Origin: Branchiostoma lanceolatum
Lineage: Eukaryota; Chordata; Leptocardii; Amphioxiformes; Branchiostomatidae
Length of the DNA stretch: 64,000 bases
Assembly (NCBI RefSeq): GCF_035083965.1
Contig: NC_089729.1
Span: 19,145,964-19,209,963 of the forward strand
Direction of reading: 5' to 3'
The position numbers and the translations under genes are program-made. Under the pieces are notes generated by a model. The model was not told where the DNA came from, searched no databases, and saw only the letters and a list, made by a program, of their open reading frames with translations. Shown piece after piece: positions 1-64,000 of this stretch. Every line of letters starts with the position of its first letter. The first letter of the stretch is position 1.

Positions 1-269
1 TGCTCCGGTCTAAAATTCAATCTCTTTATCAGAATGTTCAAACTTTACATTCAAGCGATAGGGCACTTGGCGGGTATTTGAGGAAATGAAATCACTTTAC
101 TTTCTCATTCATGGTTAGGAAGTAATACTCAGTTGGCCTAGGAAGTATTATTCCATACATATCAATACATATCCTGTAACTTTCGATAGCCTTGTCGCAC
201 CACGATGAAACTTCACACAGTTTTAGAACTACTTAAAACGCATTGAATAAATTATACTTTCGTTTTTCT

Positions 270-490
270 ACAGCTAGATTTTGGGTTAGAAATACACATT
301 TTGGTTAAAAATAGCTGTGTATTTCATGGGTTTACGCGCGCAGGCGGTAACACCAACTTTCATTATGATATTTTACAAGAAGATAGCTAACCTCATACAA
401 ATCATTTTTGTCCTAGGCTATTTTGTTTAAAATGACGATTAAATTATTTTTTGAGTAAAAAACATCAGAAACCACTATTTTTGGGTCATA
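270..490. repeat. Diverged partial copy of the element at 46.6-47.7 kb
   Basis: The stretch reading TTTTGGGTTAGAAATACACA, then the CTAGGCTATTTTGTTTAAAATGACG segment in two blocks, resembles 46781-46990 in order and orientation. It looks like a degraded fragment of the same dispersed family. The rest of 1-1480 shows no exon or other element that I recognise. Confidence 0.4.
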
Positions 491-1559
491 TTTCGTTAAA
501 AATTCGCCCCAGTTTAAAAAAATCAAAATCTAATGCAAAATAGCCCCGGACAATTTTGATAAGAAAGCTATAATGAAGAATATTTGATTACTCCAAAGAT
601 CAAGTCTGTTGTTTTGAGCCGCGCGTAATGCCGTAAAACTCATAACCCGATCTCACACACGCAGCTCGTTGTCTCCTGCGAAATCCAACACCTGTGACGT
701 AACGACCGTTCCCTTCGAACACCATATCGAACATATAGAACCCCCTGTTCTATTTGGAACACCTCCGTCAAAACAGCACTAGTAGGACTCGGCGCGGCAC
801 ATGTTCGTAGAGAAGACCTTCCAAACCATTTGATTGAAACATTTAGAATGTAATACAATCCAAATCATGGCCTATAAAACAATTTATATAACGTTACGTA
901 CACCTGAGATATATATGATTGGGCAGTGGAACAGACCTTGCGCCCCCCGAATTGCTCTGTAGTGGAACATTTCGAACCGTGTTCGAGTTCGGCCGAGCCG
1001 CTTGCCAGGCACGCGGCCGAACTTGAACGCGAATTTTAGAGCCTGGGCTGCCTTAACCCAACAGAGTACGTGTTTATAGGTGTGTTCGTAACGAAGTTAA
1101 ATGAAATCCACCGAGGTCAGTCATTTTATGTTGAGCACATTCACCCTTTATCATGCAGGAAAAAATCCCAGTACAATAAAGCATACAATTCTACAAGTCT
1201 ATGCCAATTACAATCTTTCCTTAGACATTTAAATAGATGAATAAATACTCAGCTGTAACCCACAGAAGACAGCTGAAAGCATACCACCGCACAACTCAAA
1301 TCCAACGACTACACGCCCGGACAAGCGCGCGATTGCCACAATTTACCTGATTATCTCAGGTAGTTTCAAACATGCTCTCATCGGTTTCATTCTTGAGATC
1401 AGTCGGGCTGGCTAAAAGCAAATTTCCCATTCATATAATTGCATGTTCACGCAGACTTTTATCATTTGGATCCTCACTTTTTTAGGGACGCCATACACGA
1501 AGTATTGCAATTGACGTCCATGTACTTGCAGGCGTGCAGGGACGTGCCTTGCGTGTGCC

Positions 1560-1694
1560 TGCGTGCCTAAAACTATCACAAAACGATTGAGAAACGCATT
1601 AGGTGCGTATTGGGCGCACGCCGGCGTATGTCAAAAATGTTAACACGAAACTCACACGCTCATGTTATACGCACAAGTGTGACAGGGCCTTTAT
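1560..1694. mobile_element. MITE-like element ending beside an NXPE splice donor
   Basis: The right end reads ACGCACAAGTGTGACAGGGC and matches the right end of the element at 37.9-38.2 kb (ACGCACAATTGTGACAGGGG), including the preceding ATGTTAA-ACGCAACTCA-type interior. The left end is too diverged to fix, so the start is approximate. The terminal repeat ends only a few bases into the intron that follows NXPE exon 2 on the minus strand. Confidence 0.5.
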
Positions 1695-1701
1695 GGCGTA
1701 C

Positions 1702-2546
1702 CTGTTGCGCATGTCCTTTGCACAGATCATCACAGACAAAATGTCGCCGACTCTGTAGACAGACCCAGAATGTAGGATGTGAAACTCCGTGAACTCGGCT
1801 GACGTTGACGTGTCCTTGTCTGCTGGAATTTCGAGGTAGCTGCCCGTAAACTCCTGTAGGAGGCTGCCGAACCGGACCCCCTCCAAGTCTAGAACGGTGT
1901 TGTTATCAGAGTCGTTTAAGAATATATGTCGGCTGGAAAAAATATCAACAGTGTCATGTAGATAGAAAAATCGCCCAAAATATATTTTTCAAATTCTATT
2001 GATAGTTTCTTCATATTGGTAAATTAAATTGATATATTCCGGGTTCTTCGCTACACAAAGAATTATAATTTATATGCCCTCGTTTTGGTAACATGTTGGT
2101 AACCTTCCACAATGTCACAATGTTTGTTGGACATTCTCTTTTGTAATGTAACGTTACAGGTAACGATGTTAAAATTGTAGACTGCATTTCTAACATTTGA
2201 CGACTAAATTACAATCACATAATTTAGATTGGCTTCAAGCGAACCCGAAGGCGAATATACATTATGCTTCCTATTTGCGTCGTTGTAAAAAGTTTTAATT
2301 TGTCTTTAATTTCTATTGATCGAAACTGCTAAAAATACATATATGGTAACAGAAGACAGATTGAGGAACGAATTAAAAGTCTATCAAATGAATGTAAGAT
2401 GCAAATAACTCATATAGTGACCTTAGAGGAGCTGGTCCACGGTAAGGGTTGTTGGAACGATGTCGCCAGTTTGCCCCACCAAACAACAGGAAAACAGCCG
2501 TTCCCATAATGGTAACCGTCGAGACAAATTTGAACTTGTGGTTCAT
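1702..2546 (-). CDS. NXPE-family protein, first two coding exons only (partial)
   Basis: Two minus-strand exons match the first two exons of the complete NXPE gene on the right. Exon 1 (2546 down to 2422) starts MNHKFKFVS, has a hydrophobic signal-anchor stretch and ends in RGPAPLR with the same donor, AAG|gtcact. Exon 2 (1932 down to 1702) is 231 bases, the same length as its paralogue, and encodes RHIFLNDSDNNT, LQEFTGSYLEIPAD and FHILHSGSVYRVGDILSVM, with an intact acceptor and a GTACGC donor. Both exons join in phase 2, as in the paralogue. NXPE proteins are type II or secreted proteins with a neurexophilin-like part and a PC-esterase part. Exons 3 to 6 were not found between 1 and 1701, so they probably lie beyond the left edge; a truncated gene copy is the alternative. 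Frame and splice sites are open, so it could be functional. Confidence 0.72.
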
Positions 2547-3440
2547 CTCTTCGTTCCTGCAGACAGTACAAAGGAACGATTGTCAAACCCGGTCTCCAAC
2601 CAGACAATTTTTGGGAGAGAAATGATCTTAATTTGATTAATTTCTTCATTGATATATTGTTTCTCAGGGTGACTGCTAATAAAAGAAAAGTTCAAAGATC
2701 TCTTACTCCGTGAAATAGTATAGTTTTTCGATAGTTTTGAATTGTAGTTCATTGATATTTCTCATTGGCCATGGCCCCAAAACTTACTATGTCTATAGCT
2801 ACCAGCTGTCAGAAAAGGTTAATAAATGAATAATCCCACTAACTATGAACCCCACGTCCTCTCTCACCCTTGCCATTCATACCCTGTCATAAGAACTATC
2901 TACCACTCACGAATTAAACTATACCATGTCCAAAACCTTAGAAAGCAGCTGGGGGTGTGGGGGAGGTGGTATCCCCGGCCTTGACCCTTTGGAATATCAC
3001 AAGGATACATCCACAGTCTCTCGAACATGCTATACAAACACAAACACAAAAACGGCACCAAGAACAAATTCAGAGGCCGATTCCTTTTACGAACCAACCC
3101 AGTGAACAACATCCAGCTTATACATCGACGGATACGCTTAAAACTAATCTGAAACAAGCCGCTAGGGGAGCCAAACTTACACAACTTCCTTCCTGCCTTA
3201 GGAGTTATCCACCACTCACAAATAACGACCGACCATAGCACATCCAGAACTTGGACTAAAAAAAGACTTTGAAGTCCAGCTGCAGTACCATAGGTAACCG
3301 CTCATTATTGAACTTGACTTTCATTTTCCCGTTGAAAACCACCTAATAAATTTCAAATCCATGATCTGCTGTCTATTGAGTTATACCGATATCGGACAAC
3401 ATGCCGCGAACGTCTATCAGACGAGTTCTATCGCCAAAAT

Positions 3441-3606
3441 GAAGTGGCTACTGACAGGATGATCCTGTCAGCAGTAGAAAAAAATTGCACTGCTGACAGG
3501 ACGATCCTGTCAGCAGGGAAAAAAATATGCACTGCCGACAGGATCATCCTGTCAGCAGTGCAGATTTTTCCACTGCCGACAGGACTTTTCCTGTAAGCAG
3601 CAGACA
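3441..3606. repeat. Tandem palindromic repeat, unit about 50 bp
   Basis: Four successive units each carry a near-perfect dyad of the type CTGACAGGATGATCCTGTCAG, separated by A-rich spacers (AGCAGTAGAAAAAAATTGCA and variants). The last unit is degenerate. Each unit could form a 9-10 bp stem hairpin. A second block of the same motif lies about 1 kb downstream. No coding potential is seen. Confidence 0.8.
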
Positions 3607-4550
3607 TTTCTCTGCTTCTGCTAGGATTATGTTGAAAATCTAAATTTCCTGATAAAAAGGAAGTGTTTGCCTGCTATTCCTCCATATGTTAGAAACGCAC
3701 AACTACAAAGGACTCATACTACTTAGATCAAAATCACACGTGTCTGTGAATTCATGGGATTTATTGAACATGGCAAAGATTCAGTAATCAGTATACCCGA
3801 TGGGAGGGGTACTTTGTAAAGTCCGTTCCTCAAGACCCGGTTCAAACGGCTTAGTTTTCAGCATACAAAGTGATTCCGAGTTGTGACAACGAACGGCTGT
3901 TGGTGTTACTTGCACGTCAAGTCAATAGGGACTAATACGCGTAACTCATAGCTAAGTTCGGCGTAGAATCTAGAAAACTCCGGTGGGAGTAGCCGTGGTG
4001 ACTCGTGTTTGCTTGTATATTTAGTGAGATGTCGCCGCGGCTATGGTTGGAGTAACATCGCATCTAGTCCATTGATTGGCCAGCCTCTCTTCGGGGCTGA
4101 AGGGACTTTCCTCCGCAGTGATAATCTCTAGTGGCCGGTAGAGTTACACGGGGTCGTTGTGGCGAACTACAGCGGCAAAGTACTACCGGGTGCCAAATAT
4201 CCGGCAGCGGAAAACGCATTCCGCCCCGTACAGTGCCCGGCCTATTACGCCCGGCCTAACGACGATCTGAAGTATTCTAGACTGAATTTCAGGTTAGGTA
4301 GGCCTAGGTTTGGAGTTATCTGGACATGTACTCGATTTGACGTTCGAACGCGTTGTACGTTAACGCATGTTGAAATTTAAGTTTAACAGGGCATTAGAGA
4401 CCAACCACCACTACGATCATCCTAAATACGTACGTCCCACGCATAGGTATACGCCCAGATGAACACTGTAGTTACAATTGTAAAACATCCAGTGAAACAC
4501 TATTATCCGTTGGTACAGTAGCATATGCCAACGATTCTTTGAAGAAAAAA

Positions 4551-4641
4551 GGAAAATCCTGTCAGTAATGGAAAAATCTGCAATACTGACAGGATCATCC
4601 TGTCGGCAGTAGAAAAATTTGCACTGCTGTCAGGATCCTGT
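4551..4641. repeat. Second block of the CTGACAGGAT palindromic repeat
   Basis: At least two more units of the ATCCTGTCAG/CTGACAGGAT dyad with the same A-rich spacer (GCAGTAGAAAAATTTGCACT). It belongs to the same family as 3441-3606, so this is a dispersed palindrome family rather than a one-off satellite. Confidence 0.7.
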
Positions 4642-4654
4642 CTACCCTTTTTCG

Positions 4655-4835
4655 TAAAGCGTAATTCAGCCTTTTTTGTCTTCGTAATCCGTAGGCAGTC
4701 GCCCTAAATTAACGTAATTAGTACATAAGCCGTAACACGTAATTGGTCGCTTTCTTTCTACGTAAACCGTAACAGTTACCTTTATTTAACGTAAAGCGTA
4801 ATCCATAAATTGCTAGTAAAGCGTAGGCTGCTTTT
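4655..4835. repeat. Degenerate CGTAA-rich repeat
   Basis: Irregularly repeated short motifs such as CGTAAAGCGTAAT, CGTAATCCGTA and CGTAAACCGTAAC occur about ten times in 180 bases. No frame is open. Origin unknown; probably part of a decayed dispersed element next to the palindromic repeat. Confidence 0.45.
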
Positions 4836-5121
4836 GAAATGGTCCAATCCACAAGCGAGCGCCTCTCATTATCATGTCCGCGTGTCACTCCCATGTCAGA
4901 GGTGACGCACAATAAGCTCCAGAGAGACCAGACAGGTTCTGCTTCATTTCATGCAGAATAAATACCGTGGCGGATCATCGATAGGATATCTCTAACATTG
5001 TCGTCCGATTCATGCCTCACAGGGAATATATTTGCCGTACAAATTCTAGATCTTTGAGGAATGTTTCCATTGAGAAATAGAAATCTATATATAAACTACG
5101 CACAAAAAATTTGGAAACTTT

Positions 5122-6223
5122 ACTTTGATTGATCATATTTCCGTTGTTTCTTGATCAATTTCAATGCATTATATATCGTTGGAAAGCCTGTGTAGTTTCC
5201 TTTCCTATGATACCCAGACCACACTCAGCGCAGCGCCAAACCCATTTGTGGTGGTGTTATCCATGTCGTGGATGGAACAGTGTGTGGAGGAATGCTATGT
5301 TCACAGCTACAGATAAGAGTAGATTTATTTAGACTGATGGATGGGTTAATGAAAGTGTGGGCAACGAGGAGAACCCTACGCTTACAGTTGCACAGATTGA
5401 CTGATTGTTTTGTTGGAGTCAGTGTCATGGTGTGGGGCAGTAAAACGTTAACTGCCAGAGGAAAAACCAGGCTAATCATCCTAAGCAACCTCGATGTGTC
5501 AAGACATAGAGACACCTCTCTCAATCCGGTCACATTTCCAAGATCCTTACCTCTGCAATATGCAAGATCTGCAAGATGATGGTGCACGTCCATACAGAAT
5601 GAGAGTCATTTCAGACCACCTCCAGGATGCAGGAACACAGAGGATAGAATGGCCCTCCTGCAGCCCAGATCTCAACACAATTGAACGCAGTCTCAGGCTC
5701 AGATCACTGATCAGCTTGGGCGAGCTGTGCATGCAAGAATGATCAACAGTACAACACTGGTCGACCTGCGACGACTCCTTGTGGAAGAATAGCCAGGGGC
5801 CGCGTAACAAAACTGGTGACAAGCATGAGGAGGATGTGCCGGGCTGTGATGACAGTGCATGGCTTGTGTACTCAGTATTAAACCACCTTCATCATACGTT
5901 TATTTTTATTTCATTTGGATGAAGACTATCCTTGGCTTTTATGTTGGTGTGTTTTATTGATTTAAGTTTCATATTACCCTCGTACAAAAGCCACGTGCTA
6001 CCAGTAGAAGAAAAAAATACTGAATTGAGCGTTTGACATTAGTAGGGTAATCTGGGCACTTTTTTTATGTGACCTGCTCGCATAAGTAGGTCTGGTGCTC
6101 GTTGCATTAATTTACAACCATATTAAGTTCGGTATCATGGGAAAGAAAATCACACAAACTTTGTAATGATATATACATCATTGAAATTGATCAAGAAACA
6201 ACAGAGGTATGATCGATCAAAGT
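5122..6223 (+). mobile_element. Degenerate Tc1/mariner-like DNA transposon
   Basis: Long inverted terminal repeats of about 93 bp flank the element: the left arm (5122-5214, ACTTTGATTGATCAT to CCTATGATACC) and the right arm (6131-6223) are reverse complements with scattered mismatches. Between them lies a broken Tc1-type transposase. Size (about 1.1 kb) and structure fit a Tc1-like element with long ITRs. Target-site TA dinucleotides could not be fixed because the outermost ends are diverged. Confidence 0.8.
5225..5815 (+). pseudogene. Tc1-like transposase remnant (frameshifted)
   Basis: Transposase-like pieces occur in order but in different frames: a segment with RVDLFRL, then SVMVWGS and KTRLIILSNL in one frame, then DDGARPYRMRVISDHLQDAG and IEWPSCSPDLNTIE in another. 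The last two correspond to the DNARPH and WPxxSPDLNPIE blocks around the catalytic DDE/D residues of Tc1 transposases. The frame shift between them, an altered DNARPH block and stops near the end show the gene is dead. The N-terminal DNA-binding region is missing. Confidence 0.8.
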
Positions 6224-7307
6224 TAAGCAAAGAGCGTTCGCCAGGTTACCATGTTGTCCTGGGTAGAGCTAGTATGACATGGTATAATGAGACCGTACTT
6301 CCTTTAGATACGTTGGAGTGGAGTTAGGAGATCTTTAACGTATGTGATAGCATATAGGTCCCATGTCACATCATTAATTACTAAATACTCGAACATAATT
6401 CCAACAAGCGAGCAGAGCCAGCATCGCGTAGTCACAGTCAGTCTACCTTCAATCCCATGCCCAGTATACAGGAAGCCTGGTCTCTACGTCCTTTCTCTAC
6501 TGTTGATGTGTTGCATAAACCCGGATCTATGATTATTTTAATGTTGACATCAGTGTTTATTGAATGCAGAAACAAAACAAAAAAATTGGTTGTGATACCA
6601 CGTTTCATCGCTTCGATTCTTTTTACATGCTTTATGGTATTCAAGTTTGAAAAATGTAACGTTACATGTACGTATCTTGATTTTGTTTTTACGGTATACG
6701 TAGGAAGCAGTCTGACCAGTTTTAGGTCAAGAGTCAAAGTTGACTCCCAAACACACCCTGGCCACCACTACTGACTTACTCCCAAACACCAGTCGACCAG
6801 CCAAACACCGGCCAACCCATTCCAGAACTCGTGTGCACAGCTTAATGTTTTTGACGGGAATCGGAAAATTTCAAAACATTCGGCAGGCGCAGCCAAAACA
6901 CCAGCCAACCGCGCCGAACACCAGCCGACCTAGCTCCTGAACCAGTCCTAACAATGGTTAGGGAGGTGGGGTCGGTCGGGAGGTCTTTGTTCCGCAAAGT
7001 GTTACCGGGAACCGTGGCTATTGGCAGATCGGCCTCGGAAGGTATGCAATATGTATAGCCCAATCTGGTAGATTTCGATGTTTAAGATCTAAGGTGGTGG
7101 GTGGAGAGATACTAAAAAGCTACTATACATAGCCTCCCCCCATGCCTTTCTACGGGTTACAGAGAGAAGGATTTGGCAAAATTAGGGAGAATAGTTGGCG
7201 CGGAGTGTTAGTCCGCGGTAATGTTAAAATTTCCCCTTGAATTACTCTGGCAAATAATACCCTATGGTGGCCTTGTTTCCCTGCCATTATCATTCTCCCC
7301 GCTTTGG

Positions 7308-7308
<1 letters not shown>

Positions 7309-7386
<78 letters not shown>

Positions 7387-7400
7387 TCTGTGCGTGTGTG
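7309..7400. repeat. (GT)n microsatellite
   Basis: About 38 nearly uninterrupted TG dinucleotides followed by a degenerate GT-rich tail. It lies just upstream of a dispersed repeat whose other copy, near 49.1 kb, is also preceded by a GT-rich tract. Confidence 0.95.
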
Positions 7401-7499
7401 TTTGTGCGCGTGACTGTGTGTCTGTTTGTTTATCTGGAAGGATTATGGTGGTATTTGGTGGTGGGTAGGTGTTGGGAAGACGGAAGTAAAGGTTGATTT

Positions 7500-7845
7500 A
7501 GGGCCCGCTGGCTTGTGACCTTGGTACTGTAGCAGAACTCTTTTGTATATTTTGACCTGAACGTGCTATGGTCTTGATTTTTTTGTAGCAAACAGCTTGT
7601 GATGTACAAAAGAAGTGGTGAAGGTTTTATCCACCTAGTAGCTTGCTCTGAAACTGCAGGGGGTGTTTTTTTACAAAACCTTCAAAGGACAATGTGCAAA
7701 GGAACGACGGATTTCCTTGGTATTTAGTATGCAGGTATCATAGACAGAGATGTACATGATGAAATACAAATTATCCAAATCATAACTTAATTTGCATAAC
7801 TAATGAGGAAAATCTATAATTGCAGTGTTTCCCATAGCAATACAT
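7500..7845 (+). repeat. Dispersed repeat, copy 1
   Basis: This segment aligns along its length with 49240-49605. Shared blocks include TTGACCTGRACRTGCTATGG, GGAACGNNGGATTTCCNTG, GTATGCAGGTA, ACAGAGATGTACA and CTTAATTTGCATAACTAATG. The aligned copies have similar spacing and the same orientation. No coding frame is open, and the family is not identified. Confidence 0.75.
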
Positions 7846-9764
7846 ATAACATATGAACTTTATGGCAGGGGGAACATAAACAGATACCAATTATGCAAAT
7901 AAATTCCTAAATCGCATAATTGATGCAAAAAAGCCATAATTCATCTAAGTGGTAAATAACTCGACTGTCAATATTGCGACATGTGTAGCTCAGTTAAAGG
8001 TGTACATGACCAAGCATATATTACTAGAATGTATATGTGTAACCATATGACCAGCCAACCATATGACCAGACTGGCGGAAGACCGCCAGCAGTGGAGACC
8101 CTTAACTGAACGCTTTGCTGCCCCGACGGCTGACTAAGCTATGGGAGAGAGTGAGTGAGTGAGTGATATGTGTAAGTCATTTGCATAATCAGAATAGTTC
8201 ATGGAGATATGAGGTCCCGAACTCTTGCTGGTATGGTAGAGACTATACTACACCAGTGACTCTATAGTAGATTGTACGCATTACAAAGTTGATTATCCGT
8301 AGCAATCGGGGGGAAACGTGCACGCACCTTGACGACTGTGGAGACCTATTCTGGCTCGGTAGGTACCTTCGGAAGTATCTTAAAATTAGTAGCTTATGTC
8401 TGTATGAATATGGTCGGTAACTTTTGGAACCAAGCGTCTTCTCTGTCCATGGCCCTCCACCTTCTAGAGCACATTGCCTTTACATGGCTACCGATTTTAT
8501 ATATCCGCGACACAACATTCCTAACCCATGTTGCGACGCAGTGGTGGAATATTTTCCATTGTTTAACCGCCCTAATGTTTGATCCGGGTGGTCTCGTTTG
8601 TCGAGTTGCCATGTTCGGAAAAACCTCATAAAGCATCATTGCGCCATTGTTCTGTCGTGCAAAGTAAACTCCATGTTTGCGTAGGTTAAATTGTTGGTTC
8701 ATTCCAGTCTCGTATCCATATAATATGTATAGGAAACATGTGAGAAAAAGGCAGCCAAAAATCACCTACCTGAGGGTTATTCCCAACAAGACTGTCATTG
8801 GCAGCGTAGTCTGACCTCTTAAGTGTCCATCAAGTGATTTTGAGCCGATCCCTAGCGGAATAGCATGAAAATGAACCTTTATGACCTTTGACCTCTCTTC
8901 AGAAGGAATGATCACATCTAAACTGCACTTACTCTAGGGTGTACCGGACACTACAAACGTGGTATTTTTCTAACAAAATAAAATAGCCATAGTCCTTACC
9001 TGTAACTTCTAGATCCAAAATGACAACATTTCCTGAGAAAGAAAAGGCTTTTTACAGTTACATTTAACAAGGCCAGTTGATGACATGAAAATGCACCCTC
9101 GGCGCATTCCTGAAATGGTGACCTTCGGTTTAATGTTTCCCGAATATCTTTATGCATAATAATATGACTGATCAGCTGTACCAACGGACTCCATGCGTAT
9201 CATTCTCCGTGGTTAATATTAAAAGTATTACTCATAATTTGTGTCTATTCAGGATTTGATCAATGTCGCAGCAACCATCCATCCGTGATATTCCATACAG
9301 GAATGTCATACTTACTCATTGAGCCCCCCACCCCTCTCACGCTATGAACGACCTTAGGCCGCCTCTATTATTCATTCATCACCAGAATGTCACTGAAGCT
9401 CAAAATAACATTGCAAAAACCTTCCCTCTGCTAGATTCTGGAACTCGCTGACCCGTAAACATCAGCTGATTTCTGAAAGTTGCGCACTGATCGAGAGGAC
9501 AAAAAACCTTGCTGCTGCCAGAAATATCACTTTGAGTTCGCAGACTCGTTGATTGCTGCTACGTGACGCAGGCTTGTTGGCCTACAGGACCAGGTAACAT
9601 ACTCTAGTTTTATACTTTTCATGTATCATTGACATTGAATCCCATATTGAATACGCTAGGCCCCACTACACTAGGTATCTAATATGTTCTTTAAAAATAA
9701 ATTTGCTTGAAGACTAGGACTGACAATCGTTCCTTTGTTTTGTCAGTGCAGCAGGGGTAACGAG

Positions 9765-12700
9765 ATGAACGACAAGTTCAAATTTGTTGTGATTGTTTCC
9801 ATGGTAACGACTGTTTACCTGTTGATGTGTGGGGTGAACTGGCGACTTCGTCCCAACAACTCTTCTCGCGGACCAGCTCCTCTAAGGTCACTAATGAGTT
9901 ATTTACATGTCCATAGTTAGCATTCATGTTTGTACGTCAGCCTGTCTTTGTTATGAAATATGAATGAGTACGTCCCACTGGAACTGAATTGCTACTGGCA
10001 GTATTGTTAGTGAAGTTAAATGTTGCAGGGCGTGTTTACGTTGGTATCAAGAGACCTCTTGCCAATTAGGGCGGCCATTTTTTTTTATTTCCTGGGGTCA
10101 GCTCAGGGTCATGCACCAAAATGAGGCTTGGGTTGGTGTGAGTCTATAATAACCCCCTATTGCAATATAGGTATGCCATATTTGGTGGTACAGTTTGCCC
10201 CTTTTGGGTGCCAGTCATATGTATCACTCGCTTGCCCTATTCGTGCAGCATGGTATTTGTACAAACACGGAATCTAACCTTAACGTTTTGGGAACTTAAA
10301 CCATCGTCAACTGATATCTCCTAACTTGTGTCTTAGGGATTGTTTTAAGGCGGCAGAAATTTTAAATCCCAGATCTTTTAGTGTGAAAAAAAATAGAATT
10401 TTCGACCTTATTTCGCGCAATTCGGTCGTAAAAAATGATTTGAATGAGAGATTGAAAAGTCCTAAGACACAAAATCTATTCTTACTGTAAACGTCTAGAA
10501 TGTACAAGTCCTTAGGCCTTTTTGGTCACGTTTGGGATAAAATTTCAATCATTTTTATTTGTCCCCCGAACGCCTTCTCTAAAACAACCAAATTGGCGTA
10601 TTTAAGAAAACATTCAGATAGAGTTATGCAACAAGCAAATTGGTAGGATTTGAGAATTTGAGGTATTGGCTAATTTCATTACATGTTCGAGAGGTTGTTT
10701 GATCCTTTGAACAAAATGTTGCAGTTAACGTCAGGTTCCCCCGGGACCGAGCCCCGGTAACCTGATACCATACTTTATCAGGAAAGTGAAAGATTGCCAT
10801 AACAACATACCACTGTGACATATTGATTTTCCAACATAATGATGATACAACTATTTCCTGTAGTTACACTGCAAGAAACCTGGTCCACAAATATGAAACA
10901 TTTGAAAACCATACGTAAAGCATACTTTTATGAAAAAAATCAACCTTTACGCATGCTATAAATTTAAAGCGCGCCTAAAGATAAGATTTCTTGCGGTGTC
11001 AGAAAATAGAGTTTTGACACTTTTTCCATCCATGCATCACTGTTTCCTCTAATTTCTAGCCGGCATATTTTCCTACACGGCTCTGGTGACAACACCGCCC
11101 CAGACAAGGAGGGCATCCGGCTCGCCAGCCACCTACAGGAGTTTACGGGCAGCTACCTCGATATTCCAGCAGACAACGGCACGGCAACGTCAGCCGAGTT
11201 CACGGAGTTTCACATCCTACATCCGGGGTCTGTCTACAGAGTCGGCGACATTTTGTCTGTGATGATCTGTGCGAAGGACATGCGCAACAGGTACGTCATA
11301 ACTTCACAGGGAGGTAGTGACGTCTTCATTTTATATATGACGTCAAAAGACATGCTTAGTTACAGCTCTGAAGTCCGAAAGAAGAATAAAATTGAGTCTT
11401 TACTACCGGATTACTGGATTTTAATCTCAGATGTTTCAAACATCAATAGGGGGATAATGTTTATTTAAGACTTTTCCTGATTAAATCATAGGCACCTTAG
11501 TGATTAAGGCTTCACATTTTTTCCGACTCAGAAGGAATTCTAGTGTAGACAAGATAATACGTACGAATTGATATTTTGGTGTCATGTCCAACATGTTTTT
11601 ATCGTGTATATAGTTAGTCCATGATAGATGTTGTGAAATCCCTTTTGCTTTCAATGCCGCTTTCAAGCTTTTATTACGGAATTAGCTGTAGTATTGCTTA
11701 TACGTACGTGTTTAACTAAAATATTTTTTTAGCGTTTTAATTAAACGCCCATCCGAGCGTTTCAAACGCCCATCCGACGTTTTTGTCAATGAGGAGATAA
11801 TGTTTATTCAAGACTTTTCCTGATAGAATCATACGCACCTTGACTTTCCGCAGTGATTAAAGGTTTCTGCCCCCCTATTGGTGACTCTAGAAAAGGGAAT
11901 GATCCTTTCAGTTAGAGTTATCGTGGAGGCCCAGTGAGCCAATGAAAGCGATAGATTGTGTAACACAGGCTACTGATGTCATTATTCCCTTAACAGAAGA
12001 GAGAAGACTCAGGGAGGAGACTTCTTCCGTGCGAAAATCTACACCGAGGGGACCAAGTCCAGCGCGCCCGGCCGGGTCCGAGACTTCGGCAACGGGACGT
12101 ACGGCGTGACGTTTCGGCTCCTGTGGGAAGGTGACGTCACCGTCAGCGTGCGGATGGTTCACTCCTCCAGCGCAGTCCGTTTGTTGAAGCGACTCCGGGA
12201 AGAGTTTCCCACTAACCGGACTAAGTAGGCAGATTCATCTTGTATATCTGTGTGTTTATTTGTGTGTGAGTGAGTGAGTGAGTGAGTGAGTGAGTGAGTG
12301 AGTGAGTGAGTGAGTGAGTGAGGGAATGTGTGTGCGATCGTTCGTTTATTTTATCTTTGATTTTGCTGTTCTAGGGTACCCGTTCAGCAGGTTTCTGTAT
12401 TAATTGTTTCAATTCGTTTTGCGTGTTGTGCTTTTCCCATAATCCTAAAAATCGATTTGTTCCTTAGGTTCGTGGAAAAAGTTGACGGCTTTGGCTCAGT
12501 TTACATCTGTATCTTTATAGCCGGTATAGTAGAACCATACTTCAGCGTAACACACCAGCTTGGCAGGCACGCGGAGTGACAGCAGCTGGTTATACTACAC
12601 TGAACGAACTGTCACACCCAACCTTTGAAAATCTAGATGCAAGCGTTGTTTAAATCTATCTAGTGATGGTCTTACAGTACTTGGTGGCAACGAGTTTCAC

Positions 12701-15497
12701 TCTGTGATATCTCTAGGAAAAACAATTTTTTGAACATCTCAAGTTCTGATGCCTTTTTTGTCCGTAGGTTTAGGCGAAGGTACGTATCTGGGAACGGAAC
12801 CTCGGATGGCTGGTGTGGTTCGCACAGGAACGATCTACAGAGTCCCGAAGGAGGCGGGATCTGTGACTTTTCAGATCGGTTAGTGCAGACAAGATATTGC
12901 GCACGAACTGTCATTTTGGTGTCATGTCCATCATGGTTTTAATAGTGTATATAATTAGCCCAAGATAAATGTTGTAAAATCCTTTCTCTCTCAATGTCGT
13001 TTTCAAGCCTATATTATGGAATGAGCCATGGTGTTGCTTATTCGTGTGTGTGTTTAAGTAAAAGAGTTGTTTTTTTGCTTCCTTTACAGCTATGCGTCGG
13101 TTGAGTGGTACTGTGAAAGGCCGCTGAACGTGTCTTGTGACCAGTCGGTGTACCATGGCTTCGCTGGGTTCCTGTCACTGCAGGAATTGAGAGTGACCAA
13201 GGAGGAAAGACAGTACTTCAAGCAAGGGTGATATATATTTATCTTCAGCAATGATGATAAATACTTATTTAAATTGAGGTGGCGACGCGCATTTTCGTCT
13301 CGCTAGTTAAAGGCAACCAAAGCAATATTAGGGAACAAATAATAGAAATGAAAAAATGCTAAAATATTTATTGTACTGACATTTGCAAATGCTGTCTGGC
13401 ATATTTCTGTAATTAAACTTCATACTTTGAGCATATTGAAGCCGTGCAAAAACATACCATACGATAATCTCTTTAGTTTCGCGAGGCTACAAAAACTCCT
13501 GCCACGATTTTCAGTTCGTTCTCACATCACAAAGATGCCATATTTTTGCATCATTGTGATAATGTTGTTTGAACTAATAATGTATGGAAATAACTAAATA
13601 GATTTCCTTTCAAAATCCAATTTTCGGGGGATAAAACTGCTATACCATCCTTTAAGGGTCGTCACCATTTTTTTATTGCAACAAAAAAAAAACACAGTGA
13701 TGCCACACTCAAGCGAACACGCTTATTTAAACGACATCACTAAACACAAGAAACAAAACATGAAACACTAACAGCAACGGAATATTACAGCAACCGAAGT
13801 GCGAAAGAAACAATGATACACATAATAAAAAGAAATTAATTATAAAAACGCTTAGTATCGAATATTTACAGTTGAGTTTCTGATAAAATTTGCGCATTGA
13901 TATTTGAAGTTAAGAAAGACGACCCATTAAGCAAAAGATGTTCAAACGCATTATCAGTATGAATATTTAACAAATTTATTTCCAAGAAGATCGTCATCAT
14001 TTGAAACGGTCGTCGCGATACCGCAGACCATTCGATACAATATCCGAGCAATTCAAAACCCTTTGTGTGTGTGTGACAAGAAGCAAAAACGTATTCCAAG
14101 CAATATTTCAATTACACCCGTACGGCAATATCGTAATAAATGGTAAAGAGAACTATCGAAAAACCAACTACATCACAAAACATCACTATTCAAATAGAGC
14201 ATTCTAATTCACATAGGTGACAACCGTTTTAAATAGCGACGACCGTTAACGAGACAGAAATCGGCGGTGGTGACCTTGGGGTGTCCATTGAGCAACCATT
14301 GCAAAACAAACTTCATGATGAATAAATGTGTTTTCATTTTTTTTCATACTACAAAATTATGGATCTTTTTTAATTAAATCTAATGAAAACATGGTTCAGA
14401 CAAATCCAATTTGGGTCACTCAATGGTCTCCATCCCTTGGTATCAAGTCGTCTTGATAGGAAACATAAAATTATTCTTTTCACCCAACCTAGGCGAAATT
14501 TAAGCCGTCGACGTTTCAATTTCGGTTAGCTATTATGCAATCAATATCATTGCCTCTAGCCACGAGACTGCTTTTCATTTACCTTTGGGTACATCTTATT
14601 GCAGCTATGTACAAGATGAATACGTGTAAAATCGTTTGTATTTTTATATCTTTCTACAGGCGTGACCTCAGGGCTATCAATGTTGACATAAAAATCAGAA
14701 AAGGTGACACACCCACAATTTCAGTGGTGGGACAACAAGATGGCAACCTGACTGAGCAACTACCGAAATGCATGCCGGGTCTTCCTACCCCGGTGCCTTC
14801 TGGGTACTATCACAACGGCCAATGGGTGTCACGCGTCTGTTGGGGACCACGATTATCGTCCGCGTTGGAGTGGAAGAAATGTCTCCAGAATTCAGTGTTG
14901 GATTTCCTTGGGGATTCGACCACTCGACAGTGGTTTTACTTCATGGCAAAGTACATGCAAATGAGGGTCAGAAAAAGCCCCTTTTTTCTATCCCAGACTG
15001 CCGGGCCTTTGTACGCAGAGGAGAAGATGTGGAACATTACGTCACGATATCAAGCCCACGGTCAACCGATAAATACATGGGCTTGGATCAACACTAGCCT
15101 GCTCAGTAACCTTGTACGAATCATCGATGACATCAATGAACCCAATCACATTGTAGTCGTGACTATTGGCTTCCACTTCAACAGCCACCCGCTTGTTGAT
15201 TACGTCACCCGTGTTCGAACCGTTCGGGCCGCCATCTTGCGTCTTCTCAAGAGACATCCAAACAGCACTGTCGTCATCAAACCTCCGAACACAGCCGGCT
15301 CTACCATTCTGAACGTTGACGACTGGCCATCCTTTCAAATGTACCTGATTATAAGAGAGATGTTTTTAGGGTTACCGGTTGTTTTTGTGGATGCGTGGGA
15401 GATGACGGATTGTCAGTTTGCGAAGGACACAACTCACCCCGCGGATGACGTCATTAGGGAGGAGATTCTGTACATGCTGTCGTACATTTGTCAATAA
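9765..15497 (+). CDS. NXPE family member (neurexophilin/PC-esterase domain protein)
   Basis: Six exons join in frame: 9765-9886, 11060-11290, 11997-12224, 12768-12878, 13090-13227 and 14660-15497, with GT/AG borders throughout and a predicted protein of 555 residues, a typical NXPE length. Residues about 5-22 are hydrophobic and suggest a type II signal anchor, so the protein should face the secretory lumen or be secreted. The middle part carries NXPE features (FTEFHILHPGSVYRVGD, DFGNGTYGVTFRLLWEG, DGWCGS, SVEWYCERP). The last exon holds the PC-esterase-like domain with the GDS nucleophile motif in LDFLGDSTTRQWF and a late DTTHPADDVIRE block that supplies the Asp/His pair. The acyl substrate is unknown. 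The start was chosen because the ATG precedes the signal anchor and aligns with the start of the minus-strand paralogue. Confidence 0.9.
12266..12322. repeat. (GAGT)n microsatellite in NXPE intron
   Basis: About 14 GAGT/GTGA tetranucleotides lie just after the donor of NXPE exon 3. A short run of the same motif also occurs near 8151-8164. Confidence 0.9.
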
Positions 15498-15547
15498 TTG
15501 TCGAAAATCTCATTCTTTTAATTGACTTGACTTGATTTCTTAGTTTA

Positions 15548-15553
15548 AATAAA
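15548..15553 (+). terminator. Polyadenylation signal AATAAA of the NXPE gene
   Basis: AATAAA lies about 50 bases after the NXPE stop codon and is the first such hexamer on the plus strand there. A short 3' untranslated region is plausible. Confidence 0.5.
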
Positions 15554-15953
15554 TCTCTTGCCTTATCTTGCCTCAATAATTGGTTTGAAAAATCATGATG
15601 ACATACTATTAGGCTACATTGTATTCCAGCCAGAGTCTAAACTGCCCAGTACATACCTGCGAAAACATAATTTTAGACTAATTGACCAAAAACAACGATT
15701 CCTTGAATTTTTAGGCTCTTCAATGGAATACCTGCCATGCCTAACTGACCACCAGTTCTACCAACTCTGAACTGTACTACCTACCAGTGAGGAAATTAAA
15801 AAAAAAAAAAACTTTTAAAAATTACGGTTCTCGGTGGCATATTTGCCTTGAGATTTCAATTATTTACCACTTAAATAATTCATAGCACTTCTATATCAGA
15901 TATGCATATTAGTCCTGAATTGTTCATGTTTTTTTTCTTCTTGTTAATTTTTC

Positions 15954-16092
15954 TACTCTCCAAGCAGAGCATGGGTTTCGACTTGGGTTGGCGAGACAAA
16001 AAAAAAAAAAGATGACAAAGTAGAAAGCCCGACAAAAACGCCTAAAAGCACGTCAAAAAACAGCCGAAACCCATGCTCTGCTTGGAGAGTAA
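15954..16092. mobile_element. Small MITE with ~27 bp terminal inverted repeats
   Basis: The left terminus TACTCTCCAAGCAGAGCATG and the right terminus CATGCTCTGCTTGGAGAGTA are reverse complements, and the match extends inward through GGGTTTCG/CGAAACCC. The 139 bp element has no coding capacity. Both ends finish in TA, as expected for a Tc1/mariner-type TA target site. Confidence 0.85.
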
Positions 16093-16762
16093 TTAAAGTA
16101 ATATTGTGGAAAACACTAGGACTATGCAAAGGCCACACACCTGGGTCCCAAAGTCGACCTTGACCTTCGTCTTGCCAAAACCTACCCGGTACCCACATGC
16201 CAATCATCACCACAATCCAATCAGAAGTTCTTACTGACCACATATCTGCGGGTAGCAAAAACGGACACATGTCACATGTACACACACACACAAACACACA
16301 GGCACATCCAAACAATGCCTCGATTTTTCATGAAGATCAAAAGAATCGCGATGTTACATTAGAAAAAAATATGTTTAATGTTACCCTTTTGCTGTTGGGA
16401 GCACTTTTTACTGGCAGGATGTTGTGATGTGCTCTCCAAGGATCGTATCGTTTAAATGAGCCTGGGTGTCAAGGGCCTCCGCTGTTTGCGTAGAACCGTC
16501 AGCACAGCTTTGAAAACTCCTCGTGCAGCCTTGGAAACACTGCCTCGGGGTTCAGCCTTGGAAATTGAGTTTCAGTCGACTGCGCTCGAAATGAATTGGG
16601 CAATGTTTATGAGATAGTTGCTTGGAAATAACTTTAGAAAGCTTGGAAACGGTTTGCAAGCTTTCTCGCTGTGTCGCTTCGGACTTTCGTACAAAACAGA
16701 ATACGTTTCTTGCTGCGCAAACAAAGAGAGTGCCAGCCAATAGCAGTGCACCTGATTGCAGC

Positions 16763-16772
16763 GGGGATTCCC
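16763..16772. promoter_or_regulatory. Consensus NF-kB site upstream of the CARD/B-box gene
   Basis: GGGGATTCCC matches the consensus GGGRNWYYCC at every position. It lies 45 bases before the ATG. Function is inferred from sequence only; such sites occur by chance several times in 64 kb, but few should fall so close to a start codon. Confidence 0.4.
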
Positions 16773-16816
16773 ATGACGTAGTTATGCTAGCTACGTTACC
16801 GTCACAAGATTTCAAT

Positions 16817-17811
16817 ATGGCGTCTGAACTAGACCTGCTAAAGTCCAACAGGGAGGACCTTGTTGCAAAGATTCGGCACGTCAAACCTTTTCTAGACAGG
16901 CTGTTTCAGCATGATGAGATAGTTAAAGAGGATTATGACAACGTTGTGGCCGAGAAAACACCACAAGACCAGGCCAGAGCCCTGCTGGATATAGTAGAGG
17001 TGAAGGGCCGAGGGGCTTTCCGCCATTTTCGTGAGCACCTGAAGAAGGTCAACCCAGAACTGGAGGACGTGTTGCACAGGTAAAGTACAAATGTATCACA
17101 GGCACACATGGATAGAGGTAGTATACAATCATTGCCGTCCACATTTCGAGGAAATTGTAGGTTTCCCAACGATCCTGTCCAAACAATTCTGTATGGGTAA
17201 CCGGACCTAATCATGCTGTGCTTTCTAAAATAAACATATTACACAAAGATCTATAACCTTGTATTCAAGAGAAAGTATGTCGTGCAATTCACATCACATT
17301 GATATCATTTAAAACCTTGATTGTTTAAAATGACACTATTAGTGTCGCACACTACAGACAAAGGCAGAACATGGTAACCCCCATTGCGCATTGAGGGTCA
17401 TCGAAGCATGACTTATATGTTTATTTAACGTTAACCTTTGCATGTTTACTTTTCAGGTGTTCAAAACACAACCTGCGTCTGAAACTGTACTGTGAGGAAT
17501 GTGGGAGCTTGTTGTGTGTTGAATGTCGCTCGTTAGACCATACTGGACACAGGTAAAGTGTTCTGCATATTATCAATTGTTTTTTCCTTTAGATATATGT
17601 TGATAATGATCAGTCGGTAGACAGGTGCTGATCAAATATGGCGCAACTGTTGGTGTGTGCGTTTATGGACATGTGTGTCTTTGTATATGGGTGTGGGTGG
17701 GTTGGTGTAGCTGTATTTGTCTCTGTGTATGTATGTCTGTATGTGTGAGTGTTTGTTTATGTGTGAGTGTAGGTGTATTTGTGTAAGTATGTTTGTGTGT
17801 GTGTGTGTTTA

Positions 17812-17886
<75 letters not shown>

Positions 17887-18702
17887 CTGTAAGCTTCTGG
17901 TGTTGTTGTTCTTTCATACCCTTGAAAATTGATATAAAGATATACTTTGAAAATACTTCGTTTCGTTTGCTACAGGTGTAGCTCCCTGGTGGCAGATGGT
18001 GACGTCATCAGACGCGAGGTAACAGCCTTTTACAGGGAGAACAGGAGGCTGCTTATCGAACGCAACAAAGGGCCAGGCTCTTGTGACACCAAAAGCATGC
18101 GAAAAGAGGCAAGCGACAGGGCAAAGGCTCTTAAAGAGAAGCTTTGTGCAAAGGTAGATGAAGATTATTGTTGGTTCCTAGGGCAGCTCGGCGATGATTG
18201 CGTCACACTAAGCCCGTCACTCAGTGTGTCAAGTATCGCTGAGTCACGGAGCCGGTCAGAATCTGAAACTGATTCCGTGGACGACACACCTCATCCCTTC
18301 TCAGATTCCTCTGCTACCACACCAAAAGTGATGCTGAATGGAGAGGATATGGAGCCAAGTTTGACAGAATTTACTAAACCATACACTGCACGCGATGATT
18401 CACGCATTTTTGACATAAAAGAAAGCTCATCAGTTCAGATAACCGCGAGGGCCATCGGAGTACCGCCACACCAGCTGAAACAGCTTCCAACGGTGGAATG
18501 GCTCTACTCAGTCGGAATCTGGAATTTTGAGAACAAACTCAATGCACAAAATCAAAACGTCCATGAGAAACAGTCTTGCTATCAGGAAATGCTTGCAACT
18601 CACTGTCTAAAGATAGAAGGGGGATTAGAAGGTGTCAGTGACAAAAGAGTTAGAAGTCGAACAAGGTCTTTGCCTGCAAGGCGTTCTAGTGGCACTTACT
18701 AG
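16817..18702 (+). CDS. CARD and B-box zinc finger protein, RING-less
   Basis: Three exons (16817-17079, 17457-17552 and 17976-18702), joined in phase 2, encode about 361 residues. Residues 1 to ~87 form a CARD: the pattern LLKSNREDLVAKI, VKPFLDRLFQ, DEIVKEDYDNV, QARALLDIV and RGAFRHFREHL is typical. CARDs mediate homotypic assembly in apoptosis and innate-immune signalling. Exon 2 encodes one B-box zinc finger (CSKHNLRLKLYCEECG, then LCVEC and DHTGH) with the expected C/H ligand spacing. Exon 3 gives a helical, charged segment, a Ser-rich acidic linker (SRSRSESETDS) and a C-terminal part that I do not recognise. No RING, coiled-coil/SPRY or NHL domain is visible, so this is not a classical TRIM. 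The start has a good Kozak context (A at -3, G at +4); an in-frame ATG at 16784 is an alternative. Confidence 0.85.
17780..17885. repeat. (GT)n microsatellite in intron of the CARD/B-box gene
   Basis: More than 30 consecutive GT dinucleotides are preceded by ~140 bases of degenerate GT-rich sequence from about 17650. The next exon starts 90 bases downstream. Confidence 0.95.
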
Positions 18703-19244
18703 TAGGAAAAGGGCGATATGTGTATGTAGAAGAGTACAGCAAAAGTTTGCATTATAGCGAATAATTCAGGCATATTTTTGACAGTTTGCAAAATACTGAA
18801 AAAAAGGAGTATGTACTAGTGAGCCCTCATATAATTGACATATGTATATGCATGCAAAATAGTAAAGTAGACGTCATAATAGCCATTGTTTTAAAAACTT
18901 ATTATACATTTGAAAGACTATACTCAAGTATAAGGTACGTAGTCAGGTGAAGACTTTGGTAAGTCATTATAACATATATCTGATATAATTTGAGAGTTAA
19001 AAATTAACTTGTATCAGTCAAAGGTGAATAGCCTAGGTGAACCAAGGTTAAGGTTTATATATATAATGTTGCTATTCAAAAGTTCTTTGTCCAGTAATTA
19101 AGTTTTCTCTAAGAAAAGAACCAAGTTTAAGTCGTGGTCATCGGTGGAGATATAATTGGAAGAATGTGATGTTTTGAATCAGCAGAAATATCTACATGAT
19201 GTACATTCGATTTAAATGTACAAAGTTATGAATGATTTACTTTG

Positions 19245-19250
19245 AATAAA
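19245..19250 (+). terminator. Candidate polyadenylation signal of the CARD/B-box gene
   Basis: AATAAA occurs about 540 bases after the stop codon, with a second copy at 19329-19334. Either could end the transcript. The rest of 18703-20160 is AT-rich with no exon seen. Confidence 0.35.
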
Positions 19251-20164
19251 GGAAAATCCGACCTTTTAAATCGTGTTGTCCTATATTGTACAGCGATATA
19301 ATCAAGACGTTGGCAGTGCATGAGAGCCAATAAAACTGTTTAGAGCTGGATCAGTGACGTCATGTTATTATGGTGTTGTTATTTTATCGTCTTCCACCAC
19401 CCAACTCACGCAACGCCCACTTTACTAATAGTTCGACCGTATACCGTTTGACCGCTACATACAAAGGTAAAAATGAGATAATTTAAAGATATATATATAT
19501 TCATTTATCTTATTCATTTATTTATTTATTCATATTGGAGACAGTTGGGTTGTCTCTTCGGTTGTGTGACTTATGCAATCAGGTAATACAAAACAAGATA
19601 GCAAAGATACGATAGTAAATTACAGTTAATAAAAGTGTATGGTAATTACATGTAATAGAGGGCTACTTAAAAGAATGCACAACAAATCATAGCAAAAGAG
19701 ATACACAAATCAATATTTATAAACCCATGAACTATAGCCGTACTAGTCCATTTTTAGATCTATACTAATGCAACATAATTTAATACAATCTCCTGGGATA
19801 CACACACTTTAGGTACAGCTAGGTCTTCAAGGCATTATTGAAAAAGCATCCATAACACGTTTGTTTTTCCAATGCAGTTGTCGTAATGTACATGGCGGCG
19901 TTAAAGAAGTTAACTTTACACAGGGGCATAAAAATTCCAGATACTTAAAAAGTCCCGAATGCCTTTTGCTCGATGATACGTAACTAGTTTACATATTAGA
20001 AAGTCCGACTAAGTCTTTTAAAACGTCTTCAAGTTTCAACGCATCACAGTTTTATAAAGCATACTGCTAGCGAACACGTTCTTTTTACTCGGCGTTCAGT
20101 TAATGTATGCTATATCCGTCTACCAAGTTTCTTACCGCGAACTGTGAACCGAGTTTCGCACAGC

Positions 20165-20174
20165 GGGACTTCCC
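20165..20174. promoter_or_regulatory. Consensus NF-kB site upstream of the Mib-repeat gene
   Basis: GGGACTTCCC fits GGGRNWYYCC exactly and lies 35 bases before the ATG. The upstream neighbour has a comparable site at a similar distance. Confidence 0.4.
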
Positions 20175-20188
20175 AGAACTCAGCGGAG

Positions 20189-20196
20189 TCACGTGA
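20189..20196. promoter_or_regulatory. TCACGTGA E-box
   Basis: A perfect eight-base palindrome of the USF/MITF-TFE class lies 13 bases before the start codon and 15 bases after the NF-kB-type site. Functional role inferred only. Confidence 0.35.
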
Positions 20197-20208
20197 CCAC
20201 CGACCAAG

Positions 20209-23200
20209 ATGGGGAACGCTTTGGACGCAGAGCTCGGTCGGCTCGCCCAAGGTACGCTTTTTCTCACCCTGTTTATGTTTCAAAACAATAAAGCCATATT
20301 TTAGAATTATGATACAACGCTTCATAAACTAAAAGAAGCTTCGCATATGGATATTAAGGCCATATATACACGGCAACCACATTGGCATATGGTAAACAAG
20401 CTAGCATTTCTGCTTTCACTTTCGTACACCGCTTAGCTATATACAGCTTGTGTAAAAAGAGGAAGTAATCTGTCGACTAGTGTTGGTTGATAATACTCGT
20501 TTTCACATATTTTAACTTATAATATATGTTAAAAGGTCGAAAAGATGAGGTATGGTAGTGTGAATATGTGTTAAATAAGTATGGACTATTGACCAGACCT
20601 GTACCTGTGGTACGTAAACACCTGTACGTGACCGGAGGGGAACAATAGCGTACCTGGCGCAGGTATTGACCTTTTTTTAAAGTCGTCAGCCGTTTACAAA
20701 GAAACCGTGTGTACACAAAAATGTTAACGGAGCCTCGGCGCTGCTTTGATCTCAATGTGTAAAGTGTCACTCCACGAAATGGCCTCGTATCCCGGCATAT
20801 ACGTACAGGGATTCCTCCGGAAATATTCCATATCCCGGTGCGGATTTAGCGTATCCGTAAGTTATAACGGATACGCTAAATCCGCACCGGGATATGGAAT
20901 ATTTCCGGAGGAATCCCTGTACGTATACGCCGGGTTATAACGGAAACGCTAAATCCGCACCGGGATATGGAATATTTCCGGAGGAATCCCTGTACGTATA
21001 CGCCGGGATACGAGGCCATTTCGTGCAGTGTGTGGTAACAGAATAGCCTCCACCAGACCTTCCAACGGGGGTATGGATTGAATAATTCGACAAAGAATAG
21101 GTTACATAATTGTTTAAAAGAGTCAGTCCGAGAGAAGGGTCGTATTCTCCCTGTAGCCGATGTCGTTAGTCTGGAAGGGACTAATAGTCAATTCAAAGTA
21201 TAAAAACGTACCAGGCTGGACAGTTAAAAACTATATATATAGTGACAGCTCAAGGGATTTGGCAAAAATTGCATTTATGAAATCAGCACAACATTGGCAA
21301 TATTTGAAAACAAGCGCTAGGATTTCAGGTTGCTAATCATACACTCGGGTTTTTCCAATGACGTCATGTGCGGGTCATATGAAACCGGGGCGGAACTAAT
21401 ATGGCGGAACAAAACACAAGACAATACAGGGGTCCGTAGATAAGTTCATGGAAGTACTATGATAACTTGTGAAGGGAAAACATTTAGTGAATATTTTACT
21501 TATTGCAATTTTACCCATCAGATTTTTATAATATACAGTAGAATAGTCTATTTTCGCGAGGAAATGATATTTCACTGGTTGCAAAAATTCTACGAAGTAC
21601 AGTAGAAATACAGTAATCGGGGATTTATAATTTTTGCGGCATGAGGTCAATATCAGAAACCTTGAAAATATACCATCGCGAACATTTCAGGATTAACAGT
21701 ATGTAACAATCGGGCCATGTTACTGCATTCACTAAGCATAGATGAAATTCTATTGTATAACAGAAATACAAAACATATTCACGGCGTAATGATTCTTACG
21801 GTAACAAATGACCGCCGTAAACTGCGAAATCATCGCGAGCATTTAAGATTTACAGTATCTAACTGACGTCATGTTATTCACAGAACACTGCGAGTAGTAT
21901 GTGCGAAAACTGACTCAAACGTCAAAAGCGTATATCTACAAGGAGCACACATGTTAAGATATAGATCGCTTAAGGGTTTAAGACACACAAGTTATAAAAT
22001 TGGTGACTTATGATTTGTATGGGTATAAGATATTGACTGATAAAAGGGAAGCGTTACGTCCCAAGCAGTTGGGTTCGTCTACTTCCGGGTCCCGTACTTC
22101 CGGGTTTTGTACGTCACACGTCAACTGTAACGCTACATACGTACAGGTATAATTCTACTCTCTCAATGAACGTTCGTAATTTTAGAAACAGTTTCGAATT
22201 TCTCGTAAAACACACTATGCATATTAGATATATTTAGCGTAGCAGAGCATGGCATCGAACGTTGTTTTGTCACGAAGAATATTGGCTACTGCAGTACACA
22301 AACCCGCCGACCGAAGTTTAGCAGTATTTCTTTAAATCTATCAACACTTGTAACGGACCAGACTTTTGTACGTACGTGTACATTTAATCAGTGAGTATGT
22401 GTTTGTTTGTTTGTTTGTTTGTTTGTTTAATCAGAAGGTCACGTTACCTGTCTGGCCTAGTCTCTGGGTCAATGGTCTATTCTATTTTACAGACGGGGGT
22501 GTGACTTTGGGGTCACATTAGCGATTATAATCATTATGGTTAATGTAGTAATTTTGCAGGTGTACTTTACAACCTTACTGGTTAAGTTGTACCTTTAAAA
22601 TCTGTAAAAGCGTAATATGGAATTTTCTAAATGTTTAATTGCATTGTATTGTATCTAGAAAAAAATGCAAGGTACACAAGGGCACCTGGTTCTCATTCAT
22701 TACCTTCGCCGAGAAGGTTAACGTTATGTTTTGCACAGCGTTCGTGTGTTTGTCAGTCCGTCTATAAACAGTATAAATCGAGAAGAGCTAGGGGAATTTC
22801 CCCGGTACAAAGAACCTGTAAATACTGTACATGGCGTCTGTCTTCTCTGTCACGACCAGTGAAAGATTAGTTCATTGAGTTAATGTTGTTCATTTGTGCT
22901 AAACTGGTTCGAGATGACTTTCCAATCCTTTCCAGCAATCCAGTCCAGACTATAACCCGTCTCTAAATTCTATTTCCAATAGCAGTTTGAGAAAATGTTG
23001 CTGATATAGCAGCCTATAATATTTACATCATCATCATCATGTTGGGCGGCTTACCCGGACTAAGGCTACTCTTTCCCTCCAGACGACACGGTCCGCCATT
23101 GATAGATAAATATTGCTTTCTATTAACCTTGCTACCACTCTACATAGGCTTTTAGATTTCTATCTAGCAACGTTTCATACTGTCGTAGTTTAGGCACTAT

Positions 23201-26200
23201 TTCGTACGAATAACAATAAAAAGACCATTTAGCCTTACATAATAACGGAGTTAATTATCTATTCCTGACCGCCATATACAGACGGGCATAATAAAGATAG
23301 ATGATTGATAGTTAGCATTTAGACGCGGTGCTTTTATACTATTTGCCCCATACCAAGTACAATAGCAATACACAGTGCAATACTGCCCCTAGCGATTCCT
23401 ATATAAAGCTCATGTCCTCTTGACTGCCACTGCAGTTTTTATCTAAATCGCTATATGTCATTAATGTATGGTCCGAAATTGAATATGGAATTCAGACCTG
23501 CACTGATGGTAAAAAGTGATATACACAAACATGAAAATATTAGTCGTATAGAACTAAAAGAAACTGGGTGGTCTTCGGACATCAAGATTTTCAGAGTAAC
23601 TTTTATCTTTTTAGTCGAAATGAGTTGAGTTGTAGTTTAGGCCATATCTACGCTCTGAAGACCGATTCCTAACCTCCCTATCCTCCTGCGAAGTCTTTTT
23701 CTTGGTGGCCATGGATTTTTTTTTTGGGGGGGGAGGGTTGGTATGTTTTCTGAACGCTCTCATTTTCTTTAAGCCTACTGCATCGACATAACGATAAAGC
23801 TTAGCCGTAAAAGATCAAGCGAGTGATCAGAAAACAGCGCAAATCAGTCATACAAAATCGCCAGCCAAGCAAAAGGTCTGCTTTGGAGGCTGACATATTT
23901 CAGTGTCTGAATCATACTTTTTATTCGGTAACTGATTGCATGTTTTGTGGTACAAAATAGGTAAGATTACGCCCAGTTTGCTGCTAGTTACAATATACTA
24001 CAAGCACAATACATCGTAACCTGCATTTTTTCTGTCGCCTCAAACTATTGTACAGCAAAACTATAGACCCCATTTTTTGCTACCAGAATATTGAAAATTA
24101 CACGGTTTCAAAAATTGTCTGCACTTCTTTGTCTTTACTATAACTTTTAACAATAGGCATGTCCAACGTTGCGCAGTTCTACTTTTACTTATACTTTCAG
24201 TATCAACTGTTTTTGCTGAAATCAAGTTGTATCTACTAAGAAAGGTTTTTCATGTTTTGATTTTCAGAAGCTTATAATGGGTCTGGTCAGTACTTTCTAG
24301 AATTGACTTAGCCATCAAAAACTATTTGGTCAAAGGGAGAGGATAGCAAAACTTTTTAAAAAATCTCACGTTAAAAAGTTAGCACTTGTCCAACCGACCG
24401 CTCTTGTTTGTTCTTGTCCTACAGTCGGCGATAGCCTGGGCCGCTACTCTAAAGGAGACAAGGTCAAAGTTGAACATGACCTGATGACCCTACAGCTGCT
24501 CCAGAGAGGTCATGGTGGTTTCACCTTACCGATGTTAGAGGTGACATGTTTTCTTATATTTTTCTTTATGCTATATTCTACAGGTCTTTTCAAATCTTGC
24601 AAGATAACATGGTTTCTGTCGATTCTTCTAAACTGCCTTTTAAACAAAAAGCTGCAGAAGAAACTTTTTTTTTACAATCGTTTATTTCATCACGACGAAA
24701 GAATAGGATTGTTTACAACAATGTTGATAACTGTCCTTGCCACATGTATGTTTCCTATAGCTATGTCTATACCGCATGCATATTTCCCAAGTTAACGTAA
24801 TTGCAATCAGCCTTTGGTGAGGAACTTGCAACTAAACGTACTTTTCATAAATAGTCTAAGGGTTCTCTCCTGCATTTTGAGTTGAGTAATGTTAAGGTGG
24901 GCTTGGGCATTGATACACAATGTAGTTTTGCAACAAAAACAAGTGAGGTTGCAGTTATACAAGACAATGGAAAGCTATCTAAGAAGACATTACTGTCACA
25001 TTGTTTCTTGGTAATATGTTTGTCTACTTATGACGTAATTAGAATATAAGTACTTTGATTCACACATGTTTAGTTTTGAATTATTTTTTTTAGATTAAAG
25101 TAGTTCATCACAACTTTTTATGGCACTGTTGATCTCCTTTCTAGTGCATAGCGACAGAAGGAACTGTAGAAGGCGTGGACCAGGATGGTGACATAGTCGT
25201 CCGGTATCCTAGTGGACACAGGTAGGTCTAAATCCTTATAGACAAATTTCTGCCCCCCCCCCCCCCCCACACACACACCCCAATGCCATTGGCAATGATA
25301 TCCATGATGTTACAAGAAAACGTATAACTTTCACCATCTGACTGACATAATATGACTTGTCTCATTACAAGAAAATGAACTTCATCTAATAAGATTGAAG
25401 CCTAAGTATGAGATATAAACATTTTATTTTTTTCTCAGATTTTGCCTGAACCCCGACGCCCTGACAAAAGTCGGCGGGGACGACAGCTCGGCCCTCCGTA
25501 CAGGAGACTGGGTACGAGTCAGTGACGATCACGGGAAGGTACAGCGGCAGCAAGTTGGACACGGCGGCTGGAACAACGACATGGCAGCGGTTAGTCTTTA
25601 TCTTTTGTTTTTAACGTTTTTTGCTATCATCTTAATAGATTCTGTCGTTAGTATGCAATACAATCTTTATTGACACAACAAAAGTACAGCGACTCTCGTA
25701 AGGTCTACTTAATCTATACATACATACATACATACATACATGCCAACAAACAAAGTTCAAACTGATGAATTTGTTTATATACAATCATATGGAATAGGGC
25801 AACATACTGAAATTTAGAGTGTGTCGTATACTTATACATTACTTGTTTTTATTTCCAAACATTCTTTGATGTATATACCTATTTGAACACAGTAAGGATT
25901 ATCTCCTCTCAGTATGTAATCAAATCTATCAACAGAATGGAGCATATTGAATTCACTTGAACAAGTGGAAATAAAGGTGAACAGCTTAGAGCGTTTATCC
26001 TCATATCTTGAACAATTCATGATAAAATGGCGTTCGTCTTCAATTTCATTTGGGCAGAATGGACAAAACCTTTCATCACTGGGAATTTTACGATACCTTC
26101 CGGTTTCAATGTTCAATTTATCACTAGATATTCTTATCTTTGTAATTGCTTTACGAATTTTGAAGTTATGTACGCTTGTAAGGTACTTTTCTTGTCCGTA

Positions 26201-29200
26201 TATTTTCTTTAAAGAGGAATAGACAGAAGTTTTGAATTGTTTTTAATAGAACTATGCCAATCTTGTATGTATATATCCTGCAGACGTTGTCGTAACTGGT
26301 TGATTAACATGTCAGTCTGATATAGTCTAGGGTTTGTCCATACATGTCCAAAACCGTTATAGTCAAGAATATCATTAACATGGTTCACCCAGTCATGATC
26401 ACCAGAATGTAGAACGTCGTATGCTTCATGTAATAGGGTATCTTGGGGCATATGATTAGGTACGTATTGATTAGGTAAAAACTTAGGACTGTTTGTAGGT
26501 ACAGACGTTGTCGTTGGTTGCTCTATTGACATCCAATTAAGATTGAGAGTTAAGCTTTTAAACAGGGTAAATGATACCATTCTTTCTTATTTTCTTTAAG
26601 CCTGTGAGCAAGGGTATTAAGAAAAGAACTGATTATCATACTAATGATTAAAAGTTCTAAACACAGTGACTAGGCTAGCGGACACGAGATAGAGAGGTTA
26701 CGGGTTTGATTCCTGGCAATCCTGGCTGGATGAGAAAGGCACTTTTCTTTCACCACTCGATCATGTGCAAATATGAGCACCCGCAGCTGAAAGGTTAGGG
26801 AGGTAAACGGCGGTGGAAGGAGATAAAGGGGCTTGGTCTTCCAATACCATGTCCTGGATACTGCGGATAACAACCCACTGCCCCTACGCTTCAAAAAAGG
26901 CTATGGAAGGAACTACTTATCATCATCATTGTTGTTGTTACTGTTACAGAGCCTGGGGAAAGTAGGCCGCATCGTGCACGTGTTCCCCGACCGGGACGTG
27001 AAGGTGGATGTTGGCGGCAGGATGTGGTGCTTCAACCCGGCCAGCCTGACTAAGGTGTCCGCTCCTGGAGGAGGAGGGAACAGACTGAGTGTGGGAGACC
27101 TGGTGAAGATTGACAGTAACGCGTCCAGGGTCCGGACCATGCAGGAAGGGCACGGTGGATGGGTACCCGCAATGTCAGCCGTAAGTTAACCATGCTTAAC
27201 TAATGCAAAGGTCACATTTCCAAACCGGTGCCCGGCCGGGCTGTTTGCGAGAACGATAAGTATGATACGGAGGGCAACAAAAAAAGACCTTTATTAATGA
27301 TCATTATTTGTGTATATTTCTTAGCCCGATCGGGCCCCGATTTTGACATGCGACGTCGATAATAGCATAAGGTTGTACAGATTATTCCTCGGTCACATAT
27401 CAAATGATGTATCCCCATCCGGGATCCGGCCCCGATGGACCCCGACCGTGGGCCCACTCCAGCTAGCCCCCAAAATGACCCGACAGCCACTGTATTCTCT
27501 TTAAATTCAAATGTAGAGACAATTACACACAAAGTTATGACGCCCACATGTAAACAAACTTACAATAGCGCCATGCCACCACTGGGCTAAGCCAAAAGTA
27601 AAAATAATAAAAAACACAGCCGTAAACTACCTGGCGGGGAACCGGTTTGGAGATGCACACTAAATATGATTTGTGTATATAGCTTACTCAATGCTTTTTC
27701 AACAATTAATCATCAAAACTTAGGTCTCCAAATAACGTATAGTGTGGACCACACTCATCACTTCAATGCATTACCAGCGAGATAAAGTTATGTTAAACTT
27801 ATTTCTATTTTATCTATCCCAAGTCTTTAGGCCAGGTTGGTCGAGTAGTAGCGGTTGGTGCCGACCGTGTAAAAGTGGAGATTCCAGGGAAAGGCGGCTG
27901 GCTGTACAACCCCGTCGTGCTGACGAAGGTTGAGAAGGCCAGGTCCGACAGTAGCGGCAGTAGTAGCAGCAGTGGCAGCAGTAGTGCCAGTAGCAGCAGT
28001 AGTGGTGCGGCGGAGATCAGTGTGGGAGACCTTGTCCGTGTGAGTAATGACGCTGAGCGGGTCAGGCTGCTCCAACGGGGACATGGCGGCTGGAACGACA
28101 GGATGTTAGAGGTGAGGCGATCTTTACTTTGCCAATTAAAGGTTCAGCTTCATATTGCGTTCGTGTGTGTGTATGTCGACGCGTGACTCGGGACAGCCTG
28201 GATGGATTGCCGCTATATATGGTATGTGTGTAGGTCTTCAAAAGATATGATTGGCCCCTAGTTGTCTGTCTTGGTACTGCAGTCGGTTTCCGTATCCTTT
28301 TGTTTGAAGCTGTGGTAGCTATAGATAGCTTTCGTGCATGTTAAGAGGTCGTGGAACTCTAGCTTCGTAATTTTATCGACGCCAATGTTTTTATCGCGGA
28401 GAAAGGTTTCCTCTTAGTTGGTAACCACTAAAAGTTGAAATTGCATCAAATAACATAATCTTAGCAACATTTCACCCAGAGAGCGTTTAGCTATTACCTT
28501 TTTTCTGTCTCTTGTTCAAGTTCATTGCAGTTCAGCAGTTTAGTCAAGGATTTTCGTTGAAATATCTATCAATTTTTTTTAATTTTGAAACCCTCTAGTA
28601 GATATATCCAGGGGCAACATGTTGCATGTTATGCTGGCCAATCAATACTAAATAAGGATCTGTTGCTGAGTAACATTGTTTCACATAACAAATCCTGCCA
28701 TTCTCCAATCACCAGGCCTCAGGCAAGGTTGGACGTGTGGTCAAAGTCGATTCGGACAACGACATGACAGTCCACGTGGACGGCACGGACTGGCTCTTCA
28801 ACCCGAACTCACTGACCAGGGTGTCGTCAGGTAAAGATAGGACGAGCAAATATCGCCGTTATCTAGACGTTTAATCCTTTTATTTTACAATTCTTATTTT
28901 GTTTCAATCTTTATTTCCTTGCTCAAACCCTTGACTGTCTCTTTGCTAAACACCATGCAGGGCTATTGAGAATTTGAACTGTTCACCGACTCAAAATGAC
29001 GGTCTCACAGATCAGCTATATGACTCGATCTCTTTGGCCACATAAAACTGGGTACATGTGACGTCAGCAATGGGTCAAAGGTTATTGGAAGTCGATATCA
29101 CCCTCCGCCTGGAATAACCGCCCGAAGAACCTGATGTAAAGGCTGACATTATTCACAACATTTGATCTCATTCGTATTGTTACCTTTTACTTCTGATACC

Positions 29201-32200
29201 TTTTTTCTGTGACTTTATATTTGTGAATGGTTGAATACCAAAACCTGTTTATCACGTCCTGCTTTCAAAACATTGAAAGAACTTGTCGAATTTCCGACAA
29301 GATGTTAACAATTCTTCAGGAGGGGGTTCACAGGCCGCGCCTAAACCATCGAGTGGCGAGAAATCCGCCATGTGTGCCAAGGGAACGCACCAGTGGAACA
29401 AGGACAAGTGTAAGGTGTGCAAGTTTTGCAAAAAGTGCACCGGCTACGGGGGCAAATGTGTGGAAGAAGCAAAAGGAAAACTTCTGCGGTTTCCTGGCGG
29501 GTAAGTTGTTCTAAACATCAAACATGTCAAAGACTGTATCAAAGTCTCTCTGTTGTATGTCGTTCTTAAAACTTCGAATACATTCTATTCTAAGTAATCT
29601 GTTTCCGTGTGAATACGCTAGCTTTTGGGCAACATTATCGCACTTTAGTCTGTGTTAGGCCCATTTAGGACCTGCTTGCATTGTTAGTATTCAACGTTCA
29701 AAGATAAAAGTTGGACAAACTGGGTCGCATTTTCGAACCGAACCCGACCGCAGTTTTCCGGAACAAAAATTATGACATAAAAGATAATAAAGCTCACAAC
29801 ACGTATAAAAAAATAATAAGGCCCACTTTATACCCAGCCTTTCACGACAGCCGTCGGGACGCTGCTGTCGAATTTGTGCATTTTCTTGATGAAAGCATTT
29901 TTTTTCTACTTTTGTTAAGCATCCCGGTCGGGCTACGGTTTAGAAATGTGACTACGTATAAAATGGAGATGGTGGTAAAAAGCAGCTGCTAGCGTTCATA
30001 TGCGTATGAATTAATGAACTGCTATTAAACGACAACCGTACTTCAATGGTAATATGACATTAATTAAGAACAATCAAATATTGTCGACAACAACAAATTA
30101 GTTATATTATCGTCATAGATGGATGATTTGATATCACTTTTGTAATAGGATGTCAAATTAGTATCAATGTATTAGTCTCTGCTTTACTTGAGGTAATCAA
30201 AATGGCTTTTTTAATAACCGCTGTCTCTACCTCAGTCCGTGCGGCTCTGTGGTCTGGGTGACGCTGGGTGTGAGCGGTGCGGTTGTTGCCGGACGTGTGC
30301 CGGGGAGGACGACAGTAGCGACAGTGACGAGGACATCGGCGGACTGATGAGGCACCTGGCCGTCGGGCGGGATCAACTCACTGTTTTGGACCTTCTGAAA
30401 GGTAACCTGTATACTCAGTTTTAACTATAACCGTCTTAGCTTGAAAGTTCATCTGTGTTGGTAGAAACCATTCTTAAACGAGTTTTAACTGTGAATCCTT
30501 GACAAAGACCGATGTCGTACTGTCGAAAATTTGGGTAAGTCCAATTTTTTGTGTTGGAAATTACAGTTAAAACTCGTTTAAGAATAACCGTCTTACATTG
30601 CACAATTACAAAATAGAGGGAATGGCAGCGAAAAAGATCAAATATTGAGTGATAGGTAGAATGGATTCCGTTGACTACATCCTCCATGCAGCAACTAGCT
30701 TCAATTATTATCATTATCATTATTAATATTATTATTGATATCATTCTATTGTTATAAATTATCAAAATCAAATTACGTAAAGCCGGTGGCCCTAAGCCTG
30801 TGTACGTGGGAGCGTCAGGCGTAAGCCTAAGACGTCAATCATCTGCACAGACGTCAAGAACCCAGCACACTTACGCTTATCTAGAAGCCTATGATTTCCA
30901 AGGTGTTTTTGTTTACTAGAAAAAGCAAGCAATGCCAAAGCAGGATCCTGTTTTAAACTTTACGCTTTGTTCCACGTATTGTTCTTCGACTTCGACGGAC
31001 AAAAACCTTCTGGCATATCAAGCAGGCGTGGTGGTTTTACTCGATATTTTAGAACAGGAAATCAAATATTCTTTGTGCCGGTTATGTTCTGAAAGTCAAG
31101 AACAAGCGTCTCTATTTTCTCTTCCCCATTAGCTGCTCTTGAGAGGAGTGAGGACGGAGCAGGTACCCCCAGGTCCGTGAAGACGCTCTCACCTGAAGAA
31201 CGCCGGGAGAAGCTGTACGAGCACCTGCCCAAGATGAGCAAGGCCATCGACATGGTCAAATCAAAGAGGTACTACAGTGTAGTTTAGTCAATTGTTAAGC
31301 TTATTAAATGGCTGTAGTGGTTATCAAATCAAAATCTATGACGCAGCGCTTGCATGTCTTAGGTCAACTGGTGTTAAATGAGCAGTAGTTTTTTGAACTC
31401 TGCAATAAATAAAGTTAATTGATTTATCAACGTCAATTAGCTTCAGCGATGCAACAATTACCTAAAACAGAAATGCTGTGATTCCCGTGTCCTCCCGGAT
31501 AAAAACATTATTTTACGGCAATCTAAATTTGGTTGCAGTGCACCCCTGGAATTGTTGGATTCTTGCCCAGTAGTAACGAAGTAAGTACTCTTTCCCCCCA
31601 CAAATGATACAGTGCATATCGTGTTCGTGTAGCTTAAGGTCTCACGCGCCAGTTAGGCCACCCCATAGGAAAAAACGTTAAAACACCAACCTTTCATGGC
31701 CGTAATTCCAATAAAACACAGTTTCCTGAGATGTTTTACTTTCTATTGCAAGCACACACGATCTTAAGACAATGGAAAAAATGTCACCAAAATATAACCT
31801 GGGGAGCGATCTGTAATGGCATTTAAAACTGTCGTTACCTGCCAGTCGCAAGAGGTTTTCTGGTGCCGAGAGAGGCCGACCGCAGTACTCAGGTCAAAAT
31901 AGCGTGTACGTCCGACAATCGCTTGAATGCCGAAACTTTCCTGCCTTATCCTGTCAGAGATGAACAAGCTTTCATCTCAAATGCTTATTATATCAGGTGG
32001 GATCGATCAAAGGCAAATTATCATCGACCTAAACACCTGACTTTGGGGCCTAATTATTTTTTTTAGCCCGCACTCTTTTGGCATCTACACGCGGAGTAAT
32101 TGAGGCATGAGACCTTAACTGACCGAAGCCTCACAGTTCATGGGCTTCTGGTTCCAATTAGGTGGAAACTAGGAGACCCCGTTTCAAATCATGGACAGCT

Positions 32201-35200
32201 AATATTGGTTGGGGATGTAACCGTCTTTAGGAATAGCCGCAAAATAGGGGTTCGATGGAAATGGTCTATGTGCCACTAGGCTTCATCTGATCAACAACAA
32301 CATCGCAAGAGGTTCTTATCGCTTGAACTGTTGTTAATGAACAGGGATGGGGGGTCTGTCTCCACCATCAAAGACACGCTGGAAGAAGCTCTGGACGGCC
32401 CCTACAAGTCGTTCCCTAAGAAGGCAGAACGTAAGATCATGGGAGACCATCTGGCCAACATCGGGGGTGCGCGAGCATTGACAGACTACCTAAAGTTCCT
32501 CATGAATGGAAAGCACACAGAAGAACAGGTATGGGACCCACACTTTTTAAGACCTATTCTTGTTTCTGAAAAGCGAGGTCAAGTATGAGCACTCTTTAGA
32601 CTATCACGACAAGTTAAAGTATCATTTGTGAAACATTGCAACAAAGATATATGCCATTCATTGAAATAGAATGTTGATCTGAAGTAAATGAAAATGCTGT
32701 ATGACAATTTATGTCATGCCTGGACCTGATACGGGTGTTCCGGACCGTGTGATAACTATCCGGATCACATAGGTTTCGGAAGTGTTATCACACAGGCTTC
32801 CATAGAATATTTCGAACGCATTTCGAGCACGCCGGTTGCGCGGCCGTCAGACTTCGAATACCGGATTCGGAGATTAGAATCAATGTTGTTGCAGTTTTGT
32901 GTTCGAGGACACAAAACTCCCTCAACTTCTGGCGCATTCCGCATTGAAATGTGTGTTTTCTCGGGTGGGTACGGCCCAGGTATGACATAAATAAAATACA
33001 ACACGTTGTATTCCGCATCACCCTCGGTCCCAGCCCTCCCGCGGGTCGGATCGCCCTCCAGCCTACGGCCGTCGGGCGATCCGACCCGCGGTCGGGCTGG
33101 TACCTCGGGTGATACGGAATACCCCGTGTTGTATTCTATATGAATCATATAATTGCAATCAGATAAAATATAGACCAAATATGCCCAAATCAGGAAAGTG
33201 TAGATTTGCATATCTTGCCTAACAATGTTATCATGATACTAGAAATGTAATACTGTTACTGTACTAGATTGAGGTTAATTGTCAGCTAACACAGAAATAG
33301 ATCGTTTATTCATCATAAATGCTATAGATTAAAGTAAAAACATGATTTGCATTTCTCTGAGCCGATTGTCACATGTCTGTTTTTTTTTTAAACATCTGCA
33401 GGTGCAGCTGAAATGCCTGCATGTCGTCCGGAGTCTGTTGTGGAATTTCTCCGATGCCAGTTTCGAGTTCTGTCGGGAACTCGGCAAGTCCGGCCTTCTG
33501 ACGATTGTTGCCCAGGATCTGGCCAACTTCGACGGTGCTGATCTCAAGCATGAGGTAAGAAAATTATTCTTTTTATTGAAGAGCGTGACATTTATGTCGT
33601 ACTAAATCTTGGTCTACTGTGATCAATCATAAATATCTAATGTTACGGTATTCATCTAAACCAAAAACAGCTCATATTCATGGTTCGTTTATATACTATA
33701 TATGCAATGTAAATGTTTGCAATTTTTTATGTGTAATCTGTTAAAACGATAAAACATAAAATGACTTGAAATGATTTAAATGATTGGATTTCCAAAGTAT
33801 AAACAATTTAGCATAATTAAAAAAATTAAACATTTGCATTCATTTGAGTCCATGACTACCCTTGCGTACTTCTCTATCACTGGCATTTGTTATGATCACG
33901 ATTATAGTTAGTCTGCGCTTTCGTAGGCGATATATACAGAATACAACACGGAGTATTCCGTATCACCCACGGGCGATCTGACCCGCGGGAGTGTTGGGAC
34001 CGAGGGTGATGCGAAATACATCGTGTTGTATTTTATTTATGTCATACCCTGCCGAGGAAACACATAATTTAATGCTTAATGCGCCAAAAGTTGTGGGAGT
34101 TTTGTGTCCTCGAACACAAAACTGTAACAACATTGATTCCAACCTCCAAATCCGTTATTCGAATTTTTGACAGCGGTGCAACCGACGCGTTTGAAATGCA
34201 TTCAAAATATTCTATGGAAGCCCGTGTGATACAACTTAGAACCCCGCGTGATACGGAACATTATCACCTGGTTCGGAACAGCCGTATCAATCGTTTTCGC
34301 GGCCCAGGTATGACATAAATTAAGATATCGAAGACCTTAGGCATGCTGCTGACTTCATCGCATCTCACTATCTGATCCACATTTCCATATTTCTACGTTT
34401 TACTTATAATCCAGGTCATCCATCTGGTGGTCCTGTCCGCCATTGCCGTGATGCACAACTGTGCCAAGGTGCCGGAGAACCGGCACTTCTTCCAGGACAT
34501 CAAGGCCGTCGACCGCATTAGGCCTTACCTGCAAGTCGAAGATCTGAACCTAAAGGTAAACCTTTGAATACAGATCTGTTCATTGTTCCTCACACACGCA
34601 ATGTAAGCCTAATGGTGGTAACTTTTGGAAGACCTTTAGTATATAAGACACAATCAATATGGGGTAATTAATCATGTCGCACAGAACATATTGTAGATAT
34701 TATTTTGATATTGCCAACTAGTAGCAGCCTTTTTCAGATGCTCTAAAACAATATAACGTTAAATTCTTTTTTGAGATGCTCTTAAACAATATGTAACGTT
34801 AAATTCTTTTTGCCGACTGTGAGAGCAAATGGGTTGAGAGAGTAATCTGGTAACTGCTGGTGGAATGGTAGCTGGCTATCATAGTATGAAAGTTGTGGTG
34901 AGTTTCCAACCACATAGATAGTGAAAATATATTTGTACTAATTGAGGAGCACCAATTGAGGAGCACATTATGGCATCTAAGAACTGTACCTTTTCTTTTG
35001 AAAAGGTAACTGTGACCCAGGTACATGATATGCTTACCTCTCTTCCTCTATCTTATACAACTGGGTTTGACAACATAGACACTTCATTGCTACGTATCTC
35101 TGCTGACCACATAGCAGGTCCTTTAGGTCATATCTTTAACAGCTCCTTTGAACAAGCAACATTCCCTGCACAATGGAAGAATGCGAAGATACTGCCTCTA

Positions 35201-38200
35201 ATCAAGAACAAAGCACTTCCTTTGAATGGCGCAAACAGCCGCCCCATAAGCCTCCTGCACACCATAAGTAAATTAATGGAAAAGATAAGTAAAAGCCAAA
35301 TCCAATCTTACCTTGTATCTAACAACATTCTATCCGATCGCCAGCATGCATACAAAATGCACCACTCGACAGCTACGGCTCTCATTCAGATGACGGATAG
35401 ATGGCTACAAGAGGTAGATAAAGGCAACATAGTAGGCGCAGTACTCTTGGATTTCAGCGCTGCCTTTGATGTGGTAAACCACAGGGTGTTGTTGGCCAAA
35501 CTAAACAGTTACGGATTCGACAACTCTGCCATTAGCTGGGTCAAAAGCTATCTGACCAAAAGAACACAAGCTGTCATGGTGAATGGCAGTGTGTCATCTC
35601 ACAGAGAGAGCTTGAGTGGGGTTCCACAGGGGAGTTGTTTGGGTCCCTTACTTTTTTGCATTTATACCAATGATCTGCCCACAGTTGTCACACAGTGCAG
35701 TATGGAGTTATATGCCGACGACACAACCCCATCTGCTTCCGGCCCAAATGCTTCAACTGTACAAAACAAACTGCAGTCCGAACTCACAAATATACATGAC
35801 TGGATTAAAGCGAATAAACTCATACTGAATAAAGATAAAACTAAATCAATCATCTTTGGCAGTCGCCACAAGCTAAAGCACAACCCTAGCATACAGCTTT
35901 CATTGGATGGCAGAATGATAGAGCAGGTAGCACAGGCAAAATTACTTGGTTTCCTAATGGACCAGCACTTGACATGGACCCCACACATTGAAAAAGTGTT
36001 AAACAAGATGACTGGTTCCCTAGCAGTGCTAAGGAGATCAAGAAATCTCCTTTCTGAAGGACCACTAAAAACAGTGACTCAGACACTAGTCTTATCCCAC
36101 ATGGATTATTGTTCTTGCTTGTTGTCCACTGGCCTACAAACATCCTTAAACAAACTACAGACTCTGCAGAACAGGGCTGCCAGACTTGTTTTAAATGCAC
36201 ACTACACAGACAACACCAGTGACATGCACAGGAGACTGCAATGGCCCACAGTTAAAGAAAGACTTTACACTGGTACACTCTCCATGTTCAACAAACTTTT
36301 AGCAACTAAGAAACCCGAGGCTATTTACAAAAGATTACAAAATGTCAACAGTACACATGACCACAACACTCGTTTTGCATAAGGTGGCAGTTTCAGGTTA
36401 CCTAAGCCTAAGACAGCAACATTGACACGTACATTCTTGTACAGATGTACCAAATCACACAATTCCTTCCCACCACATATGAAATCTACTACACCTTCAA
36501 ATTTCAAAACACAAATCACCATGTGGATTCATTCTAAAATTGACACAACTAGGCCTTTACAGTACTGGTGGTAATACGTTCTTGAACCAAGTCCTTGATT
36601 AAATGAAATTGTAGCTGTAATTAATTAAACTCAAACTATTGTAAAGGTAGGCATTAGTATTTTCTTTGTTAAGTTTGGGTTATTAAATTATTATCAGGTC
36701 GCATCCATTTTGTTTTCTACTTAGTTATTATGATTCACAGTTCCGCATCCACTTGTTATTTACTTATTGTTATTATGATTTGCAGTTCTTCATCTACTGT
36801 GTTATTTACTTATTGTTATTATGATTTGCAGTTCTGCATCCACTTATTATTTAATTATTATTATGATTTGCAGTTCTGCATCCACTTTGTAATTGACTTA
36901 TTGTTATTATGATTTGCAGTTCTGCATCCACTGTGTGAATTACTTATTGTTATTATGATTTGCAGTTCTGCATCCACTTTGTTAATTTACTTACTGTTAT
37001 CATGGCTTGCTGTTTGCATCCTCTTTGTTATTTACTTTGAAAAGATTTTGTTACTTTATTCAGCCATGACCTCTGACCGTCCCCACGTTTCATTTTAATT
37101 TCAGTTTTGAGTTAATGTTGTATGCGTTATGTTATATTTTGATTTAAACTCACACCTTTGTTATGTTGGTTTTACTTTCATGTACATTTGTTCTGTTTCA
37201 TTGTTTTGGACTCCAGGAAGAATAGATTTACAATGTACAATCTAATGGAGATCTCAATAAACAAACAAACAAACAATACTACTGTTTTCTTGCCCTTTTG
37301 TCCCCACTCGCATAGACTTTTTAATGTCATAAGAGCCAAATAGTAGGACACAATTTGCCCCATATAGTATGAATAAGATGTGACAACCTTCGCCACCATT
37401 GCTTCGTTCGCACCTTGTACATTTCACTTGAACTGTGTCACTGACATCATTGTTACTCTTACATGTGACGGTAAAAGTTTGGCTATCATTCACAACTATC
37501 TTTACTGTTGCAATTCAACTCCTTTTACCGTATCATATAATACTGTGTGATTGTGGCTATGGTACTTCACTAATAACCATCTAGCGTACCATAGCGAAAC
37601 TCCTAGAGCAAAATCTCCATTACTGATGACTGTCTGTACCTGTCAGGTTCCTGCCGTGCTGACCATGGCGTACATCGTGGAGGACAGAAACAGCAGTCTG
37701 ATCGAGGTTGACGACAGCGTGGCGGATTACATCATCCGGACCATGAACAAAGCACTTAGTTCCTCCGACATGAGGTAAATATAGTTTATTTTTGGTGAAC
37801 ATGAGCTTTACATTTTGGGGAGGATATTTATAATTAATTACATCGACTTCCGTACAACATTAGCGACTGGACTTTCCAGGGTAGACATAACGCTGTCAGT
37901 GTGCGATGAGGAAAGAACTTAAGGCCCTGTCACACTTCTGCGTATATCTAGGTGCGCGTGAATTGAGCATTAACATTTTTTTGGGGGTTTAAGTAAGGTT
38001 TGCGGGAAAAAAATTTTTTTTTTTTTCCACTTTGACCCATTGTTGTGCGGCCTAGTCTTGGAACCTAAGAAATTGCTTATTTGACTGCAAACTTCACCGA
38101 AACCAAAAACATGTTAATACGCAACTCATGTGGTATTGTATATACGCACAATTGTGACAGGGGCTTTACTTCATATTTGAGTTTTTGTCTATCTCTAATG

Positions 38201-41200
38201 GTAACTATAGCCTCTGGAAGTGTGTTCAATAGTCCTTGTGTGTAGCAGCCGACATTAAATTACCAACATACGTTCAAAAATGAAAGGCCTGCACTGCATA
38301 CATGTAGAACATTAACTATCATAACAGTTATCCCGCTGGAAACTAGGTAATGTATTCTTTCTAGCACATTGCTATAGGGAAATTTCTTCCACAGCTGCAA
38401 ATGTTCTTTCTAGATTTCTACTCTGAATATTATGCACTGTCCGTAACATAATGTCATTAGGTTGGTAGAACATAGGATACTGGAGATTCTTTTAACACAA
38501 CCAGTAAATCTCACCTGCTGATGTTTCGGTGTCTGCCAGACACCTTCCTTAAGAGCTTCTGACTATACTGCTTCTCACCGCTATAAGTAGCCGAAGTAGG
38601 TGACGCTTTTGCGGCGAGAACACAATCCCATATATGCACGGTCGTTTTACCTTAGGGCTGATGGCTACTCAGTCATGGAGCTGGCGATGGCCCTGGGTGC
38701 GCTGGCTCGGAATGACGCCAACAAGGAGCTGCTCACTAAGAAAGGAGCCTTGAAGCTGCTGATTGCCCTGGCACAAGATGGTGACAACACCGATAAAGAA
38801 CAGGCTGCGAAGGTGTGACATATACATATCTCTAAAAGTTAGACGACAATGCAAAATCAACTAGAAATATGATCTTACATTGCAATTCTTCGATACTAAA
38901 GCCTATCTTGAACCTGGAATATTGAACCTTGAACGGGGACAGCTATCGATGTCAACACGGGGAACAATGGATTCTTCTTCTCCACTCTGCCCTGTCCTCC
39001 AACAGTGAGCGAATTTCTGTAATGATGTCTATCTTGAAGCCTAACTTAATATGTGTCATGGGTCGATAATCCTACTCGATGAATTAAAAAACAAACATGT
39101 AATGAGTTTTTGTCTTTAATAGAAAGTGGTTGACTTGAATTTGATTTAGAGAGAATGAAAGCAAGCAGCATCTGTAAGCAGACCTATCAATGATTCGTTA
39201 AATACTCTAGTAAGGCTATCAGCTTATTTTGGTGAACTAATTTGTCATGACTTTTAGGCAGTACAGGCCTTCCTCTACGATCCCGACATCAAGGCACAGG
39301 TGAAGAAGGACCCAAACGCGGTGACGGTTCTGAACCAGCTGAAGGAGCACGACGACCACGCTGTCAAAAAAGCGGCCACCGATGTCATGCAGACACTGCA
39401 GAAAAGCACTGCAGGTATGTGGTACTCATGCACTTATAAACGTGATATAATACAAGGCAATTCCACTTTATCTTTAAATGTTTCGACACTCCAAGTGCGT
39501 GGTACTTAATCTGACGTCGCTACTGCAATACCCTGCAATATGGACTCACCACATTTGAAAACAGATATTACTCATATTTTTGGGCAGATGTACCACTACA
39601 TTCGACGATTTATCTTACAAATGTATAAAGTTCCAACGGCTTTGAAAAAATGATTACCATTTTCACGATAGGAATAGATAGATAATAGTACCAAATTTAG
39701 ATGCCATTTGAACCATCTCTAATAAATAACGGTAGAAAGGGTACTGATCCTCAGCGACCTTTAACCCTATTCTGAAGTCACGTGTTCTAAAGGTAATGAG
39801 TTCAGTCATACTGAGGAAGGCCAAGGGTTCCATGAAAAGTCAATTTAGTAAAACAGTCTATTGTGACAAAGGTTTTATATATCCATTATCGTATCTACCA
39901 ACCAATTTGATACTAGCACACGGATTATAACTAGATGCGTTTCTTGTATACTTTTCAGATGATTGCCCGTATATGCAGAAGTGCATGAAGTTCAAGACCT
40001 CTTTAAAGTTAAAAGGTACGACTATTCTCGTTTCTGATTTTTTTAATGATTAGTTACGTGCGTTAGACATACACTAGATTTATAAACTTTGACATAAATT
40101 AATTTAATATAAGTTGTTATTTGACCATTGAGACGAAAAATGACATTAAAGGAGTTGAGTTTATTGAGATGTCCTATAGCCCCTCTTGGGGGCTAATCTT
40201 CCAGGGCTCATTAAACAATACAACACATAAAACATACACCAGATATACATACCTTCAGGTCTTGTTACGTGGTGACCACTGATTTAAAAAAAAAACGGCA
40301 TTCTATCAGTATTAACCATTATTTGTAACATCTTGCAAATAGATCTGTGGGCTGGGAAGAAAGCAATTACACATACATAAGACATAACTTATTACAGGAA
40401 AGTGTGCTTGGGCGTCATTTATAGATGGCGTATTACCATAGAGGATGGACTCTTCTGAGCTAACAATAATGTTTGTTCCTATGATTACAGACGGGTTTTT
40501 CGACGCCCGGTTCAACATGTGTTACTGCCGGGAGTGCCACCTGTCCCGCGGGGACCAGGACTACTACAAACGCGGCGATCCACAGAAGGATTACGGACTG
40601 CCAGTGGGATGGTGCCGCTTTTCTCTCAAGTTAGTAAATGTATATGTCCTTTAGTTTTACTTGCTTATTTTCACTTTCGTCATAAAGATATCATCATTAG
40701 GCAATGCTTTGTAGACAAATTACAATCACGAGTTTCCATTCCTTCTGGTTATTCAGTCATAACGTTAAACCATGGGTTAGTGAAGAATAAATAATCTACT
40801 ATTAATACAGAAATATATATGTATAATGCAAATCTGTAAGGATAGTTGGATTTAAACTATTAAACAATGTGCTAGTTTGACTTAGACATATCTCGCTAAC
40901 GATTCTAATTACGTAAGTAACGTCCTGTCCAGTTACATATATCTACCAAGTAAACCACCGAGTGTGTTTATATTCGTAAGGTAGCACAAAGCTAAAATCA
41001 AATCCTGCGTAAGTTATACGTAAAGACACAAAGTAGCCAGCATTTATATGCGCTGAAATATTTAATCGTTTGCGCTTAATTGCAGTGCTGCCTAATGTAA
41101 AAATATTATATTTACTCTTGCATCCTTTAAAAAAATTAAGAAATCAATTAGCTCGATCTCTGGAAAAACAATGAACACGCCTTGGAAAAATGGCAATGTC

Positions 41201-43202
41201 ACATTATCATGACCTATTGTATTTGTTTAGTCACCGATATGTGTTTTACATTACCAGGGTCCCTCCCAGAGCTACAGCGCTTGACGTGTTCAACCAGTGG
41301 CACGTGGCGTTCCACGGCACGACTGTGGGCGCGCTAGAGAGTATTCTCAACACTGGTGATCTCATCAAAGCAGGTAAGGCTGCAGGTCACATTTGCCGGC
41401 AAATGCAAAATATTTCATATACATTTCTATTTCATAACACGTACATATTGATCACGCATAAAATGAAAGGGTCGTTGTTATTGTTAGTTGCTCTCGTTTT
41501 TAAAGGCCCACATGCTCTTTCACTCACGTAGTAATGTTAGGTGTCCGCCGTTTTTTTGCCATTTATAGACAAAATGTGTATTTTGGGCTCTTGTTTCCTG
41601 ATATTTGAAATACATGGAATTATAACACCAGTCAAGAATTTGGTATAGGGGTAGCTTTCATACGAGATATGGAGAAGGGATAACATAAAAAAAGTTTATT
41701 TTGCATGGGGGTATTTTAAAAAAATACCATTTTGGAATGGTGGCGTTTGGATGGATGAATGTTTTGAACAGAAACAGATTGAAATGTCCTGTATTTGCTC
41801 GCAAAAGAAGCCTTTCTAGTTTCTGTTGTTTTGTTGCGCATTGGGGACTGCTCACTGTTCGCACTTAGCAGCTTAAATAGTTGCCCTTTACCAAATTTTG
41901 ATTAGGGCATTCTGAAAAAAAAAACCTTATTAAATATTAATACGCTTATTTGTTTGGTAAATACAATCACTTGTTATGTCGTGCGTTTCGGTTTAGTATA
42001 TGTTTCGTCGCTCAACAGATAAATCAAAGCTAACAGTTATTTGCACCCTTAAATAGCAGGTTCTTAACTTGCCTTTAGGTGACAAGACCATGGAGGGGAG
42101 CACGTTGTCGGAGCGGGAGGGGCACTACAAGGACAGCTGGAAACCGAAAGACTTTGACACAAAACAGGTCTTTGTCTCCCCCAGCATTCACTACGCGGGA
42201 CTACCTGCCTATGCAAAGGCTAGCAGGTGACGAAAGCGCGATTTTATTTCATAGTTTCAAATATTCATCCTTAAGTTGTCGTGATGCCGTTGAATTTTCA
42301 AGAAGGTTATGTCTGAACCAACCGCCGAAATGAATATGAGGCAGCCGTTTCCATAATAAGACTGTTACACGACACATGCAGCTTGGTTATCAAAGGAATG
42401 CTCTCCGTTTGCACCGTACGACCACCGAACAATATACATGTACTAGTATTTAAGGCGATCTTTGCATTTTTGTCATTGGAGTGGACTGAGCCAGTCTCAA
42501 TTATTCACCCTACTTTTGCCGAATTCTACTCTCCATATTCTTGTAGAAATGACTGGTTGGGCTGATCACTTTAGGGGCAGTGTGCTAGTCATACATGACT
42601 GTTATCTCTTTTTACCAACCCCTAAGTCATAAACGAATCAATTAAGAAAATGTAAGTACATCTGAAAATGTGGGAATCCTTTCATTTCGAAAATTGCCGA
42701 AATATGACATATGTTTCAAAAGAAACTCCAATCTATACTGCATACAACTGTTTTGTATTTACGCTTCTAAGAATGATATTGAGAATAACCACACAAAAAA
42801 TTATACTTTGAATGCTGCACATTTTTCTTCAAATTGACCCCAATTGGACTCAACACAGACTTTTCTATATGAGTTTTACAGTATTCTGCTTTTTTGCGTA
42901 AATATTAGGAAATCTTAGTAGATTTATACTGACAAAGTCACTGATGAAGTCCCTTGTCAAAGATTTACACAAATTGTCGCTAATTTTTTTTCCGCAGCTT
43001 CACTCATCGTGGAACGACCTATGAAGCTAAGGTGGCCTTACAACTCTACATCAAGCCAAGCAGCTATAAAGTCGGCGCCTCTACGGTCGCACGGAAGAAC
43101 ATAGACAAGAAGTTCAGCGACAGTGAGATCGAATGGTCCACGGACCGACACGGAGTCATCATTGTGTACGGCCTGCTCGTCAAACTGGAGGAGAAGAAGT
43201 AG
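20209..43202 (+). CDS. Mind-bomb-type SH3 repeat / Cys-rich / ARM-like / FHGT-domain protein
   Basis: Twenty-one exons: 20209-20251, 24425-24540, 25145-25221, 25439-25589, 26950-27180, 27824-28111, 28716-28830, 29320-29500, 30236-30401, 31133-31268, 32345-32528, 33402-33554, 34415-34555, 37647-37774, 38656-38812, 39258-39414, 39959-40015, 40491-40629, 41258-41373, 42079-42226 and 42998-43202. All have GT/AG borders, and all junctions are in frame except 29500/30236, which leaves a 2-base surplus. About 1,028 residues result if that conflict is removed. Order of parts: four Mib-type SH3 repeats (about 22-335), a cysteine-rich block (about 350-425), a helical armadillo-like region (about 455-807) and a C-terminal domain (about 840-1028) with CYCRECHLSRGD, PVGWCRF, WHVAFHGTT, FVSPSIHYAG and SEIEWST. 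The protein begins MGN in a good Kozak context. Mib repeats bind substrates in E3 ligases such as MIB1, but no RING or HECT is seen, so an adaptor role is a guess. Confidence 0.8.
20767..21030. mobile_element. Foldback (long inverted repeat) element with a duplicated arm
   Basis: The left arm (CACGAAATGGCCTCGTATCC... to GGATTTAGCGTATCCGT, ~90 bp) is followed after a few bases by its near-perfect reverse complement. That right arm is then repeated in tandem (about 20862-20935 and 20936-21010) before the final GATACGAGGCCATTTCGTG. The result is a left arm facing two right arms. It lies in the first intron of the Mib-repeat gene and has no coding capacity. Confidence 0.85.
21031..24424. other. 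Remainder of intron 1 of the Mib-repeat gene
   Basis: AT-rich sequence with no exon found. It includes a pair of related ~30 bp stretches (GCGAACATTTCAGGATTAAC near 21676 and GCGAGCATTTAAGATTTAC near 21835), a (GTTT)n run at about 22396-22428 and a G-rich tract near 23719-23736. Confidence 0.5.
25716..26580 (-). mobile_element. Non-LTR retrotransposon fragment (3' end), antisense in intron
   Basis: Two minus-strand open stretches (26580-26209 and 26116-25832) encode the C-terminal tail of a LINE ORF2: QRLQDIYIQDWHSSI, then LNIETGRYRKIPSDERFCPF with CPFC, ERHFIMNC and a CCHC-like spacing. The gap between them has a frame break. A (TATG)n tail lies at 25716-25742, at the 3' end as read on the minus strand. 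The reverse transcriptase core is missing, so this is a 5'-truncated dead copy between exons 4 and 5. Confidence 0.75.
26664..26905 (+). mobile_element. tRNA-derived SINE-like repeat
   Basis: The head has an A-box-like TAGGCTAGCGG and a B-box-like GGGTTTGATTCC. The body (AAAGGCACTTTTCTTTC, then GATAACAACCCACTGCCCCT at the end) matches the minus-strand copy at 47765-48013 along its length. It lies just upstream of exon 5, which starts at 26950. Confidence 0.7.
27211..27660. mobile_element. MITE with GTCACATTTCCAAACCGG-type ends, copy 1
   Basis: The left end GTCACATTTCCAAACCGGTG and the right end (reverse complement GTGTGCATCTCCAAACCGGT) form an imperfect inverted repeat. The interior is rich in CCCGG/CCGGG motifs. 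A smaller relative lies at 29723-29952. It begins 31 bases after the end of exon 5. Confidence 0.55.
27946..28010 (+). repeat. In-frame AGC/AGT repeat coding for polyserine
   Basis: AGT/AGC/GGC triplets encode a Ser-rich linker (about 18 Ser with a few Gly/Ala) between Mib repeats 3 and 4. The array keeps the frame and is the sort of tract that varies in length between alleles. Confidence 0.9.
29320..30401 (+). other. Cys-rich zinc-finger-like block with a frame conflict
   Basis: Exon 8 encodes CAKGTHQW, CKVCKFCKKCTGYGGKC: regularly spaced cysteines that probably bind zinc. Exon 9 continues with CGLGDAGCERCGCCRTCAG, followed by an acidic Ser/Asp stretch. Joining 29500 to 30236 puts exon 9 in the wrong frame (stop after about 35 codons), although exon 9 in its Cys-rich frame then joins exon 10 perfectly. 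A 2-base surplus near 30246-30248 (TC of GGCTCTGTGG) would restore a CGCGxGDxGC pattern. This may be an assembly error, an allelic frameshift or an unseen microexon. Confidence 0.65.
29723..29952. mobile_element. MITE with GTCACATTTCCAAACCGG-type ends, copy 2
   Basis: The left end GTCGCATTTTCGAACCG and the right end (reverse complement GTCACATTTCTAAACCGTAG) match the termini of 27211-27660. It lies in the intron between the two Cys-rich exons. Confidence 0.5.
30402..31132. other. Intron with a short inverted repeat
   Basis: GTTTTAACTGTGAATCC near 30482 and its counterpart AATTACAGTTAAAACTCG near 30557 form an inverted pair with the extension TTCTTAAACGAGTTTTAACTG/CAGTTAAAACTCGTTTAAGAA; this suggests a small foldback element (about 30472-30586). 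No exon is seen elsewhere in the intron. Confidence 0.55.
32707..32992. mobile_element. MITE family M, copy A
   Basis: The ends ATTTATGTCATGCCTGG and CCCAGGTATGACATAAAT are inverted repeats. The interior includes GTTGCAGTTTTGTGTTCGAG, shared with the inverted copy at 34035-34320. It directly abuts foldback element F. Confidence 0.75.
32993..33137. mobile_element. Foldback element F, copy A
   Basis: AATACAACACGTTGTATTCC...CCGCGGGTCGGATCGCCC pairs with GGGCGATCCGACCCGCGG...CCCGTGTTGTATT. The arms are ~60 bp and the loop is about 17 bp. Confidence 0.8.
33939..34034. mobile_element. Foldback element F, copy B
   Basis: Shorter relative of 32993-33137 (GAATACAACACGGAGTATTC to CATCGTGTTGTATT) with one arm partly lost. 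Confidence 0.65.
34035..34320. mobile_element. MITE family M, copy B (inverted)
   Basis: The ends ATTTATGTCATACC and CCCAGGTATGACATAAAT bracket an interior that is the reverse complement of copy A (for example CTCGAACACAAAACTG). With element F it mirrors the A pair across exon 12 (33402-33554). Confidence 0.75.
34970..36382 (+). pseudogene. Reverse transcriptase ORF (470 codons) of the retrotransposon
   Basis: An uninterrupted frame holds the RT motifs in order: TGFDNIDTSLLRISADHI, WKNAKILPLIKN, RPISLLHTISKLMEKI, HSTATALIQMTD, motif A (AVLLDFSAAFDVVNH), motif B (GVPQGSCLGPLLF), the catalytic box YADD, and the thumb motifs (KLLGFLMD, THIEKVLNKM-like). After the stop at 36380-36382 the same frame continues for about 60 codons with typical CR1-like C-terminal sequence (GSFRLPKPKTATLTRTFLYR), so the stop is probably a premature TAA. 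The start lies at the beginning of the RT domain, so the element is truncated and cannot be autonomous. Confidence 0.85.
36705..37040 (+). repeat. Minisatellite in the retrotransposon 3' region, unit ~45 bp
   Basis: About seven imperfect units contain TTATTATGATTTGCAGTTCTGCATCCACTT (written here in shortened form; key words are TTATGATTTGCAG and CTGCATCCAC). Unit lengths vary between about 43 and 58 bases. Confidence 0.8.
37923..38167. mobile_element. MITE with GGCCCTGTCACACTT ends
   Basis: The left end AAGGCCCTGTCACACTTCTG, then CGTATA, and the right end TATACGCACAATTGTGACAG, then GGGCTTT, are inverted repeats with few mismatches. The size is ~245 bp. The interior has a long T-tract. Its right half matches the element beside the NXPE donor near 1.6 kb. 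It lies in the intron between exons 14 and 15. Confidence 0.8.
39959..43202 (+). other. C-terminal FHGT domain, possible ADP-ribosyltransferase relative
   Basis: Five exons encode CYCRECH...RGD..YYKRGDP, LPVGWCRFSLK, then WHVAFHGTTVGALESIL, a GD loop, VFVSPSIHYAG...YAK, ALQLYIKPSSYKVG and SEIEWST..GVIIVYGLLVKLE. Order and spacing of the H(GT), S(x)xxYA and E(xE) elements are reminiscent of the H-Y-E core of PARP-type ADP-ribosyltransferases; I also think a similar C-terminal module occurs in neuralized-4-like proteins, but this is from memory. Whether the site is catalytic is unknown. Confidence 0.4.
40016..40490. other. Intron without recognised features
   Basis: Introns 17 to 20 of the Mib-repeat gene (40016-40490, 40630-41257, 41374-42078 and 42227-42997) are AT-rich; no repeats or extra exons were recognised. 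Confidence 0.4.
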
Positions 43203-44084
43203 ACAGGGATGCTTTCGGTTTTAACTTTTGCTTCTTAAATGAGTTCTATAAGTACGTACTAAAATTCTATGGTGATTACGGCATTTCATATGCTTGCGGC
43301 TGTAGGATAGTGTAAGTGAACATTATAAATCTTGAACATAATCTATGTGGAAATGCTAAAATAGCATTCCTCGCTTAGATAAGAAATCCATACTCTAAGC
43401 AACTATTATTTAGTCAGAAAAGGTTGATTGATAATATTTAAGGAAATCTTGACCTTATTTGCATAATCACTTATACTAGCATTAATGATACGTCACTTGA
43501 AAAGGCTAGCATTATTTGGTGGAGACATGAGATCGTGAAACTAGTTTTCTTTTGAATAATCGCAGCATCGTTCATTTACTATTATACAGGTTACTAGTGT
43601 GGTCTTGTCGCAAAATAACGTTGTGTCAGCATTCATCTAAAAACAGCTCATACATATATATTTGGGACCCACGTGGAGCCCGGAACAACTTTAATTCTTT
43701 TGAAAATATTTTCACTTCTAATCGGTCAAAATGTCTATAAATATTGGTCATAGAAATGCATTGAGCAAACATGTAGCAAGCATCTTGCTGATTATTTTGA
43801 TCTGATCGGTGCATGTAGAATCATAATATTTCTGTTAGTGAAGGCATTTTTTTTCTAAATGTACAAATACAAAATTAGACCTGTGCCCTACAGTCTCATA
43901 GAAAATGTTTTGTTAAGATCGATTTGGATAGCAAACTATGACAATGACATACAGATTTGTGTGTACAATTTCATTTCAGTCTTGCATTGTACAAATCACT
44001 ATAAAATATAAAAAAAGACACTGGTCTGCGGTTTTTACAGTTTACTTAGTTTGTTGCCCGGCTCTGTGGCCTTTGTTTAACACT
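43203..44084. other. 3' flank of the Mib-repeat gene
   Basis: AT-rich sequence that probably includes the 3' untranslated region. No AATAAA was noted close to the stop codon. No open frame resembles a known family. Confidence 0.4.
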
Positions 44085-44545
44085 CCCATCCCTGTTCCTG
44101 ATGCTGAATGACATTCGTACTGTACTCACACTGCCATCTCTGTCCCTTGTGCGGAACAACATTTATATTGTAATCAAACTTTCCTTCGTGCCCCGAGTCC
44201 AAAATAGCATTGACAATAGCACTGCCATCTCAGTCTTTATTGATATATGCCAGTTGCACTTTACCCACACTGATCGCCATCCCTGTCCCTGGTGCTGAAT
44301 GACATTCACTCACACACTGAGATCCCTCTCTGTAGTGCTTAATGACATTAACACTCAAGCTGCAACCCACTCCTAATGTTGAAGGACATTAAGAATCATG
44401 CTGACATTCCTATTCCTGGTGCTAAATGACATCCACACACTGACATTCATGCCCCGGGTGATTGATGACATTCATACCGCCACGTCACTTCCTGGTGCTG
44501 AATGACATGCATGTCACTGATGTTGAATGACATTCACTCTACAAC
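44085..44545. repeat. Degenerate minisatellite, unit ~55-65 bp
   Basis: The phrase CCTGGTGCTGAATGACATTC recurs seven or eight times with substitutions, each followed by a CACACTGACATCCCT-like segment. Confidence 0.75.
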
Positions 44546-44589
44546 TTTCAACTGTTCTGCTAATCGGACTTTAAAGGTCGAGAAATTAT

Positions 44590-45012
44590 ATGAACAAACA
44601 CACACACAACGCACACAAACAGAGTCAGACATACGCATAGAAAGACATACACTGTCGCAAACTTACACAGACACCCCAGCAAAGGCACACACAAACATAC
44701 ACACACACATACACACACGCACACACACACACAAATTACTAAACAGACAAGTAAACATCCACACAAAGAAGCAAAGATAGACACAAAGGTAGACACACAG
44801 AGACGTGTACACACATACATAACTACACAAATACAGACTTGCATCTAGACACGATACAAACTTATACACTCACCACATGCACACGTGAACACACAGGAAC
44901 GCAGAAACAAATGCACACATATACACACAGGCACACATCACACTCACATTAACCTACACATACGCATGCATGCACACACATACACACACACACACACACA
45001 TACATACACACA
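44590..45012. repeat. Degenerate (CA)n-rich tract
   Basis: More than 400 bases of ACAC/ACATACAC sequence with interruptions, directly after the minisatellite. Confidence 0.9.
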
Positions 45013-46620
45013 TTTAAGTGCTACTTTTCTGTTTCATCAAAATATTTTAGAGTGTCTAGGTATAAATGTCATCTGTTCCCATATTTGGTTTACAGTCTAT
45101 TTTGTTGCCCGTAACCCGTCCATCTACATCTGTCAAAGTGCAATGAGTCTTTAAATTATGACAAATGTTTGCTGACCTCGCGTGAAGTCACCTATGTGCT
45201 TTCAATGGGCACCGCCAGAGGATAGATATGCGCCATGACAAGATAGTTATCTGTCACGTCAGCAACGTCTACCGATGTTGTCCGTCCTTGGATATTAAGT
45301 TGGGAGAGTTTAGTTTTGCACCGAGTTTATCTTGTACAGCTTGCCCCACAAACTTACAAAGGGGCTCACCACCCAGTGGTTATACAACGAGACTGTCACA
45401 TAAAAACACTAATCCTAAGACTGTAGCGGTGGAATTTCATCCGTATTCACTCTATGATGCAAATATGGGCAAATCTACCACTTGAAAATTTGATCAAGTT
45501 CTGATTTCTTATTACTGTGGTGATTTAACATTTGTAGTGTGATTACAATCCCTGACGTAAGTCACAAAGGTGGTAATTACCAATTACTTACAGGTGCCTG
45601 GAGAGACGGTATAACGGTAAAGATTCTTCTGCACGAAATAATCTTAAAGCGTAGGCAAAGATTAATATTTTTCGTGAAAGTGTACTTTAAGTTGGTTTTA
45701 CGGCTGAATGTTTCGTAAAGACCAGGTTCCGTGCAGTCACGCGCATTTTTTTATTTGATTAAACGTGACCTTTACCATTGTAATCTCGCTGCCAGCACGG
45801 TTAGGCCATATCAATTTAACAATGAGGATAACATCATCATCAAGGCCCCAAAGTTCTCATGGGACCATAGGGAGGGAAAAGGGTGGGTGAAATGTAACCT
45901 TAAGCATAAACTCCATGTGGTCAACACAGGACGGATGAACATATGACTGAACGCACAGAACATGGTCTACCAACAATATATTGTTATTTTTGTTGTTCTG
46001 CTATTTTGTAATCATTTCTTTTTACTTTGGAATTGACCTTTTCATTTTAATATATTATCGTTAATTTTCTAATATTTGTTTCAAAATTACAGCATTTGTT
46101 CCTTTTGCAGCTGATTCTACGATGTACAGTATGGTCGCGATTTTCTTTCCATTTTCCTTGCTGTGAACGGTCGAACACGGATGTTAACCATATAATCAAG
46201 ATAATATGGCCTAGAGGAAACGACAAAGGGAGTTAACCAACTACACAAACTAGATTTCAGCATTACCCTCGAGCTGCACTGGCCGGCGATACACCCCCTA
46301 GGAAACACAAGACGGATAAGATCTACAATATAAAAGAGGTCTATTCGCAGTGTGGAAAATGAAACCAAACCGAGCACCGGCATCATGCGGCATATGTGCA
46401 GGTAGGTAATCCCATTCGTCATTTTGAAACTGTTCAAAGGCCATCTATATCTTCTTGAGCGTGAAAATTTGAATGCCCGAAGGCGTAGCAAGCTAGCCGA
46501 ATGTTTTTATGGGTCCTATTTGGACAGACCTAGACTGTAACATTCCACCGTAAGCTTACTTGACTTATTTGCAGTATTGACTTCTGTTTCTGCTTTAGAC
46601 CAAAGTAAAACGATCTCAGC
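45013..46620. other. Gene-poor stretch
   Basis: No exon of a recognisable family was found. A few open frames shorter than 130 codons occur on both strands without family-like motifs or convincing splice borders. Confidence 0.4.
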
Positions 46621-46623
46621 CGA

Positions 46624-47722
46624 TTTAAGGCCTGTGACACCTTGGGGTTGGCTAGGTTAGCAGTTATTATATGCACGTAACTTTTGATGATGTATCTATC
46701 TATTTGAAAAAGAATTGGCCAGATGACGGAAATGACAAGTATTTAGAATATCAAAACAATAAAATTTTCAATCTCATATATTTTTGGGTTAGAAGTACAG
46801 ATTTTGGTAAAAGAATTACTGCTGTTTCATTGATCTGTGAATTCCCTGGCGGGGGCAGGGACTTTAAGCTTGACTTTTTACGACAAAGGAGATAATTAGA
46901 AACGAAATCAATCTGTCCAAGGCTATTTTGTCTAATTTGACGATATCGTGTTTAATTTGGGGCCAAAACATTAAAAAAGTGATTTTTTTTCTAATTATCC
47001 CTCAAAAATTACTCTTGCTAAAGTATGATCATTCTTAGGTCAAATAGCCTTGGATAATATTTTTGAGCAAGGTATAATTATTTTACTTACAGCTGCATTG
47101 ATTTTTCTAGCAATCGTGTGATTTTGACCGGGGAAATAGCATTTAAAGCTTGCATAAGTGTTCTCTGGAAAAGGCATGTCAAGCCGATACCACATGACCT
47201 CACGGGGTGAATGACCTGTTAAACGAGTAGTCGTATCAATACCCAACTTCGCAGACAGTTAGTATTTATATAGGGACTGATGGACTATATCTGCAATTTC
47301 ACTTGCTGTACAATAGTTAAGGGTTAGAAATAACGATTTTTGATTTACTGCTCTTCCCCAGCTGATGTATGAATTCCCCGCCGTTTTTGCGCCATACCAA
47401 ACCCCGGGGGCCGTTTGAACGTTCAAACATGTTCGGACGGTACCATTTTGCAGCTTCCACGGGGTTCCCTTTTTTGTTAATGGCCTCTTCTTATGTCAAT
47501 ATTTTATAAATATTTGATCAATATTTGTACTGTTATTATTAATAAGTCCTATCAAAAGTAGTTAGTATGCCAAATATTTCATAAATTCCTGTTTTTGCAA
47601 TTTAACGTTACATTGTACCCGATTGGACCATTCTGCAAACGTCACGGTCTCGCAAGGTTACGTGCGGTCACTGACCGGTTCGAAATTCATGTTCGACAGA
47701 AATTGTCACAGGCCTTAAACTG
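46624..47722. mobile_element. Non-autonomous DNA element with TTTAAGGCCTGTGACA ends
   Basis: The left terminus TTTAAGGCCTGTGACA and the right terminus TGTCACAGGCCTTAAA are perfect inverted repeats about 1.1 kb apart. No transposase frame is present. A partial relative lies at 270-490. Confidence 0.75.
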
Positions 47723-47764
47723 CCTGAGATTGTTGTAAAAGGTAAAACTAATGGAAGTCCCATG

Positions 47765-48013
47765 GCCTATTTGGAGGCGGTAGGGACAGTGGGTTGTTAT
47801 CCATTGTGTTTAGGGCACTATATTGGAAGACGGAGCCCAATCGTCTTTTACTGCCTTTAACCTCCGCCCCCAAAGTCAGGTTCCCATTTTTACACACGGT
47901 TGGAGCGAGGAAAGTCGTGTTAAATGCATGTCCCAGGCATAAACTGCGTTTAGCCAGAAAAGCAAAGAATCTAACCCGTGACCTCTCGATCTCACGTCCG
48001 CTAGCCTAGCCAT
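47765..48013 (-). mobile_element. tRNA-derived SINE-like repeat (minus strand)
   Basis: Read on the minus strand it starts GGCTAGGCTAGCGGACGTGA, with a B-box-like GGGTTAGATTC, followed by AACACGACTTTCCTCGCTCC, and ends GATAACAACCCACTGTCCCT. It is the same family as 26664-26905. Confidence 0.7.
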
Positions 48014-49130
48014 TCGTACGTTCGATTCAACCAACTTTAGTGGGCTGAAAATAGATTAATCTCTACGGTAGGGTAAGACATTTCTACATATCAAATGTCA
48101 CTACAATCCATCCGCAGCTTTTAAAGCGTTGTATTCATCTACAAAAAAAGCCAAAACAACCACAAAACTACGTCAAATTGCAAAACATGACTTTCTCCAC
48201 AAGTGTAAAACGTAACCGAGCTATCCATGACCATGCACCACTTCTGAAGTTGTGGCAACGTGATTCGTAAACCCGTTGAATTTTGTGTTAATGTTTTTCT
48301 ACGATCACTCGAAGCCGGGATTGTTCATCCATTATTTACGCTTGGGTAAATTACGCTTAGTTGTCTGCTCTAGTATTCTAATCTTGCGCCAGAGTGCGTC
48401 AAACAAGCCGTTACATGGTAAAGGTCAATTATATGGTATCTTCCACCGATATGACTCCTCACAATACAAGCTTGTGACTGAAGTAGCTATCTCACTTGGC
48501 TGCGCCTTATTATCGGGCCAAATTGCGAAAGGCTGTCCCAAAGAGGCGCAAATCGGTGCCAATTTGTCGCCAAAACTTGCTCTTTTTTCAAAATCTAAAA
48601 AGCTTTCTAAAAGTTCACAGATTACACATGGCGAAAATTGGCGCAATCAATGCAAATTTCTTTTTGATGAACCTCAAATATAGTTCAGCGACAAGCAATT
48701 TCCAACAAAGTTATCTTGCATCTGATCTGGGGATAAAACAGAAAATGTGACACTCAGTGACCACATGTATTTTACCTGTGCGCCGCACGTCTGTGTGACC
48801 GCAAGGAAAAATTGCCGAAAATTCGCAAAGTGTAATTTCTTACAAAAAGGCACATTACAGTTAGCAAGATGCTAGTGCCCACTTTAGGTCTTCACAACTG
48901 TACAATAGTCTTTTTGTCATCTCTTTCAATCATGCAGGGATTTTAGAAAGTCTACATTAATCATCTTGTTGTCTGTCTCAGATTAAGTGTTTTCAATAGG
49001 ATTGGTACACGGAGTTTACTGTCGAAGTCGGTCAAGTTCAGTAGTGGTTTTAGCTCTATTTTAATTTTGACTAAAGAATGACTCTTGTACCCTCTAGTTT
49101 ACTATGCTAGTTATCTCCATGAAAAATGTG
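48014..49130. other. Gene-poor stretch
   Basis: No recognisable gene. One 135-codon open frame at 48276-48683 has no domain-like features and is judged a chance frame. Confidence 0.4.
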
Positions 49131-49610
49131 TTTGTGTATGTCTGTGTGTCTGTGTGTCTGTGTGTTTCCGGACTACTTTAAGCAGCTTAACTCAAGAACC
49201 TCTTGATGGATTACGATGATATTCGGTATGTAGGCGGGTGTTGTGATGCCAAAATTCAAGGTCAATTTTTGGGCCCCCTGGTACATTACTTGGTACTGCA
49301 GCAGAACTTAATTTTTTTCTATCTTTTGACCTGGACATGCTATGGTCTTATTTTTTTATTGGCAGATTGCTTGTGATGTAATGAAGAAGTGGTGTAGGTT
49401 TGGGTTCCCTAGCAGCTTGTTCTGGAACTGCAGGGGCGTTATTGTGAAAATCTTCTGAGGAGAATAGCTGAACAGAGGAACGTTGGATTTCCATGATATT
49501 TGGTATGCAGGTAGCTTGGACAGAGATGTACACAATGGAGTGCAAATTATGCTAATTGGGACTTAATTTGCATAACTAATGAGGAAAATCTATATTTTTT
49601 GCTTTGTAGC
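49130..49610 (+). repeat. Dispersed repeat, copy 2
   Basis: A GT-rich start (GTGTGTCTGTGTGTCTGTGT) is followed by sequence aligning with 7500-7845. This copy extends further left (TTAACTCAAGAACCTCTTGATGG). Confidence 0.75.
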
Positions 49611-50660
49611 TTGATGTGTCATTGTTTAGCATAGGAGAATTTGGCTATTGTTTGTAACAATTATGGAACTAATTTTTAACGAGCCCATTCTAATAAAATA
49701 GAATTGAGAATAATGGCGGTCATGAAAGATTTATGGTAAGCCCCTCTCTCTCTCACTCTGCGCGCGAGCGCGTGTCTGTGTGTGTGCGTATGTTTGTTTG
49801 TTTTTGTATGTGTGGGCCTAGTCATGTGAGTAGACGCACCAATCAGACTGCGTGGTTTTCATTACGTCATTCTCCCTGAATTTGACGGAAAATGGCCGCC
49901 CCGATACTGTTTTCTATTGACTCCTGCTGTGTCTGACCACACTGTGGGTGGACTTGGGGTTTCCGGCGTTGCTAAAGCCCCCGTAAACGCAGGTAAGTGC
50001 GTTGTAAGTTCAGGGAGAATAAGCATCGGAACCGTCGTCCAAAGAAAACGGCCGGACGCACTCGACCTGGTGTGAGATACTGTACTGCCCCACGACTAAG
50101 AAGGGCTAGTACATGTAATATCAAGCAAACACACCCTTTGTTAGTCGCCACGGCTAACCTTTCGCCCCGACGTAGCTCACAGAGAGCAACACGGCCAGCT
50201 GCAGTGCCTGCGGCAAACCCACATCGTTAAACCAGAGGGCACACACACGTGTCTCGTAACTCATCAGTCAACATTGACGGGAGAACAAAACATAGTCAAA
50301 ACCACTACTTATCTCAGTAGAAGAACTTTGCACTGTAAGAGAGGAGGGGTGTACGGTAATTTAATTTCGGAGTAAGGGGGGAATGGAGTTTTGGCGGTGG
50401 ATTTGAAGTTTGCAGTTGAAACAACTCGTAGGCGGACTGAGGCAGAACGAAACAAAGAATATTGCGGTGTTTGATGGTGTCACTGCGAAAATAAAACATG
50501 GCGAACATTTGCCCTTTTACAGTAGATCATGACTTTGTTTACTTTATATGGTTCCGTGTCTCAATTCTAGATGTTTTAACTTATTTCAACGGAGTAAACT
50601 TGTATCAAACGAAAGTCCGTGTTTTTGTTTTCCTATTCGTGTTCCAACCAGAAGCTTTAA

Positions 50661-50800
50661 GGTTGTGTGGCGTAACGGCAGGGTGTTCGGCCCAGAATCA
50701 TCAAGAGGTCCCGAGTTAGAATCCCCCTGACGCCACCGATGTTGTGCCCTTATGAAAGCCCCTTTCGTCACTTCGCCCAGGTGTATAAAGAAATGGGCAT
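50661..50800 (+). mobile_element. tRNA-derived SINE with a foldable tRNA-like head
   Basis: The head GTGGCGTAACGGCAGGGTGT...GAGTTAGAATCCCC...ACGCCAC has a 7 bp acceptor-like stem (GTGGCGT with ACGCCAC), an A-box-like TGGCGTAACGG and a B-box-like element. The tail (TTGTGCCCTTATGAAAGCCC, CACTTCGCCCAGGTGTA) resembles the copies at 54.0 and 54.6 kb. It is not a functional tRNA gene: the arms are irregular. Confidence 0.65.
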
Positions 50801-50813
50801 GTTGTTATCTATA

Positions 50814-50850
50814 CGTGGCACTGTTAATATAAGTTATACAGTGCCACGTC
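50814..50850. repeat. Perfect 12-14 bp stem hairpin
   Basis: ACGTGGCACTGT...ACAGTGCCACGT with a ~13 base loop, directly after the SINE tail; possibly the terminus of a small inverted-repeat element. Confidence 0.7.
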
Positions 50851-51284
50851 GTCCTTGCCTGTCAAAAACCGAAGTAAAAAGAACAAAAAGAAGGTGTTTT
50901 CACTGACTAGTGATAAGACCAGAATCCAAAGATGAGCACCTATATCATGAAGCTCCCAACTAGCTTGATTTAACAATAAATGCATAAAATCACCGTAACG
51001 GTTTTGCATACCTCCCCTTATTCTGATTAACAGAGGCAAATAAAAAGATTGCAAAAACTTTAAAATGGCGAATAATCGAGCCAACACACATCCCAACACT
51101 TTGAAAAAATGGATACCTGGCTGGAAGAGCAGGGCTGACCCGGTATGCAGGGCATAAAATAAGTCAAAGTCATACTGCACGATACTTGGAAAAGCACCAT
51201 GCTTCACCTCAACTTCTAGTGATACAATTGAATAACAAATTTCAGATCGGAGGTAATGTTTTGGCCTGTCTATGTCGGTATGCT

Positions 51285-51455
51285 AAATGTGTGTGTGTTT
51301 GTGTGGATGTGTGTGTGTGTGCGTGTGATGGTGTGTGTGTGTGTGTGGTATGTGTGTGTGTGTGTGATGACGTATGTGTGCATGTGTGCGTGTGCATTAG
51401 TGTGTGTGTGTGTGTGATGATATGTTTGTTTGTGTGTGTGTGATCGCGTGTGTTT
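51285..51455. repeat. Degenerate (GT)n microsatellite
   Basis: About 170 bases of GTGT tracts with GATG/GCGT interruptions; it ends 50 bases before the acceptor of the first recognised peroxidase exon. Confidence 0.9.
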
Positions 51456-51519
51456 GTCTGCGTGTGCTAATGCGTGTTATTAACGCATTTTTGTTTCTTA
51501 CAGTCTGCTCCTTGTCCTA

Positions 51520-54500
51520 ATGGCCATTTTTGCCATGGCAACCTGTGCGAAACCCTCTAACAAAGAACTTCGGAGGATTCTAGCCGCGGCAATTTCCGAA
51601 GCAGAGGGTAAGCCAACATTTCAATCTACTTGTAAGTTTAAGTACGTATTTGTCATTTCTTTGCGGGCTGAAAATCAAAATGTCAACTTTCCTGACGGTT
51701 TCGAACCATGCTCTAGAAGTTTTCAGAATTGTGTTTTTTTTGGGGGGGGCGTGCAATGAGTAGTTGTTCGGTCAAGCCCAGTATGGCATGTCGAAAGTTT
51801 CTCAATGCACATCACCTCACCTATTCCTTGACCTCTATTTGGGTCGTTGGGGCACCATGAATATGTATGTATTGAATATGAATACACATAAACAAAGGTA
51901 AATAATGATGTGTACCATATCAATATACTTTCAAATTATTTCGGTCTAGACATATTTAGACAAATAACATTGAAATGAAGCGAAATGACTTCTAATATGC
52001 AGCGAAACAATTTGCCTTGCCGAGAAACGCTCTGTAGTGTACTGACAATGTAGCGAAACGACCTGTAACAAAATTTTTGTTACGTTGAAAAGATATACAA
52101 TTAATACTAAAAGGAGTTCTAAACCCCAGAGGGGGGAGTTATTTTCCAATGGATGGTAATTTTAGGAAGTAGAAATGAATATTTTTTACAGTATACAATA
52201 AAGTACCCACTAGTCCCGTGCGCATCCAAAAGCATTCAGTATTCTACCAAATTCCCCAGGTGACCCTCAGCCTATGTGTTTTTTAAAATGCACCTGACAA
52301 TGCCTGACAAAAGTTAGATTCCAAAAATGATGTCAGGGTGGTTAAGAAAAACTCGTCTTGCTATGTGTTCCTTTAAATCTTATTAACAATTGGCCTTCTT
52401 ATTGTGCTTAACCAACCCTCATTTACGACGAAAATATCCACGTTTAAAAATGTATGTTAACGCATATGGAATACACTGGTAGGGTCTCCAGGGGTTTAGT
52501 GAGTATCACATTGTTTTAAAAAACACACCTTGTGTAATTCACCACAAGCGGAATTCTGCACAAAGTCGGCTGATTATGTATTGATTGATACATAATCTAG
52601 TGGAAAATAACACCGCCTTCTGGAATTTAGGACTCCTTTAAGTGCTTGATAAGATGTAAAAGGCCACATTGAAAGTGTGTTGCTTATTATGGTTCCATGT
52701 CTCTTAGAGTCCCAACGGCCAACCTGGGGAAACGTGCCAGTCAGCCTGCGGTTTCTCAAAGCGTTTCACCCGTCCAAACCCATGGCGGTCAAACTTAGCA
52801 AATCTGCTCTTGTCTTGGAGAGAATCGCCAAGAGATTGACATCCCGGTAAGACGCCGTGACTTCCGGTAGCAAAGTATCGTGAACCTATCTTACTTTTTC
52901 GGCATTTTGTAATTATCACATAGATTGGAGAATGATATTCTAATGCTCTCCACAGTCCCTACGGCTTCAGTCTTGCGAGGCTGTCTCGTGTGAAATCTCG
53001 ACACGTGATCCGTATCTGTGACGACACATCAATTGGACCCAATCGCTGCCCGACACCGACGGTCCCAGAGTTCCGTAGGGCAGACGGCCGTTGCAACAAC
53101 CGGGTCCACCCCCTGTGGGGAAGTGCAGAACAGCCTTTCGAGAGAATGCTTCAACCAAAATATGACGATGGTAAGTTACTATCTACGAACGTTTTGATAC
53201 GATAAGCTCCGTCCTGTTTGTTGAAAACCGATAAGCGGAAACAATTATCCCTTATGCTGTGTTTAAAACAAGCGATACTCGAGAGTACTCTACTCTACAT
53301 ATTCTACAAGTACAGTGTACAAACGAGTTTTAGTCAGTGGTGCTTTAAGAAAAAACCTTAATGCCCGCTATATGTACATGTACTGGTAAATCCAAAATGC
53401 ACGGGTACGTTTCGATTATATTCGAGAAAAGAGAAAAAAACTGAACTGGCTACCAATGTGATTTTTTTTAATAACCAAAGCAAATACCTAGCCAAAGTGT
53501 CGTGGACCGTCTGTCACCTTCTTAGGGGCCACGGTAATCAAATACTGACTGGTTCAACTTTGCACTGCAGCTAAATGGCTCTGCTACAGTGTGAGAAATG
53601 CGGTCCCAAACGTGTGTGACTTTTTTTTTTTAACGAACTCGCTCAGTGCAAGGCCATAGGGGGCCACTCATCAAAGCACTGAACTAATTCTTACTGTAGC
53701 AGCATCTCTTCACCCTAGGTCAGAAATATCAATGCTCGAGACAAGTATTGACTTCACTGACCCACTAGGAGAAGCAGGGGTTACGAAGGCTGCTCGGGAA
53801 ATTCCCTACCCCATTTAGGCCGGAATGTTTTTGGTCCACTCACATCGGGGCATGCCCCTGCTCTTTTTCGAAAGATGTGGTGGGTTCTTTTACGTGCTCA
53901 AGGTGTGACTCTCCTCAAACACGGGACCTCCATTTAACGTCCTACCCGAGGGACGTCCCTAACCCTAAATGAGATAGGTACTCATTTACACGTGTGGCGT
54001 CGTGTGGCGCAAGTGCAGAGCGCACGGCTGTCAAACAATGGGACCCGGGATCGAATCCCAGGGTTGTGCCCACAGACATGTCCGAACTTGCACCCAGACG
54101 TTGTGCCCTTGGGAAAGGCACTTTACACGCATTCCCCCCTCAGTTAGAGGGACAAGTCTCCAACGGCAGCTGTCTTCAACTGGCGGACGAGAGCAGCGCC
54201 AGGCGGGCTGGCGTTATCAAGGCGGACCTCGAGTGTAAGAGTCATCCGGCAGCTCGCTGCAAGCATCCCAACCAGAACCAGCACGTCTCCCTCGAATTGG
54301 TGCCGCTGGAGATGGCGGATGCCCAAAGTGTGTGGGTCTCAGATTCGCAACCTGTCATCTACCTTAAACAAATTCATGCGAAGGCTACCGTGTCAATTGA
54401 CACGGTCACCATACTCGATCTGTATTTGTATCTGTACTATGTATTTGTACCATGTATCTGTACTATGTATCTGAATACGAATAAAGATAATTCGAGTGGT

Positions 54501-57500
54501 TGCCATCACTCATTTACACCTGAGTGAAGTGAGGAAAGTCGTGTCAAGTGCCTTTCCAAAGGGCACAACCTGGGATTAGATCCCATGACCCATTGTTTGA
54601 CAGCCGCGCGTTCTACAGTTGCGCCACACGACGCCACTTGACTTTATATTGACTGAAGTAGACGTTCAGATCTGAATAGCCTGAATCTACTGAATAGCAA
54701 GGTTCTTTTATTCATAACCAAGCATTTTACAAGAGCCGACGTTTCGACGACTGTCAGTCATCTTCATCAGGGCAATACTGACTAGTTCACAGTGCACTGA
54801 AGCTAGGTGTTACTAAAGCTACTGTGCACTGTGAACCAGTCAGTATTGCCCTGATGAAGATGACTGACAGTCGTCGAAACGTCGGCTCTTGTAAAATGCT
54901 TGGTTGTGAATAAAAGAACCTTGCCACTCAGTCATTCACCACCGTGATGAAATTATTTACGGGAGCCTTCATTTACGTTTAGGATCGCATTCTTCACACT
55001 ACAACGGTCATGATAGAACTTTGTTAACGCTTACTTTATGAACATAATGGAACTCATGGTTGAAACTGAACTGTATCTCTAGGTATAAGCGCACCCCGTA
55101 CTAAGGGTCGAGGCGGCGCCGCCCTTCCGACCGCCAAACGTGTCAGCATCACTCTCCACGAGGACATGTCGAGGCCCCACGCCGACCTCAGCCACATGGT
55201 GATGCAATGGGGGCAGTTCCTTGACCACGACTTCACCCTGACACCAACATTTCAAGAAGACGGTAATTTTTGTTCAATAAGCTTGCCCCAAACAAAAGAC
55301 ATCAGTTTGAATCTTTACTTTACAGTAGAGCAGGTATCTCACTTGCGCCAAATTATGAAATGCATTCGCAAAGTGGAGCAATATGTCGCCAATATGTCGC
55401 TTCGATTTTAAAAATCAAGAAGGTCAAAAACCGCACAATCACTGCATATCTTTTGCAATTTTTTTCACACATTGCTTCGTCCGTTGTTTATAAGACTCGT
55501 ACGTTTTCGAATGTGCAAAGTGTGTAATGCACTTTTCTTAAAATTTATACGAAGGGATAGGTGCAAGCAGGTTCATAATTAAAGACCCCTTCAATAAATC
55601 GTCGTTGGAACAATCTAATGAGTGATTATATTTCCTCAGGTTTCGACTGTACCTGTGACTCCACGGATGAGAGATGTTTCAACATCCCCATCCCAGACGG
55701 CGAGCCTGACTTCAGCGGAATGCGCTGTCTACCGTTCTCCCGCTCACGGCCCTGTCCCAACCGAGGGTGCCGCATGGGCCGCCGGCAGCAGATCAACCAG
55801 ATCACCGCCTTCATAGATGCCTCCAACGTGTACGGCTCCTCGGACGAAGAAATGGAGGCCCTCAGAGGTAATACATTTTTAAGCTTTGTGTGCTTTGTTA
55901 ATTTGATCGGCTGCAGTGACGCCGCCAGTGTGCCGCGGGTCCAATGAGAAGGGGCCTAAGGATGTATTAAGGTAGTAGTATAAGGAAACAGATCCCCTGT
56001 AAAGCTGGGACCACCAAAGATAAAGGGCAAACAAATTGGAGTTCAGAACTGAAAATTCACATTTGGCTTACAGAAATACCTATATGCATTCTAATACATT
56101 TACAGTTTAGATTTTAGTCTCCTACAACAGCTGTGCATAAGTGGGTCAGGTAAACTGTTGTTTAATGGCACCTTTACAGCTTTTTGCGTTTGACTCACTT
56201 CTCTCACGGATGGATATTACATGAATTACTATAATTCCTTCTAACGATTTATTTGTTTTCTTTTTCAGATATGCCAGGAACAAGTGAAGGTAGATCATTC
56301 GATTGTAATACAACTTGATTTATAGCTCTATATTGCTGCAGTAACTTGATTTTTTGCCAAAATCTTCTTTAAAACCTTGTCAACCTAGGTTAAAGAAAAC
56401 TTGCAACTGAAAATTATTTGGTGTTATCGATTTCTACAGACACATCCAGTTGTCTTAACTTAAATCTATCTGTGTGTCTTCCGTTTTCGTCAGTTTAAGT
56501 CACAAAGTACTACCGACATATGAGCAGTAATGTACCATCTTAGGCTGAAATTCTAGTTGGATGACGACTTTCTATGGCTTTTTGGGACTGTTTTATGATC
56601 ACATGGGTTTCCGTATGCCTATATGACCAAACTTGTTATTACAATAGACCAACCCTAATGCAGACCATCCCAGTAGGGTTCGTATGATAATAAATTTGCA
56701 AATCAGCAGAAAAAAAGATTGACAGAGAGACAGACAAGCTGAAAGACACAGAGTCAAACACGCCAAAATAAAAAAAAGACATCCATTTTTCTTGGAGTTA
56801 AAAAGCCGTAGGAAACAGAAAAACACATGGCTGGGCACTCAGAATGTCTGCGAAGTTGGCTTCAAAAAATGTATGAAACGAGAAAAATTAACAAGGCAGG
56901 AGAGGAAAGGCAAAAGGTGGGTAGTTGGGGAAACTCAGCTTTCCAGTCGACCTAGTATTGGACTTGACTTGACTTTATAACATGGATTATGTCTATTTGC
57001 AGCACGCGGTCTGCTGAAGTCCAAGCCGAACGGTGATAGGATGGAACTCTTGCCAGGGGCCATGGCGGAGGATTTCGAGTGCGAAGTGCTCATCGATGGC
57101 GAAGAGGCGTGCTCGCAAGCAGGAGACGTCCGCGTGAACGAGCAGCCAGGGTTAACCTCCATGCACACCCTCTTCTTGCGGGAACACAACCGGATCGCCA
57201 GGCGGCTCTCCCAACTCAACCCGAGCTGGGACGACGACCGGGTGTTCTACGAGACCAGGAAGATCGTCGGTGCGCTGATGCAGAAGATAACGTACGGCGA
57301 GTTTCTCCCCCATGTCATCGGACCCGACGCGATGGCCAAGTTTGGTCTCACTCTCACTTCAAGCGGTTTCTACACCGGGTACAAGGAGTCCGTAAACCCC
57401 TCCATCTTTAACGTGTTTGCCACTGCGTTATTCCGTTTCGGCCACAGTCTCGTCCAAAATGAACTGAACCGCGGGCATCCAAACATCCATACAGATCTGG

Positions 57501-60500
57501 GGGATGCCGCCCTCGACCCGATTGATCTAGCCTCTAGCTTCTTCAACCCGATCTATATCAGGGACAACGGTCAAGGCGGCCCGGACTCCATCCTACGTGG
57601 ACTGACCCGCCAGCCCCATCAGGACTTCGACCCCTTCATGGTCCCTGGCCTGACCCGGCACCTGTTTGCTAAACCCTCCACCGAATTCGCCCTGGACCTG
57701 GCGGCCCTGAACATCCAGCGAGGGAGGGACCACGGACTGCCCGGCTACAACGACTGGAGGAAAAAGAGCGGACTGCGCAGGGTAAGGAACTTCGGGCAGC
57801 TGGCATCGGAGATCACCAATTCAACCACCCGACGGACGCTGCAGTATCTGTACAAGTAAGACCTAATTACTTAATTCTGTCGTTACTTTTATATTCGGTC
57901 TAGGTGACTTCCAAAAGTTAAACCTTTCCTTCTTGCTGCGACGGGCGTTTAGTTATTTTTATTTGCGATTGTCAACATTATTTGCGATTTATTTATTGTA
58001 CCAAGTAAGCAAGTTAGATTTATTAATGCTATGTAGATCGTTTACTCTCTATTAGCTAGATAAGACTTCCATACACATTTTATTGCCAACTTCTCTATCG
58101 TTATGTCTGTACGTGTTCCTGTTGTCTTTGCATGCATGGACCTAGGTCAAGCCAGCCTCATCGTCCCGTAGTAATAATCTCCAGTTGCACCATCTTTCGC
58201 CTTATATCATATCACTCTATAGCATCCACGTTATCATAAAAACAAACACAAACTAGAAAGGCAACATTTGCGAGCAAATACAGCATGTTTAGCCATACTC
58301 CTCGCCATGCAAAAAATGGACTCTCCCAAAATAACAATGGACCATTCTAAAATACTTGCACTAAAAAAATGAATCACCCCAGTCCAAAATTGAGTCTTCC
58401 AGTAGCACCTCAACACAATATGGACCAGTCCACAACCATATCCACTAATTAATTAACAAATACACTTCTGCTAAAAAATGGACTTTTTCATGATCATTCC
58501 AGCTCAAAATTGAAAGAAATAATTAAAGAATCCTCCCCTTGCAAGAACGGGATATTCCGTGCCATTTCCATGTAAACCAGTCGAAAAATATCCGCTGAAA
58601 ATTACACTCTTGCGCATAATCAACCCAGTTCAAAATTGAATTAAAAAAGATCAACCCCAGGGAAGAATGAAGTTTTCCATAGTATACATATGAAGATTTG
58701 ACAGGAGACGAAGGAAATGACCAAAAACAACATATTTGAGTCAATTCAAAGTCACCGAGAGGGTTTAATATAATATTTGTAATATGTTTGAACTATTTTG
58801 ATTAAAAGAATGTCTAAGTCACAATAGTTCTTAAGTGTTCAAACAATTAGAATTGAAACTTATAACATGTTTGAACTTATTTCACATACGTTGGAAACAT
58901 TTCGAACGTAACTACACAAAAATCTCTTTATTTAGAACAGTTTCAAACCATCTATCCAAATGTTTCAATGTTCGAACAATTTGTAACAAAAGATTTTCAC
59001 AATTGCCCTCATAAACGAAGGTGCTAAGTCCTCCTGTGTGTTTCTGCCTATTTTCGGTGGCCGCGCTAGACCACCAGCGGATTTGATTTGACGGAGCGTC
59101 ACCCGCGCGCGACGATGTACACTGTTCGGCACCGCTGATATCCGGCATTTTCCCGCTCCAAAACACTCCACAAGACCCACGTTTTTAGTGTTTTGCCTCT
59201 TGTGCAACACGATTCGATTTGCATTACTAACGGGACGAAAATGATAGAAAAAATTCACCCCGTCCCGGCTTCCGTCCCAAAAACATGAACGACATGAAAA
59301 TATATTTTCTTACAGATTCAATCACGAAAATCAACAGCATGGGATTCCAAATTTTCGCAACGGCCGACCATTTATCATGGTTGAACTTCCTTCCAAGGCG
59401 TGCGATAGATAAACATTCCCGGCACATAATAGTCACTAGTACCAGACTAACGCAAGCTCATGATGATAATAGGGAGAAAGTTTGTCAGTGAAGTTTGGCC
59501 ACCAGAGGATACATTCATTTAACGTTACAAGCTAGCGCATACGGGCGAATCATTGACCTTACCGGGGACTGACTCTACTGGCCTAATCATTCCTTTTTTG
59601 CCGAATTCTACGATCCATACGCCCGTACGTAGGACATGAAGGAAGTCCTGGTGGTGGACGCTACACATCACGGGAGACGCGTGTTGGTCCGAGACAGACA
59701 GCGGCGTGCTTTCGATCGCGTAGCGGCGACGCACCGCTGCGACAACGTGCGGGACCAAAACGCCTGTCCCCAGTGAGACCATGTGTTTTGCGCGGCATGC
59801 CCCGAATCCGTCTACCATTGCTGAATGTAGCCCGATTCATAGAGGTCTATTTTGTAAGCATTATTTCATGTACCCCTCAGCGTGAGAATTCCTTGTGCAA
59901 CACTTCGCTACATTATATATTTAAGTTTCCCCGCGCACCGCCTTCCACCCGCCTTTGATCATGTATGAAGTCGGCGGCAGAGAGAGATCATCAATCAATT
60001 TTGACAGGAGTGTCGCGCCAGTCTGAGGAGAAACGATCTCCCGTGTTGTGTTGAAGAATTTGGAGTTTGAAAATATCTGGAATAACTAATGCTAGAATAA
60101 ACATTCACAAAATCATTGATTTAACTTGTTTTCTGTTATAAAATTTCCTACTGCAATTTAACCACTGAGTTTAACGGAACATGGTGTTTTCCCGATAATC
60201 ACGTTAAATGTTTATGTCCGGTCTTTCCTCCTCGTAAGCAAACTTTCAGCTTGGCCAGGTGCAAGGCACTTGGGGTCAATGACCTGTAGGTCATATGTAG
60301 TATTGAAAGTGACAGAAGTGGCAAATATTGTCAAGAAAGCCCAAAATAAATCGTTTTGAATATATGTATGCCAAAAATGGGAATGTAGTCCTTTAAATAT
60401 TTGTTCAAGCCACATATACAGCCAATTTCAGGTCATTCGGTTGAAATACCAGGGCGCAGGAGGCCAAGATATGCTAAAAATAGCCTAAAAACCTCAATAA

Positions 60501-61759
60501 AATCACTTTCAAGGTCAATATCAAAAAAAAGGAAAAGAACGCACATTGGTTTTTGCCTACATTACTTCTGTACCAAATTTCAGGTCATTTGGTCAAAAAA
60601 TGACAGAGATGAATCGATTTGAAGATTTGACAGGAGGAGAAGAAGAAGAAGAAGAAGAAACATGAGAGAAAACAATATGTTTAGCCATACTTATGGCTAA
60701 ACATAATAAACACACACACACAAACACACAAACACCCACCCACACCCACACAGAGACCTAATACACTATACCACCGTTAAAAGGAGGTAAAATAGTTATA
60801 GGTCTATTGAATTGTCATTGCGATTGAAATGTATTTGTTTTTGATTATATGCAGCAATGTAGACGACATTGACCTGTTCAGCGGAGCTCTTTCCGAGGAG
60901 CCGGTGGCCAACGCCGTGGTCGGCTGGACCTTCGCCAATCTGATGGGGCTTCAGTTTCAGAAGCTGAGGAGGGGCGACCGCTTCTGGTTTGAGAACGAGG
61001 GCCAGTTTACCCTAGGTCAGTAGAAATCTTTCATAAGCACAGCACGCAACCTGATCTTAAAGCATGCAAAAAGGTTGCATTTTTAACGGTAGCATGTTTT
61101 ATGTATAATTACGCTTGCGTTAAGTTCTGGTTTCGTTTAGTGAAGGCATGAGTGAAAAAGAACATGCCTTCTACCTTCACGGCTAGCCTCTGTTGCAGAC
61201 TCCTTCCGCCTTTTTTTTTTCAAGTTACAGTATAATTTTTTATCACTTTTTAAAATGTGATAATGCAATGTAAAACTGTAAGTACGTGGCTCATTCTCGT
61301 CACAAATGCGATTTTGTGTTATTTTGTCTCGACTTGACATAGAATTATCCGGGGAAACTACGCACGTCGTGTAAACATAGATGATGCGCTCATTAGCGCT
61401 GCCCGTATTACCGCTCGCGTGTGAAATCACTCACGCACGCGTGAGATTGTGCTCTTGCGAGAGCAGATTCAAAATGGCGCATGCGTTTGGAAAGGGGTCT
61501 ATTGCACCAGTTGATAGTAAAACTAAAAATCTCTAGGACGAAGGGGGTGTCTTACAATACTTTCTGTGTGCTTTCTTCTCCAGATCAACTTGCCGAAATA
61601 AAGAAGAACGGTCTGGCCCGCATCCTGTGCGACAACACGGACGACACTGTCCACATGCCGCCGGACGTCTTCTGGCAGCCAAGGGGGCACGGAGGGGGCA
61701 ACCCGCTGGTTGATTGCCAGCTACTGCCCCAGATGGACCTCTCCTTTTGGCAGGAGTAG
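51520..61759 (+). CDS. Animal heme peroxidase (myeloperoxidase/peroxidasin superfamily), 5' end unresolved
   Basis: Nine exons join in frame: 51520-51607 (acceptor at 51503), 52708-52846, 52956-53170, 55083-55262, 55640-55867, 56269-56289, 57003-57855, 60855-61015 and 61584-61759, giving about 686 residues. Key parts in order: FRRADGRCNN and HPLWGSAEQPFERML, the distal motif WGQFLDHDFTLTP (heme-linked Asp and distal His), QINQITAFIDASNVYGSS, GDVRVNEQPGLTSMHT (distal Arg and heme-linked Glu), LREHNRIA, the proximal motif FRFGHSLVQ, LNIQRGRDHGLPGYN and FENEGQFT. It should oxidise halides or phenols with H2O2 outside the cell or in a secretory organelle. The residue after the heme-linked Glu is Gln, not Met, so the MPO-specific sulfonium link is absent. 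The stretch LLLVLMAIFAMATCA is a signal peptide that runs upstream of the ATG across the acceptor, so the true start is probably in an unseen exon. No peroxidasin LRR/Ig parts are seen. Confidence 0.9.
53620..53985. repeat. Probable dispersed repeat in peroxidase intron
   Basis: It contains GGTGGGTTCTTTTACGTGCT and CAAACACGGGACCTCCATTT, CGTCCTACCCGAGGGACG, phrases I associate with abundant marine-invertebrate dispersed repeats. No boundaries can be fixed. Confidence 0.4.
53986..54200 (+). mobile_element. tRNA-derived SINE, plus copy
   Basis: It begins TGTGGCGTCGTGTGGCGCAA, with a B-box-like GGGATCGAATCCCA, then GTTGTGCCC and TTGGGAAAGGCACTTTACAC. A ~177-codon frame crosses it but matches only the SINE. 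Confidence 0.75.
54505..54640 (-). mobile_element. tRNA-derived SINE, inverted copy
   Basis: On the minus strand it reads GTCGTGTGGCGCAACTGTAG, with GGGATCTAATCCCAGG, then AAAGGCACTTGACACGACTT and CTCACTTCACTCAGGTGTAA. It faces the copy at 53986 about 300 bp away. Confidence 0.75.
54698..54924. mobile_element. Foldback element with ~105 bp arms
   Basis: CAAGGTTCTTTTATTCATAA...GACTAGTTCACAGTGCACTG pairs almost perfectly with CAGTGCACAGTAGC-side sequence, namely ACTGTGCACTGTGAACCAGT...GAATAAAAGAACCTTG. The loop is ~15-20 bases. The arms contain CGACGTTTCGACGACTGTCA. Confidence 0.9.
56269..56289 (+). other. 21-base microexon of the peroxidase gene
   Basis: Bounded by TTTTTCAG and GTAGAT, it adds DMPGTSE between ALR and ARGLLKS. 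It is phase-neutral, so transcripts with or without it stay in frame. Family members have a short variable loop here. Confidence 0.6.
58140..59540. other. Left part of large peroxidase intron 7
   Basis: Low-complexity AT-rich sequence with repeated phrases such as TGGACCATTCTAAAATA and AACATGTTTGAACTTATTTC. No exon of the peroxidase is expected here, because the flanking exons join in phase. Confidence 0.4.
59563..59818 (-). CDS. Possible first coding exon of an unidentified gene
   Basis: On the minus strand an ATG opens an 85-codon frame (MVDGFGACRAKHMVSLG... ending IRPVESVP) that runs to a strong donor, CCCCG|GTAAGG. The segment is GC- and CpG-rich with coding-like third positions, unlike the surrounding intron. 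It would be a gene nested antisense in peroxidase intron 7. I do not recognise the protein and found no second exon; a CpG-rich repeat is the alternative. Confidence 0.3.
60200..60715 (+). repeat. Probable dispersed repeat with (GAA)n
   Basis: It contains two similar blocks (ATTTCAGGTCATTCGGTTGA and ATTTCAGGTCATTTGGTCAA) about 170 bp apart, an (AGA)n run at 60636-60660 and the palindrome GTTTAGCCATACTTATGGCTAAAC in shortened form at the end. Phrases such as GATTTGACAGGAG also occur near 58695. Confidence 0.5.
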
Positions 61760-64000
61760 TGCCATTGCCTTATGACATACCCGGTTCAGTCTGCATGCAT
61801 TGAGTGAAACGTTTCGTTTGTAGTTCTAAACCTTAGAACATCAAATCGCCCAATACCGTAAGACCCCAAAACACAGTAAGGTGAATCTCAAAGCAGATGT
61901 AGGGATATTTTAAGCCGACATTGGAGAATGTTTCAAATTTCCTTCCAGACATACACTACATGTTATAGTAACCATAATCAAAGAAAGCGTAAACGTTGCA
62001 TGTGTCATTACATGAAATTATGATGCATGTATGATGTACGTATGTTTTACGTTTGACTAAAGATCAGGACAGGTATACATCTTTGGAGAATACAAACAAA
62101 AGGCATTTCAGTTCTATACTGGAAGCCCCATTTACACCTTTAGGGCCTCGTGTGAAAACTGAAGTTTCAACTAAATCGACTTTTGAGACCAACTACCAAA
62201 CACAGACGACCTTGCTCACGCATGGTTGTCAGCCATGATCAAATGGAAGTTGAAAGTGGTCTGGAGGCAATGGTCGTCTATGTGTAAAGAAAAAAAACCT
62301 GCTAGGTGGATCCCAAATCAAACAAAAGTACGGGACTCTTTTTGATATGCTCAATATTCTACAATTATACGAACCGGTTATTTGTAGAGGAAAGACGATC
62401 ATCAACCTTTCTTCGGTTTCGAACATTGACAGCGGTTGCCTTTGTCTAAAAGTAGCGTTCAGATTTGGCTCATGAATATATTACTACCTGATATGCACTA
62501 AGTACTGCAAGTTTTTATGCTAACTGAGCAATTTTTTTCCCCTTAATCTGACTTCCTAAATTGAATTTTGCCATTTCCATGCAATTATCTGATGTCATTA
62601 GATTTTCTTAAAGAATAACTTCTTTAAGTTTCTTTTTTCTGTTGTTTTTGAAAATATGCAAGGAATTAATTCACGCGTCTATAAATTCATGTTTTAGCAG
62701 TCTCTAAACCATATCAAGGAATAAGGAATTTTAAAAAAAATCATTTTGATAGTTGTTTCGTGACGACGTATGCCGGGTATACTTTTAAGACGTACATAAT
62801 TTTACTAGTATTCGGTAAAATCTAGGGTTGATGCTATAATCATATAATCATATATATAATCATATATCATAGCCCTAAGCTAGGCTGATGCGCACTTCTG
62901 CTCCAGAATGGTGTATAAAGGCACTCTTGCAGCTGGCCATTGATGAAGGTTAGACATCCTGGTAATGAGATACGGCAAAAATAGTTACTCAATTAAAGCG
63001 ACTGGATGAAATTTTGAATTTTGAAATTTTTCACAATTCTATCCAGTTGCTAGAGTAGCTATTTTTGGCGTATATTATAGCTGGTACATTCAGCATTCAA
63101 AAGTCCAATCTAGTCTAGTCAAATCAAAAACATAATAGTCGTAACAGGCACAGTGTAAGGTAATACGTAGTAAACGACTACTGCCTGGTCACATTGATCT
63201 AGTTGAATATACACCAAGATTCTACGTTACACAACATTAATACAAGCATGCTACATTAATCTTGAAGTTGCATAATTTAAACTTAGATTCTAGGTTATAC
63301 AATATTAAAAGAATACACAATGAGGTGTTGTATGTCTACTTCATAGCTACATATGCCGATGTACTTAAGTAGTTATATTTTTCATAACGGTTTATGAGAT
63401 TAGTAAATGAACCATATCAGTCTGTACTTTTCTTGAGTAATGTTGCACCAGCCTTGCACTCCGTGATCTGTATTAGATTTAATCTTTGTTCCGTATAAGT
63501 AGGACATTGTAAACATCATTAAATGCGGCAATCTACAGCATTTCTGGTTGGTTCTATTAATACTTGTGTTTTGTAAAACTATGATAGAAAGTACTGATCG
63601 CTATTACACGAGCAACATGGTGACAAATCTTTAAACGACTATACTCATGTTTGCCTTTGTTGTGTTGCGATATGATCACGTTTGACCACATTTTGTTACT
63701 ACGGTATATTTCTGTTATATTTCAGCTGGCTATAATACAATATTAAAGATGATATATGCGGGGGTTGCTGTTGAGTTTTTTGTTGTTGTTGTAGGTTACG
63801 TAATATCGACATGTACTGCCTTTTTGTTCCTAGATTATCATCTAAAATCTTATCATATCACATAATTCTAATACAAATTAACACAAACGTAGAGTTCCAA
63901 AAACTTAAACTTAAAATCGTCAAGAAAGTTTTATTACAGTATGTCAAGTAAATATCAGCTTTATTTGCAAATCTCATGGCACTCACATGTTTTATCATGA
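61760..64000. other. 3' flank of the peroxidase gene, no gene seen
   Basis: AT-rich sequence. A TATATCATA-type dyad occurs near 62840-62870. No open frame above about 65 codons, no domain and no clear mobile element were recognised. Confidence 0.5.

Follow-up and report, generated by a model that had tools for sequence, protein, structure and literature searches.

Which kind of protein combines Mind bomb (Mib) SH3 repeats with a cysteine-rich block, an armadillo-like region and a C-terminal domain carrying an FHGT motif? A forward-strand gene of this order lies in the window analysed here, a stretch of 64,000 nucleotides from Branchiostoma lanceolatum. An earlier note, which knew no named protein with the same order, had proposed an adaptor or perhaps an NAD-dependent enzyme with a tie to ubiquitin signalling. 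We consider it probable, judging from sequence, that the gene encodes an intracellular multidomain ADP-ribosyltransferase (ART) of the NEURL4 type, which would grip its targets with the Mib repeats.

Gene structure

The forward strand can be read as a model of 21 exons that encodes 1028 residues with zero internal stops (Table 1), in agreement with the earlier model in exon count and final residue. Exons were listed with a simple exon finder using textbook splice matrices and a human codon table, with domains unused; the human table, which also served for the controls, was not trained on this gene. Between 20.0 and 43.3 kb, the forward strand holds 16 candidate exons of at least 25 bits, 15 from this gene and one from a LINE reverse transcriptase, compared to a single candidate on the reverse strand and zero in each of 15 dinucleotide shuffles. 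The exon signal of the gene is far above that of the opposite strand and the shuffles. Joints between neighbouring forward-strand exons were in phase in 16 of 22 cases at a threshold of at least 15 bits (P = 1.8e-4), 14 of 17 at 20 bits (P = 4.7e-5) and 13 of 16 at 22 bits (P = 1.2e-4), with the reverse transcriptase exon excluded and a chance expectation of one in three; on the reverse strand this was the case for 3/8. All 20 introns of the model are bounded by GT-AG, which is in part a consequence of the method, since no other sites are tried by the finder.

Three phase failures occurred on the forward strand at 20 bits. One is explained by the weak exon 25145-25221, which lies below the threshold, and another by an acceptor picked 7 nt off (27831 for 27824); the third, at the joint 29500/30236, is a real problem that we treat separately below. 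The whole-gene model runs used a codon table that had been retrained with exons of the gene itself, which makes their scores circular, while the controls with the human table are unaffected. Exon borders 24540 and 25145 were set by hand in place of 24514 and 25152 from the model runs, because an SH3 repeat stays whole with them. Two proposed exons (32895-32979 and 33034-33108) were dropped, as 32528 and 33402 are already joined in phase; the second of them also falls inside an inverted repeat. The reverse transcriptase exon, joined in by two model runs, was likewise dropped as part of the LINE. An upstream CARD exon was set aside as part of the gene, given that the ATG at 20209 is preceded only by a very poor acceptor (score -3.2). 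With its MG start, the protein might be N-terminally myristoylated.

Table 1 Features of the gene and of its predicted product (window coordinates)
Feature	Position	Strand	Basis
Whole coding span, 21-exon model, 1028 aa	20209..43202	+	exon finder and open reading
First coding exon, 14 full codons from ATG (putative start)	20209..20251	+	7.1 codon bits, donor score 8.0
Mib SH3 repeat 1, three exons	24442..25472 including introns	+	Pfam SH3_15; closest to MIB1 repeat 1, 51% identity
Mib SH3 repeat 2, two exons	25491..27057 including introns	+	Pfam SH3_15
Mib SH3 repeat 3, two exons	27082..27931 including introns	+	Pfam SH3_15
Mib SH3 repeat 4, two exons	28013..28823 including introns	+	Pfam SH3_15; MIB1 repeat 2, 52%
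Cysteine-rich block, possible zinc binding	29373..30310	+	sequence; IGFBP E 0.41 only
Doubtful 55-nt exon	29920..29974	+	0.5 codon bits; splice scores 3.8 and 5.0
Armadillo-like region of helical repeats in six exons	about 32364..39413, limits by eye	+	weak Pfam and PDB matches
Short Cys/His cluster CxCxxCH ahead of FHGT domain	40520..40540	+	sequence
FHGT domain, three exons, predicted NEURL4-type ADP-ribosyltransferase	41292..43199	+	ordered motifs; residues about 885-1028
HGT motif	41313..41321	+	residues 892-894
FVSPS motif	42171..42185	+	FVS, residues 943-945
EIEW motif	43125..43136	+	EIE, residues 1004-1006

Mind bomb repeats without matched ligase domains

The four Mib SH3 repeats announced in the earlier note are borne out by profile search, SH3_15 (PF18346) matching in four stretches with E 1e-72 and 240.8 bits against a curated cut-off of 24. 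The top PDB matches of the array are MIB1 structures (4tse, E 1e-40; 4xi6, E 2.6e-36). In a small tree, repeat 1 grouped with MIB1 repeat 1 (support 0.965) and repeats 2 and 3 with each other (0.855), and repeat 4 joined these two weakly (0.486). The array thus looks like the MIB1 REP pair with the second kind of repeat multiplied: repeat 1 is most similar to MIB1 repeat 1 and repeat 4 resembles MIB1 repeat 2, to which it is as similar as to repeat 2 of its own protein (52% each), so the REP order would have been kept with the extra repeats in between. MIB1 and MIB2 share the SH3_15 repeats of the REP domain with this protein, but have two of them instead of four. The JAG1 tail C-box is described as the binding target of the MIB1 REP domain (PMC11887331), and the four repeats may similarly grip short linear motifs in the tails of target proteins.

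Pfam scans were run on the protein in pieces, leaving aside the 18 residues of exon 29920-29974. At E up to 1, none of the three pieces (N-terminal, middle, C-terminal) matched RING, HECT, ankyrin, ZZ or MIB_HERC2, and neither did the cysteine block and the FHGT domain at E up to 10, in agreement with the earlier note, which had reported no RING, HECT or ankyrin. Mind bomb E3 ubiquitin ligases are marked by RING fingers, ankyrin repeats and a MIB_HERC2/ZZ module. Neither these hallmarks nor that of a HECT E3 ligase were matched in the pieces scanned. Neuralized (NHR) repeats also gave no Pfam match at E up to 1, which sets the protein apart from NEURL4 orthologues.

Cysteine clusters and the armadillo-like region

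The cysteine-rich block, described as zinc-finger-like in the earlier note, could be placed in no named Pfam family, its only match at E up to 10 being IGFBP with E 0.41; the shorter CxCxxCH cluster had no Pfam match. Both clusters may be structural zinc sites, and the block may additionally hold partners. Further downstream, the label ARM-like is fair but weak, because the region matches ARM_PUB (E 9.5e-6, 25.7 bits, cut-off 33) and ARM_ARMC5 (E 1.2e-4) under the respective Pfam cut-offs and its best PDB match is an engineered protein (E 0.0019). The Pfam Arm model itself reached E 0.059, and the best natural PDB chain was an armadillo-type dynein-docking subunit (E 0.089). The region, which the earlier note had also called ARM-like, could hold partner proteins.

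The C-terminal FHGT domain resembles the ART domain of NEURL4 in three short motifs

The motifs of the FHGT domain follow each other in the order HGT, FVS and EIE, so that the triad reads H-F-E, and the ordered pattern occurs at a single place in the 1028-residue protein, at residue 892. This is the motif order of NEURL4-type ARTs (HG[ST], hydrophobic-x-S, ExE). In Table 1 of PMC7955679, the 121-residue ART domain of human NEURL4 is given the motifs HGS, LLS and ELE and the triad H-L-E; the same table, from 2021, records this domain as undetected by Pfam and its activity and targets as not determined. The likeness between the two proteins consists of these three short motifs as compared with the published table: both have HG[ST], xxS and ExE in order, a triad of histidine, hydrophobic residue and glutamate, and a domain that Pfam does not detect. 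They differ in the middle triad residue, which is phenylalanine here and leucine in NEURL4, and in their accessory parts. NEURL4 (ARTD17), which associates with HERC2, combines six Neuralized repeats with its ART domain, whereas Mib SH3 repeats and an armadillo-like region stand here, with no Neuralized repeat matched. With the PARP/ARTD family (PARP1, tankyrases, PARP15) the FHGT domain shares the HGT/HGS first motif and the final glutamate of the H-Y-E members, PARP1 being listed with HGS, YFA and YNE (Table 1, PMC7955679); phenylalanine replaces the tyrosine of the triad, and sequence or profile similarity to the family was not detectable.

NEURL4 has been called the most studied among the few diverged human ARTs (PMC10789625). 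Its loss nearly abolished mitochondrial PAR synthesis according to a review (PMC9149570), and it is described as a HERC2 partner with suggested roles in the assembly of centrosomes and in Notch signalling (PMC5617467). By likeness to such enzymes, the FHGT domain would bind NAD+ via its HGT and FVS strands and employ E1006, the latter glutamate of EIE, to transfer ADP-ribose, singly or as a polymer. The exon signal, the open reading, the SH3_15 repeats and the motif order are observations, and fold, catalysis, targets, zinc binding and cellular location are predictions.

It is also conceivable, if clearly less probable, that the protein is a non-catalytic adaptor, whose ART-like domain binds only NAD+ or ADP-ribose, or nothing, and which brings Mib-type clients together with proteins bound by the armadillo-like region. 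Two ART-like domains, those of PARP13 and TASOR, are inactive according to Table 1 of PMC7955679, and the FHGT domain is without a match to any enzyme family. However, the triads of these two inactive domains are given there as Y-Y-V and L-Y-Q, while the triad histidine and the final glutamate are both kept here, which argues for catalysis. The NAD-dependent enzyme of the earlier note thus gains support from the NEURL4-like ordered triad. Its proposed tie to ubiquitin has its only basis in the Mib repeats and in NEURL4 being a HERC2 partner (PMC5617467); for ubiquitin as for Notch, any link of the FHGT protein would be one of analogy through repeat types.

The joint near 29.5-30.2 kb

The earlier note had raised a break around 30-31 kb as something that would refute the model. 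At 20 bits every joint from 30401 on is in phase, but the step from 29500 to 30236 is in phase only via the weak exon 29920-29974, which the model runs took up to keep the phase between exons 29320-29500 and 30236-30401; without it the reading halts at residue 438. We think it unlikely that this marks two adjacent genes, one for a Mib-repeat and cysteine protein and another for a separate ARM-ART protein, or a gene broken at this place or decaying as a copy. Such a view would account for the phase shift between 29500 and 30236, for the 0.5 codon bits of the only exon that mends it and for the stop that follows when it is skipped. Yet the halves of the cysteine block flank the joint, one on each side, the 21-exon reading is open throughout, the joints after 30401 hold their phase, and the splice sites at the joint itself score 10.6 and 4.0, with an assembly indel as a possible cause of the shift. 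The small exon is doubtful, being compatible with a real exon, an assembly error or a true break alike. What was found about the domains flanking the joint is independent of this exon.

Profile comparisons of the FHGT domain

Searches of the FHGT domain against Pfam (including the PARP model, PF00644), NCBIfam, PADLOC, PHROGs and PDB sequences returned no match at E up to 10. Alignment with hhalign to PARP1, TNKS2 and PARP15 was not significant, the score of 14.0 over 17 columns being equalled or exceeded in 11 of 100 shuffles; scores of 9.7 to 11.7 were obtained for three further proteins of the window. The enzyme assignment consequently rests on the motifs. NEURL4 is reported to be locally less similar in structure to the PARP1 ART domain than all canonical PARPs are (PMC10450202), so a negative sequence test is expected here, though it is still negative. 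That the FHGT domain has an unrelated fold with three ART-like motifs by chance would agree with the insignificant hhalign result and the empty library searches, but is unlikely given that only 122 of 200000 shuffled versions of the domain showed the ordered triad (an optimistic count, because the pattern was widened with the FHGT sequence in view) and that a hydrophobic strand pattern follows EIE as in PARPs, as judged by eye.

Scans of viral contigs and prokaryote genomes, which reach close relatives only, yielded no confirmed relative. The single phage match (Gordonia phage ZiggyZoo, E 0.1, 29.5% identity covering 59% of the query) is annotated as a hypothetical protein, with lysin B and a minor tail protein encoded nearby; we provisionally treated it as a chance match.

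Implications of the domain order

Similar unnamed proteins presumably exist in other invertebrates, so that the protein probably belongs to an undescribed family and does not stand alone. Among the matches listed in a search of open papers, partly aimed at the order, we recognised no protein with the order Mib, Cys, ARM and FHGT, in line with the earlier note. The gene product is predicted to be a NEURL4-type ART with other accessory domains, and as such neither a Mind bomb ligase nor a NEURL4 orthologue. A relative of the NEURL4 domain on a different and structurally known substrate grip would offer a handle on what such enzymes modify.

Neuralized binds Delta tails via its NHR repeats. Binding of Notch-ligand tails by Mind bomb through its own repeats, and of Delta tails by Neuralized, is described in PMC11887331. 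It is tempting to speculate, at long odds, on a second kind of NEURL4-type ADP-ribosyltransferase with Mind bomb repeats in place of Neuralized repeats, which would write ADP-ribose on the class of clients that Mind bomb and Neuralized ubiquitylate and thereby act against or beside ubiquitin in ligand endocytosis. If true, two unrelated repeat types of Notch-ligand ligases would be joined to the same kind of enzyme, a proposal that is directly testable.

Other features of the window

The window has the look of animal DNA, with interrupted genes, a neurexophilin-type gene and a haem peroxidase gene, as well as the CARD exon and the LINE, and gave no tRNA or Rfam matches. The LINE is represented by a reverse transcriptase ORF of 478 uninterrupted amino acids (34946-36382, forward strand; RVT_1 E 2.9e-30) in the intron from 34555 to 37647. 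Another intron carries the inverted repeat at 32981-33149, whose arms of 83 nt are 81% complementary and 3 nt apart; the finder partly mistook it for an exon. Upstream of the gene lie the CARD exon (16833-17079, forward strand, E 1.7e-17), which a crude model had fused with neurexophilin exons, and the neurexophilin-like gene itself (9747-13227, forward strand; Neurexophilin E 9.7e-17). Two exons near the window start (2556-1702, reverse strand) include a piece that is 73% identical to the neurexophilin-like gene over 118 residues and had no Pfam match on its own; this identity on the opposite strand suggests an inverted duplicate of the neurexophilin-like gene. Downstream, an animal haem peroxidase gene spans 51504-61759 on the forward strand, with An_peroxidase matches at exon 57003-57781 (E 9.9e-85) and exons 52708-53170 (E 6.9e-9).
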